Positions 1-38,854 of a stretch of DNA of 38,854 bases are shown in pieces; position 1 is the first letter of the stretch; the number at the start of each line of letters is the position of its first letter. Both the position numbers and the translations under genes were made by a program. Origin of the DNA: a virus; the IMG/VR virus record IMGVR_UViG_3300033388_001466, positions 1 through 38,854 of that record, one strand, 5' to 3'. The notes beneath the pieces were generated by a model, which saw only the letters and a list, made by a program, of their open reading frames with translations, was not told the DNA's origin and did not search any database.

Positions 1-114
1 CTCATTACTTTAGGGATATGGACGCGGGGCATTTTATCCCTCAGAAGAACAACTACAATACAGTGTATGAGGAAACTAATGTACACGCCCAGTGTAAGCG
101 AGAAAACCAGTACG
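1..114. repeat. Terminal direct repeat, left copy (circular overlap)
   Basis: These 114 bases are identical to the last 114 bases of the window. Joining the two copies restores one uninterrupted ninG reading frame, so the molecule is circular, circularly permuted, or carries short direct terminal repeats. An exact overlap lying inside a coding sequence is what an assembler leaves on a circular contig; a genuine packaged terminal repeat cannot be excluded. Confidence 0.95.
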
Positions 115-305
115 GGCATGGAGAGGTTGCGAAGTACCGAGAAGCCTTGATTGAACGCTATGGAGTAGTTGAGGTGGGTAGACTTGAAGAACTGGCAAAA
201 CAGCCCGCTAAGAAGATGCTGCTTTGTGAGATAGAAGAGAAGTCTGCTTACTATCGGCAGAAGGCTAAAGATATGGCGTACATTCAGGGCATTGAAATAA
301 AGTAA
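3..305 (+). CDS. ninG: NinG-like recombination protein, C-terminal part (5' end is at the window's right edge)
   Basis: This is the distal part of a NinG (lambda Rap-type) protein, a family linked to recombination of branched DNA. The frame is open from the first in-frame codon and continues the GTG-started gene at 38587 when the ends are joined, giving about 152 residues. Family marks seen here are DAGHFIP, NVHAQCKREN and the ALIERYG segment. The Cys pair (CITCG) that precedes them is in the 38587 part. An internal ATG at 18 could be mistaken for the start but would drop half of the zinc-binding motif. The last 60 residues are charged and helical. Confidence 0.85.
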   Translation, partial: HYFRDMDAGHFIPQKNNYNTVYEETNVHAQCKRENQYGHGEVAKYREALIERYGVVEVGRLEELAKQPAKKMLLCEIEEKSAYYRQKAKDMAYIQGIEIK

Positions 306-325
306 GATAATTATACTCATCATCA

Positions 326-347
326 TGTAATAGTAGTATATTAATTA
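326..347 (+). promoter_or_regulatory. Recurring phage promoter/operator motif, copy 1
   Basis: The block TAGTAGTATATTAATTA recurs ahead of the genes at 9270 and 34283. TATATT at 337-342 fits a -10 box. Unlike the other copies, the position 17 bp upstream reads TACTCA, a poor -35. The flanking TAATA/TATTA is an inverted repeat that could also serve as an operator. Confidence 0.5.
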
Positions 348-378
348 CGTAGACAAACAACAAAGCCTTGGAGGGCGT

Positions 379-636
379 ATGAAAGTTCAAGATTTAGAGT
401 TCAGTGACCACGAAGCTTCTCTTGGTGGTACTCATGCCACAGTAAAGTTTGACAATGGGTATGGGGCAAGCGTTATTACTGGTGGTAGGTTTTACACATC
501 AAAAGACAGGCCATACGAGCTTGCTGTGTTATACGAAGGAGGCCTCACATATTCAACTGAGCTTACTGATGATGTTTTGGGGTACTTGACAGAAGAAGAA
601 GTAAATGAATACCTAGTTAAAATCGAAAACCTATAA
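379..636 (+). CDS. Small conserved-type phage protein, function unknown
   Basis: The 85-residue product is soluble, mostly beta-like in its first half (ATVKFDNGYGASVITGG) and ends in an acidic helix (TEEEVNEYLVKIENL). I recognise no domain. The start is fixed by a strong CCTTGGAGGG ribosome site at 366-375, the same sequence used ahead of the genes at 946, 9270 and 34283. The recurring promoter motif lies about 40 bp upstream, so this is probably the first gene of the small-gene operon that follows ninG. An overlapping antisense frame (492-800) looks like a shadow. Confidence 0.8.
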   Translation: MKVQDLEFSDHEASLGGTHATVKFDNGYGASVITGGRFYTSKDRPYELAVLYEGGLTYSTELTDDVLGYLTEEEVNEYLVKIENL

Positions 637-648
637 AAAGGAAATTGA

Positions 649-825
649 ATGGCAGCTCCTACGAAAAAAGAGAAAGATAAAAAAGAGAAGATTAATATTA
701 CTGTGAGCAAGAAGGCTCTTAAGCATGTTGATAAAAGTGTAGCAAAGAAAAAGAAGAAAGGCGAATCTTCTAACCGGTCAAGTGTTATTACTGGAATCAT
801 TGAAGACTTCGCTGGTATATCGTGA
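649..825 (+). CDS. Ribbon-helix-helix DNA-binding protein (58 aa)
   Basis: Reading from ATG 649 gives a 58-residue protein with a Lys-rich N-terminus, a beta-strand-like segment KINITVSKKAL (about residues 14-24), a helix (KHVDKSVAKKKKKG) and a second helix beginning NRSSVITGIIEDF. This is the strand-helix-turn-helix order of Arc/CopG-type ribbon-helix-helix repressors, with the usual N-R-S at the start of the last helix. The ribosome site is AAAAGGAAATTGA. The gene sits 12 bp after its neighbour. Likely role: dimeric transcriptional regulator of the phage; the target is not known. The fold is inferred from pattern only. Confidence 0.65.
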   Translation: MAAPTKKEKDKKEKINITVSKKALKHVDKSVAKKKKKGESSNRSSVITGIIEDFAGIS

Positions 826-929
826 GCGAGGCAGTAAGAATATTTGAGCCGTTACTAATATCGCTTACAATGGTGGCGTTTTTAGTGGCGGTTGTTGGAG
901 TGTCGTGGTTAATCGTTAACTGTAAATAA
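822..929 (+). CDS. 35-aa single-pass membrane peptide
   Basis: A GTG start overlaps the TGA of the ribbon-helix-helix gene (GTGA), a typical translational coupling. The peptide has about ten mixed N-terminal residues and then one hydrophobic span (LLISLTMVAFLVAVVGVSWL) ending in NCK. No ribosome site of its own is convincing; expression would depend on coupling. Function is unknown. Phages often encode such micro-membrane proteins, but length alone makes this a tentative call. Confidence 0.45.
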   Translation: MSEAVRIFEPLLISLTMVAFLVAVVGVSWLIVNCK

Positions 930-945
930 AAACCTTGGAGGGTTT

Positions 946-1170
946 ATGTCAGACACAAAGAAGGTAACTCGTGACACAGTTGCCAAAGAGGTGCAAGAGT
1001 TCCGAAAGTATCACGTCACTGTGGCTTATTGTCTCAAGTCAAAGGTTTCATTAAAACTAGACTTTGATGGATGGTACTATCTCTATAAAGATAGTGTTGT
1101 CTATAGTGACACCTCTAATCTTATGGATGCCGTTGATATGTGCCTTGAGATGATCGGACATAAGCAATGA
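946..1170 (+). CDS. Small hypothetical protein (74 aa)
   Basis: The start is set by AAACCTTGGAGGGTTT directly upstream. The product is a charged, soluble protein with a helical N-terminus and a strand-rich middle (VSLKLDFDGWYYLYKDSVVYS), ending in a short helix with one Met/Cys cluster. I do not recognise the family. It overlaps the next gene by four bases (ATGA), placing it in one operon with the winged-helix-like gene. Confidence 0.75.
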   Translation: MSDTKKVTRDTVAKEVQEFRKYHVTVAYCLKSKVSLKLDFDGWYYLYKDSVVYSDTSNLMDAVDMCLEMIGHKQ

Positions 1171-1409
1171 CACCGCAAGCGAGAGACATCTTTAATTGGA
1201 TGCAGGCAGGGAATCAAATCACACAGATGGAGGCGTTGGACAAGTTCGGGTGTTTCCGCTTATCTGCGAGAATATTTGAGATACGCGGATTGATAGAGGT
1301 AGAGCGAACTGATAAGAGCGTGGTTACGAGGCGCGGAACTCGTGCAGTTATCGGGCAATTTTGGATTAAAGAAGAGAATTTAATTGGAGGGTATAGTGAG
1401 AGAGATTAA
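1167..1409 (+). CDS. Winged-helix-like DNA-binding protein
   Basis: The 80-residue protein matches the small phage helix-turn-helix family characterised by ...ITQMEALDKFGCFRLSARIFEIR...: a helix, a turn around FGCF, a recognition-like helix RLSARIFEIRG (about residues 30-40), then basic strands (VVTRRGTR) resembling a wing. It starts at an ATG overlapping the upstream TGA. The 3' end overlaps the start of the next gene by 14 bases. Probable role: small transcriptional regulator or adaptor; the DNA target is unknown. Confidence 0.7.
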   Translation: MTPQARDIFNWMQAGNQITQMEALDKFGCFRLSARIFEIRGLIEVERTDKSVVTRRGTRAVIGQFWIKEENLIGGYSERD

Positions 1410-1776
1410 GTTTAGAGGTATATCACTAAAAACATCACAGTGGATATATGGTGATTTAGTTCACGCTCCTGTTCTTGCAGGTGGAAAGCTTGGCCTTATT
1501 GGAATTAAGCGAGATGGCTGCTATCCTGAAGAGGTTCGCATCATGTCTGTAGGCCAACTCACAGGCCTCAAAGATGAGAATGGAAAAGATATTTTTGAGG
1601 GTGACGTGGTAAAGTGTTTTGACGCGGTATACACCTGTAAGCACAACGAGCACAGGTGTGAATTTGCATGGTATTACGGCACAACATGTGACAATAAAAC
1701 ATACATATATCCAATAGGAGATGTTAGAAAAGGTGTTGAAGTAATAGGAAACATTCACGAAAACAAAGAAGGTTAA
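1396..1776 (+). CDS. YopX-like protein
   Basis: Starting from GTG 1396 the protein begins VREIKFRGIS and carries the motifs typical of the YopX family: GQLTGLKDENGKDIFEGDVV in the middle and VIGNIHEN at the C-terminus. The GTG is preferred over an in-frame ATG at 1384 because TTGGAGGG lies at 1384-1391, correctly spaced for GTG and overlapping the ATG itself. The family is common in phages of many bacteria; its biochemical role is not established. Length (126 aa) is normal for the family. Confidence 0.8.
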   Translation: MREIKFRGISLKTSQWIYGDLVHAPVLAGGKLGLIGIKRDGCYPEEVRIMSVGQLTGLKDENGKDIFEGDVVKCFDAVYTCKHNEHRCEFAWYYGTTCDNKTYIYPIGDVRKGVEVIGNIHENKEG

Positions 1777-1777
1777 A

Positions 1778-2083
1778 ATGAACGTCTATTTAATTGTATT
1801 AGCAGTAGTAAGCGTGTTCTTGGTAGTGTGGTTTATGAAAGCGCTCCAGGCGAATAAGGTTGAAGAGTCTGAAGTGAAGCGTAAACGCGCAATCAATATC
1901 GCTATGGCAAACGCTGAGTTTAATGAAAGCTTGATCCGAGCAACCGATGCAACAGATAAGTTTGCAGTAGTAGCAAGGAAGCGCAAGGTGCATAGCATTG
2001 TTACATACGCCAATATTGCTAAACAGTTCATAATAGCGTTGCAGAGTCCTCACAAGAAGAAGATATTTAGTAAACATATCTAG
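1778..2083 (+). CDS. Membrane-anchored hypothetical protein
   Basis: The protein opens with a hydrophobic segment (VYLIVLAVVSVFLVVWFM, residues 3-20) and then a basic and helical cytoplasmic domain (EESEVKRKRAINIAMANAEF...). One N-terminal membrane span with the charged body inside is the likely topology. It starts 2 bp after the YopX-like gene with GAAGGTT as a weak ribosome site. No family is recognised. Antisense frames across it are shadows. Confidence 0.7.
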   Translation: MNVYLIVLAVVSVFLVVWFMKALQANKVEESEVKRKRAINIAMANAEFNESLIRATDATDKFAVVARKRKVHSIVTYANIAKQFIIALQSPHKKKIFSKHI

Positions 2084-2085
2084 GC

Positions 2086-2157
2086 TGTTATGTAAAGGGA
2101 ATTGAGTTTTCTATACATAACAACGGCGATATGACCATATTTCCCATGTGGGGAAAT
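2086..2157. repeat. Two inverted repeats in an intergenic gap
   Basis: TGTTATGTA (2086-2094) is complementary to TACATAACA (2114-2122) across 19 bp, and ATTTCCC (2139-2145) to GGGAAAT (2151-2157) across 5 bp. Neither is followed by a T-run, so they are not intrinsic terminators. They could be operator or RNA-structure sites ahead of the 2200 gene. Confidence 0.4.
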
Positions 2158-2199
2158 TGGTAGTAACAAGTGCAATGGTGCACAAGAAAAGGTGTGAAG

Positions 2200-2535
2200 A
2201 TGGCGAAGAAGAAAACGAATGCAGAGTTGGCGAAAGAGTTGGCAGCTTGTCAGAAGAGAGAGAAGGCTTTGAAGTCTGAGCACAATGGACTTCTTATTGC
2301 AAGAAAACACTTGCAAGGTGCTATAGTGGTTCTTGAAACTGAGATTCATGAAGGTAAGTTGATACGAAAAGACCAGAGAGATCAAATAAAGATTCTTGAA
2401 TCAGAAAAGCACGCGCTCATAGGTGGAATTAAAGACGAGCGAGAAAATAATGCTAATTATGAAAGAAGGATTGCAAGATACGAAGGAGCGATACAGGCAG
2501 TGCATGGAGCTTTGGGCAATATGGACTTCTTTTAA
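2200..2535 (+). CDS. Coiled-coil hypothetical protein
   Basis: From ATG 2200 the product begins MAKKKTNAELAKELAACQ and is nearly all charged heptad-like helix (about residues 5-100), so a coiled coil is likely. ATG 2200 is preferred over an upstream in-frame ATG at 2170 because AAAGGTG sits just before it. The last residues (HGALGNMDFF) are hydrophobic. An intrinsic terminator follows, making this the last gene of the left operon. No specific function can be assigned. Confidence 0.7.
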   Translation: MAKKKTNAELAKELAACQKREKALKSEHNGLLIARKHLQGAIVVLETEIHEGKLIRKDQRDQIKILESEKHALIGGIKDERENNANYERRIARYEGAIQAVHGALGNMDFF

Positions 2536-2561
2536 TATTATCAAACCGTACACAATTCCAC

Positions 2562-2591
2562 AAGGCACTTCTTCGGAGGTGTCTTTTTTTT
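2562..2591 (+). terminator. Intrinsic terminator with UUCG loop
   Basis: A 10-bp stem (arms 2562-2571 and 2576-2585, three G-T pairs) closes a TTCG tetraloop and runs into eight T residues. It separates the small-gene operon from the packaging genes. Confidence 0.9.
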
Positions 2592-2594
2592 GTT

Positions 2595-2623
2595 TCGTGC
2601 TAAATGTATATTAGTAGTATAGT
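2595..2623 (+). promoter_or_regulatory. Possible promoter for the packaging operon
   Basis: Between the terminator and terS is TTAGTAGTATAGTC, related to the recurring TAGTAGTATATT promoter motif. TATAGT (2618-2623) could be the -10 box; the -35 match is poor. Position and similarity are the only support. Confidence 0.35.
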
Positions 2624-2664
2624 CACCTGAGAGTGATGTAATTAGCATATCTGAGAGGTGCTAA

Positions 2665-3216
2665 ATGAGTGAGCTAGGAAACAAGAACGCTGAGAAATAT
2701 CCTCCTGAACGAATACTTGAGATTGTTGAAGACTGTAAGCAAGGGCTTGCTTCTTTTGAGTCGTATGAAGATAAAGCTGATTACGAAGATTCTATAAAAG
2801 TTGAAGACGGCGACGAAGATGAGGATAAAGTAAGATACGCAAAGGGCTCCACAAAAAAAAGGATCATCACAGGATACTCGTGCTTAAAGAGAGCGCTCAT
2901 ATCTAATGGCATTTATGATGAATCAAAACTGCATGAATGGCTGAAAACACACACTAACGAAGTCAACAAAGACAAGGAAGATTCAATTCTTGTTTCCCAA
3001 GCAATAAAAGAACTATTAATATTAGGTCACGCCATGCTAGAGATTAATATGATGGAGGGCCACTACTCTCCTGCTGTTGGCATATTCTTATCTAAAGCTG
3101 TTCTTGGAATGTCTGAAGATGGTTCTGATCTTGATGATGATGATGATTTTGATGGTTTTGAATTTGTTGAAGTTGACGAAAACGGCAATGAAGTTGAAAG
3201 TGATGAAGAAGAATGA
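2665..3216 (+). CDS. terS: Terminase small subunit (putative)
   Basis: The gene lies directly before and overlaps terL by four bases (ATGA), the usual place for the DNA-recognition subunit. The N-terminus GNKNAEKYPPERILEIV resembles small terminase N-termini of the form N-x-N-A-E-K-x-x-P-E-R. The middle is helical (ITGYSCLKRALISNGIYDESKLHEWL), consistent with a DNA-binding and oligomerising core. The last 35 residues are extremely acidic, including a D5 run and a DEEE end, which may contact the large subunit or mimic DNA. Ribosome site GAGAGGTG. Assignment is from position and N-terminal pattern. Confidence 0.65.
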   Translation: MSELGNKNAEKYPPERILEIVEDCKQGLASFESYEDKADYEDSIKVEDGDEDEDKVRYAKGSTKKRIITGYSCLKRALISNGIYDESKLHEWLKTHTNEVNKDKEDSILVSQAIKELLILGHAMLEINMMEGHYSPAVGIFLSKAVLGMSEDGSDLDDDDDFDGFEFVEVDENGNEVESDEEE

Positions 3217-4529
3217 AAACTCCTAAATCACTTAGAAGAGTCAATAAGAGATATAAGCTTAAGAAAAAAGCTCTCAAGCATCAGAAGAAGTTTATTGATT
3301 CAAAGTACGCCTTCCCTGCATTAGTTGCTGGCCTTGGTTCTGGTAAGACCGAGGGCGGTGTGATGAGGGCATTTAAAAAGAAGTGGCAAAACAAGAAGCA
3401 AGATGTTGCCTACTATCTCCCTACGTATGATTTAATATTTGATATTGCATGGCCTAGATTTATTGAATACCTTGACGCATCTAAGAAAAAATACAAACCG
3501 AATATTTCTAGGAAAATCATAACAGTAAAAGGCTGTGGACGCTTTCGCTTTAAGTCTATGGACAGACCTGAAAAGATTATCGGCTATGAAGTCGCCGATT
3601 CAATAGTTGATGAGCTGGACACACTAAAGGCTATTGATGCTAAGAAGGTATGGAAGAACATTGTTGCACGTAACAGGCAGAAGAAAGAGAATGGCGAAGA
3701 GAATACAATAGGCGTTATCACTACTCCTGAAGGGTTTAGATTTGTTCATGCTACGTGGAAGGAAGAAGAAAACCCTGGTGATAACTTAAGAGAGGGGTAT
3801 CAACTAATACACGGCTCCACTTACGATAACCCCTACTTGCCTAAAGGGTACATTGACACATTAAAATCACTATACCCTGCCGATATTCTTGATGCTTATC
3901 TAAACGGCCAATTCGTAAACCTTGAAGGCATGAGAATCTACACAAACTTCAACAGAGCTACACACGACTGTAAAGACGTTATCAAGAATGGCGATATCCT
4001 GCACATAGGAATGGATTTCAATGTTAATAACATGACTGCAATAATCCACAAGGAGAATGAGGACGGCGAACCTCGTGCATGTGATGAGATTGCAGGCGTC
4101 CTTGATACTCCTTCAATGTGTGATGCAATACGGCTTAAGTTTCCGACACTGCAATTCCCTACGATCTTCGTTTATCCTGATGCTAGTGGTAAAGCTCGCA
4201 AAACGAATAATGCAAGTGTAAGCGATATCTCTATTCTTGAAGAGGCTGGGTTTTATGTTGATGCGCCTCAGAGTAATCCTGCTGTGAAAGATAGAATACT
4301 TGCAATGAATAAAGCGTTTATGAGTGCCGGTAAGATATCCTATAAAATCAACGTGTCAAAATGTCCTGTTCAAGTAAGGGCTCTTGAATCTCAGACATAC
4401 AAGGACAACGGCGCTCCTGATAAAGACGGAGGCTTTGACCACCCGAATGATGCAGCGGGTTATTATATCAATCGCAGATACCCAGTTGAGGGTGTTAAAT
4501 ACGGTCGGATACAATCTCACATGGCTTAA
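3213..4529 (+). CDS. terL: Terminase large subunit
   Basis: This is the packaging motor ATPase and nuclease that loads DNA into the prohead. The 438-residue protein has a Walker-A-like loop GLGSGKT (residues 40-46), a Walker B SIVDEL with the catalytic Asp-Glu (about 130-135), and a coupling motif ITTPEG (169-174). The RNase H-like nuclease domain follows, with its first acidic strand at HIGMDFN (264-270), a second at VYPDASGK (320-327) and a final acidic site at HPNDAAGYY near the C-terminus. Length is normal for the family. The start overlaps terS. Confidence 0.93.
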   Translation: MKTPKSLRRVNKRYKLKKKALKHQKKFIDSKYAFPALVAGLGSGKTEGGVMRAFKKKWQNKKQDVAYYLPTYDLIFDIAWPRFIEYLDASKKKYKPNISRKIITVKGCGRFRFKSMDRPEKIIGYEVADSIVDELDTLKAIDAKKVWKNIVARNRQKKENGEENTIGVITTPEGFRFVHATWKEEENPGDNLREGYQLIHGSTYDNPYLPKGYIDTLKSLYPADILDAYLNGQFVNLEGMRIYTNFNRATHDCKDVIKNGDILHIGMDFNVNNMTAIIHKENEDGEPRACDEIAGVLDTPSMCDAIRLKFPTLQFPTIFVYPDASGKARKTNNASVSDISILEEAGFYVDAPQSNPAVKDRILAMNKAFMSAGKISYKINVSKCPVQVRALESQTYKDNGAPDKDGGFDHPNDAAGYYINRRYPVEGVKYGRIQSHMA

Positions 4530-4591
4530 TTTGTGTGATTATGTGTGCATGTTGTAGATTATAGATATACGCAAATCAAAAAGGAGTTATT

Positions 4592-6019
4592 ATGCCAGAT
4601 GAAAACACAGGATGGAGCTTTGCCGGTAAAACGCATCCAGAATACGATAAGGCTTTGCCGAAATGGGAGAAATGTAGAGCTTCTGTAGCTGGCGAAGAGG
4701 AGATTAAGAAGGGTGGACAGACATATCTACCGCTTCCAGGTGTTGCAATGACTGAGCCTGAATACGACTGTTACAAGGATCGTGCAAACTTCGCTGGCTT
4801 CACTGAACGCACTGTTGAAGCTCTTGTAGGGCTGGCATTTAAAGAGACTCCAGTAATTAATACTGATGATTGGGGTGCCGTTGATTACCTCGAAACGAAT
4901 GTTGATGGCGCTGGCACTACTCTCTATGAGCAGATGAAGTTTACTACAGGCAATGTTACAACCGTTGGCCGTGGCGGGTTGGTTGTCGACTATCCTAAAG
5001 CTGAGAAGAATACTGTTGCTGCAGATAAGAACCTGCAAGCTGCTATCAATTTCTATACCGCTGAGAGCATTATTAATTGGGGCACTGAGAAGGTGAGCGG
5101 CAAAAAGATTCTTCAGTTTGTAGTTCTTGTTGAGCTCGTTAATGATTCAGAGAATAAATATCAGATTGAAGAGGCTAAGAACTATCGCATGCTATATCTC
5201 AATGATGAAGGTAAAGCAATGGGTGTTGTTGTTGATAAGTCTAATCAGATTGTAGAAGATGAGTATGAGATCAAAGCAAACGGCACACATCTTGACTTCT
5301 TACCATTCTATCTGATATCTGCAAGTGGTACTGCAATTGATAAAGTGGAGAAGCCTCCTGTGTTGAAGATTGCGAACACTAATCTTGCTCACTATCGTAC
5401 TGATGCAGAGATGCGTCAATGTATGCACTACAATTCAAATCCACAGCCATATGCAACGGGCTGTTCAAGTTCGTTCATTAAGAAGTATGAAAAAACTCCC
5501 CTAGTAATCGGTACTACTGAAATACTCTTGCTTGAAGTAGGCACCACATTTGGACTTGCTCAAGTTACGTTTAATTCTACTGGATACCATAAAGAGCTTG
5601 AGCGACTCAGAGATCAAGCTATAGAACTCGGAGCTCGTTTAGTTACGAATAGTGGCGGTGGCGTTGAAAGTGCCGAAACGGTACGCCTCAAGAATGCTGG
5701 TGATATATCTATCATGGGTAGTATTATTCTCAGTGTTGCTCAAGCTTACGTTAAGGCTATAATCACAGCAAATGCGTTCATGGGTGGCAAAGAGGTTGAG
5801 CCTACTATTGAGATGAAAACAGAGTTGCTTAAGCCTTCTCCAGATGGTGCTGTTATTGCAGGGCTTCTTGCATCTAGTTTACGTGGTGTTATTGGTGATG
5901 AGATTGTTGTGAATTACTATCGGTCTGTAGGTATTATCCCTGCTGAAGTGACTGATGAAGATATTAAAAAGGGTGTTGAAGATTCATTAACCGGCGTTAA
6001 CTTTCCCGATGAGGCGTAA
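4592..6019 (+). CDS. Portal protein, DUF4055 family
   Basis: The 475-residue product has the DUF4055 pattern EPEYDCYKDRANFAGFTERTVEALVGLAF near residue 50, then mixed alpha/beta body and an acidic C-terminus (EVTDEDIKKGVEDSLTG). DUF4055 proteins occupy the portal slot in many phages: they form the dodecameric ring through which DNA enters and leaves. Placement between terL and the MuF-like gene agrees. AAAAAGGAG precedes the ATG, and the TAATG overlap with the next gene shows coupling. Confidence 0.88.
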   Translation: MPDENTGWSFAGKTHPEYDKALPKWEKCRASVAGEEEIKKGGQTYLPLPGVAMTEPEYDCYKDRANFAGFTERTVEALVGLAFKETPVINTDDWGAVDYLETNVDGAGTTLYEQMKFTTGNVTTVGRGGLVVDYPKAEKNTVAADKNLQAAINFYTAESIINWGTEKVSGKKILQFVVLVELVNDSENKYQIEEAKNYRMLYLNDEGKAMGVVVDKSNQIVEDEYEIKANGTHLDFLPFYLISASGTAIDKVEKPPVLKIANTNLAHYRTDAEMRQCMHYNSNPQPYATGCSSSFIKKYEKTPLVIGTTEILLLEVGTTFGLAQVTFNSTGYHKELERLRDQAIELGARLVTNSGGGVESAETVRLKNAGDISIMGSIILSVAQAYVKAIITANAFMGGKEVEPTIEMKTELLKPSPDGAVIAGLLASSLRGVIGDEIVVNYYRSVGIIPAEVTDEDIKKGVEDSLTGVNFPDEA

Positions 6020-7152
6020 TGGCAACTGCTGACCAACTGCGAAAAGTCGGACTGCGTGAAGCGTGGATTGCTGGCACTGAAGATGATGTGAATGCTTATT
6101 TGCGTTCACAGATTACAACCATCAACAAGGCTATCAAGAGCGGTTCTGTTCAAAACTATTCGCGTAGGCAATTAGAGTCTATGCTGAGAGTGCTGAAGAG
6201 TAGTCTGAATAATAACTTGGTGAAGTTTACTAAGGAGTTTCAAGATACAGCCGTTCAACTATCATTCTTAGACGTTGATAGCGAAGTAAAGATGATATCT
6301 GATGTGTCTGGAACTGTTGCTGTAACTCCAACAGTAAGCGCCATTGAAAAGGCTACTGAGAATGTGAAGTTTACAGACTTCGCCAAACAGGAAACATTAA
6401 CTAGTAGACAGTTGGTGGCTAAACTTGGCAAAAGTAATATTAAATCTATTGATGCGATTATCAAAGATGGCTATGTAAACGGCTCAAGCAATGCAGAGAT
6501 TCTTGGAGAACTCGTAGGCACTCGTGTTGTTCCTGCTACTGGTTCACCGTATTACACTGGCGGATACGTCCCTACTGCACATAAGCGCGATGTGATGACA
6601 ACGGTGAGAACTGTAACGCAATCAATCAGCCAAAACGCACGGGAAGAAGTCTGGCGTGAAAACAAAGATGTCATAGGTAAAATTGAGTATGTTGCCACTC
6701 TTGACAATCGAACTACAATGATTTGTGCAAGCTACGATGGTACTCTATGGGATATCAATGATCCTACTGCACCTATACCTCCCCTTCATTGGGGTTGTAG
6801 AAGTACGAGAATCCCTGTTATCGGTGGAGACGACCCTTTAGATTACCGAGTAGCCAAAGATGGAAAGAGTGATGTAACTCAACGTCAACAATCAAGCAGC
6901 AAAACGAGCGCTAAGAAGAAACGCACTCAGCGTGCAGAAGTTCCAGCCGGTACGAATTATGATGAGTTCTTACGAGGTCAATACACTGGCGGTACTCCAC
7001 AGCCTGAATGGTTCTTGAATGATATGCTCGGCAAAACTCGTGCTGACATCTACAGAGAGAATCCAAAAGTAACAATAAGATCACTGATGAAAAAGGACAA
7101 TACTCCCTTTTCTATCAAGGAGCTTGAGAAGAAGTATAAACGTGCAGGGTAA
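6019..7152 (+). CDS. Minor head protein, MuF/SPP1 gp7-like
   Basis: The conserved core is in the middle of the 377-residue protein: VTQSISQNAREEVWRENKDV, then YVATLDNRTTMICASYDGTLW and PPLHWGCRSTRIPVI, the MuF C-terminal signature with D-x-R-T...C...H-x-x-C-R. Family members bind the portal and a few copies enter the head; some are ejected. A Ser/Lys-rich linker (about 288-302) separates this core from an extra C-terminal helical part (YDEFLRGQY... to the end). The ATG overlaps the portal stop (TAATG). Confidence 0.88.
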   Translation: MATADQLRKVGLREAWIAGTEDDVNAYLRSQITTINKAIKSGSVQNYSRRQLESMLRVLKSSLNNNLVKFTKEFQDTAVQLSFLDVDSEVKMISDVSGTVAVTPTVSAIEKATENVKFTDFAKQETLTSRQLVAKLGKSNIKSIDAIIKDGYVNGSSNAEILGELVGTRVVPATGSPYYTGGYVPTAHKRDVMTTVRTVTQSISQNAREEVWRENKDVIGKIEYVATLDNRTTMICASYDGTLWDINDPTAPIPPLHWGCRSTRIPVIGGDDPLDYRVAKDGKSDVTQRQQSSSKTSAKKKRTQRAEVPAGTNYDEFLRGQYTGGTPQPEWFLNDMLGKTRADIYRENPKVTIRSLMKKDNTPFSIKELEKKYKRAG

Positions 7153-7225
7153 AAGTTGCATTAAGTGTGTAAAAGTACTATTTTAATAAGGACTGTTTAA
7201 AGAAACCCCCAACAATGGAGAGCTT

Positions 7226-7987
7226 ATGCTTAAGGCTAAGTTGACAGCAGAAGAATTTGAATTGCTCACTGATGAGCAGAAGGAATGTTATGTACTTAAT
7301 GACGATGATGGTAGTTACTCCGCTGATGTACTCAAGGCGCTAGAGTTAGCAGAGAAACACCGTGAGCACAAAGAGCGTATCCTTCAGAGCAAGATTAACC
7401 GTGATGGCGAAATCAACACACTGAAGACTGAAAAGGAAGAGCTCGAAGAGAGAGAGCGTGAAGCCCTTAAGAAAAAAGGCGACTTTAAAACTCTTTATGA
7501 TCAAGAGAAGTTAGCTCGTGAAAAAGCAGAGGGTGAAGTTAACACTCTCAACACAAGCATTACAGAAGGAACGAAAGAAACAAAGCTTATTGCTGCGATA
7601 GCTTCTGCAAGCAAAGAGCTTGTTGACTCTCCCAATGTTGCGGTAAACCTCTATCTCAAGAGTAGATTAAAAGCGATCCTTGATGATAAGAATGTTGCTC
7701 ATGTTGTAGTTCTTGATGAGAATGGACAGCAAACATCTAAACCAGTATCAGACCTCGTTACTGAAATCCGTGAAATGAAAGATTTTGAGAACATTGTAAA
7801 AGGTCGTGACTCTTCAGGTGGTGGCGCTGGTGGCAATGGTGGCTCTTCTGGTGCTGACAAGTGGGCTCCTGCATTTGACCCTAAAGGCGCTGACCTTGAG
7901 ATGCAAGCTAAATTCAGAAAAGAGTTTCCAGCAGAGTTCCCGAAACGACATCAGGCGTATTTAGAAGCTCGCAAAGAATTGAACTAA
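7226..7987 (+). CDS. Capsid scaffold protein (putative)
   Basis: The 253-residue protein has the look of phage scaffolds such as gp20-type: a short N-terminal domain, a long charged coiled coil (about residues 48-115, HREHKERILQSK... to GEVNTL), a middle alpha/beta region, a Gly/Ser-rich linker (SSGGGAGGNGGSSG, about 196-209) and a basic C-terminal tail ending EARKELN. Scaffolds guide coat assembly and their C-terminus often touches the coat. Position after MuF supports the call, although here the coat gene is 3 kb further on. Confidence 0.75.
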   Translation: MLKAKLTAEEFELLTDEQKECYVLNDDDGSYSADVLKALELAEKHREHKERILQSKINRDGEINTLKTEKEELEEREREALKKKGDFKTLYDQEKLAREKAEGEVNTLNTSITEGTKETKLIAAIASASKELVDSPNVAVNLYLKSRLKAILDDKNVAHVVVLDENGQQTSKPVSDLVTEIREMKDFENIVKGRDSSGGGAGGNGGSSGADKWAPAFDPKGADLEMQAKFRKEFPAEFPKRHQAYLEARKELN

Positions 7988-8011
7988 CATTAACTTTACT
8001 GAGGAGTAGAG

Positions 8012-9130
8012 ATGGCTACAAAAATAGAATTAGAAGCACAAGTATTAGAGCTTACGACCAAAAAAGATGAGCTTCTTGATGAGAAACTTGCTATTGAGAT
8101 TAAGCTTGAAGATGCTGGCAAAGAGAACCTTTCTCTAATAGAAGAGCGAAGAACTCTTCTTGAGGTTATTAGTGATATTGCTGGAATTGTAGGAGCAGTG
8201 CCAGAAACGCCACTACAAGAAACTGTTACGAATATGGTTGAAGGCTTTAAGTTTGCATGTGCTGAGAATGACGCATTTAAAGAGATTGCTAACTGTGAAA
8301 CAACGGTCGCCGCAATGGAACACTTTAGAAAGCTAGATAAAGTATGCGTTTCTCAAACGGAAGCAATATGTCTAATAGTTGAAATTATCGGATGTGAGAC
8401 TATTGAGCAGGCAATACCAAAAATTAGAGAACTCGAAAACACAGAAACAATCACGGCGAATCTTGAACAGACTGACTATGATGAGATTATCCAAGAAGTA
8501 CTTAAGGCAACGAGCCAAGAGACTCTTGCGGGTGTCCTTGAGTATCTTACGAATGCAAAAGAAGGCGCTTTAATTAACTCTGAGCCTAAAAACGAGCCAG
8601 AGCTTGTTGACGCTCTCAATAAAATTATTAAGCTTGCAGAAAAAGAAGCTGGCAAAGAGCTTGATACAACTCAGTATTTTGTTGACCTTGCAGAGAATTT
8701 TGGCAAAGACTCTGAACCTGTCAATGAATCTGATATTGTCGCTGGCCTCAATGCTCGTATTGCAGAGCTTGAAGCTGATGGAAAAGCAATCACTGAAGAA
8801 GACAAAGAAGATGTTCCAGACCTTGAAGAAGTTCTTGAAGCTATCTGTCCTAAGAAATATGCTGAGAATACAAGTGTAAATAAGCTTATCACTCAGCTTT
8901 CCGCTCGTGCGGTTCCTGGTGTTAATCAGACTCGTATCTTTATTTCACCCAATCACGAATCATCAGACATCGTTCTTGCTGACACGAATTATAAAGGATG
9001 CTTTGACCAGCTATCCCAAATCGTAGCCGGTAAGCATGCTCAAGTGATCGCGTATAGTCGTAATGAAGTGACGCTCAACTTCCCTCAAAGCGAAGTATTG
9101 GCAGTTCTGAAAGAGGCGCAGACAAAATAG
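8012..9130 (+). CDS. Acidic coiled-coil head-region protein, function unknown
   Basis: The 372-residue, strongly acidic protein begins with a coiled coil (ATKIELEAQVLELTTKKDELLDEKLAIEIKL), continues with repeated short helical units rich in Glu/Leu, and ends in a roughly 80-residue alpha/beta domain (TRIFISPNHESSDIVLADTNYKG...). I recognise no family. It sits between scaffold and coat genes, with GAGGAG as ribosome site and a terminator right after it, so a head assembly or internal head role is possible. Two internal frames at 8379 and 8604 are shadows produced by the Glu/Lys-rich codons. Confidence 0.75.
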   Translation: MATKIELEAQVLELTTKKDELLDEKLAIEIKLEDAGKENLSLIEERRTLLEVISDIAGIVGAVPETPLQETVTNMVEGFKFACAENDAFKEIANCETTVAAMEHFRKLDKVCVSQTEAICLIVEIIGCETIEQAIPKIRELENTETITANLEQTDYDEIIQEVLKATSQETLAGVLEYLTNAKEGALINSEPKNEPELVDALNKIIKLAEKEAGKELDTTQYFVDLAENFGKDSEPVNESDIVAGLNARIAELEADGKAITEEDKEDVPDLEEVLEAICPKKYAENTSVNKLITQLSARAVPGVNQTRIFISPNHESSDIVLADTNYKGCFDQLSQIVAGKHAQVIAYSRNEVTLNFPQSEVLAVLKEAQTK

Positions 9131-9158
9131 CGAAACCACAACGCTTATCTACTTTTGG

Positions 9159-9188
9159 GGGCTGGCTTAAAACGTCAGCTCTTTTTTT
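9159..9188 (+). terminator. Intrinsic terminator after the head assembly genes
   Basis: Arms GGGCTGGC (9159-9166) and GTCAGCTC (9174-9181) pair over 8 bp with two G-T pairs around a TTAAAAC loop, followed by seven T residues. Confidence 0.88.
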
Positions 9189-9201
9189 ATGCACAAAGTC
9201 C

Positions 9202-9230
9202 TTGCACTTGATGTGTAATAGTAGTATATT
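9202..9230 (+). promoter_or_regulatory. Recurring sigma70-type promoter, copy 2
   Basis: TTGCAC (9202-9207) is spaced 17 bp from TATATT (9225-9230) inside the recurring TAGTAGTATATTAATTA block. It directly follows a terminator and precedes the small-gene block starting at 9270, so it should give that block its own transcription. Confidence 0.75.
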
Positions 9231-9269
9231 AATTAAGAAGAGAGAAACACAATAGCCTTGGAGGGCAAC

Positions 9270-9395
9270 ATGTTATTTTGGGTGTATTCGGGAATTTTCG
9301 GTGATGAGTGTATGGATGTTACGTGTCAGGTTTCTGCTGTGGATGGATTCGGCGTGTTTGAGTTTACTGGCGACACAATACTGGTGAGCTACTAA
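9270..9395 (+). CDS. 41-aa hypothetical protein
   Basis: A short protein starting MLFWVYSGIFGDECMDV and ending DTILVSY. It is placed by the strong CCTTGGAGGG site at 9256-9265, the recurring promoter upstream, and a TAATG overlap with the next gene. The sequence is strand-like with two Cys residues and no full membrane span. No family is recognised. It is shorter than most gene callers accept. Confidence 0.6.
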   Translation: MLFWVYSGIFGDECMDVTCQVSAVDGFGVFEFTGDTILVSY

Positions 9396-9541
9396 TGAAA
9401 TCAGAAGACGAAATCGCAGGCACATGCACTATATGTGGCGCAGAAGAGTATGAGCGTGATTTGGTTGAGCATGTAGATACGGCGAAGACTTGCACGTTTT
9501 GCGAAGGTGAGTATAAGGCGATACTGAGTGAAGAGGGTTAA
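9395..9541 (+). CDS. 48-aa zinc-ribbon protein
   Basis: The start overlaps the preceding TAA (TAATG). The protein has two Cys pairs, CTICG (residues 11-15) and CTFCE (33-37), spaced as in a treble-clef or zinc-ribbon, with an acidic surround. It probably binds one zinc and contacts protein or nucleic acid. No family can be named. Translational coupling and the paired CxxC motifs are the evidence that it is real. Confidence 0.6.
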   Translation: MKSEDEIAGTCTICGAEEYERDLVEHVDTAKTCTFCEGEYKAILSEEG

Positions 9542-9612
9542 CAAAACGCATCGTTTGCAAAGAGCGAGCGATGCAGTCAAATGAATGCAGTAGTTAAGAA
9601 GAAGGTGTAGAG

Positions 9613-9879
9613 ATGATTAAAATAGAGACTAGACTATATGACCACAAAGCGAAACCAGCCTCTCGTGGCATTTTTCCTGTAGATACTGCTATTGCAGAAG
9701 TGACAGTTAAGCTATTCGGCAAGATTGTTTGGAGCAAGTCTGAACGAAAGATTATAACTACCCCTATGCCTTCTCATCCAATGTGTAGATGTGTAGCTAT
9801 TCCGGATAGTCTGCCTAGTTTCTGGGCTAATAGATTCGAAAGTATTAGAGCTGAAAAGGCGAAAGAAGGTGCACAATGA
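9613..9879 (+). CDS. Small hypothetical protein with CRC motif
   Basis: The 88-residue basic protein begins MIKIETRLYDHKAKPASRG and contains SHPMCRCVAIPDSLP in the middle. GAAGGTGTAGAG precedes the ATG. It overlaps the next gene by four bases (ATGA). Nothing assigns a function. It belongs to the promoter-led accessory block between head-assembly and coat genes. Confidence 0.65.
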   Translation: MIKIETRLYDHKAKPASRGIFPVDTAIAEVTVKLFGKIVWSKSERKIITTPMPSHPMCRCVAIPDSLPSFWANRFESIRAEKAKEGAQ

Positions 9880-10139
9880 ATACAATTTATCTATTACTAA
9901 AATCGTTAGCACTTTGGGTATTCGGTATATCAGAGTGCAAGTGTAAGAGTAAGCTTATCAGAGCAGAGGCAATTAATCAAGGTGAACGATGTGAGGCGTG
10001 TATTGTGAGTAATCGCAGTATTGGAAAGTCGAGACTGTGCACTGAGTTCTGTCGTAGTGATGATCAAAAGTTCTTTACTACGCTACGGCCTGCTATGGAT
10101 ATTAGAAGTGATGTTGAAGAAGCATCGGGAAGGTGTTAA
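9876..10139 (+). CDS. Cys-rich small protein with hydrophobic N-terminus
   Basis: The 87-residue product starts with a short hydrophobic stretch (TIYLLLKSLALWVFGI, residues 3-18), then Cys motifs CKC, CEAC, and two further Cys residues, suggesting one or two metal sites or disulphides. It could be a membrane-anchored zinc protein or, less likely, a secreted Cys-rich peptide. ATGA overlap with the upstream gene supports the start. No family recognised. Confidence 0.6.
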   Translation: MNTIYLLLKSLALWVFGISECKCKSKLIRAEAINQGERCEACIVSNRSIGKSRLCTEFCRSDDQKFFTTLRPAMDIRSDVEEASGRC

Positions 10140-10140
10140 G

Positions 10141-10371
10141 ATGAGATACTTTGATGAGATGTCTCCTGAGATGGAGAAAGCGTATGCCGATAATGGAATA
10201 GTGAGAAGTGTTCTTGAGAATGCAATGCGCAACAATATGCCATACACAAAAGCTCTTGAGATGCTGTCTGAAGTTCTAGTTGTCGCTCTTGGCAATTCAG
10301 AAGAAAGCCACCGCAACACAATAAAGAGATATAGTCAGCCGATGTTTATTCAAGGGGCATACAATGAGTAA
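10141..10371 (+). CDS. Small helical hypothetical protein
   Basis: ATG 10141 follows the upstream TAA by one base, with GGTG as ribosome site; the 40 codons open upstream in the same frame lie inside the preceding gene. The 76-residue product is predicted all-helical (EKAYADNGIVRSVLENAMRNN...ALEMLSEVLVVALGN). No domain is recognised. The 3' end overlaps the next gene by eight bases. Confidence 0.65.
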   Translation: MRYFDEMSPEMEKAYADNGIVRSVLENAMRNNMPYTKALEMLSEVLVVALGNSEESHRNTIKRYSQPMFIQGAYNE

Positions 10372-10732
10372 GCAAGTAGAGATAAGAGCAGAGTTGTTGA
10401 AGTGGTGTCCTTATGGGTTTGAGTTTACCTTCAATGGTGCCGGTTTCATACTTAGAGCAGTTTTACTAAACAGAGTTACTTGCAAATATGCAGACAGTGA
10501 CTTGTCTGAGATGTGGAGTACTGGCAATACTGTGACAGTAAACGCCCAAGACTACGAGAAAGCAGTGATTGAGCGTATTAAGGAGATGTTGCCGAAACAC
10601 CTAATGCTGAAGCACATCACAAAGCGTTACGGAAGCGCATTGGTGTTCTATGGAGATGATAAGTTTATACACGTATTAGCAGACCCGCGACCTTGGGAAG
10701 ATGAATACACAATAGAGATAGAGGCTGATTAA
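10364..10732 (+). CDS. Hypothetical protein (122 aa)
   Basis: A soluble alpha/beta protein with a strand-rich first half (GFEFTFNGAGFILRAVLLNRV), a helix (DYEKAVIERIKEMLPKHLM) and a strand-rich end (GSALVFYGDDKFIHVLADP). CAAGGGGCA is the ribosome site. It is the last gene before the RNA element and coat gene. The family is not recognised. Confidence 0.7.
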   Translation: MSKQVEIRAELLKWCPYGFEFTFNGAGFILRAVLLNRVTCKYADSDLSEMWSTGNTVTVNAQDYEKAVIERIKEMLPKHLMLKHITKRYGSALVFYGDDKFIHVLADPRPWEDEYTIEIEAD

Positions 10733-10761
10733 TAAAATTTAACCACTAATCAATAATAAAT

Positions 10762-10958
10762 GCTATATTACTAGTAAGTAGTAATCTCCTACACCGTGAT
10801 TACGACCCTCCAAAGCGAGGGAGGCTGTCTCTACAAAATGCACAGTCTCCCAACCTTTGAAGTCCGACGGTCTGAGTGCCAGAAGACAACCCAACTTATT
10901 AGCCTGAGTGCTGATAGTTACGAAACTAAAAATTTTGTTAACTGTCGGTTCTTTTTTT
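10762..10958 (+). ncRNA. Candidate structured RNA or attenuator ahead of the coat gene
   Basis: This gene-free gap has an extended -10 (TGCTATATT, 10761-10769), a 10-bp palindrome TTACTAGTAA (10768-10777), and then strong helices. CCCTC/GAGGG (10806-10810 with 10817-10821) competes with GGGAGGCTGT/ACAGTCTCCC (10819-10828 with 10842-10851) because both use the GGG at 10819-10821. It ends in an intrinsic terminator (10911-10958). Either it is a free-standing small RNA of about 180 nt or a leader that attenuates coat transcription. No known RNA family is recognised. Confidence 0.55.
10911..10958 (+). terminator. Intrinsic terminator just upstream of the coat gene
   Basis: CTGATAGTTA (10911-10920) pairs with TAACTGTCGG (10939-10948) over 10 bp with two G-T pairs, followed by TTCTTTTTTT. 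Only 27 bp remain before the coat ATG, too little for a separate promoter, so read-through or attenuation must matter for coat expression. Confidence 0.8.
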
Positions 10959-10985
10959 ATACCGACTAAACTTGAGAGGTATAAA

Positions 10986-11999
10986 ATGGCTTTAACTCAA
11001 ATTGCCGATGTAATTATTCCTGAGATTGTAGCGCCTGAAGTGGCACTCAAAATCATGGAAAAGTCCGCCTTCTTCGGAAGTGGTGTTGTAACAACTGACG
11101 CTAAAATTGAAGCGTTCTGTAAAAGTAATGTCGGTAAGGATATCGACCTTGGACGCTATGAGCATATTGCTGATGCTGATCCAAACGTATCTTCTGATGC
11201 AGCTACTACAGCTACTCCTCAGAAAAATTCAATGATTGAAGTAATCGCCCTTAAGCTGTTCTTCAATAACGGTTGGTCGCATGCAAGTCTTGTGAACGCT
11301 CTTGCAAGTAAGAAGCCTAATGAAGTAGTCGCTGCACAGCTTGGTGATTATTGGGCGCAAGTATGGGATAAAGTCGCTGTAGCTGACGTTCTTGGTCTAT
11401 ACCTTGACAATGTAGCAAACGACGATTCTGATATGACTAATGATATCGGCAACGATGTTGATAGTGTTCCTGCTGCGGCTGAGAAATTCAGCGCTGAAGC
11501 GGTAATCGATACACAGCTTACATCAGGTGACAATATGGAAACATACGGCGCTATGGTGATGCACTCGGTTGTATACGCAAATGCCAAGAAGCTAAATCTG
11601 ATTGAAACAGTTCGCGATAGCGACGGACTCAATCCTATTTCTTATTATGGTCAAATGCGGGTTATTGTTTCTGACCGCACAACTGTAATTGAAGGAACTT
11701 ACCGCAACAAGTATATCACTGCCCTTGTCGGCCAAGATGCCTTTCGCTATGGTGACGGTGCTCCTGATGTGCCAATTGCTATTGAGCGCAAAGAGGATCA
11801 AGGTACTGGTGAAGGTACTGAAACCCTTTGGAGTCGTTCACATGGAATTCTTACGCCAACCAACTACTCTTGGGATAAGACCAATGCAGTTGTTGCAGGT
11901 AACTCTCCAACGCTTGCTGAAATCGGTGTTGCTACTTCATGGACACGTACAGTTAGCCGTAAAGATGTGAAACTTGCATTCCTTGTGACTAATGGTTAA
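10986..11999 (+). CDS. Major capsid protein
   Basis: The 337-residue product begins MALTQIADVIIPEIVAPEV, the hydrophobic opening common to coat proteins of phages that carry DUF4055 portals. It has no Cys-rich or enzymatic motif, is of coat length, and is followed by connector genes. ATG 10986 is chosen over upstream in-frame codons because GAGAGGT sits before it and the upstream codons run through a terminator hairpin. It lies between two intrinsic terminators, giving a near-monocistronic unit suitable for very high expression. Confidence 0.82.
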   Translation: MALTQIADVIIPEIVAPEVALKIMEKSAFFGSGVVTTDAKIEAFCKSNVGKDIDLGRYEHIADADPNVSSDAATTATPQKNSMIEVIALKLFFNNGWSHASLVNALASKKPNEVVAAQLGDYWAQVWDKVAVADVLGLYLDNVANDDSDMTNDIGNDVDSVPAAAEKFSAEAVIDTQLTSGDNMETYGAMVMHSVVYANAKKLNLIETVRDSDGLNPISYYGQMRVIVSDRTTVIEGTYRNKYITALVGQDAFRYGDGAPDVPIAIERKEDQGTGEGTETLWSRSHGILTPTNYSWDKTNAVVAGNSPTLAEIGVATSWTRTVSRKDVKLAFLVTNG

Positions 12000-12040
12000 T
12001 TCGGGGGTTTGGCAGCTTATTTTTTAAGATGTTAAACATT

Positions 12041-12072
12041 AAGAGGGTTGCAGATTGTAACCCTCTTTTTTT
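12041..12072 (+). terminator. Intrinsic terminator after the coat gene
   Basis: AAGAGGGTT (12041-12049) and AACCCTCTT (12059-12067) form a perfect 9-bp stem around GCAGATTGT and run into T residues up to 12072. Confidence 0.92.
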
Positions 12073-12087
12073 AAGAAGAGGTTTAGA

Positions 12088-12534
12088 ATGGCATTACCTA
12101 CAGCATACGTTACAGTAGCAGAAGCAGACCTAATCAACTTTAGTACTGAGTGGATTGCTCTCACTGAAGCAAATAAAGAAATTGCCTTATCATGGGGACG
12201 CATTTATATCGACGCAAATTATGATTGCACGATAGATGAAGATGATCCTGATGATAGTGCAAAGCATGCTAACGCTGTATTTGGTGACTACTATGCAAGA
12301 GGTATTCTGTATGAAGCTCCTGACTCAAGAACAGAAGAAAAGACAACTACTCGTGAAAAAGTGAAAGCTGGCTCCGTTGAAGTTGAAGAAGAGTACGCCG
12401 TTACTGGTGGTGGAGCTGTAATGAAAGATGATCCTTTTATTAACGTCTCTCAATTGCTCAATCAGATAGGTTGTTTCTATTCTGGTGGCAATACTAATTC
12501 ATGTGGAGTTATCACGAGAGCACGAGCTCAATAA
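12088..12534 (+). CDS. Head-tail connector/adaptor (DnaT-like family)
   Basis: The 148-residue protein follows the coat gene and begins with a helical module (TVAEADLINFSTEWIALTEANKEIALSWGRIYIDANYD) similar to gp6-type adaptors, often annotated as putative DnaT-like proteins. An acidic middle (EDDPDDSA) and a Cys-containing C-terminus (LLNQIGCFYSGG...) follow. Adaptors of this type bind beneath the portal ring. AAGAGG is the ribosome site; TAATG links it to the next gene. Confidence 0.72.
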   Translation: MALPTAYVTVAEADLINFSTEWIALTEANKEIALSWGRIYIDANYDCTIDEDDPDDSAKHANAVFGDYYARGILYEAPDSRTEEKTTTREKVKAGSVEVEEEYAVTGGGAVMKDDPFINVSQLLNQIGCFYSGGNTNSCGVITRARAQ

Positions 12535-12923
12535 TGGCTTTAAGGGATAAGCTCGACAGTAAGTTAGCCGGTGCATGGCTTAAGCTTGATGATATTCCAA
12601 TACCAGCAGTGGTTAATGTGGTGACAAGTACTACATACGACCCTGCAACAAGCGCGGCTGTCACTGGTAGCACTCCTTACAATGTAGAAGTTGTGCTTAC
12701 GAGTTTAACAGAGAAGCAGTCTCAAGATTTAACAGGTGGGCTTGGACAGTATCAGTGCTTGGTTAGATTAGCTGAAATTGATATTGTTCCTGCTATCAAT
12801 GATGAAATTATAATTGATGGTGAGAGTTATAACATAGTTGATACTGACGTTGACCCTGCTAGAGTTTTATGGACAGGGTTTTTATCTAAAAAAGGTAAAA
12901 TAGACAATGGGTTGGCAGGGTAA
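12534..12923 (+). CDS. Head closure/stopper protein (putative)
   Basis: The 129-residue protein is strand-rich (IPAVVNVVTSTTYDP..., NVEVVLTSLTEKQ, NDEIIIDGESYNIVDTDVDPARVLW), as expected of a small beta-barrel stopper that seals the head after packaging. The segment IDGESYNIVDTDVDP resembles the common stopper and joining-protein end, where the loop is followed by a final strand. The start ATG overlaps the upstream TAA. Assignment depends mainly on gene order. Confidence 0.65.
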   Translation: MALRDKLDSKLAGAWLKLDDIPIPAVVNVVTSTTYDPATSAAVTGSTPYNVEVVLTSLTEKQSQDLTGGLGQYQCLVRLAEIDIVPAINDEIIIDGESYNIVDTDVDPARVLWTGFLSKKGKIDNGLAG

Positions 12924-13278
12924 AACACCAAGTGACTTTGTAAAAACTATGAAGGCCGATGTCGAGAATCATACACGTAAAGTTGTAATCATTCTCGTGA
13001 AGAACTTGACCCTGAAAACTCCCGTTGACCAAGGGCGGGCTCGTTCAAATTGGATAGTTACAAGCGGCACTGCCTTCACTGGATTAAATGTAACCGCTAT
13101 TGACAAGAGTGGTTCGGCATCAATAGGAAGCAGTAAGACAGTTAAGCCAGTATTAGGCAGGGTTATTTTCATAACGAATAATCTTCCTTACATTGGATAT
13201 CTTGAGAATGGTACTGTAAACATGGCTCCGTTCTCAATGGTAGAGAGATCAATACAAGCAACACTAAGGCAGGTTTAG
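12907..13278 (+). CDS. Tail completion protein, HK97 gp10-like
   Basis: The 123-residue product has the gp10-family hallmark TPVDQGRARSNW (about residues 37-48), preceded by an N-terminal helix and followed by strands and NNLPYIGYLENGTVNMAPFSMVERSI, the usual Y-x-x-x-L-E-x-G pattern near the end. Proteins of this group join the finished tail to the head. It overlaps the stopper gene by 17 bases, indicating tight coupling. Confidence 0.82.
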   Translation: MGWQGKTPSDFVKTMKADVENHTRKVVIILVKNLTLKTPVDQGRARSNWIVTSGTAFTGLNVTAIDKSGSASIGSSKTVKPVLGRVIFITNNLPYIGYLENGTVNMAPFSMVERSIQATLRQV

Positions 13279-13280
13279 AG

Positions 13281-13691
13281 ATGGCGCTAGGACAAATACA
13301 AACAGACTTGGACACATTCTTTAAAACGAATGTTGACGATGCTTTGGCCGGTGTTCCTTTCTTCTATGATAATCAAAAAGGTGCTGGCAAATCGTCAAAC
13401 ACTCTTGGATGGGGCAGACATAGCGTTGCCTATGACGAAAACACATTCAGCGCTTTAGGCAATAAGAATCTTAGAAATTTCGGCACAGTTCTTGTCCAAG
13501 TGTTCATACCTGCGGGAGAGGGCAAAGCAAAATCAAAGCCTATCACTGATGCAATTGAAGACGCTTACACTGGACAGTGCACGAACAACATAAGATTTCA
13601 AACAGTAACAAATCCTTTCAACGGTTCTTCTGGTGATTGGTATCAAATGAATATTAATATTTCTTTTTACGTAGACGAAACAAGGAGTTAA
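13281..13691 (+). CDS. Tail terminator protein (putative)
   Basis: The 136-residue protein begins with a helix (LGQIQTDLDTFFKTNVDDAL), contains strands including FGTVLVQVFIPAGEGK, and a second helix (KPITDAIEDAYTGQ), the alpha/beta pattern of lambda gpU-like terminators. The family caps the tail tube at its head end. Position between the gp10-like and tail-tube genes fits. TTTAGAG precedes the ATG two bases after the upstream stop. Confidence 0.75.
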   Translation: MALGQIQTDLDTFFKTNVDDALAGVPFFYDNQKGAGKSSNTLGWGRHSVAYDENTFSALGNKNLRNFGTVLVQVFIPAGEGKAKSKPITDAIEDAYTGQCTNNIRFQTVTNPFNGSSGDWYQMNINISFYVDETRS

Positions 13692-13692
13692 C

Positions 13693-14889
13693 ATGGCATG
13701 TGACACTAAAGCGACTGCAAACGGAACGCAGTTAGCATATGTTAAAGAAGTTGATTGTGGGGTAACTCCTACAACGCCAACTTTTCAAAAGATTGGAATT
13801 GTAAGCGAGACTTTAAACCGCAACGCTGGCAATACTAATAGTTCAGAAGTGCACTCTGATAGAAATATCAGAGATAGCGTTCAAACTAGTGTAGATGAGA
13901 GTGGTGCTGTAAATGTTGAATGGAGAATTAGCGCTCTTGAAGACTTCCTTACATCGGGACTCCAGGCGAACACTGTAACTACATTCAATCTTGCAGAGGC
14001 TATTAGTCTCGATGCAACTGACCAGAATGCAATTGAACTTACTCTTGCAACTACTTCAGGCTTTGCCGGTGTTCGAGTTGGTGCTATTTTTAGAATCGGC
14101 GGTTTCGCTGAAGCTGCTAATAATGGTATTGTGAGAGTTGTTGAAGTTACTAGTGATGATGTTATTGACGTTGTGACTATGGAAGGTAAAACTTTCGTTA
14201 CTGAAGCAGGTGGTGCTAATACATTCTATGCACGTAGCGTAATCAACGGCCAAACGAAACAGCCTTATACGATTGAGCGCCTTTTCACTGAAATGGTTGT
14301 ACCTACTTACATGAGACAAGAAGGTCTTGAAGTCGCTGGCTTTAACCTTGCATTTGGAGCACAATCAATTATCACGGGTGACGTTTCTTTTATTGGGCGC
14401 ACTGACTCACAAGCTATTGCAGCTATTGCAGGGGCTACCTACTTAGATGCTTCTAATGATCCAATCCTTAATACTGTTGACAGTATTGGTGATGTCTATG
14501 AAGATGGCGATGCAGCTACTACTGATGTGATGAGTATGACTCTTGCACTTGACAACGGCTCTCGTGGTCAAACTGCAATCGGCACTTCTGGATATGTCGG
14601 CGTAGCTCACGATGCTTGTGCTGTTTCTGGTGACTTGGAAGTTTACTTTGAAGACTTGGTTTATTACAACAACTTCAAGAATCAGAGCAAAATCAATCTT
14701 CAGTACATACTTACTGACACTGATGGAAATTCACTTGCAATCACAATGCCTAAAGTTAAATATACTGAGACTGCTGTAAATGCTGAAGGAGCTGGTACAG
14801 ACCTTCTTGCAAAGGGCTCTTTCAATGCTAACTATGATGAAGCTCTTGGTGGAACTATTGAACTTGCATGGCTTAACGAGGTCGTTTAA
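13693..14889 (+). CDS. Major tail tube protein
   Basis: At 398 residues it is longer than the lambda tube protein. It is strand-rich with few charged helices. The N-terminal segment ATANGTQLAYVKEVDCGVTPTTPTF and the later VSETLNRNAGNTNSSEVHSDR match the style of phage tail tube proteins that start by binding neighbouring subunits. The segment SGFAGVRVGAIFRIGGFAEAANNG suggests an embedded Ig-like or small barrel domain. Gene order (terminator before, chaperones after) gives strong support. Confidence 0.82.
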   Translation: MACDTKATANGTQLAYVKEVDCGVTPTTPTFQKIGIVSETLNRNAGNTNSSEVHSDRNIRDSVQTSVDESGAVNVEWRISALEDFLTSGLQANTVTTFNLAEAISLDATDQNAIELTLATTSGFAGVRVGAIFRIGGFAEAANNGIVRVVEVTSDDVIDVVTMEGKTFVTEAGGANTFYARSVINGQTKQPYTIERLFTEMVVPTYMRQEGLEVAGFNLAFGAQSIITGDVSFIGRTDSQAIAAIAGATYLDASNDPILNTVDSIGDVYEDGDAATTDVMSMTLALDNGSRGQTAIGTSGYVGVAHDACAVSGDLEVYFEDLVYYNNFKNQSKINLQYILTDTDGNSLAITMPKVKYTETAVNAEGAGTDLLAKGSFNANYDEALGGTIELAWLNEVV

Positions 14890-14890
14890 T

Positions 14891-15271
14891 ATGGGAAAGT
14901 TTGACGGATTAAAAATAACCAATGCTGATAAAGATGAAATTGAAAACGGTAAGTGGACAACGTATCTAGGTGTTGAATTAAAGATTGCCATGTATAATAA
15001 CCCCCGTTATTTGAGTTGTCTCGTGGAAGCTTTCAAAAAGAAAATGCCTTTTGACAAAGCTGTAATATTGGCTATGTCAGAAGGGATTCTTGTTGATTGG
15101 AACGGTTTTGATATTACCGTTGATGGCGTCAAGGCTTCAGTTCCATACAGCAATGAGAATGCTCTTGAGTTGCTACAAGAAGACCCTATGTGTAGAGATC
15201 ATATTATGGACTTCTGCAAGGCAAATAGTAACTATATCAATGATGGCGCTGTTGAGTTAAAAAAAAAATAG
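14891..15271 (+). CDS. Tail assembly chaperone, short form (gpG-like)
   Basis: The 126-residue product lies between tail tube and tape measure genes, where lambda gpG lies. Its last codons GAG TTA AAA AAA AAA TAG contain a ten-A run, so some ribosomes should slip into the -1 frame and make the longer form below. The chaperone coats the tape measure during tail assembly and is absent from the virion. The ATG at 14891 follows the upstream TAA by one base; open codons further upstream lie within the tail-tube gene. Confidence 0.85.
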   Translation: MGKFDGLKITNADKDEIENGKWTTYLGVELKIAMYNNPRYLSCLVEAFKKKMPFDKAVILAMSEGILVDWNGFDITVDGVKASVPYSNENALELLQEDPMCRDHIMDFCKANSNYINDGAVELKKK

Positions 15272-15561
15272 TTGACTATTTCTCATGGGCGCTCGTCTGG
15301 GGTGCTAAGATAAAGCAGCTAAAAAGGATTGAGAAAAAAAGAGGCAAGAAGCCTAAAGCTCTTGAGAATGCTCCTGAAAGTGATTTGATTGTTGTTTGGT
15401 TTATTGAGGCTTATGCAACACTTTCAAAGTCTCGTGATTATGGCAATATAAAACTAACAGAAGTTTTAGCATACACAGAGCTGTTTAATTTAATCGTATC
15501 TAAGAAAGAGTTCACGCAAATCATGCAGGCTCTTGATGAAAAGTATTTAGAGGGGCGCTAA
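14891..15561 (+). CDS. Tail assembly chaperone, -1 frameshift fusion (gpGT-like)
   Basis: After the A-run at 15259-15268 the -1 frame is open to the TAA at 15559 and has no start codon near its beginning, so it must be reached by slippage on A-AAA-AAA. The fusion would be about 223 residues; the added roughly 97 residues start DYFSWALVWGAKIKQLK and are basic then helical. This is the same arrangement as lambda G/GT. The frameshift product ends one base before the tape measure ATG. Confidence 0.85.
15259..15268 (+). promoter_or_regulatory. Ribosomal -1 frameshift slippery site
   Basis: Ten consecutive A residues just before the zero-frame TAG give the heptamer A-AAA-AAA in register. No obvious long stem-loop follows within the next 15 bases, so slippage may rely on the A-run alone. 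Confidence 0.82.
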
Positions 15562-17499
15562 ATGTCAACTGAAGAGAGCAAGTTAGTAATAACGGTAGAT
15601 ACAAAGAAGGCCAAAAAAGGCACTGATGCTCTCGGTGTATCTCTCGGTAAAACCACCAAAAAGGGCAATGAGGCAACTACTGCGACTAACGGCCTCTCTG
15701 ATAGCTCCAATAAACTTGGTGGCATGTTAAAAGGGCTTGCAGTGGGCTTTGGCGCTCTCAAGTTTGGCAGCTTTGTAAAAGGCGTCATTGATTACGGCGA
15801 CTCACTTCAAAAAACATCATTACGAATCGGCATAACTACAGAGGCGCTTTCTCAGCTTAATCATGCTGCAGAGATTTCAGGCGTATCTCAAGAAGGTTTA
15901 GAGAACTCACTTAAATTCATATCAAAGAACTCAGCAGAAGCAGCACAAGGAGTTGGTACAGCAGTAAGAGCCTTTGACCAGCTCGGCTTATCTGCTGAAA
16001 AGATGATACAGCTTACTCCAGATGAACAGTTGTTAATAGTAGCTGAAGCTATGGAGAAAGTTGAGACAAGCGCCGAAAAAACACAGATTGCAATGAATAT
16101 CTTTGGACGTTCTGGTGCTGAAATGAATCAACTAATGTCTGGTGGCGCTGACTCAATAAGAGAACTTATGGTTGAGGCTGACCAGCTAGGATTAACCCTT
16201 GGTACAAATACTGCTAATGCTGCTGCTGAGTTTAATGACACTATTGCAAGGTTAAAAGGCGGGCTCAGGGGTGCAGGCTTTGAGCTAGTAGAAAACATGT
16301 TGCCAGCGATGCAAGGATTTGCTGACGCAATGAGCTCTACAGGTAGCGAGGCTAAAGGGCTTAATGCAATTTTTGCTGGTGTCGGTAAAACTCTAGGCAC
16401 ACTTATAATGGTTACTCAACAAGCTGGCGAAAACCTGGGGAATGTTGGGGCTATAATAGGGGCAATAGTTACGGGAGAGTTTAAGCTAATACCAAAAATA
16501 ATAGGTAATTGGGTATCTGAAGTTGGAGAATTTGCAGGCGGTGTCGCTGACCTTTGGACAGGTGTTGAAGATGGCACTGATGTAATCAACGGCCAAAGCA
16601 CGGCGGTTCAGCATGGAACAGTGTCACTCAAAGACTATACCAACGAAGCAGAGAAAGCTGCAGATATTACTGCAAGGTTAGCGAGAGAGAGTAAGGCACT
16701 AGAAACAACATTCAACAACTTTGTATTCACTCTTGACGAAGGCGCTAAAAAGGCGCACGACTATGAGCAAGCTTTTCTGTTACTTGAGAAAGCACAAGAG
16801 AAGCTAGGCATATCTTCTGAAAGAGCTGGAGAGCTACTGCAATTATTTGTAGAGTCTCAAGGCAAGGATATATCCAAATCCCTAGAAGAGTCAATGAGGG
16901 CTGTAGAAGATGCTCGGAATGACATTGTATCTTCAGCGCTTGAGACAGGCCAAGTATTAGCGGGGCTTCTTGGTGATGAGTTGGCAGATGGTGAAGCTGA
17001 TTGGAGTGACTTTGCACAACATGTTATCAAGCAAATAGGTAGAATCATAGTTCAAATGGTTGCGTTAAAAGCAATACAAAATGGCGTTACAGCTATTGGC
17101 GGTGCTGCTCCTGTTCCTAATGCTGATGGGAATGTTATTCCAGGAGGCGTTCAGAAATTCGGCAACGGCTCAGCGTTCGGCAGCAGTGGCATTGTAAGCA
17201 CGCCTACCCTATTTGGTTTTGGTGGCGGCGGAACAGGTGTAATGGGTGAAGCTGGCACAGAGGCAATCATGCCCCTTTCTCGTGGTGCTGATGGCAAACT
17301 AGGGGTTAAGGCTTCAGGCGGCGGCAGTACGATTATTAATATCGATGCTTCGCAGAATGTTGCAGGCAATGCAGACCAGAACACAGTAGAAGAAATGAGA
17401 GCATTACAAGATTCAACCGTTAATAGAACGGTACAAACTATTTTACAGAAGATGAACGATGGTGGCAGAATGTCGAGAACCATAAACAGAAGGTCTTAA
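15562..17499 (+). CDS. Tail tape measure protein
   Basis: This protein sets tail length and is threaded inside the tube. The 645 residues include an N-terminal hydrophobic stretch (GMLKGLAVGFGALKFG, about residues 52-67), a long helical region (AEISGVSQEGLENSLKFIS, EKVETSAEKTQIAMNIFGRSG), a central hydrophobic segment (GAIIGAIVTGEF) and a Gly-rich C-terminus (GFGGGGTGVMGEAGTEAIMPLSRG), a lambda gpH-type ending. By the usual rule of about 1.5 Angstrom per residue a tail near 100 nm is implied. Ribosome site GAGGGGCG overlaps the chaperone end. Confidence 0.9.
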   Translation: MSTEESKLVITVDTKKAKKGTDALGVSLGKTTKKGNEATTATNGLSDSSNKLGGMLKGLAVGFGALKFGSFVKGVIDYGDSLQKTSLRIGITTEALSQLNHAAEISGVSQEGLENSLKFISKNSAEAAQGVGTAVRAFDQLGLSAEKMIQLTPDEQLLIVAEAMEKVETSAEKTQIAMNIFGRSGAEMNQLMSGGADSIRELMVEADQLGLTLGTNTANAAAEFNDTIARLKGGLRGAGFELVENMLPAMQGFADAMSSTGSEAKGLNAIFAGVGKTLGTLIMVTQQAGENLGNVGAIIGAIVTGEFKLIPKIIGNWVSEVGEFAGGVADLWTGVEDGTDVINGQSTAVQHGTVSLKDYTNEAEKAADITARLARESKALETTFNNFVFTLDEGAKKAHDYEQAFLLLEKAQEKLGISSERAGELLQLFVESQGKDISKSLEESMRAVEDARNDIVSSALETGQVLAGLLGDELADGEADWSDFAQHVIKQIGRIIVQMVALKAIQNGVTAIGGAAPVPNADGNVIPGGVQKFGNGSAFGSSGIVSTPTLFGFGGGGTGVMGEAGTEAIMPLSRGADGKLGVKASGGGSTIINIDASQNVAGNADQNTVEEMRALQDSTVNRTVQTILQKMNDGGRMSRTINRRS

Positions 17500-17500
17500 T

Positions 17501-18115
17501 ATGCCTATTTCATTTCCTACAAGTTTGCCTAATCCTTCTCAGATATCATTGGAGATTGTTAGCAACACTCAGATATCTAAAAGCGTGTTCACGAAAGAAG
17601 TACAAGTTGCAGAGCTCCTTGGTACTCATTGGGCTTTCTCTGCTAATTGGGATATTATCCTTCCTGAACAAATACCAGCATTCAGAGCGTTCTTATCAAA
17701 ATTGCGTGGTGGTGCTGTGCAGTTTTACTACTCAGACATAAGTGCTCCTACTCCTAATGGCGATATCTCAACAACTCTTACTATTGTAAGTGCTCCAACT
17801 ATCAATACTTTATCTGTAACATGCTCACAGCTTAATACTACAATTCTCAAAGCTGGTGACTACATCGAAGTTCCTACTGATACAGGTGAAAATGAACTTA
17901 AGATGGTTGAAGATGATGTTTTAACAGATGGCGCAGGCGCTGCAATAATCAACATTAACCCACATATGAGAAACATAGCTACTGTTGGCGGTTCAATTGT
18001 CTATGATAATCCAAAAGGCGTATTCATGGTTGACACTAAAAAGCAGAAGTGGACTATCACAGCGCCATTAAACGGCCAAGGCTTTTCAATTAGCGCTTTT
18101 GAATGGTTGGCATAA
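17501..18115 (+). CDS. Distal tail protein (putative)
   Basis: The 204-residue protein follows the tape measure, where distal tail or hub-adaptor proteins are encoded. It is strand-rich: SLEIVSNTQISKSVFTKEVQVAELLGTHWAFSANWDIILPEQ at the start, and KQKWTITAPLNGQGFSISAFEWLA at the end, in line with a barrel that sits under the tail tube. I cannot name the exact family. AGAAGGTC is the ribosome site. Confidence 0.6.
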   Translation: MPISFPTSLPNPSQISLEIVSNTQISKSVFTKEVQVAELLGTHWAFSANWDIILPEQIPAFRAFLSKLRGGAVQFYYSDISAPTPNGDISTTLTIVSAPTINTLSVTCSQLNTTILKAGDYIEVPTDTGENELKMVEDDVLTDGAGAAIININPHMRNIATVGGSIVYDNPKGVFMVDTKKQKWTITAPLNGQGFSISAFEWLA

Positions 18116-18116
18116 T

Positions 18117-20582
18117 ATGTATGATCTTAGTGAGTGCTCAGTAAGAATACCAAACACAAGCATTAGCCGGTTCAATCCTAACTACTGGAAAGCTGAATCA
18201 TCTGGATTAGGCCAATTGAGCTATCGAGTGTTCGACGTTGAAACTCGTGGCGGAGATATACCAGGAGCTTCAACACCTCAGATATTCTATGAAGTAGGCA
18301 AGGTTGAGTTTACTGCAATAACAAATACAGACCACTACACATTGAAGTGGTCAACAGAAGATATAGTTTCTCACAAGGCTATGAGATATGAAAGCAACTC
18401 AAACTATTTCAATGAAAATTTGATATTCGGCTTTGAGATGCCACAGGCTACTTTGCCCATGTCAGACTTACTTTACTGGAAGAAATACACCTTCTTCAGA
18501 GTTGAATACTCAAACGGCCGTTCTTATGATGTGCCGTTTGACAACTTCGTAAAAGGCCAAAGCGGCACAAGTGGAAACGGCGAAGATGATGATGGCAATC
18601 TTTATAAAGGCGTAATGACAATATTTGACTTCGACAAGATGACGCTCAAAGATGTCAATGACGTATCATTTAAAATCAGACCTACGGCGATATCTTCTAT
18701 AAGCATTGTTGTTTATCCTGAATGTTACGGCACAGGTGAAGCAACCGTAATTGAAGCTTTTGAATATCAGAGTGGCAACCAGATTGATAATATTACTATA
18801 AGTGGATTTGGCATAGCTCCTAATGTCGGTGACACGTTTGAAGCTTTCGAACAGAGAGCAGTAATATCAAGCGTTGAAGTTAATGCTGAAATTGGTGAAG
18901 GCGAATGGCTAAAGGTTTCACTTGAAGAAACTGATGGCGTAACTATTGTTGTTCCCAAGTTGAACGCCAGAAGAACCATTGCGCTCACAGAGAACTTTAG
19001 ATTTCATTTTGTAGATGCGGTTTCACTAGATACGCCAGTTAAGTATAATTTCAATATGTATCACGATGAAGTGAATTACTCTACTAATTTTGTAAACGCT
19101 GAGTTGCAAGCATGGAAGCCTTTAGCGCCTCTGATTAGTAGTTCTGTTACTCCGCTTGGCATAACTGCTGAATTTGACACGTTAAACGGAGTCTCACCAC
19201 GCTTATTTGCTCAGCAGTGTTCCGCTTTGGGTAGAGCTCAAAGAATCCTTGTTAAGATGGGTTCTGAGAACTGGCAAGAAACAGACGCTCTATTGTATCA
19301 AAGTGCTGCTAAAAAGGTGATTACTCCAGGCGAAGTAAATGCGGAGTTCAAAGAGTGGTGTCTATCCCTATACAATGAGGCTGAAGCATTTGGATATGAT
19401 GGCTTGAATATTATGATAGGAACAGGGGTTCCAGCAGATACAGTTGGTTTTATATTCCTTGATTCTCTGCTACAGACTGACGCTGATGGCAATGTAATAC
19501 CACACTATGAAGCAGTGAGCGCAGGCGGCATAAGGCTGAGAGATTCACTATCTGACATAGTTGACTTTCTATATAACCACCCTGACACGCCTTCTACAAA
19601 CCTTGAAGTATCTGTTGATTTCGCAATGTGGAGGTTTAATGATTATAATGGGTGGATTAATATTTATGGAGACTCTGTTGTTGATGCTTATGAGGCGATT
19701 GACCCTCCAACTGCTCCAACAATCACAGTACAGCCTACCGACTGGACAGGCACAGCGGGAGACACAGCAAACTTCTCATTGACTGCTGAAAATTGGGATT
19801 CTATTCAATGGCAGAAAGCACTAACAGAGTTTGTTGCACCTCCTTTCGCGGGAAGTGTTGGCACTCCTGTTACATCAGATCCTAATTGGGAAGCGCTATC
19901 CTCGTCCCCAAATAATGCTACAACTTTCTATGGGGGCTATATGGAAGTGGATAACACTTTCGTCGGGGGTGGTAATTTCGTTTCCAGTGTGGAAAAGGGT
20001 GAGTTGACGCGAGTAGAGCAACAGGTATATATCAGCAACTATACGAACGCCACCGACCAGTACTTCGGCATAATTGGGGACGGGACATTCGCAAATAGAG
20101 TCGGTGTGTTTTGTGATGGAATATCTCCAAACCTCGGTGACATTAAAATGTATACCGCCGTCGCGGGGTCGTTTTCTACGGGTGCGCTTCTTGGAAATAT
20201 TGGGAGCGACATAAAAACAGGCACATGGGTTCTGACTATATCGGGCTCTACAGTAAACTATGACATAACTGTTACAAACGCCTCTGATGATTCATTTAAT
20301 TTTACGGGTTCAATGGTGGCTGGGTATAATACACTTGTGGACTATGGAATATACCAAGTGTCTAATTATTGCACTACTAGAATAGACTATGCGAGGCTAG
20401 AGGGTTATGGTCTTTCCGATGTTGCTTCATGGTCTGATATAATAGGAGCAACGACTATACCGCTGGAAGTTCCAAACGTAGGCACAACAGGCGACCCATT
20501 CGGCACACCGTACAGATGTGTAGCTTCTGGAGCAGTAGAGCCTGATGCAATTAGTAACACTGTAACGACAATAGAGGCGTAA
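18117..20582 (+). CDS. Large tail protein with Ig-like domain split by an inserted jelly-roll
   Basis: The 821-residue product is chosen to start at ATG 18117, one base after the upstream TAA; a TTG 18 bases earlier is possible. The body (residues 1-540) is mixed and unrecognised. The end resembles an Ig-like domain: APTITVQPTDWTGTAGDTANF...SIQWQKA, then, after about 190 residues, SWSDIIGATTIPLEV...PYRCVASGAVEPDAIS. The intervening part (about 571-760) is strand-rich and looks like a lectin or LamG-type jelly-roll (LTRVEQQVYISNY..., YFGIIGDGTFANRVGVF). A host- or glycan-binding tail role is inferred. Confidence 0.65.
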   Translation: MYDLSECSVRIPNTSISRFNPNYWKAESSGLGQLSYRVFDVETRGGDIPGASTPQIFYEVGKVEFTAITNTDHYTLKWSTEDIVSHKAMRYESNSNYFNENLIFGFEMPQATLPMSDLLYWKKYTFFRVEYSNGRSYDVPFDNFVKGQSGTSGNGEDDDGNLYKGVMTIFDFDKMTLKDVNDVSFKIRPTAISSISIVVYPECYGTGEATVIEAFEYQSGNQIDNITISGFGIAPNVGDTFEAFEQRAVISSVEVNAEIGEGEWLKVSLEETDGVTIVVPKLNARRTIALTENFRFHFVDAVSLDTPVKYNFNMYHDEVNYSTNFVNAELQAWKPLAPLISSSVTPLGITAEFDTLNGVSPRLFAQQCSALGRAQRILVKMGSENWQETDALLYQSAAKKVITPGEVNAEFKEWCLSLYNEAEAFGYDGLNIMIGTGVPADTVGFIFLDSLLQTDADGNVIPHYEAVSAGGIRLRDSLSDIVDFLYNHPDTPSTNLEVSVDFAMWRFNDYNGWINIYGDSVVDAYEAIDPPTAPTITVQPTDWTGTAGDTANFSLTAENWDSIQWQKALTEFVAPPFAGSVGTPVTSDPNWEALSSSPNNATTFYGGYMEVDNTFVGGGNFVSSVEKGELTRVEQQVYISNYTNATDQYFGIIGDGTFANRVGVFCDGISPNLGDIKMYTAVAGSFSTGALLGNIGSDIKTGTWVLTISGSTVNYDITVTNASDDSFNFTGSMVAGYNTLVDYGIYQVSNYCTTRIDYARLEGYGLSDVASWSDIIGATTIPLEVPNVGTTGDPFGTPYRCVASGAVEPDAISNTVTTIEA

Positions 20583-20583
20583 C

Positions 20584-21150
20584 ATGGCACTAGTACCAAC
20601 ACCATACCTTGAGAGCGTTTACGATGTAACGCCACAGCAAATAATAGACAATGAAGACTATTTTGCATGGCTTAATGAAAAGCTTGGAGAAATGACGTTT
20701 CTTGTCGTGAGTGATGTTTCTGCTAATTTCCCAGCAGTACCAATTAACATTGCTGTAAATGTCCCAAGAGTTAAGAACGACTTGATACCAGTTCTTGAGC
20801 CCATTAACAATACTCCTGAATACGATAGCTCTAATTGGGCTAAGATGCTACTTGCGAGTTATGACCATGTTCTTAATAATGAATTTGCTCTAGTTGTAAC
20901 TGACCTTGAGTTTTATGATGAGCACAACTTTACCACTGGAAACAGTGTTTATTTATCTGGTAAAATTCCAGACAAGAAGAGTAGATATAAATGGTCACGA
21001 GTTGACAGAGCTTTGAACTATGCAGAAGTTGACAGCATACCTTTGAAGTATATTGATAGTATCACAGAAGCTTTTGAGCATGGCTTCTTTTGGTATGGCT
21101 ACAATAATCCTAATGATAGCGGGTTTGGCTGCGGGGGCTGCAATGGGTAA
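20584..21150 (+). CDS. Tail protein of unknown function with GFGCGGCNG end
   Basis: The 188-residue protein begins MALVPTPYLESVYDVTPQQI and contains a long mixed region (NNEFALVVTDLEFYDEHNFTTGNSVYLSGK). The C-terminus is Gly/Cys rich (GYNNPNDSGFGCGGCNG). It lies in the tail-tip operon, overlapping the next gene by eight bases, and starts one base after the preceding TAA. No family is recognised; a tail-tip or assembly role is inferred from location only. Confidence 0.65.
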   Translation: MALVPTPYLESVYDVTPQQIIDNEDYFAWLNEKLGEMTFLVVSDVSANFPAVPINIAVNVPRVKNDLIPVLEPINNTPEYDSSNWAKMLLASYDHVLNNEFALVVTDLEFYDEHNFTTGNSVYLSGKIPDKKSRYKWSRVDRALNYAEVDSIPLKYIDSITEAFEHGFFWYGYNNPNDSGFGCGGCNG

Positions 21151-21673
21151 CATAGCACCAGTTGTGAGATTGGTATACTTCGTTCATCTTGAGTTTAAAG
21201 ATGAAGATGTCAGGCTAAACACGAGCCCTATAAATGTTGATTGGGGTGGATTCACTTGGCTTGGTACTGGCATACTCGGTGAGATTACGCCACCTACTGA
21301 GAACATTGATATGAGCATTGACCGCTTGACTATGCGCTTTACTGGTGTGCCTGTATCTGAAATTGCATCAGCAAGAGCAAAGATTTATCGGAATAGAAAA
21401 GCCTATGTCTACGCTGGTGACTTCAATGAAGATTGGGCTATTGACACAGCACCAAAGCTTGCATTTTCTGGCGAAATGGATACAATGGTTACTGAGAGCA
21501 GTGGCGACAGTGCTTCCATTGTTGTTGAAGTAACTGGAGCTATGGCAGAATGGCAGAGAGCAAACACATATAGATACACTGATGAGATGCAGAGAGATCG
21601 CTTTACAGGTGATTTAGGCTTAGAATTTGTTAACCGTCAATTAGAAACACGCCTTTCATGGGGTATCAAATGA
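21143..21673 (+). CDS. Tail hub protein, DUF2163/BR0599-like
   Basis: From ATG 21143 the 176 residues include VVRLVYFVHLEFKDEDVRLNT at the start and, near the end, VEVTGAMAEWQRANTYRYTDEMQRDRFTGDLGLEFV, which resembles the DUF2163 and BR0599 pattern ...E-W-x-R...R-R-Y-T-D-x-x-Q...G-D-x-G-L-x-F-V. These proteins sit between distal tail and tail-tip hub and precede the NlpC/P60-like gene, as here. Codons upstream in the same frame lie within the previous gene and are ignored. Confidence 0.8.
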   Translation: MGNIAPVVRLVYFVHLEFKDEDVRLNTSPINVDWGGFTWLGTGILGEITPPTENIDMSIDRLTMRFTGVPVSEIASARAKIYRNRKAYVYAGDFNEDWAIDTAPKLAFSGEMDTMVTESSGDSASIVVEVTGAMAEWQRANTYRYTDEMQRDRFTGDLGLEFVNRQLETRLSWGIK

Positions 21674-22101
21674 TAAAGATGCTTCCTGATTACGGTATAC
21701 GCCTAAGAACATATTTGGCAGAGCACAGAACAGAGCCCTTTGAATGGGGAAAGAATGACTGCATGTTATTTGTTGCTGACTGCATTGAAAGAATGACAGG
21801 CGTTGATGTTGCTGAGTCACTAAGAGGTGCATACAGTGACGAACAAGGTGCTAGAGATGTAATTAAAAGCGAGTACTATGCAAACAGCTTTCTGGCAGTA
21901 GTAAGCACTATTTTTAGTTTATACAGCGGCATTGAAGAGGGCATTAGTGAAGATGTTCCTTGTGTGTGTGTTGTCAAGTATAGGAATAATTTTCTTGGTG
22001 GCCTCTATTATGAAGGCAAAGTGATGGTATTTCAGCAGGGCGGTTTTCTTGTGTTCAATAAAAAGAGAATAGTAAAATCATGGGTGGTACAAAATGGCTA
22101 G
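21670..22101 (+). CDS. NlpC/P60-related tail protein (DUF6950-like)
   Basis: From ATG 21670 (ATGA overlap with the hub gene) the 143 residues begin MIKMLPDYGIRLRTYLAEHR and carry FEWGKNDCMLFVADCIERMTG, the N-x-D-C motif of NlpC/P60 or DUF6950 proteins, with the Cys at about residue 31. The second half (VPCVCVVKYRNN...GKVMVFQQGGFLVF...IVKSWVV) fits DUF6950 but shows no His where NlpC peptidases have their catalytic base. It may be structural or only weakly active. Start 21658 is possible. Confidence 0.8.
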   Translation: MIKMLPDYGIRLRTYLAEHRTEPFEWGKNDCMLFVADCIERMTGVDVAESLRGAYSDEQGARDVIKSEYYANSFLAVVSTIFSLYSGIEEGISEDVPCVCVVKYRNNFLGGLYYEGKVMVFQQGGFLVFNKKRIVKSWVVQNG

Positions 22102-25100
22102 TGTATTAACTGCTGGAATTGCTACAGCAACGGCTATTGCCGGTAGTGTTGCTGCTGGTGCTGCCGCATCGGTAATTGTTGCAAGTGCTGTAACTACATT
22201 TGTTGTATCAATGGCGACGGCTGCAATATCAAAATCAAGATACAGTGATACAGAAACATATAATTCAGAAGTTTCAGGAAGTCAGACAATAATCAAATCA
22301 CCAACAGCAAGTGTTAAAATGCTCTATGGTGAAACCGTTGTTTCTGGAGTGCTTGTTTACAGTGGAGTAAGTGGAACTAATAATGAGTTTTTACACCTTG
22401 TGCTGACTCTTGCAGGGCATGAAGTTGATGAGATTGGAACAGTTTTCTTTGATAGCAAAGCTGAATTTCACGAAGACATATCTCCCTATGTAAGTATAGC
22501 ACGGTTCAACGGTGGAGAAAATCAGATTGCAAACCCTTTACTATTAACTGATTTCGGCGAGTGGACAGAGAGTCACCGCTTAAGAGGGCTTGCATATGTC
22601 CACATAAGAATAGAGCGTAATGATGAGGTGTTTACGCAAGTGCCGAATATTAAAGCTATCGTTCGAGGCCGCAAGGTAATTGATACTAGAATCACAGATT
22701 ACGACAAGCAAACAGCTTTAGAGGTTGGCGCTACTACGGAGCTTTCATTTACGGAGCTATCTTATAAATCAGAGCTGTTGCGTGATCCTTACTACGGTGG
22801 CGACAAGACAAAGAACAATGGTTTTCAAATTGCTGTGACAATGAAGAACACTACTCTTGCAGGGGATAAGATTATTTTTGCTGGTGACTTTGATGATATT
22901 GTTGCTTCTATTCCAAAGAGCGCTGGCGGTTGTTTCTGGTATGACAATGCTGAGAAGTCTATCAACGCGCGTTTTGAGAATGAAGATGGCACTCCTATAG
23001 TTTATCAGATATTAGAAGTTGAGCTAGACTTAACAAAGGATTTTGTTTCTATTGTTTATTATGGCGGTATTGGCAAGATAACCTTTCTTCATAATGACAG
23101 GCTTGAAGAGTTTACAATTGCTCAAGGGCTCACATTTAGATATTCAACTATCATACAGAAAACAGATGTTGACACTCAATGGGTTAGCTTTACAAGTGGC
23201 GTTTTGCTACTTAAAGAAGATATTGATATTATAAGATTTGGTGATGAGATCGTTGATGATGCTCTTAGGAATTATGGTAACGGTGGAATTGTTTCTGTTA
23301 CTCCTGGTACTGCAACGATAATTCAAAACGCTGTATCTGTTGAAGACTATCACAGAGCATGGAGTAAGAACGCGTCATTGAACATCTTTGATTATATGAT
23401 TGATTCACGCTATGGATTCAGTGTAGCTTTTGAAGATATGGATTTGACAGCTTGGGAATTAGCAAGCGACATTTCTTCAGAAGTTAAGCTTGATGAAGAG
23501 AATCCTTGCCCCGCTCAAAGATATACTGTTGATGGTGTTGTTGATACTCAGCAAAAGGTAGGAAACAACTTAAGTCAAATGCTCACAGGCTGTGCCGGTG
23601 TTGTTATATGGCATGAAGGAAAATTTGAGCTCAAGGTTGCTGCAGGTTCAGAACCAGTAATGACAATCACAAGTTCAATGATCCACGGCTCTGTTGTTCA
23701 CAGGTGTGTTAACAGTAAAGCTTCAGTATTCAACACGGTTAAATCAGTATTTGTGAGCGGGTTTAACAACTGGCAAAGTGCCGAAACACCACTCTACCGA
23801 GACGAAGCGGCAATTGAAGACGATGGTGAAGAGATATTGACAGAGCTTGACTTACCCTTCACAGACAATCTCTATATAGCTCAACGATTGGCAATAACAA
23901 ACTTAAACGTGTCGCGCCTCGAAGGTGGCCTTTCAATATTCTGCAGCCAAGAGGTGAAGGATTTAAAAGCACATGATGTTGTGAATGTTCATAATCCAGA
24001 ATCGGGAATTGACAACGAGAAGTTTAGAGTTGCCGAAAAAATACTCCATCCAACAACAGGCGAAAGTGCAGGAGGGTTTGAGCTTATCCTTAACCAGCAC
24101 GACAACGGAGCTTATGATATTAACGAAGAAGACATTATCCCTCGTGAAGATATCGAAGAGCCAATTGTGCCAGATGAGTACGCACCAGTTGAATCGTTTA
24201 TTGCGTACTCCGATTCAACAACCATAGACACAACAACAGGTGAAGCTCGCGTGTTCTTAGCATGGGACTTATCAACAAATGTGAGAACTGTAGGATACAC
24301 AATTACGGCGTCAATACTTGACCAACAAAGCTACTCAATTGAGATAGCAGGAAGGCTTGTTGCAGATGTTGTGGACGCTACACCTTCTGTTGGCCAAATA
24401 GTAACATACTCAATAGTTGCAAATAGAGATGATGGCATTAAGAGTGATGCTGTTGTTGTAACTCATACTGTCAATGATGGCAGCGGAGGAATTGCAACTC
24501 CAACTAACTTTGAGATAATAGAAGTCCTGAACAATAACGGTGTAGCTGTATGGACTGAAAACCCATCTTCCGAGGTAACGGGAAGCGAGTTGAGAATAGG
24601 AGATAACTGGCGGCTATCTGCCTTCCTTGGGTTCTCTGCACTGTCTCCGCTTGCTACAACTGTAAGCGGGTTTGACTATTTATCATACCTCCTTGCTGAT
24701 GCTGATGAAAATTTAATCTACTCTGAACCAGCAACGGCTGAAGCTACGCCAAATCCTGATTGGTTTAATCCAGCATATAGCACTAAGTTTTATAGATTCT
24801 CGGAACGTGGTAACTACAATGTATTTGAAGAGAATGCCGTTACGCATTATACAGGTGCTATTGTTCCGATGTCTGGAAAGCTTGCAAGTGAACAAGACTA
24901 TGAGACTTTTGATATTTTCAGTGAAGACAGAGGAGATTATTTGCTTGCGTTTGTGGAAATAGAAACACCATCTCCTGATACTATTTTACAGGTTGGTGGA
25001 TTGGCGTTTTCTACACTCCAGCAATTCGGCTACCCCGACAGAGACACTAAGCCAGCGAAGGTTCAATTAGTGTACTGGGAAAAGATTGAAGGCGCTTGGG

Positions 25101-25246
25101 GTAATCCAATAGAGTTTGAGCAAGAATACACGGCTCTTATATCTGATAGCGGTCAAGAGGCTTTTAGATTTGGCGTAAAAAATAATCAAGGAATTGAGTC
25201 TGGCTTCTCAACAGATATTCTTTTAAGAGTCGGAACTGACGCATAG
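22094..25246 (+). CDS. Tail tip attachment protein, lambda J-like
   Basis: The 1050-residue protein opens with a hydrophobic, Ala/Val-rich stretch (LTAGIATATAIAGSVAAGAAASVIVASAVTTFVVSM is the region of residues 4-39) as in J-type proteins, followed by SPTASVKMLYGETVVSGVLVYSG, NNEFLHLVLTLAGHEVDEIG and further hub segments. The C-terminal third has fibronectin-III-like repeats (VRTVGYTITASILDQ..., SDAVVVTHTVNDGSGG). It forms the tail tip and normally contacts the receptor. It overlaps the NlpC-like gene by eight bases. Confidence 0.88.
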   Translation: MASVLTAGIATATAIAGSVAAGAAASVIVASAVTTFVVSMATAAISKSRYSDTETYNSEVSGSQTIIKSPTASVKMLYGETVVSGVLVYSGVSGTNNEFLHLVLTLAGHEVDEIGTVFFDSKAEFHEDISPYVSIARFNGGENQIANPLLLTDFGEWTESHRLRGLAYVHIRIERNDEVFTQVPNIKAIVRGRKVIDTRITDYDKQTALEVGATTELSFTELSYKSELLRDPYYGGDKTKNNGFQIAVTMKNTTLAGDKIIFAGDFDDIVASIPKSAGGCFWYDNAEKSINARFENEDGTPIVYQILEVELDLTKDFVSIVYYGGIGKITFLHNDRLEEFTIAQGLTFRYSTIIQKTDVDTQWVSFTSGVLLLKEDIDIIRFGDEIVDDALRNYGNGGIVSVTPGTATIIQNAVSVEDYHRAWSKNASLNIFDYMIDSRYGFSVAFEDMDLTAWELASDISSEVKLDEENPCPAQRYTVDGVVDTQQKVGNNLSQMLTGCAGVVIWHEGKFELKVAAGSEPVMTITSSMIHGSVVHRCVNSKASVFNTVKSVFVSGFNNWQSAETPLYRDEAAIEDDGEEILTELDLPFTDNLYIAQRLAITNLNVSRLEGGLSIFCSQEVKDLKAHDVVNVHNPESGIDNEKFRVAEKILHPTTGESAGGFELILNQHDNGAYDINEEDIIPREDIEEPIVPDEYAPVESFIAYSDSTTIDTTTGEARVFLAWDLSTNVRTVGYTITASILDQQSYSIEIAGRLVADVVDATPSVGQIVTYSIVANRDDGIKSDAVVVTHTVNDGSGGIATPTNFEIIEVLNNNGVAVWTENPSSEVTGSELRIGDNWRLSAFLGFSALSPLATTVSGFDYLSYLLADADENLIYSEPATAEATPNPDWFNPAYSTKFYRFSERGNYNVFEENAVTHYTGAIVPMSGKLASEQDYETFDIFSEDRGDYLLAFVEIETPSPDTILQVGGLAFSTLQQFGYPDRDTKPAKVQLVYWEKIEGAWGNPIEFEQEYTALISDSGQEAFRFGVKNNQGIESGFSTDILLRVGTDA

Positions 25247-25308
25247 CGCAATTTACATATAAACAGAACCAATGCAAATAATATATCTTTATGATATAGG
25301 GGGATAAA

Positions 25309-27438
25309 ATGACAATTAACTATACTTTGCCTGATTTCACTTCTCAAGATGCGGCAACATATAAAGCTGGCATTGATTCAAGTGTTGCCGTTAACAATGA
25401 GCTTGGCGGTCAATTCTACACGACACAATCAGCGACGCCTGCAATGTCTGTGTCTGTTTCGGACGGTGTTCTTTCGAGCGGTGCCATAGTTGCAGCACAA
25501 ACAGCGGTAATTACTCCAGCATCACTATCCAATGACAGAATTGATTTAGTTGTAATAGATACAGGCGGCCTTGCTTCTGTCATAGCTGGACTAGAAGGCG
25601 CACTTCCAGAACCACCCGTAACAGGTGCCGGACAATACCCGATAGCAACTGTTTATGTATCTGCTTTTACAACTGAGATATTTAATATTTTTATTACTGA
25701 CGCTCGTTCTGTAGTTGGCACAAGCGAAGGTGGAATTTCAGACGGGACAAAGAGAAAAATTGTCCACGGATTTGTTGACCCTGATAACGTAGCAATGACG
25801 CCTGACGATGGCACAAGAACACTTACATACTCACACTCAAGCGGTACTGTTCAGTTTTGGAGCGGAGCAAACTTTTACAGCTTTGCCAACGAAGACGCTA
25901 GGCTCTCTGTAACTGTGGCAGACCTAACGCGAGCTTCATGGACTTACTTTGACATAGACGGTCAATTAAAATACAAAACTTCGCTTGTCTGGATTGATGT
26001 AAAGACAACATGTCTTGGAAACCTTGCTAAATACGACGCTGATCTTAATATTTTCATTCTTGCTATTGCAAGGTGGGAAGATTGTCAAGCGAACCATGTA
26101 GAGAACTATGCTTCATACCGCTCAAAAGGGTTGCAAGGCGTCAGGGGGGAAGGGATTGATTTCACCGCAGCGATTGGCGACACTACAACAGGATACACGT
26201 CGGCTGCTTACCTTTCTGCTCGTGACTTTGAGTTTGCCATTCCTTCGACAAATGCAGACGCGGCAACGTGGCTTAGGTACCACTACAACGGCGTTGATGA
26301 TGCGGGGCAACTCAACATAAATCTTTCTGTATCACCAGCTCCAACGGGAACGCCAATAATAAAAGCTGAGGACGTTGGGCTTTCTGGCACGAACGCAATT
26401 TACAACTCAATAAACGGTGGCACTGGAAATTTTGAAGTTCTTATATGCCCTTCAAATGACTATGTAATAGGGCATATTGGCATAGGCGACGGCGGAAGCC
26501 AGAAGGTTATCGCACTAGCTCCACAGGGAAAGTACTCAACAGAAAACGAAGCACGAGAGGCAATTGAAACAGAAGAACAAACCTTAACAAATAATGATGA
26601 TGTATTTAGAGACGTTGCAGTTGTCGCATCCTTCATTGTAAAAGGTAATCTTTCAGGTGGGTTTTTAGATGCTACAGGAAATGGTGACACTTTCTATTTG
26701 CACTCAATCTCTCAACAGGGTGGCGGTGGAGGCGGGGCAAATAACCAAAGCTATGATGATGTTCTTGGCATTAACCCTGTTACAGATAAAAATGCCGTTC
26801 ATACTGATGGCGTTAACGTTTTAACTTTAGCTTCAGACGCAATTCTCTTAGACGACGGCACAGACACATCTCTACTAAAGGCTGATTTGCTGTCGTTTAA
26901 TGATGGCACAAACGGTAACCACGTCGAAGTCAACGCGGCAGGGATTACGAAAGATGGCGGAGCCTCATCTTTGGTGGTAGAGAATACGATCCTAGACGAG
27001 GATATTGACATATCAACTAACGGCGGCCTCACCAACATTGACAAGCCAACCACCACAGAAACACCCGCGCAGATTATCGCTCGTGGTGGTGAAGCTATTT
27101 CGAGTGTTGGTGCTCTCGGAGAAATCTCTGAACTCACAAACGCGGCGGGAACCAATGTGACGATTAATAATGACAAGTCATATTCCAACGCGTCAACAAT
27201 TACCCTTTCAATGGAGACCGTTGTATCGTCGGGGATTTCCCCTAATGTTGGAATAATAACGGTTGATGCGGATTATTGGCCGTATGACGAAGTGTCAAAT
27301 GTATCCTTTGTAAATTCTTCAGAGGTGACACATACCTGCCACCTTCACGCGGGCTCTGGTGAAGTGCGACCAACATTTAGCTCACTGTCAGCGGGAACAT
27401 ACAGGTTCCATATTACGTACGCTAGAAAAAAAGCATAA
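25309..27438 (+). CDS. Tail fibre protein (putative)
   Basis: The 709-residue protein follows the J-like gene with GGGGGATAAA as a strong ribosome site. The N-terminus (INYTLPDFTSQDAATYKAGIDSSVAVNN) resembles fibre attachment ends; the middle has strand-rich segments and a Gly-rich turn (QGGGGGGANNQS, about residues 471-482). The end is beta-rich (YWPYDEVSNVSFVNSSEVTHTCHLHAGSGEVRP...). The last roughly 400 bp have more G/C-rich codons than the 5' half, suggesting receptor-binding module exchange. Confidence 0.7.
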   Translation: MTINYTLPDFTSQDAATYKAGIDSSVAVNNELGGQFYTTQSATPAMSVSVSDGVLSSGAIVAAQTAVITPASLSNDRIDLVVIDTGGLASVIAGLEGALPEPPVTGAGQYPIATVYVSAFTTEIFNIFITDARSVVGTSEGGISDGTKRKIVHGFVDPDNVAMTPDDGTRTLTYSHSSGTVQFWSGANFYSFANEDARLSVTVADLTRASWTYFDIDGQLKYKTSLVWIDVKTTCLGNLAKYDADLNIFILAIARWEDCQANHVENYASYRSKGLQGVRGEGIDFTAAIGDTTTGYTSAAYLSARDFEFAIPSTNADAATWLRYHYNGVDDAGQLNINLSVSPAPTGTPIIKAEDVGLSGTNAIYNSINGGTGNFEVLICPSNDYVIGHIGIGDGGSQKVIALAPQGKYSTENEAREAIETEEQTLTNNDDVFRDVAVVASFIVKGNLSGGFLDATGNGDTFYLHSISQQGGGGGGANNQSYDDVLGINPVTDKNAVHTDGVNVLTLASDAILLDDGTDTSLLKADLLSFNDGTNGNHVEVNAAGITKDGGASSLVVENTILDEDIDISTNGGLTNIDKPTTTETPAQIIARGGEAISSVGALGEISELTNAAGTNVTINNDKSYSNASTITLSMETVVSSGISPNVGIITVDADYWPYDEVSNVSFVNSSEVTHTCHLHAGSGEVRPTFSSLSAGTYRFHITYARKKA

Positions 27439-27457
27439 CCAAAGATAGGAGCCTATC

Positions 27458-27793
27458 ATGGCTAGAGAAATAGACAGCAAGAACAGACAGTTTCACCCCG
27501 AGATCGTAACCCTCCGCACACCGACGGTGGTGACGGATGGCAAGGGCGTAACAAACATCGGGCTGATTGAAGTTGACAGTCACAAGATTGACCTCGACGA
27601 TTTGTCAGTAGGAGTGCACGAGAGATACATTCTCAAAATCGCGCTTGCGGTAGAGTTAGAGATTGTCACAGTTGAGCAAGCTGAAAACATGGAGTTGACC
27701 ATGCGAACACTCTTGCAGAATATTGACGTGATGAAAGCGCATGAAGCGGAAGTGTTAGCACTGGCACAAGAAGTACAGGCTGTGCCAGAATAG
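27458..27793 (+). CDS. Small hypothetical protein after the tail fibre
   Basis: The 111-residue, acidic protein starts MAREIDSKNRQFHPEIV and has a strand-rich first part (PTVVTDGKGVTNIGLIEVD) and a helical end (RTLLQNIDVMKAHEAEVLALAQEVQ). Codons are G/C-richer than most of the genome, matching the 3' end of the fibre gene. It may be a fibre chaperone or a co-transferred gene. No family is recognised. Ribosome site GATAGGAGCC. Confidence 0.65.
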   Translation: MAREIDSKNRQFHPEIVTLRTPTVVTDGKGVTNIGLIEVDSHKIDLDDLSVGVHERYILKIALAVELEIVTVEQAENMELTMRTLLQNIDVMKAHEAEVLALAQEVQAVPE

Positions 27794-27868
27794 AAAATGT
27801 GCGTGTAGGTTTTGTATGAAAAATCTGCACGTAGTTTCTACAGTACTTATATTGAAAGTAGGTTAATC

Positions 27869-28555
27869 ATGGGGTTACGAATGAAGCTACTTGGCAAGAT
27901 ACTCGCAGACAACTCAAATGTGAATAGCATATTACTATCTATTATCATACTGTTTATGGTATTCGCGTTCTCTATTGGAGGTCGCGTTTCTCATATTGGC
28001 CGTGATGGAATAGAGTTCTCAAGTGACATATCGAAGGACTACGAGCTTGAAGCTACGTATTGGGACGTATTCCACGATGCCGAAAGTGAGATTGCACGTT
28101 CTAATGTAGACATTATTAATCTCTATTGTCGTGCGTTCTCTGATTTCTTCGGAGACTCAGACAGGATCAACGCCTCTTATAGAATGCTTATTACTGGTAT
28201 ACTTGAGAAGGAAACCAAATCTTTTACTCTCAACTCAGTATTCAGAAACCATTTCCCTCCTATCAAGGATACTATCGCAACTAAGAAACATTGTGAATAT
28301 GTTTCTATGAGTGGATTATATCTAACGGTGTCAGAGATTGATGAAGATTGGAAAGTGTTATTCCCTCGGCTGTCTCGTGGAAAGTTTGCGAAATACCTGG
28401 AGGATTCAAAAGTAAACAGCGCTTGCATAGACAAGAAGATGCGCTCTCTTATGCGTATTGAGTTGATGAAACTTACTATCATCGGTGCAGTTCGTGGCAC
28501 TTATCCTGATATGTCAGAGCAGGAAATCAAACGCTTTTGGGCTACTAAACATTGA
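27869..28555 (+). CDS. N-terminally membrane-anchored protein in lysis region
   Basis: From ATG 27869 the 228-residue product has a short basic start, one hydrophobic span (SILLSIIILFMVFAFSIGG, about residues 19-37) and a large soluble, mostly helical domain with several basic patches. It precedes the endolysin gene, so an inner-membrane lysis protein (spanin-like or holin-like) is possible but not shown. A 16-codon frame (27816-27866) ends 2 bp before this ATG and might be a leader. Function unknown. Confidence 0.65.
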   Translation: MGLRMKLLGKILADNSNVNSILLSIIILFMVFAFSIGGRVSHIGRDGIEFSSDISKDYELEATYWDVFHDAESEIARSNVDIINLYCRAFSDFFGDSDRINASYRMLITGILEKETKSFTLNSVFRNHFPPIKDTIATKKHCEYVSMSGLYLTVSEIDEDWKVLFPRLSRGKFAKYLEDSKVNSACIDKKMRSLMRIELMKLTIIGAVRGTYPDMSEQEIKRFWATKH

Positions 28556-28557
28556 AC

Positions 28558-28591
28558 TACTAATTAAATACTAACTATTGTCAAATTAGTA
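28558..28591. promoter_or_regulatory. Inverted repeat ahead of the endolysin gene
   Basis: TACTAATT (28558-28565) is complementary to AATTAGTA (28584-28591) across 18 bp. The T/A-rich gap and lack of T-run argue against a terminator; an operator or RNA structure over the lysis gene start is possible. Confidence 0.35.
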
Positions 28592-28602
28592 ATTGAGGAA
28601 AT

Positions 28603-28947
28603 ATGAGACTATCAGAAAAGCAACAAGAGTTTTCAAGATGCCTTGGCCTTCTGCTATGCTATGCCACTAAACAAGGTTATGGTATAATTACAGGCGACTG
28701 TTTCCGCGACCCAAGACTACACGGCAAGACAGGTATCAAAAAAGGGTACGGCCACAAGAACAGCACCCACAAACTATGCCTTGCCTTTGACGCTAATCTA
28801 ATGATAGAGAGTGAGCACATTAAATCATCTCAACATGCAGCATGGGGTGATTTACATGAGTATTGGGAGTCACTATCAAGTATGGCAGCACCTATGATAA
28901 TCAGTGACGCAGGCCACTTTTCATTTGAACATAACGGAGTATGGTAA
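28603..28947 (+). CDS. Endolysin, M15-type L-Ala-D-Glu peptidase-like
   Basis: The 114-residue protein has the metallopeptidase M15 zinc pattern: STHKLCLAFDANL, with His56 and Asp63, and SDAGHFSFEHNGVW, with His105. It would cut the peptide part of the cell wall at the end of infection. The small size is usual for phage M15 endolysins of the Peptidase_M15_4 type. No signal peptide is present, so a holin is needed. GAGGAAAT is the ribosome site. It overlaps the lipase gene start. Confidence 0.85.
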   Translation: MRLSEKQQEFSRCLGLLLCYATKQGYGIITGDCFRDPRLHGKTGIKKGYGHKNSTHKLCLAFDANLMIESEHIKSSQHAAWGDLHEYWESLSSMAAPMIISDAGHFSFEHNGVW

Positions 28948-29591
28948 TGGATAAAGAATCTCTTCTCTACTATTGGGATAGTGTAGACGCTATTACTCAA
29001 GTAGTCAAAAAGAAAACCAAAACAAATAAATTCGGAGAAAATCACGCGATCTCTTTTGACCAGTTCAAAATAGGCTGTGATGAAGTAGCAGTATACAACT
29101 GCAAAGAAGAAACTATCGTAGCTATCAATGGAAGCGACGGAGACAAAGAAGAGTGGAAAGGTAATTTCAATGGATACCCTATTACAAACGGCTGCCATCA
29201 TAATTTTTATAAAGACGGTATTCGCATACTAGAATCAGTTATCAGAGATTGCCCGAAAGAGAAGCCTATCACAGTTGTAGGACACTCAAGAGGCGGCGCT
29301 TTAGCTCAGATATTCGCATTATACGCAGAGCTTGTACATGGACTAGAAATCCTTTGTGTGACGTATGGCTCTCCTAGAGTGTTTACATTGCTCAAAACGC
29401 GCTCTCTTGACTTCTATCATGTACGCGTGAATACGGATGGCGACCCTGTTTGCCATATACCTCCTGTTTGGCTCCCGCCTTTCTTTAAATCATATCAAAC
29501 GGATAATGTGAGAATACGCCCAAAGAAAATATTAGGGGTTAGAATGAAGCACGGGTGCTATGGTTTGATGATTGAGAAGTATTTAAAATAA
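28947..29591 (+). CDS. Lipase class 3-like alpha/beta hydrolase
   Basis: The 214-residue protein has the nucleophile elbow VVGHSRGGALAQ (Ser114), VTYGSPRVF after the next strand as in class-3 lipases, an acid at NTDGDPVCHIPP (Asp164 or Asp166) and a terminal His in MKHGCY (His202). ATG 28947 is preferred because ACGGAG is correctly spaced; an ATG six bases upstream lies within the endolysin stop. No signal peptide. It could aid lysis by attacking membrane lipids, or alter the host envelope; class-3 lipases are uncommon next to endolysins. Confidence 0.82.
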   Translation: MDKESLLYYWDSVDAITQVVKKKTKTNKFGENHAISFDQFKIGCDEVAVYNCKEETIVAINGSDGDKEEWKGNFNGYPITNGCHHNFYKDGIRILESVIRDCPKEKPITVVGHSRGGALAQIFALYAELVHGLEILCVTYGSPRVFTLLKTRSLDFYHVRVNTDGDPVCHIPPVWLPPFFKSYQTDNVRIRPKKILGVRMKHGCYGLMIEKYLK

Positions 29592-29593
29592 GG

Positions 29594-29622
29594 TTGACAA
29601 ATGAACACAACAAGAGTACAAT
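29594..29622 (+). promoter_or_regulatory. Consensus sigma70 promoter
   Basis: TTGACA (29594-29599) is spaced 17 bp from TACAAT (29617-29622). It is the best match to consensus seen in the window and lies after the lipase stop, so transcription of the 29661 gene and probably of the early region to its right begins here. Confidence 0.8.
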
Positions 29623-29660
29623 CATCAGAGAGTCGTGGAACTGAAGGAGGGAAAGGAGAT

Positions 29661-29765
29661 ATGACAGTAAAGTCATTCTCACTCAAACAGTTTCAGGAAA
29701 AGGCTAAGAGTATCAATTGGGGGCATTCTAAAGGCTGTAACTGTCTTAGATGTCGTAATCATTAA
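29661..29765 (+). CDS. 34-aa Cys-containing small protein
   Basis: MTVKSFSLKQFQEKAKSINW continues to a CNCLRC metal-binding-like end. A very strong ribosome site (GGAGGGAAAGGAGAT) precedes the ATG and the promoter above supplies a short leader. An in-frame ATG at 29601 would extend it by 20 residues but overlaps the promoter -10 region. Early expression at high level is suggested. A short host-takeover protein is possible; no family recognised. Confidence 0.6.
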   Translation: MTVKSFSLKQFQEKAKSINWGHSKGCNCLRCRNH

Positions 29766-29777
29766 CAAGGTGTAATT

Positions 29778-30044
29778 ATGCAAAAAGTAACTCACAAGTA
29801 CTGTAGTTTATGCAACACAGGAACGAAGCACACACAAAGTGCGCCAAATCACATTTTACATTTCATCATCACAATTTGCACTGGTGGCGGATGGCTTGTT
29901 TTTTGGTTACTGTTCTCAGTGTTCAAGGGCGCTGAAACGTGTGATGTATGCGGTCAAGCAGAGAAGAAGCCGTTTGTTTCAGTGGTAGGGCTAATCTTTA
30001 TTTTGCTGATAACTGCGTTTTTATTAACGGTTATTGTATTATAG
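29778..30044 (+). CDS. Zinc-ribbon membrane protein (LITAF-like layout)
   Basis: The 88-residue product has CSLCN near the N-terminus, a hydrophobic segment (HFIITICTGGGWLVFWLLFSV), then CDVCG and a second hydrophobic segment (VSVVGLIFILLITAFLLTVIVL). Two CxxC pairs around a hydrophobic hairpin resemble LITAF-type zinc proteins. It could be a membrane protein of early infection or a holin-like factor because of its place near the lysis genes. AAGGTG is the ribosome site. Confidence 0.7.
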   Translation: MQKVTHKYCSLCNTGTKHTQSAPNHILHFIITICTGGGWLVFWLLFSVFKGAETCDVCGQAEKKPFVSVVGLIFILLITAFLLTVIVL

Positions 30045-30053
30045 TATTATATT
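30042..30053 (+). promoter_or_regulatory. Variant of the recurring promoter ahead of a small RNA
   Basis: TAGTATTATATTAAT matches the recurring TAGTAGTATATTAATTA motif with one changed base and the same TATATT (30048-30053). No good -35 is seen. The start expected about 7 bp downstream coincides with the first hairpin of the RNA element. Confidence 0.5.
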
Positions 30054-30054
30054 A

Positions 30055-30181
30055 ATGTCGTAGGGTTGGTAGCCTACGCTTTGACAACGAGGCACACAAG
30101 AACGCTCATTAGAGCAGATAAACGCGATTGTCTCGGTCGCTAGGGCATACCACCCAATATCTGTTTTAATGGGCGTTTTTT
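30055..30181 (+). ncRNA. Candidate structured small RNA
   Basis: No gene fits here. CGTAGG/CCTACG (30059-30064 with 30073-30078) forms a first hairpin. A second helix of 18 continuous pairs (three G-T) joins 30101-30118 to 30160-30177 and encloses about 41 nt that can fold further (GCGA/TCGC and GGG/CCC). Six T residues end it, as in an intrinsic terminator. It is not a tRNA, lacking a T-loop. It could be a regulatory RNA or an attenuator for the replication genes that follow. Confidence 0.6.
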
Positions 30182-30197
30182 GGTTTAAGGAGAAGTT

Positions 30198-30392
30198 ATG
30201 ATAGTTAAAGTTGACGTTCTCAAGAAAAAGCTTGAAGAGATTAAAGCTATGGAGTTTCCAGAAGGAGACCTTAGCCGAGAGTCGCGTGACCCTGATTGTG
30301 AAGGTTGTGGCGTTTGGCTTAATGGGTGGATGCAAGGCCTTGAAGATGCTGTTGAGTTTATTGAGAGACTAATATTAGAAGAGGCTGTATAA
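30198..30392 (+). CDS. Small hypothetical protein before the replication gene
   Basis: The 64-residue protein has a Cys pair (CEGC, about residues 34-37) between a basic helix and an acidic helix (LEDAVEFIERLILEEAV). It shares a TAATG overlap with the next gene. AAGGAGAAG precedes its ATG. The family is not recognised; it could be an accessory of replication by location. Confidence 0.65.
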   Translation: MIVKVDVLKKKLEEIKAMEFPEGDLSRESRDPDCEGCGVWLNGWMQGLEDAVEFIERLILEEAV

Positions 30393-31096
30393 TGGCAAAT
30401 AGATTCACAGATACCGACCTATGGAAAAAGAAATGGTTCCGAACTTCAAGCCCACATATTAAATGCTTGTTTCGGTTCCTTGTGGACAATTGTAATCATG
30501 CAGGTATACTTGATGTCGATTTAGGATTAATGACTTATATGATAGGTGAAACGATTACTGAGGATGATCTAAATTCTCTTGGTAAATTGTTCACATGGAT
30601 AGGTGAAGATAAGATTTTCATACCTTCTTTTGTTGAATATCAGTATAAGGTTTCTTCGTATTCTGAGCTTAATGAATCCAATAATGCACACAAAAGTGTT
30701 ATTAATCAGCTTAAGAAGTATAATTTATTAGGGGCTAATGAGGGGCTAATTAGTACCTCACGAGGTGCACAGGATAAGGATAAAGAACTGGATAAGGATA
30801 AGGAGTTGGATAAGGCTAAGGCTAAGGTAAAAGCAAAAGACCCTAAGCACAAACACGGTGAATATAAACATGTCCTTCTCACTGATGCTCAACTTGAAAA
30901 ATTGAAGGTTGATTATTCTAGTAACTGGAAGTCAATGATAAAAGGACTTGATGAGTATCTTGAGAATCATAAAAAGAAACACTATGACAATCATAACCTA
31001 ACAATGCGTGGATGGGCTAAAAATACTCCTGCATCAAAAGAAATAGAAACGCAGTTCACTAGAAAAATTGATATTAACTCATTGATTATTCAGTAG
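30392..31096 (+). CDS. Replication initiation protein (lambda O-like role)
   Basis: The 234-residue protein begins RFTDTDLWKKKWFRTSSPHIKCLFRFLVDNCNHAGI, the opening of a common phage replication protein group with a winged-helix-like N-domain. A Lys/Asp-rich repeat follows (residues 128-149) and a helical C-terminal part (TDAQLEKLKVDYSSNWKSMIKGLDEYLEN). It precedes a DnaC-like loader, the same order as O and P-type functions. The repeat is encoded by tandem 18-bp units that may act as the origin. The start overlaps the previous stop. Confidence 0.8.
   Translation: MANRFTDTDLWKKKWFRTSSPHIKCLFRFLVDNCNHAGILDVDLGLMTYMIGETITEDDLNSLGKLFTWIGEDKIFIPSFVEYQYKVSSYSELNESNNAHKSVINQLKKYNLLGANEGLISTSRGAQDKDKELDKDKELDKAKAKVKAKDPKHKHGEYKHVLLTDAQLEKLKVDYSSNWKSMIKGLDEYLENHKKKHYDNHNLTMRGWAKNTPASKEIETQFTRKIDINSLIIQ
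30773..30826 (+). other. Candidate replication origin: three tandem 18-bp repeats
   Basis: GATAAGGATAAAGAACTG, GATAAGGATAAGGAGTTG and GATAAGGCTAAGGCTAAG are adjacent (30773-30790, 30791-30808, 30809-30826), inside the initiator gene as in lambdoid phages. AT-rich DNA flanks them on the left. They also simply encode a charged linker, so the origin role is an inference. Confidence 0.4.
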
Positions 31097-31104
31097 GGGG
31101 AATC

Positions 31105-31689
31105 ATGGAAGAGTGGTATGCTAGATATCAGAAGGCTGGAGTTCCAAAGAGACACATGGAATTTAGGCCAAACGATAATCAATGCGAAGAGTGGAGAGGT
31201 AGTTATCAGAAAGTAAAAGCTAGTCTTGTTGGCGGTGGGCTGTGTGTGCTTCTTGGCGACAGAGGAACAGGTAAGACTCAGAGCGCGGTTTGTGCTATTG
31301 GTTATTGTTGTAGGAAGATTGGGTATAACGCAATGTATGCGAAAGCGTTTGATGTGTTCTTGAGTATCAGAAGCGGCAGTAGTAAGAGTAACGACACTAC
31401 AGAGCAAGGAGCGGTGAAGGAGTACCTAAAACCGCATCTTCTTGTGATTGATGCCTATGAGGTTCGTGGTAATACTGAGTTTGAAAATAGAACTCTGAAC
31501 CATATCATTGATAAGCGTTACGACTCAATGAAGCCTACGATCTTAATAAGTAATGAGAAACCAGAAAACTTTATTGCTTCAGTGGGTGAAAGTTTTGTCG
31601 ATAGAATGGCAGACAGTGGCGGGATCATAATTTTCAAAGGTGACAGTAAACGAGGGGCTAAGTTGGTAGATGAGAACTTGCCATTTTAA
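31105..31689 (+). CDS. DnaC-like helicase loader ATPase
   Basis: The 194-residue AAA+ protein has Walker A GDRGTGKT (residues 51-58), Walker B LLVIDAYE (112-119; the usual second acidic residue is Ala) and a sensor-1-like ISNEKP. This is the pattern of DnaC/IstB-type loaders that bring the replicative helicase to the origin. No helicase gene is in the window, so a host helicase would be used. GGGGGAATC is the ribosome site, 8 bp after the initiator. Confidence 0.85.
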   Translation: MEEWYARYQKAGVPKRHMEFRPNDNQCEEWRGSYQKVKASLVGGGLCVLLGDRGTGKTQSAVCAIGYCCRKIGYNAMYAKAFDVFLSIRSGSSKSNDTTEQGAVKEYLKPHLLVIDAYEVRGNTEFENRTLNHIIDKRYDSMKPTILISNEKPENFIASVGESFVDRMADSGGIIIFKGDSKRGAKLVDENLPF

Positions 31690-31704
31690 GAAAGGTGTAG
31701 TGAG

Positions 31705-32127
31705 ATGAAAGAAGAAATATTTGAGAACGGGTTTTTGAGTGATGAGTTTATTAATCCTAATTATAGAGGGCTGAGCGATTCTGGCGGGTGGCCTTGTAGC
31801 GTTAAAGTTTTAGATGGAAGGCTGGAAAATCATCTTGTAGCTGTTCACGCAGGAGTGTTTATAACCACAACCAGAAGTGAGGGCTGGCCTCCTAGGATCA
31901 GCCACTTCACTCCTAAAGATATCCCAGTCGGTGAGCTTTGTTGGTTTGCTCGTGGTGACGGTGAATGGGATTTGATGCCGTTCGGGAAAGTTGTCGGAAA
32001 AGAAAGCTGGATTATGGTCTTTTTTTACCCTGTAAACTACTCAGCAATGTCTTTTCGTCATTGTGTTCCTTTCCTCATTGCTGAGACAGCCGAAAAAGCT
32101 GAAGAGTTGAAAGGTTGGTGGAAGTAA
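31705..32127 (+). CDS. Hypothetical protein (140 aa)
   Basis: A soluble protein with several Trp and Gly residues (DSGGWPCSVKVLDGRLENHLVAVHAG, GELCWFARGDGEWDLMPFGKVV) and a strand-rich middle. It ends with a helix (AETAEKAEELKGWWK). No family is recognised. It starts after AAAGGTGTAGTGAG and shares a TAATG overlap with the small membrane-peptide gene. Confidence 0.7.
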   Translation: MKEEIFENGFLSDEFINPNYRGLSDSGGWPCSVKVLDGRLENHLVAVHAGVFITTTRSEGWPPRISHFTPKDIPVGELCWFARGDGEWDLMPFGKVVGKESWIMVFFYPVNYSAMSFRHCVPFLIAETAEKAEELKGWWK

Positions 32128-32216
32128 TGTTAATAAACATACTTGGATGGGTAGTAAACAAAGTTCTGCTAGTCGTAGCTTTCGTGCTAGTAGTTATTCG
32201 CAAGGAGATAAAGTAA
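32127..32216 (+). CDS. 29-aa membrane micro-protein
   Basis: MLINILGWVVNKVLLVVAFV plus a basic end (IRKEIK) makes a single membrane helix with a positive-inside tail. Both ends overlap neighbours by the same TAATG junction, and GGTGG and GGAG sites are correctly placed for this gene and the next, which is good evidence for real translation. The function is unknown. Confidence 0.6.
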   Translation: MLINILGWVVNKVLLVVAFVLVVIRKEIK

Positions 32217-32833
32217 TGGTAGAATACAAAGATTGGAAGATAGAGAAGGATTACAAGGTGTCAGATATTCCGCAAAAGCGCAAAGAGGTTGAGCCGTACT
32301 GGTGGTACAATAGCGTAAGAGTTAATAGGAGCTATGCTCTAGGCGAGTTTAAGCTTACAGACAAGCAATTAGACTCTCTTACTAAAAAACACGGCAGAAG
32401 CGCCCTTAAACACATCGGAGGATTACCGACTAAAGTTAGAGCGCGGAAGGGAACTTTTACTCCTACCAAGTTTGTAGCTAAAGAGGTTACTCATAATAAA
32501 GTGAGATATAACAGTAAGAATGAGATGGCACTCGCTATTGAATTGAAAACAGGAGTGTCATATACTACGGTTCTTGCTCGGTATACTTCAGGTGATCGCG
32601 GCAGTTGTCTTGAGAGAGCTATAGGGCAACCGTCAAAGAAGGGTAAGAAGTACAAGAAGCAGCCAGCGAGGTTTGGGGTGGTTGCGACTAAGGGTAATGA
32701 GCGCGAAGAGTTTGATAGTGTGATTGATTGCGCGGAGTTCTTTGCTGCTACTAATCAGCAAATCTATGGAGCTATGAGAGCAGAGAAAGAGTTTAGAGGG
32801 TGGGAGTTAGTTAAGGTTCGGAGGGCGTTGTGA
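32216..32833 (+). CDS. Probable DNA-binding protein with NUMOD1-like C-terminus
   Basis: From ATG 32216 (GGAG site) the 205-residue protein is basic in its first two thirds. Its C-terminal part (GVVATKGNEREEFDSVIDCAEFFAATNQQIYGAMRAEKEFRGWEL is the region, residues about 155-198) resembles a NUMOD1/IENR1 DNA-binding repeat. No nuclease motif (GIY-YIG or HNH) is visible. It may be a remnant of a homing endonuclease or a regulatory DNA-binding protein. It overlaps the methyltransferase start (GTGA). Confidence 0.6.
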   Translation: MVEYKDWKIEKDYKVSDIPQKRKEVEPYWWYNSVRVNRSYALGEFKLTDKQLDSLTKKHGRSALKHIGGLPTKVRARKGTFTPTKFVAKEVTHNKVRYNSKNEMALAIELKTGVSYTTVLARYTSGDRGSCLERAIGQPSKKGKKYKKQPARFGVVATKGNEREEFDSVIDCAEFFAATNQQIYGAMRAEKEFRGWELVKVRRAL

Positions 32834-33687
32834 ACGGAATAAATGTATTAAGCTTATTTGATGGGATGTCTTGTGGTCAAATTGCTCTCGATAAACTAGG
32901 AGTTAAGGTTGACAAATATTTTGCGGCTGAGATTAAGCCCCATGCTATCCAAGTGACACAACATAATTACCCTGGCACAATTCAGCTCGGCGATGTTACA
33001 AAATGGAAAGAGTGGGATTTGCCTAAGATTGATTTAATTATAGGTGGCTCACCTTGCCAAGACTTCTCTCGTGGTAATAAAGAGAGGCTTGGGCTAGATG
33101 GAGATAAGTCAGGGCTATTTTATAAATATTTTGAAATAAAGAACCATTATAACCCAACTTACTTTGTCCTTGAAAATGTCATTATGGATGGCAAGTGGTA
33201 CAGGGAAATATCTGATATGCTAAAGATAGAGCCTGTTAGGATATGTGGATCAAGAGTAACTGCTGCATACAGGGACCGGCTTTATTGGACTAATATAGGG
33301 CCAAAATATTTTGATTTATTCGGCAATTCATTTTGCGATATACCTCTTCCAGATATGACCCCAGTTGTACTTCAAGATATTCTTGAAAGCGGTTATGCTG
33401 ACAGGCTAAAGGCTAGATGTTTGCTTGAGAGTGACTCAAGGCCACTGGTGACAAAAAGCAAAATGCTGCACAGGTATTATGATACAGGATTTACAACTAT
33501 AGTGTTTGAAGACAAAGAAGATAAAAACAGTTGTAGATATTTGAGCCAGCTAGAGCTTGAGAGGTGTAATGGTGTTCCTGATGGGTATACTAGCCAGCTT
33601 AACAGAAACAAGGCTGCGTGTTTAATTGGTGACGGATGGAATGTCGATGTAGTTAAGCACATACTTTCTTTCATGGAGTTCCTATGA
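32830..33687 (+). CDS. DNA cytosine-5 methyltransferase
   Basis: The 285-residue enzyme would transfer methyl from AdoMet to C5 of cytosine. Motif I LSLFDGMSCGQ (about residues 7-17), catalytic motif IV GGSPCQDFS with Cys76, motif VI LENV (114-117), motif VIII YRDRLYWTN (147-155) and a C-terminal motif X-like IGDGWNVDVVKHIL are all present. The target-recognition segment is short. No restriction enzyme is next to it, so it is an orphan enzyme, perhaps protecting phage DNA. GTG is the start. Confidence 0.9.
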   Translation: MNGINVLSLFDGMSCGQIALDKLGVKVDKYFAAEIKPHAIQVTQHNYPGTIQLGDVTKWKEWDLPKIDLIIGGSPCQDFSRGNKERLGLDGDKSGLFYKYFEIKNHYNPTYFVLENVIMDGKWYREISDMLKIEPVRICGSRVTAAYRDRLYWTNIGPKYFDLFGNSFCDIPLPDMTPVVLQDILESGYADRLKARCLLESDSRPLVTKSKMLHRYYDTGFTTIVFEDKEDKNSCRYLSQLELERCNGVPDGYTSQLNRNKAACLIGDGWNVDVVKHILSFMEFL

Positions 33688-33821
33688 CTAAATCAAGTTG
33701 CACAACATGCGGTAATCCAGGTGAAGAGGTGCAGCTAATAGAAACGCCTGACGGTGAGATGATGTGTGTGTATTGTTTAAATGGACAGATTAACTTTGAA
33801 GAGGTGGATGGAGATGGTTAA
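33684..33821 (+). CDS. 45-aa zinc-ribbon protein
   Basis: The ATG overlaps the methyltransferase TGA (ATGA). MTKSSCTTCGNPGEEVQLIE is followed by CVYC, giving two CxxC pairs 19 residues apart, a zinc-ribbon spacing. The end is acidic (FEEVDGDG). Its last bases overlap the start of the next gene. The family is not known. Confidence 0.6.
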   Translation: MTKSSCTTCGNPGEEVQLIETPDGEMMCVYCLNGQINFEEVDGDG

Positions 33822-34212
33822 GACTACACATATAGGCACTGTGAAAAATTCAAAGTTCACACCTAAAAATCCTGCATTCCTTAAGAACTCAATCAATCGC
33901 TTTGAGGGTAAGGAGTGCGAGGTTATTGTACAAGAAGTTGACAGCACAAGGTCAACAAGGCAGAACGCCTATCTTCATGGCGTGGTGTATAAGATCATCA
34001 ACCAAGACTCTCCATACTCCTTCACTCAGATACACGAGTACTGTAAGGCGGAGTTTTTGCAAAGGCAGGAAGGTATTGCAGGTACGGAGTATACCAAGAG
34101 CACAACCAAGCTAAGTAAGAAAGAATTTAATAAATACGCTGAAGAAGTTAGAATGTGGGCGTATGAAGCTTTTAATAGTTCAATTCCATTACCCAATGAA
34201 TGCGAATATTAA
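33814..34212 (+). CDS. Probable recombination-associated protein (NinB position)
   Basis: The 132-residue protein has the pattern RSTRQNAYLHGVVYKIINQDS... and QIHEYCKAEFL, later STTKLSKKEFNKYAEEVRMWAYEAFNSSIPLPNECE, as in small phage proteins encoded beside recombination genes and often called NinB-like. The start at 33814 fits GAGGTGG at 33801-33807; ATGs at 33781 and 33808 are less well spaced. Direct family assignment is tentative. Confidence 0.6.
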   Translation: MVKTTHIGTVKNSKFTPKNPAFLKNSINRFEGKECEVIVQEVDSTRSTRQNAYLHGVVYKIINQDSPYSFTQIHEYCKAEFLQRQEGIAGTEYTKSTTKLSKKEFNKYAEEVRMWAYEAFNSSIPLPNECEY

Positions 34213-34220
34213 ATAAACAC

Positions 34221-34249
34221 TTGCACTATCAATGTAATAGTAGTATATT
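34221..34249 (+). promoter_or_regulatory. Recurring sigma70-type promoter, copy 3
   Basis: TTGCAC (34221-34226), 17 bp, TATATT (34244-34249), embedded in the same TAGTAGTATATTAATTA block seen upstream of 379 and 9270. It drives the recombination genes and probably the cassette-like array that follows. Confidence 0.75.
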
Positions 34250-34282
34250 AATTAAGAAATAACAATGAGCCTTGGAGGGTTT

Positions 34283-34804
34283 ATGAGTGAAGAGAAAGTA
34301 ATCAACTACCGCAATGTCCATAAGAGTGACCACCTCGGAGTGGTTGACCTTGAAGAAGCTGCGGAAAATGGCGTTCGCCCGATTGTCACAATTGACAGAG
34401 TTCAGCAATTCGCAGGAGCAAACAAAACTGTTGTCGCTGGCAGAAAAATCAATTGCAACATTGCATATTTCAAAGAGCCAATTAAGCCACTCGTTATCAA
34501 CGCAACAAACGGAGCGATATTAAAAAACTTCGCCGATTCCGTTGATATTAATAAGTGGGCTGGCCTTACTATTGAGCTTTATGCAGATAAAGATGTTGAG
34601 ATGAAAGGGCAGAGAGTTGGTGGTATTCGTATATCTAAAACACTCCCTGCTCAAACTGCTTCAGGGCTTCCCGTTCTTACGTCCGATCATGAGCAATGGG
34701 ATATGGCTATCGGCAAAGTACGCGATGAAAAAATGACTCTTGAGGAAATCAATCAATACTTTACTGTAGACGCTGACACTTATAAGTTGCTTCAGAATGT
34801 TTAA
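34283..34804 (+). CDS. Recombination-operon protein of unknown function
   Basis: ATG 34283 follows CCTTGGAGGG at 34270-34279; an earlier in-frame ATG at 34265 overlaps this ribosome site. The 173-residue protein resembles a phage family often encoded just ahead of a YqaJ exonuclease (NYRNVHKSDHLGVVDLEEA..., PIVTIDRVQQF, LVINATNGAILKNFADSVDINKWAGLTIELY). A role in DNA annealing or exonuclease partnership is plausible but not shown. It overlaps the exonuclease start by eight bases. Confidence 0.7.
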   Translation: MSEEKVINYRNVHKSDHLGVVDLEEAAENGVRPIVTIDRVQQFAGANKTVVAGRKINCNIAYFKEPIKPLVINATNGAILKNFADSVDINKWAGLTIELYADKDVEMKGQRVGGIRISKTLPAQTASGLPVLTSDHEQWDMAIGKVRDEKMTLEEINQYFTVDADTYKLLQNV

Positions 34805-35441
34805 TGAAGAGATACTAAACGTATCAATGGTTGAGCAAGGCACTGATGAGTGGCACTATGAGAAGATGGGTATACAATCAGCTTCTAAGGGTGAGCTTTA
34901 CCTCGTGAACGGGAAAAGTGGTGATGGCATTGGCTCGGGTTTAATCTCCTACGCTGAAGAACTTGCACATAAGATGGCTGTAATTGACCCTGAGTTTGAT
35001 AGCTTTAGTAGCAAATCAGCTCAATGGGGTATTGATACAGAGCCTTACGCTAGAAAAGTATTCTCTCAAAAGAATATGTGTCAAGTTGAGGAGTATGGCT
35101 TTATATCATCAAAGGATTATCGGTACGGTTTCTCTCCTGATGGTGCTATTCAAGGAACTAAAATCGGCACTGAGATAAAGTGTTATGATACTAAAAATCA
35201 TATCCCTATAATTCTCAGCAAAGAAGTTCCGAAAAAGGTTATTGCTCAGTGTCAGTTTTCAATGATGGTGAGTGAGTTTGAAGCATGGTATGCTGTGTTT
35301 TATGACCCTAGACTAGTTAAGCACTTGCAGTATGCTCAGTTTTTGATTAAGCGTGATGAGAAGATGATTGATATGATGAGAGCTAAAGGGATTATTTGCA
35401 GTAACATGATAGATGATGAATTAGAATTAATGGGAATTTAG
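34797..35441 (+). CDS. YqaJ/lambda-exonuclease-like nuclease
   Basis: The 214-residue protein has the PD-(D/E)xK arrangement of the YqaJ family: an early Glu in QWGIDTEPYARKVF (Glu82), the catalytic FSPDGAI (Asp115) and GTEIKC (Glu126, Lys128), then QCQFSMMVS. It probably digests DNA ends 5' to 3' to make single strands for annealing with its neighbour. The first ten codons overlap the upstream gene. It lacks an obvious RecT partner. Confidence 0.87.
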   Translation: MFNEEILNVSMVEQGTDEWHYEKMGIQSASKGELYLVNGKSGDGIGSGLISYAEELAHKMAVIDPEFDSFSSKSAQWGIDTEPYARKVFSQKNMCQVEEYGFISSKDYRYGFSPDGAIQGTKIGTEIKCYDTKNHIPIILSKEVPKKVIAQCQFSMMVSEFEAWYAVFYDPRLVKHLQYAQFLIKRDEKMIDMMRAKGIICSNMIDDELELMGI

Positions 35442-35456
35442 AAAGAGAGTGTTAAA

Positions 35457-35867
35457 ATGGCAGGATCACTTAATAAGGTTTGCTTGATAGCAAATTTAGG
35501 CAAAGATATCGAACTACGTAGAACACCAGGCGGTGCAGCAGTGGCAGATTTCTCAGTAGCTACTACGAATCGCTACAAGGACAGCCAAGACGTTCAGCAA
35601 GAGGAAACAGAGTGGCACAATATTGTAGTCTGGAATAAGCAGGCCGAGAACTGTGCACAGTATCTCAAGAAGGGTAGTTCAGTGTATGTAGAAGGATCGC
35701 TGAAGACTCGTTCATGGGATGATGCGAACGGGCAGAAGCGGTACAAGACAGAGATCATAGCACAGTCTATTCAGTTTCTTGATAAGATTGGTGGCGACTC
35801 TGCACCTAGTAGTGATAACGGCGGTGGATTTGGTGAACCTCCTTCTGAGAGTGGCGGGTTTCAATAA
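35457..35867 (+). CDS. ssb: Single-stranded DNA-binding protein with a shortened C-tip
   Basis: The 136-residue protein has the OB-fold of SSB: NKVCLIANLGKDIELRRTPGG, VADFSVATTNRYKD, TEWHNIVVWNKQAENC and YVEGSLKTRSWDD. A Gly/Ser-rich tail follows but the end is SESGGFQ instead of the usual acidic ...DDIPF tip that binds partner proteins. The stop TAA is part of the first cassette-like element. GAGAGTG precedes the ATG. Confidence 0.9.
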   Translation: MAGSLNKVCLIANLGKDIELRRTPGGAAVADFSVATTNRYKDSQDVQQEETEWHNIVVWNKQAENCAQYLKKGSSVYVEGSLKTRSWDDANGQKRYKTEIIAQSIQFLDKIGGDSAPSSDNGGGFGEPPSESGGFQ

Positions 35868-35920
35868 CAGCCCCGTGGTGGGCTGAGGAACGAAGTCATC
35901 ACCAACGAATACGGTTATGA
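35864..35920. repeat. Cassette-like palindromic element E1
   Basis: Starts ATAACAG (SSB stop inside) and ends GTTATGA. Inner arms CGTGGTGGG and TCACCAAC pair as GT-GGTG with CACCAAC, leaving one extra A in the right arm. No T-run. AAACTT and an AGGAG ribosome site follow. Confidence 0.7.
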
Positions 35921-35942
35921 CTTTCAAACTTAGGAGATAGAA

Positions 35943-36287
35943 ATGCAAGATCATAGCGAATGTAAAAGGCAATTTATCCAGCTTTCAAAAGCTTGGTATG
36001 CAGATGCAAATTTAAGAAACTCTAAATTCGATGATAAAATTTCAATTGGGTTTTATCATCCAGAAGGAGGAACAACGGGGGAATTTGAAATTGAATTTTC
36101 TGAACTTTGCGGTAGGATTGTTCCAAAGTTGACAGCTTATGACGACGGTTGGAGTGCATTGTTTAACTTTAGCGATTTGATAGAAAAAATGGCAGAAATT
36201 GATGATAAATGTGTTTCAGCAGATGAATTTTGTGAATTGCTTGTTTTGCTTGGAATCGAAAACAAAACTCCAACAGAGCAAGAGTAA
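35943..36287 (+). CDS. Array gene 1, hypothetical
   Basis: The 114-residue acidic protein begins MQDHSECKRQFIQLSKAWYA and has a strand-rich middle (ISIGFYHPEGGTTGEFEIEF) and a helical end. No family recognised. AGGAG precedes the ATG, after element E1; its stop is 6 bases before E2. It is one of the small single-gene units between palindromes. Confidence 0.75.
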   Translation: MQDHSECKRQFIQLSKAWYADANLRNSKFDDKISIGFYHPEGGTTGEFEIEFSELCGRIVPKLTAYDDGWSALFNFSDLIEKMAEIDDKCVSADEFCELLVLLGIENKTPTEQE

Positions 36288-36293
36288 TCACTT

Positions 36294-36350
36294 ATAATGC
36301 CCAGATGGTGGGCAAACGAAGTGCAGCCACACCAATATGAAAGGTTATGA
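36294..36350. repeat. Cassette-like palindromic element E2
   Basis: The first box is ATAATG (diverged) and the last GTTATGA. Inner arms ATGGTGGG and CACACCAAT pair as AT-GGTG with CACCAAT, so even the changed outer base of the arm is compensated, and the extra right-arm A is kept. This compensatory pair argues that the structure is selected. Confidence 0.65.
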
Positions 36351-36353
36351 CTT

Positions 36354-36641
36354 ATGAAAGTAATAGAAAATAAGGTTGTTGTTTTTGGATATGATAAACC
36401 TAGTCAAAAAGTTGAAATGGCTTATGTTAATGAGAGGTGGTTGGATTGGAAAATGAAACTCAATAAATTTCAACTAATTAAAGCAATATTGCTTGAAAAG
36501 GGCTTTATTTGGAAGCTTGGAGAAACTGTTAAGTATGCTTTGCTTCATAGCGACTCTTACAGAGGTGATAATTCATCAGAAGTTGTTATATTTGAAAACA
36601 GTGATTCGTTTGAAAAGCTATGGTATAAAAAAGACATATAA
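36354..36641 (+). CDS. Array gene 2, hypothetical
   Basis: The 95-residue basic protein begins MKVIENKVVVFGYDKPSQKV and ends LWYKKDI. Strand-helix content is mixed; no domain is recognised. The ATG is only 3 bp after E2, with no ribosome site other than AAAGGTTATG within the element's end. The TAA stop is inside E3's ATAAC box. Confidence 0.7.
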   Translation: MKVIENKVVVFGYDKPSQKVEMAYVNERWLDWKMKLNKFQLIKAILLEKGFIWKLGETVKYALLHSDSYRGDNSSEVVIFENSDSFEKLWYKKDI

Positions 36642-36697
36642 CAACCGAGTGGTAGGCAAGGCATAAGCCGCAGTCCTACCAACGCGCTCGGTTATGA
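36638..36697. repeat. Cassette-like palindromic element E3
   Basis: ATAACAACCGAG at the left pairs with CTCGGTTAT at the right; inner arms GTGGTAGG and CCTACCAAC pair with one extra A in the right arm. A small GGC/GCC hairpin lies in the middle. AACTTT and AGGAG follow. This is the most regular copy. Confidence 0.75.
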
Positions 36698-36719
36698 ACA
36701 ACTTTAAATAGGAGTACAA

Positions 36720-36989
36720 ATGTTAGACCAAATAGAAGAAGTAATAGAGCTTGGTGGTGCTGAGTACTATAAATTAAAAGACAGTGCTGTTCTTGTTGGA
36801 TGCTCAGATTTCAACCGTGGATTAGTGGCAGAGTTGAAAAAGTGTTACTCTGAAATTGCAGATAAAGAAAAGGTTGTAGCAGAGCTTGCGTGGCCAGAAA
36901 ACTGTGAACACGAATTTGTAGAGGTTAAAAATGAAAAAGTAAGCGGTGTTAAGATGTGTATTCACTGTTATAGAGTAGAAGCTATATAA
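36720..36989 (+). CDS. Array gene 3, zinc-ribbon-like C-terminus
   Basis: The 89-residue protein begins MLDQIEEVIELGGAEYYKLK. Near its end it has CEHEF...MCIHC, a Cys-x-His and CxxC arrangement that could bind zinc. The first 65 residues are helical and acidic. AGGAG is the ribosome site. The stop TAA is in E4's ATAAC. Confidence 0.7.
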   Translation: MLDQIEEVIELGGAEYYKLKDSAVLVGCSDFNRGLVAELKKCYSEIADKEKVVAELAWPENCEHEFVEVKNEKVSGVKMCIHCYRVEAI

Positions 36990-37046
36990 CAGCTACGTGG
37001 TTTGCCGTAGTGAAACGAAGGACATAACCAACGTGGACGGTTATGA
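36986..37046. repeat. Cassette-like palindromic element E4
   Basis: Starts ATAACAGCT, ends GTTATGA; inner arms GTGGTTTG and AACCAAC pair as GT-GGTT with AACCAAC, with the extra A on the right. AAACTTAAT follows, as in E5. Confidence 0.7.
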
Positions 37047-37071
37047 TAAACTTAATAGAAAAGAGAATGTT

Positions 37072-37302
37072 ATGTGTAAAGACAAAGATTTAGCTTATAC
37101 GTGTGAGTGTGGGTGTGTTGAGTGGACAATGAGAAAAGACAATCGCATAGAGTGTTCTGAGTGCCAATCAGTTCTTGAAAATGTAGCGTGGGTTGTTACT
37201 CCTGTAAAAATGACTGCTAAGTGGAAAGATGGAGATGGAATTGAAAAAACAAAGTCTGGTGAACTTGTAGCCGATGGAGTTGAGCGTGAAACAGAAATTT
37301 AA
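37072..37302 (+). CDS. Array gene 4a, Cys-rich zinc-ribbon-like protein
   Basis: From ATG 37072 the 76 residues begin MCKDKDLAYTCECGCVEWTM and contain CECGC and CSEC, a four-Cys ribbon pattern. An in-frame ATG at 36997 would translate element E4 and is rejected. GAAAAGAG is a weak ribosome site. It overlaps the next gene without a palindrome between them, so one array unit carries two genes. Confidence 0.7.
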   Translation: MCKDKDLAYTCECGCVEWTMRKDNRIECSECQSVLENVAWVVTPVKMTAKWKDGDGIEKTKSGELVADGVERETEI

Positions 37303-37519
37303 AGGCGGTGAGTATTCTTGCAGACATCGAGGACAAGAAACACATTTGATGAAGTGCGAGCCAACAGAAGAAACTTGTAACATTGATTGCGCGAAATACA
37401 AAAAAGGTAAAGAACGTAAAGATGGTTGTTACTGGTGTGATGGTGTAGGAATTGGTGGAGATACAGACCACGTTTGTCCGAAGTGTGGACAGTATTACGG
37501 AATGATACAATATCGCTAA
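37286..37519 (+). CDS. Array gene 4b, Cys-rich protein
   Basis: The protein (77 residues from GTG 37286, or 81 from ATG 37274) has many Cys residues: YSCRHRG, MKCEP, TCNIDC, CYWCDG and CPKCGQYYG. The last two pairs form a zinc-ribbon. GTG is preferred because GGAG lies seven bases upstream of it, inside the alternative start. Its stop is just before E5. It may need two zinc ions. Family unknown. Confidence 0.65.
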   Translation: MKQKFKGGEYSCRHRGQETHLMKCEPTEETCNIDCAKYKKGKERKDGCYWCDGVGIGGDTDHVCPKCGQYYGMIQYR

Positions 37520-37580
37520 ATAACACCGTGGTGGTAGGCGAGGCTCAAGCCGAAGTCCTTACCAACCACTACGGTTATGA
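37520..37580. repeat. Cassette-like palindromic element E5
   Basis: Starts ATAACACC and ends GTTATGA. CCGTGGTGG pairs almost throughout with CCACTACGG, and GTGGTAGG with CCTTACCAAC; a GGCT/AGCC-like hairpin is at the centre. AAACTTTAA and AAGGG follow. Confidence 0.75.
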
Positions 37581-37602
37581 TAAACTTTAAGAAGGGTAGA
37601 AT

Positions 37603-37917
37603 ATGAAAACAATAACAGAAGAGTTTCAGAAATCACAATTAGAAAGAATTAGAAAATTAGCAAACAGTTCTGATGTTGTAAACTCAAAAGACTTAGTTGA
37701 AATACTAGAATCAGATTTTGAGAAAGAAGTCGAGATATGGAGGACTATAGATTCAGCTCCAACAGGGAAAAGGATATTAGTTACTAGAGACTTTAACAAT
37801 GCACCGATAGGGCTTGCTAGTTGGGATGGTAAATATTGGAGTACAGGAATGGGTGGGATATATGTAAGACCTACACATTGGAGAGAACTGCCAAAAGGGA
37901 TAAATCAACACATATAA
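37603..37917 (+). CDS. Array gene 5, DUF551-like protein
   Basis: The C-terminal half fits DUF551: WRTIDSAPTGKRILVTRDFNN, then GLASWDGKYW and RPTHWRELP. The 104-residue protein has a helical acidic N-terminus (TEEFQKSQLERIRKLANS). DUF551 is frequent in phage genomes with no known activity. AAGGGTAG is the ribosome site. Its stop TAA is inside E6. Confidence 0.75.
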   Translation: MKTITEEFQKSQLERIRKLANSSDVVNSKDLVEILESDFEKEVEIWRTIDSAPTGKRILVTRDFNNAPIGLASWDGKYWSTGMGGIYVRPTHWRELPKGINQHI

Positions 37918-37966
37918 CAACTAGTGTCGTGTGCCATAGTCACATGAACACATATGTTATTATGTA
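37914..37966. repeat. Cassette-like palindromic element E6 (diverged end copy)
   Basis: Starts ATAACAACT, ends GTTATTATG. The inner GT-GGT/ACCAAC arms are lost; GTGT/ACAC pairing is left. As the last copy before the MazG gene it may be a decayed end of the array. Confidence 0.5.
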
Positions 37967-38017
37967 ATTCAAAATCGCGTTTGTCAAGTGGTAGTATAAA
38001 AATAAAAGGAGAAAATA

Positions 38018-38587
38018 ATGTACAACGAATTAAGAGATGAAGTCCATCTAAATGCAATCAAAAAAGGATTTCACGACGAGGTGAATATTCAGCGCGATTT
38101 AGCTTTAGTTAGTGGTGAACTCGGCGAGCTAATCGGTGCAGACAGTAAAGGGCTAATTGCTCGTATTGACTTATTTAGATTAGCAATGCGTGAAGGCAAC
38201 GAAGTAAAACGAGCACAGGCGTTCAAGACGTTCATTAAAGATTCAACAGGTGATGAGCTGGCTGATGTGTTCTTGCGCCTATTAGACTATGCAGGACACA
38301 AGGAGGCTGATCTTGATGGAGCTAGTGAAATCTATAATAAGAGTACTGATGAGTATACTAAAGACAAGTTTCTCCTTATTAATGAGATATTTGGCGTGGT
38401 GCATCGGATTGCAATGAGAGAAGCAGAGGATGACTTTAAACAGTTTGAGTGTGGCGTGTGGATAATTGGCGCTATTAAGTCAGTAGAAGCTCTTGCATTG
38501 TTGATGAGTGTAGATTTAGCTTTTCATGTAGAGCAGAAGATGTTGTATAATGCCGGTCGTGAATTTAAGCATGGTAAGAAATACTAG
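38018..38587 (+). CDS. MazG-like NTP pyrophosphohydrolase
   Basis: The 189-residue protein carries the helical MazG-type metal site: SGELGELIGA (Glu34, Glu37) and DELADVFLRLLDYAG (Glu80, Asp83), and ends KMLYNAGREFKHGKKY like other phage MazG-type proteins. It may hydrolyse (d)NTPs or alarmones. AAAGGAG is the ribosome site. A longer middle insert (about 95-155) separates the second motif from the tail. It runs into the ninG start by one base (TAGTG). Confidence 0.8.
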   Translation: MYNELRDEVHLNAIKKGFHDEVNIQRDLALVSGELGELIGADSKGLIARIDLFRLAMREGNEVKRAQAFKTFIKDSTGDELADVFLRLLDYAGHKEADLDGASEIYNKSTDEYTKDKFLLINEIFGVVHRIAMREAEDDFKQFECGVWIIGAIKSVEALALLMSVDLAFHVEQKMLYNAGREFKHGKKY

Positions 38588-38854
38588 TGAATCAGAAAGA
38601 GCGCATCAAACAACTTAAGATAAGGAATGAGATTGTGGCTATTAAGAGAGAGAAAACTCTATGGAAGTGGTTTAGCTTATATATCAGGCTCCGTGATTGT
38701 GTTGATGCGGGGTTTGCTCGGTGTATTACTTGTGGTGAGCCTCATTACTTTAGGGATATGGACGCGGGGCATTTTATCCCTCAGAAGAACAACTACAATA
38801 CAGTGTATGAGGAAACTAATGTACACGCCCAGTGTAAGCGAGAAAACCAGTACG
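38587..38854 (+). CDS. ninG: NinG-like recombination protein, N-terminal part (continues at window start)
   Basis: GTG 38587 overlaps the MazG stop (TAGTG), so translation is probably coupled. The frame reads VNQKERIKQLKIRNEIVAIK, then CITCGEPHYF before DAGHFIP, which gives the zinc-site Cys pair of NinG. The reading frame leaves the window open and matches the left-end part exactly within the 114-bp repeat. Confidence 0.85.
   Translation, partial: MNQKERIKQLKIRNEIVAIKREKTLWKWFSLYIRLRDCVDAGFARCITCGEPHYFRDMDAGHFIPQKNNYNTVYEETNVHAQCKRENQY
38741..38854. repeat. Terminal direct repeat, right copy
   Basis: Identical over 114 bases to the first 114 bases of the window; see the left copy. Confidence 0.95.

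Follow-up and report, generated by a model that had tools for sequence, protein, structure and literature searches.

What are the hairpins that separate small genes in this phage genome, and do the genes between them move from phage to phage? The window, by which we mean the whole stretch of 38,854 nucleotides analysed here, is siphovirus-like, with terminase, portal, capsid, tape measure and J-like fibre genes. Downstream of its ssb gene, six hairpin elements alternate with small genes of no recognisable family (35864-37962). An earlier note on this DNA had described six imperfect palindromes between small genes here and had read them as either an attC-type array in inverse orientation or a related but distinct cassette system. 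The palindromes are present, and the proposal has gained support from the side of the bulge relative to phage attC sites, from left-box junctions between related phages, from the linkage of elements to their right flanks and from published work in which the extrahelical bases of an attC site were inverted (PMC2727003). The note had also named a fixed gene order among related phages, with no exchange of units, as the outcome that would count against it; what the relatives show is unit exchange.

The array in the window

All features of the array lie on the plus strand; E values given here are for covariance model R2, introduced below. The ssb gene (35457-35867; PF00436, phrog_44) forms the upstream edge of the array, which a YqaJ-type exonuclease gene also adjoins, and its TAA stop falls inside the box of element E1. 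E1 (35864-35920, ATAAC to GTTAT at 35864-35918; E = 2.7e-11) lies directly 3′ of ssb, carries a bulged A on its right arm and is followed by the unit 1 gene (114 aa, 35943-36287), which the family search matched to none. E2 (36294-36350, box to box 36294-36348; E = 1.2e-8) precedes the unit 2 gene (95 aa, 36354-36641), and E3 (36638-36697, ATAAC to GTTAT at 36638-36695; E = 4.3e-9) the unit 3 gene (89 aa, 36720-36989), both of no recognisable family. E4 (36986-37046, ATAAC to GTTAT at 36986-37044; E = 5.6e-10) is followed by the two genes of unit 4, one of 76 aa with CxC..CxxC motifs (37072-37302) and a cysteine-rich one of 81 aa (37274-37519). E5 (37520-37580, ATAAC to GTTAT at 37520-37578; E = 7.8e-10) precedes the unit 5 gene (104 aa, 37603-37917), again of no recognisable family, whose TAA stop lies inside the box of the last and divergent element, E6 (37914-37962, ATAAC to GTTAT at 37914-37960; E = 1.5e-4). 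The first gene past the array encodes a MazG-like pyrophosphatase (38018-38587; phrog_9236, 6.6e-33).

Family searches gave no assignment to the cargo genes of the window, and an Rfam search of 35000-38854 returned no match. The tyrosine recombinase profile PF00589 is absent from the whole window, in agreement with the note's statement that no integrase gene is present. The window holds six clustered sites and no intI, the sites being candidate attC sites.

Much of what the note had read from the letters of these elements stands. All six are bounded by ATAAC (ATAAT in E2) and GTTAT, and E2 keeps its pairing through a compensatory change, ATGGT with ACCAAT. The upstream TAA stop, placed by the note inside the first box in most elements, lies there in E1, E3, E4 and E6, abuts the box at E5 and comes a few nucleotides before it at E2. 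The right box GTTATGA falls short of a full fit to GTTRRRY, as the note had remarked, and the left ATATAAC-type box does likewise with RYYYAAC. The elements measure 47-59 bp rather than the 53-61 bp described, and inner arms GTGGT and ACCAAC, attributed to five elements, are found in four, E6 having GTGT and ACAC.

A seventh element, unlisted in the note, stands alone in the structural-gene region (9538-9599, plus strand; E = 0.002) and has TTAAC and GTTAA boxes. It is preceded by a 48-aa cysteine-rich ORF, the TAA stop of which lies inside the box. The unpaired base, assigned by the note to the right arm, is on the 3′ arm in all seven window sites.

Covariation and bulge side across the element family

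Arrays of the same elements turned up in other phages when viral contigs were scanned for the pattern. Covariance model R1 was built from 30 elements and model R2 from 84 R1 matches. R2 gave 117 matches, about 115 distinct sites once duplicates were removed; together with whole-record searches, it placed sites in 17 viral records, the window being one of them, with arrays of up to 13 sites. In a 320-kb search the six sites of the window array have E values from 2.7e-11 to 1.5e-4, the first five being among the elements from which the model was made. Over about 0.98 Mb of viral loci picked solely for ssb, R1 gave only two sites at E≤1, both in array phages, and R2 made three matches in 0.3 Mb taken from elsewhere in the array records. 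The window elements are more than chance. A pattern match in L094 was dropped, as the covariance model finds nothing in that record, and so was one in L096, which is almost the same in sequence.

The ATAAC and GTTAT boxes are nearly invariant across sites, whereas the inner stem varies in sequence and keeps its pairing. In the R2 alignment, which is fitted to the model, 96.8% of cells are paired and double changes occupy 101 cells, against 18.7 in shuffles. A MAFFT alignment shows the same inner-stem covariation. The inner-stem column pair 18-52 of the first alignment holds GC in 14 cases, UA in 10 and AU in 4.

The layout of an element is ATAAC, a spacer of 6-7 nt, the 5′ arm of the stem, a loop, a 3′ arm with one to three unpaired bases, a further spacer of 6-7 nt and GTTATGA, followed by a leader with a ribosome site and then the gene. 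GTTATGA at the right box is a longer conserved run than ATAAC at the left. An ORF on the same strand precedes 108 of 117 sites and one follows 108 of 117; 52 of 117 have a TAA stop at position +1 of the box, and the AAACTT leader is present in 21 of 113 right flanks. The bulged base lies on the right (3′) arm at 69 sites, on the left (5′) arm at 7 and is undecided at 38; it is an A in 63. Run on the attC sites of TJE1 as a control, the same script placed the bulge on the left (5′) arm in three out of three. Conservation past the right box, considered as proof of inverse polarity, is weakened as an argument because canonical TJE1 cassettes share leader sequence too. One site (L137 11286-11342) is a nearly perfect palindrome that scores on both strands and would therefore have no polarity.

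Recombination in integrons uses one folded strand of attC; the extrahelical bases select that strand and, with it, the box that is cut. The elements share with integron attC sites (the VCR of Vibrio cholerae, attCaadA7) the box-spacer-stem-loop plan, outer R boxes with AAC and GTT triplets, an inner stem conserved in pairing and not in sequence, up to three extrahelical bases confined to one arm, a variable loop and an unpaired central spacer (spacer complementarity of 2.21 against a null of 2.21). The unpaired base here is mainly A, not G. Canonical sites carry their extrahelical bases on the left (L″) arm, whereas the elements have the reverse polarity to the gene, which follows the element and leader that it travels with. 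Nor do the boxes show the full RYYYAAC/GTTRRRY motif, from which TJE1 deviates too (GTTATGC), so that the motif is not a strict one; and no intI accompanies an array in the window or in the other array records, as it would in a complete integron. When the three extrahelical bases of VCR are inverted, exchange uses the top strand instead and falls at the R″ (left) box; replacing the first extrahelical G by A has little effect (Bouvier et al. 2009, PMC2727003). The elements resemble these mutants in having extrahelical bases on the opposite arm, and top-strand exchange at the R″ box is predicted for them also. The VCR mutants are laboratory constructs, whereas here the inverted layout is the natural state of a whole family and the exchange is one read from comparative data.

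Clusters of attC sites without an integrase (CALINs) have been published for the phages TJE1, P12002L and Pseudoalteromonas PH101, and five of the six phage attC sites in an IntI1 panel, which included two TJE1 sites, recombined (Qi et al. 2023, PMC9892861). Like the arrays described here, they set small genes between imperfect palindromes with ATAAC/GTTAT-type boxes (seen in TJE1), have no integrase and include DNA methyltransferase cargo (PMC9892861). Unlike them, the present arrays reach 13 sites and belong to one related family in 17 viral records, and the bulge is on the right arm, not on the left as in TJE1. R1 and R2 give no score to attC sites of other phages, and TJE1, P12002L and PH101 do not match the models. 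A search of phages for near DNA found none, and an element search of phages and plasmids returned marginal chance matches only. A strict pattern, run over 85k genomes of bacteria and archaea, produced a lone match, in Epsilonproteobacteria, which falls in a coding region with no such structure and was set down to chance; R2, run without a positive control, had no match in 298 genomes of the Epsilonproteobacteria phylum. Phage CALINs are already known, whereas inverse polarity and this site family appear to be new: we found no description of an inverse-polarity site family in the open-access literature. The Extended start-associated repeats of mycobacteriophages also place an inverted repeat before the ribosome site and start codon of small genes; they are not known to have fixed AAC/GTT box ends or one-edge exchange of units.

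Rearrangement junctions and linkage to the downstream gene

The junction evidence comes from one pair of phages, G010 and G014, both assembled from metagenomes (IMG/VR), whose backbone blocks are 93-99% identical. A segment of about 11-12 kb is inverted between them (7364-18281 in G014, 20090-32554 in G010), and each end of the inversion falls in the left box of an element, the two elements being opposed in orientation. At either end the genes agree as far as the last letter of ATAAC, after which the elements are not the same. Repeat-driven mis-assembly is an unlikely source of the inversion, given that its two junctions carry different elements. In three units, namely B, C and the last site together with the backbone, identity starts at the left box, and the sequence ahead of it is unrelated. 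Unit C, 505 bp long and 98.8% identical, starts at the left box and occupies different loci and strands in the two phages. In all, five rearrangement junctions, including both inversion ends, lie within the left ATAAC box, and the moved units consist of an element and its downstream gene. Homology ends at offsets of 0, -2, +4, +5, 0 and 0 from left-box edges, and 7 of 18 homology ends are no more than 6 bp from such an edge, compared with 1.9% of random positions. The sequence common at the junctions is ATAAC alone (about 5 bp), and the elements after it differ. A few junctions also end at GTTATG.

Flanks were compared for pairs of similar elements from different phages, over 40 nt on each side, excluding G010/G014 pairs and, in the final statistics, L164 (G019), a duplicate of G014. 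The right 40 nt exceed the expected similarity (0 of 1000 permutations as high, p<0.001), and the left 40 nt do not (157-675 of 1000). Element similarity tracks the right flank and not the left, and hence the element travels with the downstream gene. An AT-rich leader and element common to L136, L137 and L132 show homology that begins at the left box.

Some cases do not follow this pattern. G010 and G014 share a 60-bp element at 100% identity (L130 13260-13319, L131 9689-9748) that lies between unrelated flanks in the two phages, and some near-identical elements precede different genes; left-box exchange alone leaves both unexplained. A 109-aa gene is 87-89% identical in three phages, and its elements are little more alike than background. 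The identical element and the 109-aa gene need exchange at the right box, conversion between elements or repeated re-attachment to new genes. A cassette protein common to three phages has no relative in phage or plasmid collections.

The recombinase and competing explanations

The inverted extrahelical layout, together with comparative junctions at the matching left box, favours inverse polarity. Judged from these sequence comparisons, the elements are probably attC-type sites that recombine as folded single strands, are inverse in polarity to their genes and exchange at the left box through a tyrosine recombinase acting in trans. The coding strand would fold in the cell into the recombinogenic hairpin, and exchange would occur at about ATAA^C of the 5′ (left) box, the exact base being a prediction. 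The mobile unit would comprise the element, the leader with its ribosome site and the downstream gene, whose TAA stop would often close the unit within the following box. Units would be gained, lost and moved in this way, and segments between opposed arrays inverted. The enzyme acting in trans would most likely be a host integron-type integrase.

No integron integrase was found in any array record searched. Two phages have a tyrosine recombinase gene on the minus strand inside the cassette array, of 392 aa in G009 (L133 8414-9592) and 387 aa in G006 (L136 10117-11280). The two proteins are full-length relatives (39% identical) and resemble phage integrases, with an N-terminal arm domain. They were rejected as IntI, since their scores against NCBIfam TIGR02249 (36 bits, precisely 35.9, for G009 and 31 bits for G006) are far under the cut-off of 265. 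An AlphaFold model of the G009 protein was set aside (pLDDT 47). We regard these recombinases as a lead for the array enzyme. A host integrase acting in trans is preferred because most array phages are without a recombinase: the 392/387-aa protein is absent from 12 of 14 array records, many of them fragments. A gene common to all array phages was sought as a candidate recombinase and none was found, any one gene being shared by at most 5 of 15 records.

These two proteins could instead be the dedicated enzyme of a distinct phage cassette system, one with the same site logic, whose recombinase other phages use in trans. Both do lie within arrays, a scan of viral contigs with two short peptide patterns found no close relatives elsewhere and six distant matches with no sites nearby, and bacterial and archaeal genomes gave only the chance match described above. 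Given that they look like ordinary phage integrases, that most array records lack them, fragmentary as many of these are, and that the scan for relatives used such short patterns, we think a dedicated enzyme unlikely. The broader claim, that cassette exchange here is phage-specific and separate from bacterial integrons, with inverse-polarity folded sites and a tyrosine recombinase of its own, seems similarly doubtful to us; were it true, diverse environmental phages would trade small accessory genes and flip genome segments. The elements might also be RNA regulatory leaders, hairpin plus ribosome site, that ordinary mosaic exchange keeps together with the gene. The same-strand gene after 108 of 117 sites, the AAACTT of some right flanks and the association of elements with the right flank would all be expected of such leaders. 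That account is distinctly improbable, since several exchange points lie inside a 5-bp left box and not merely somewhere between genes, the inversion ends at two opposed elements, the outer boxes are fixed in sequence while the inner stem keeps its pairing only, and the bulges are arranged like the extrahelical bases of attC.

Homologous or microhomology recombination by phage machinery would act on the elements as dispersed repeats, and exonuclease (YqaJ-type) and ssb genes do adjoin the window array. The junctions, however, share only about 5 bp before differing elements begin, and exchanges are at the left box even though the longer conserved run is at the right one, which makes this route very unlikely. 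An ordinary CALIN, canonically oriented and cut at the GTT box on the right, would account for the gene order and TAA overlap, which look canonical, and for the few junctions ending at GTTATG, and has precedent in phages (PMC9892861). It is nevertheless extremely unlikely, as the bulges are on the arm opposite to that of known phage attC sites and both the junctions and the flank linkage indicate the left box.

If the elements are indeed inverse-polarity attC-type sites, integron-like gene trading would be a regular route by which phages swap small accessory genes rather than a rare accident, and the traded cargo would include DNA methyltransferases that may counter host restriction. A polarity made in laboratory mutants by inverting extrahelical bases would then have a natural counterpart, in which related genomes reveal the exchange point displaced as predicted, and the arrays would thus provide a natural test of the rules of strand selection. 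The arrays also raise the question of where the recombinase originates.

N6/N4 DNA methyltransferases recur as array cargo, and methyltransferase genes are present in several arrays (L134 1805-2569 and 3209-3952, L131 9771-10403, L136 9220-9954). A shared TAACGGCGGGGAGTGTAAAAA(G)CTCCC-like hairpin closes several units immediately before the next element (L136 9865-9955 and L132 7215-7306, in array-strand coordinates) and is perhaps a terminator carried on the cassettes.
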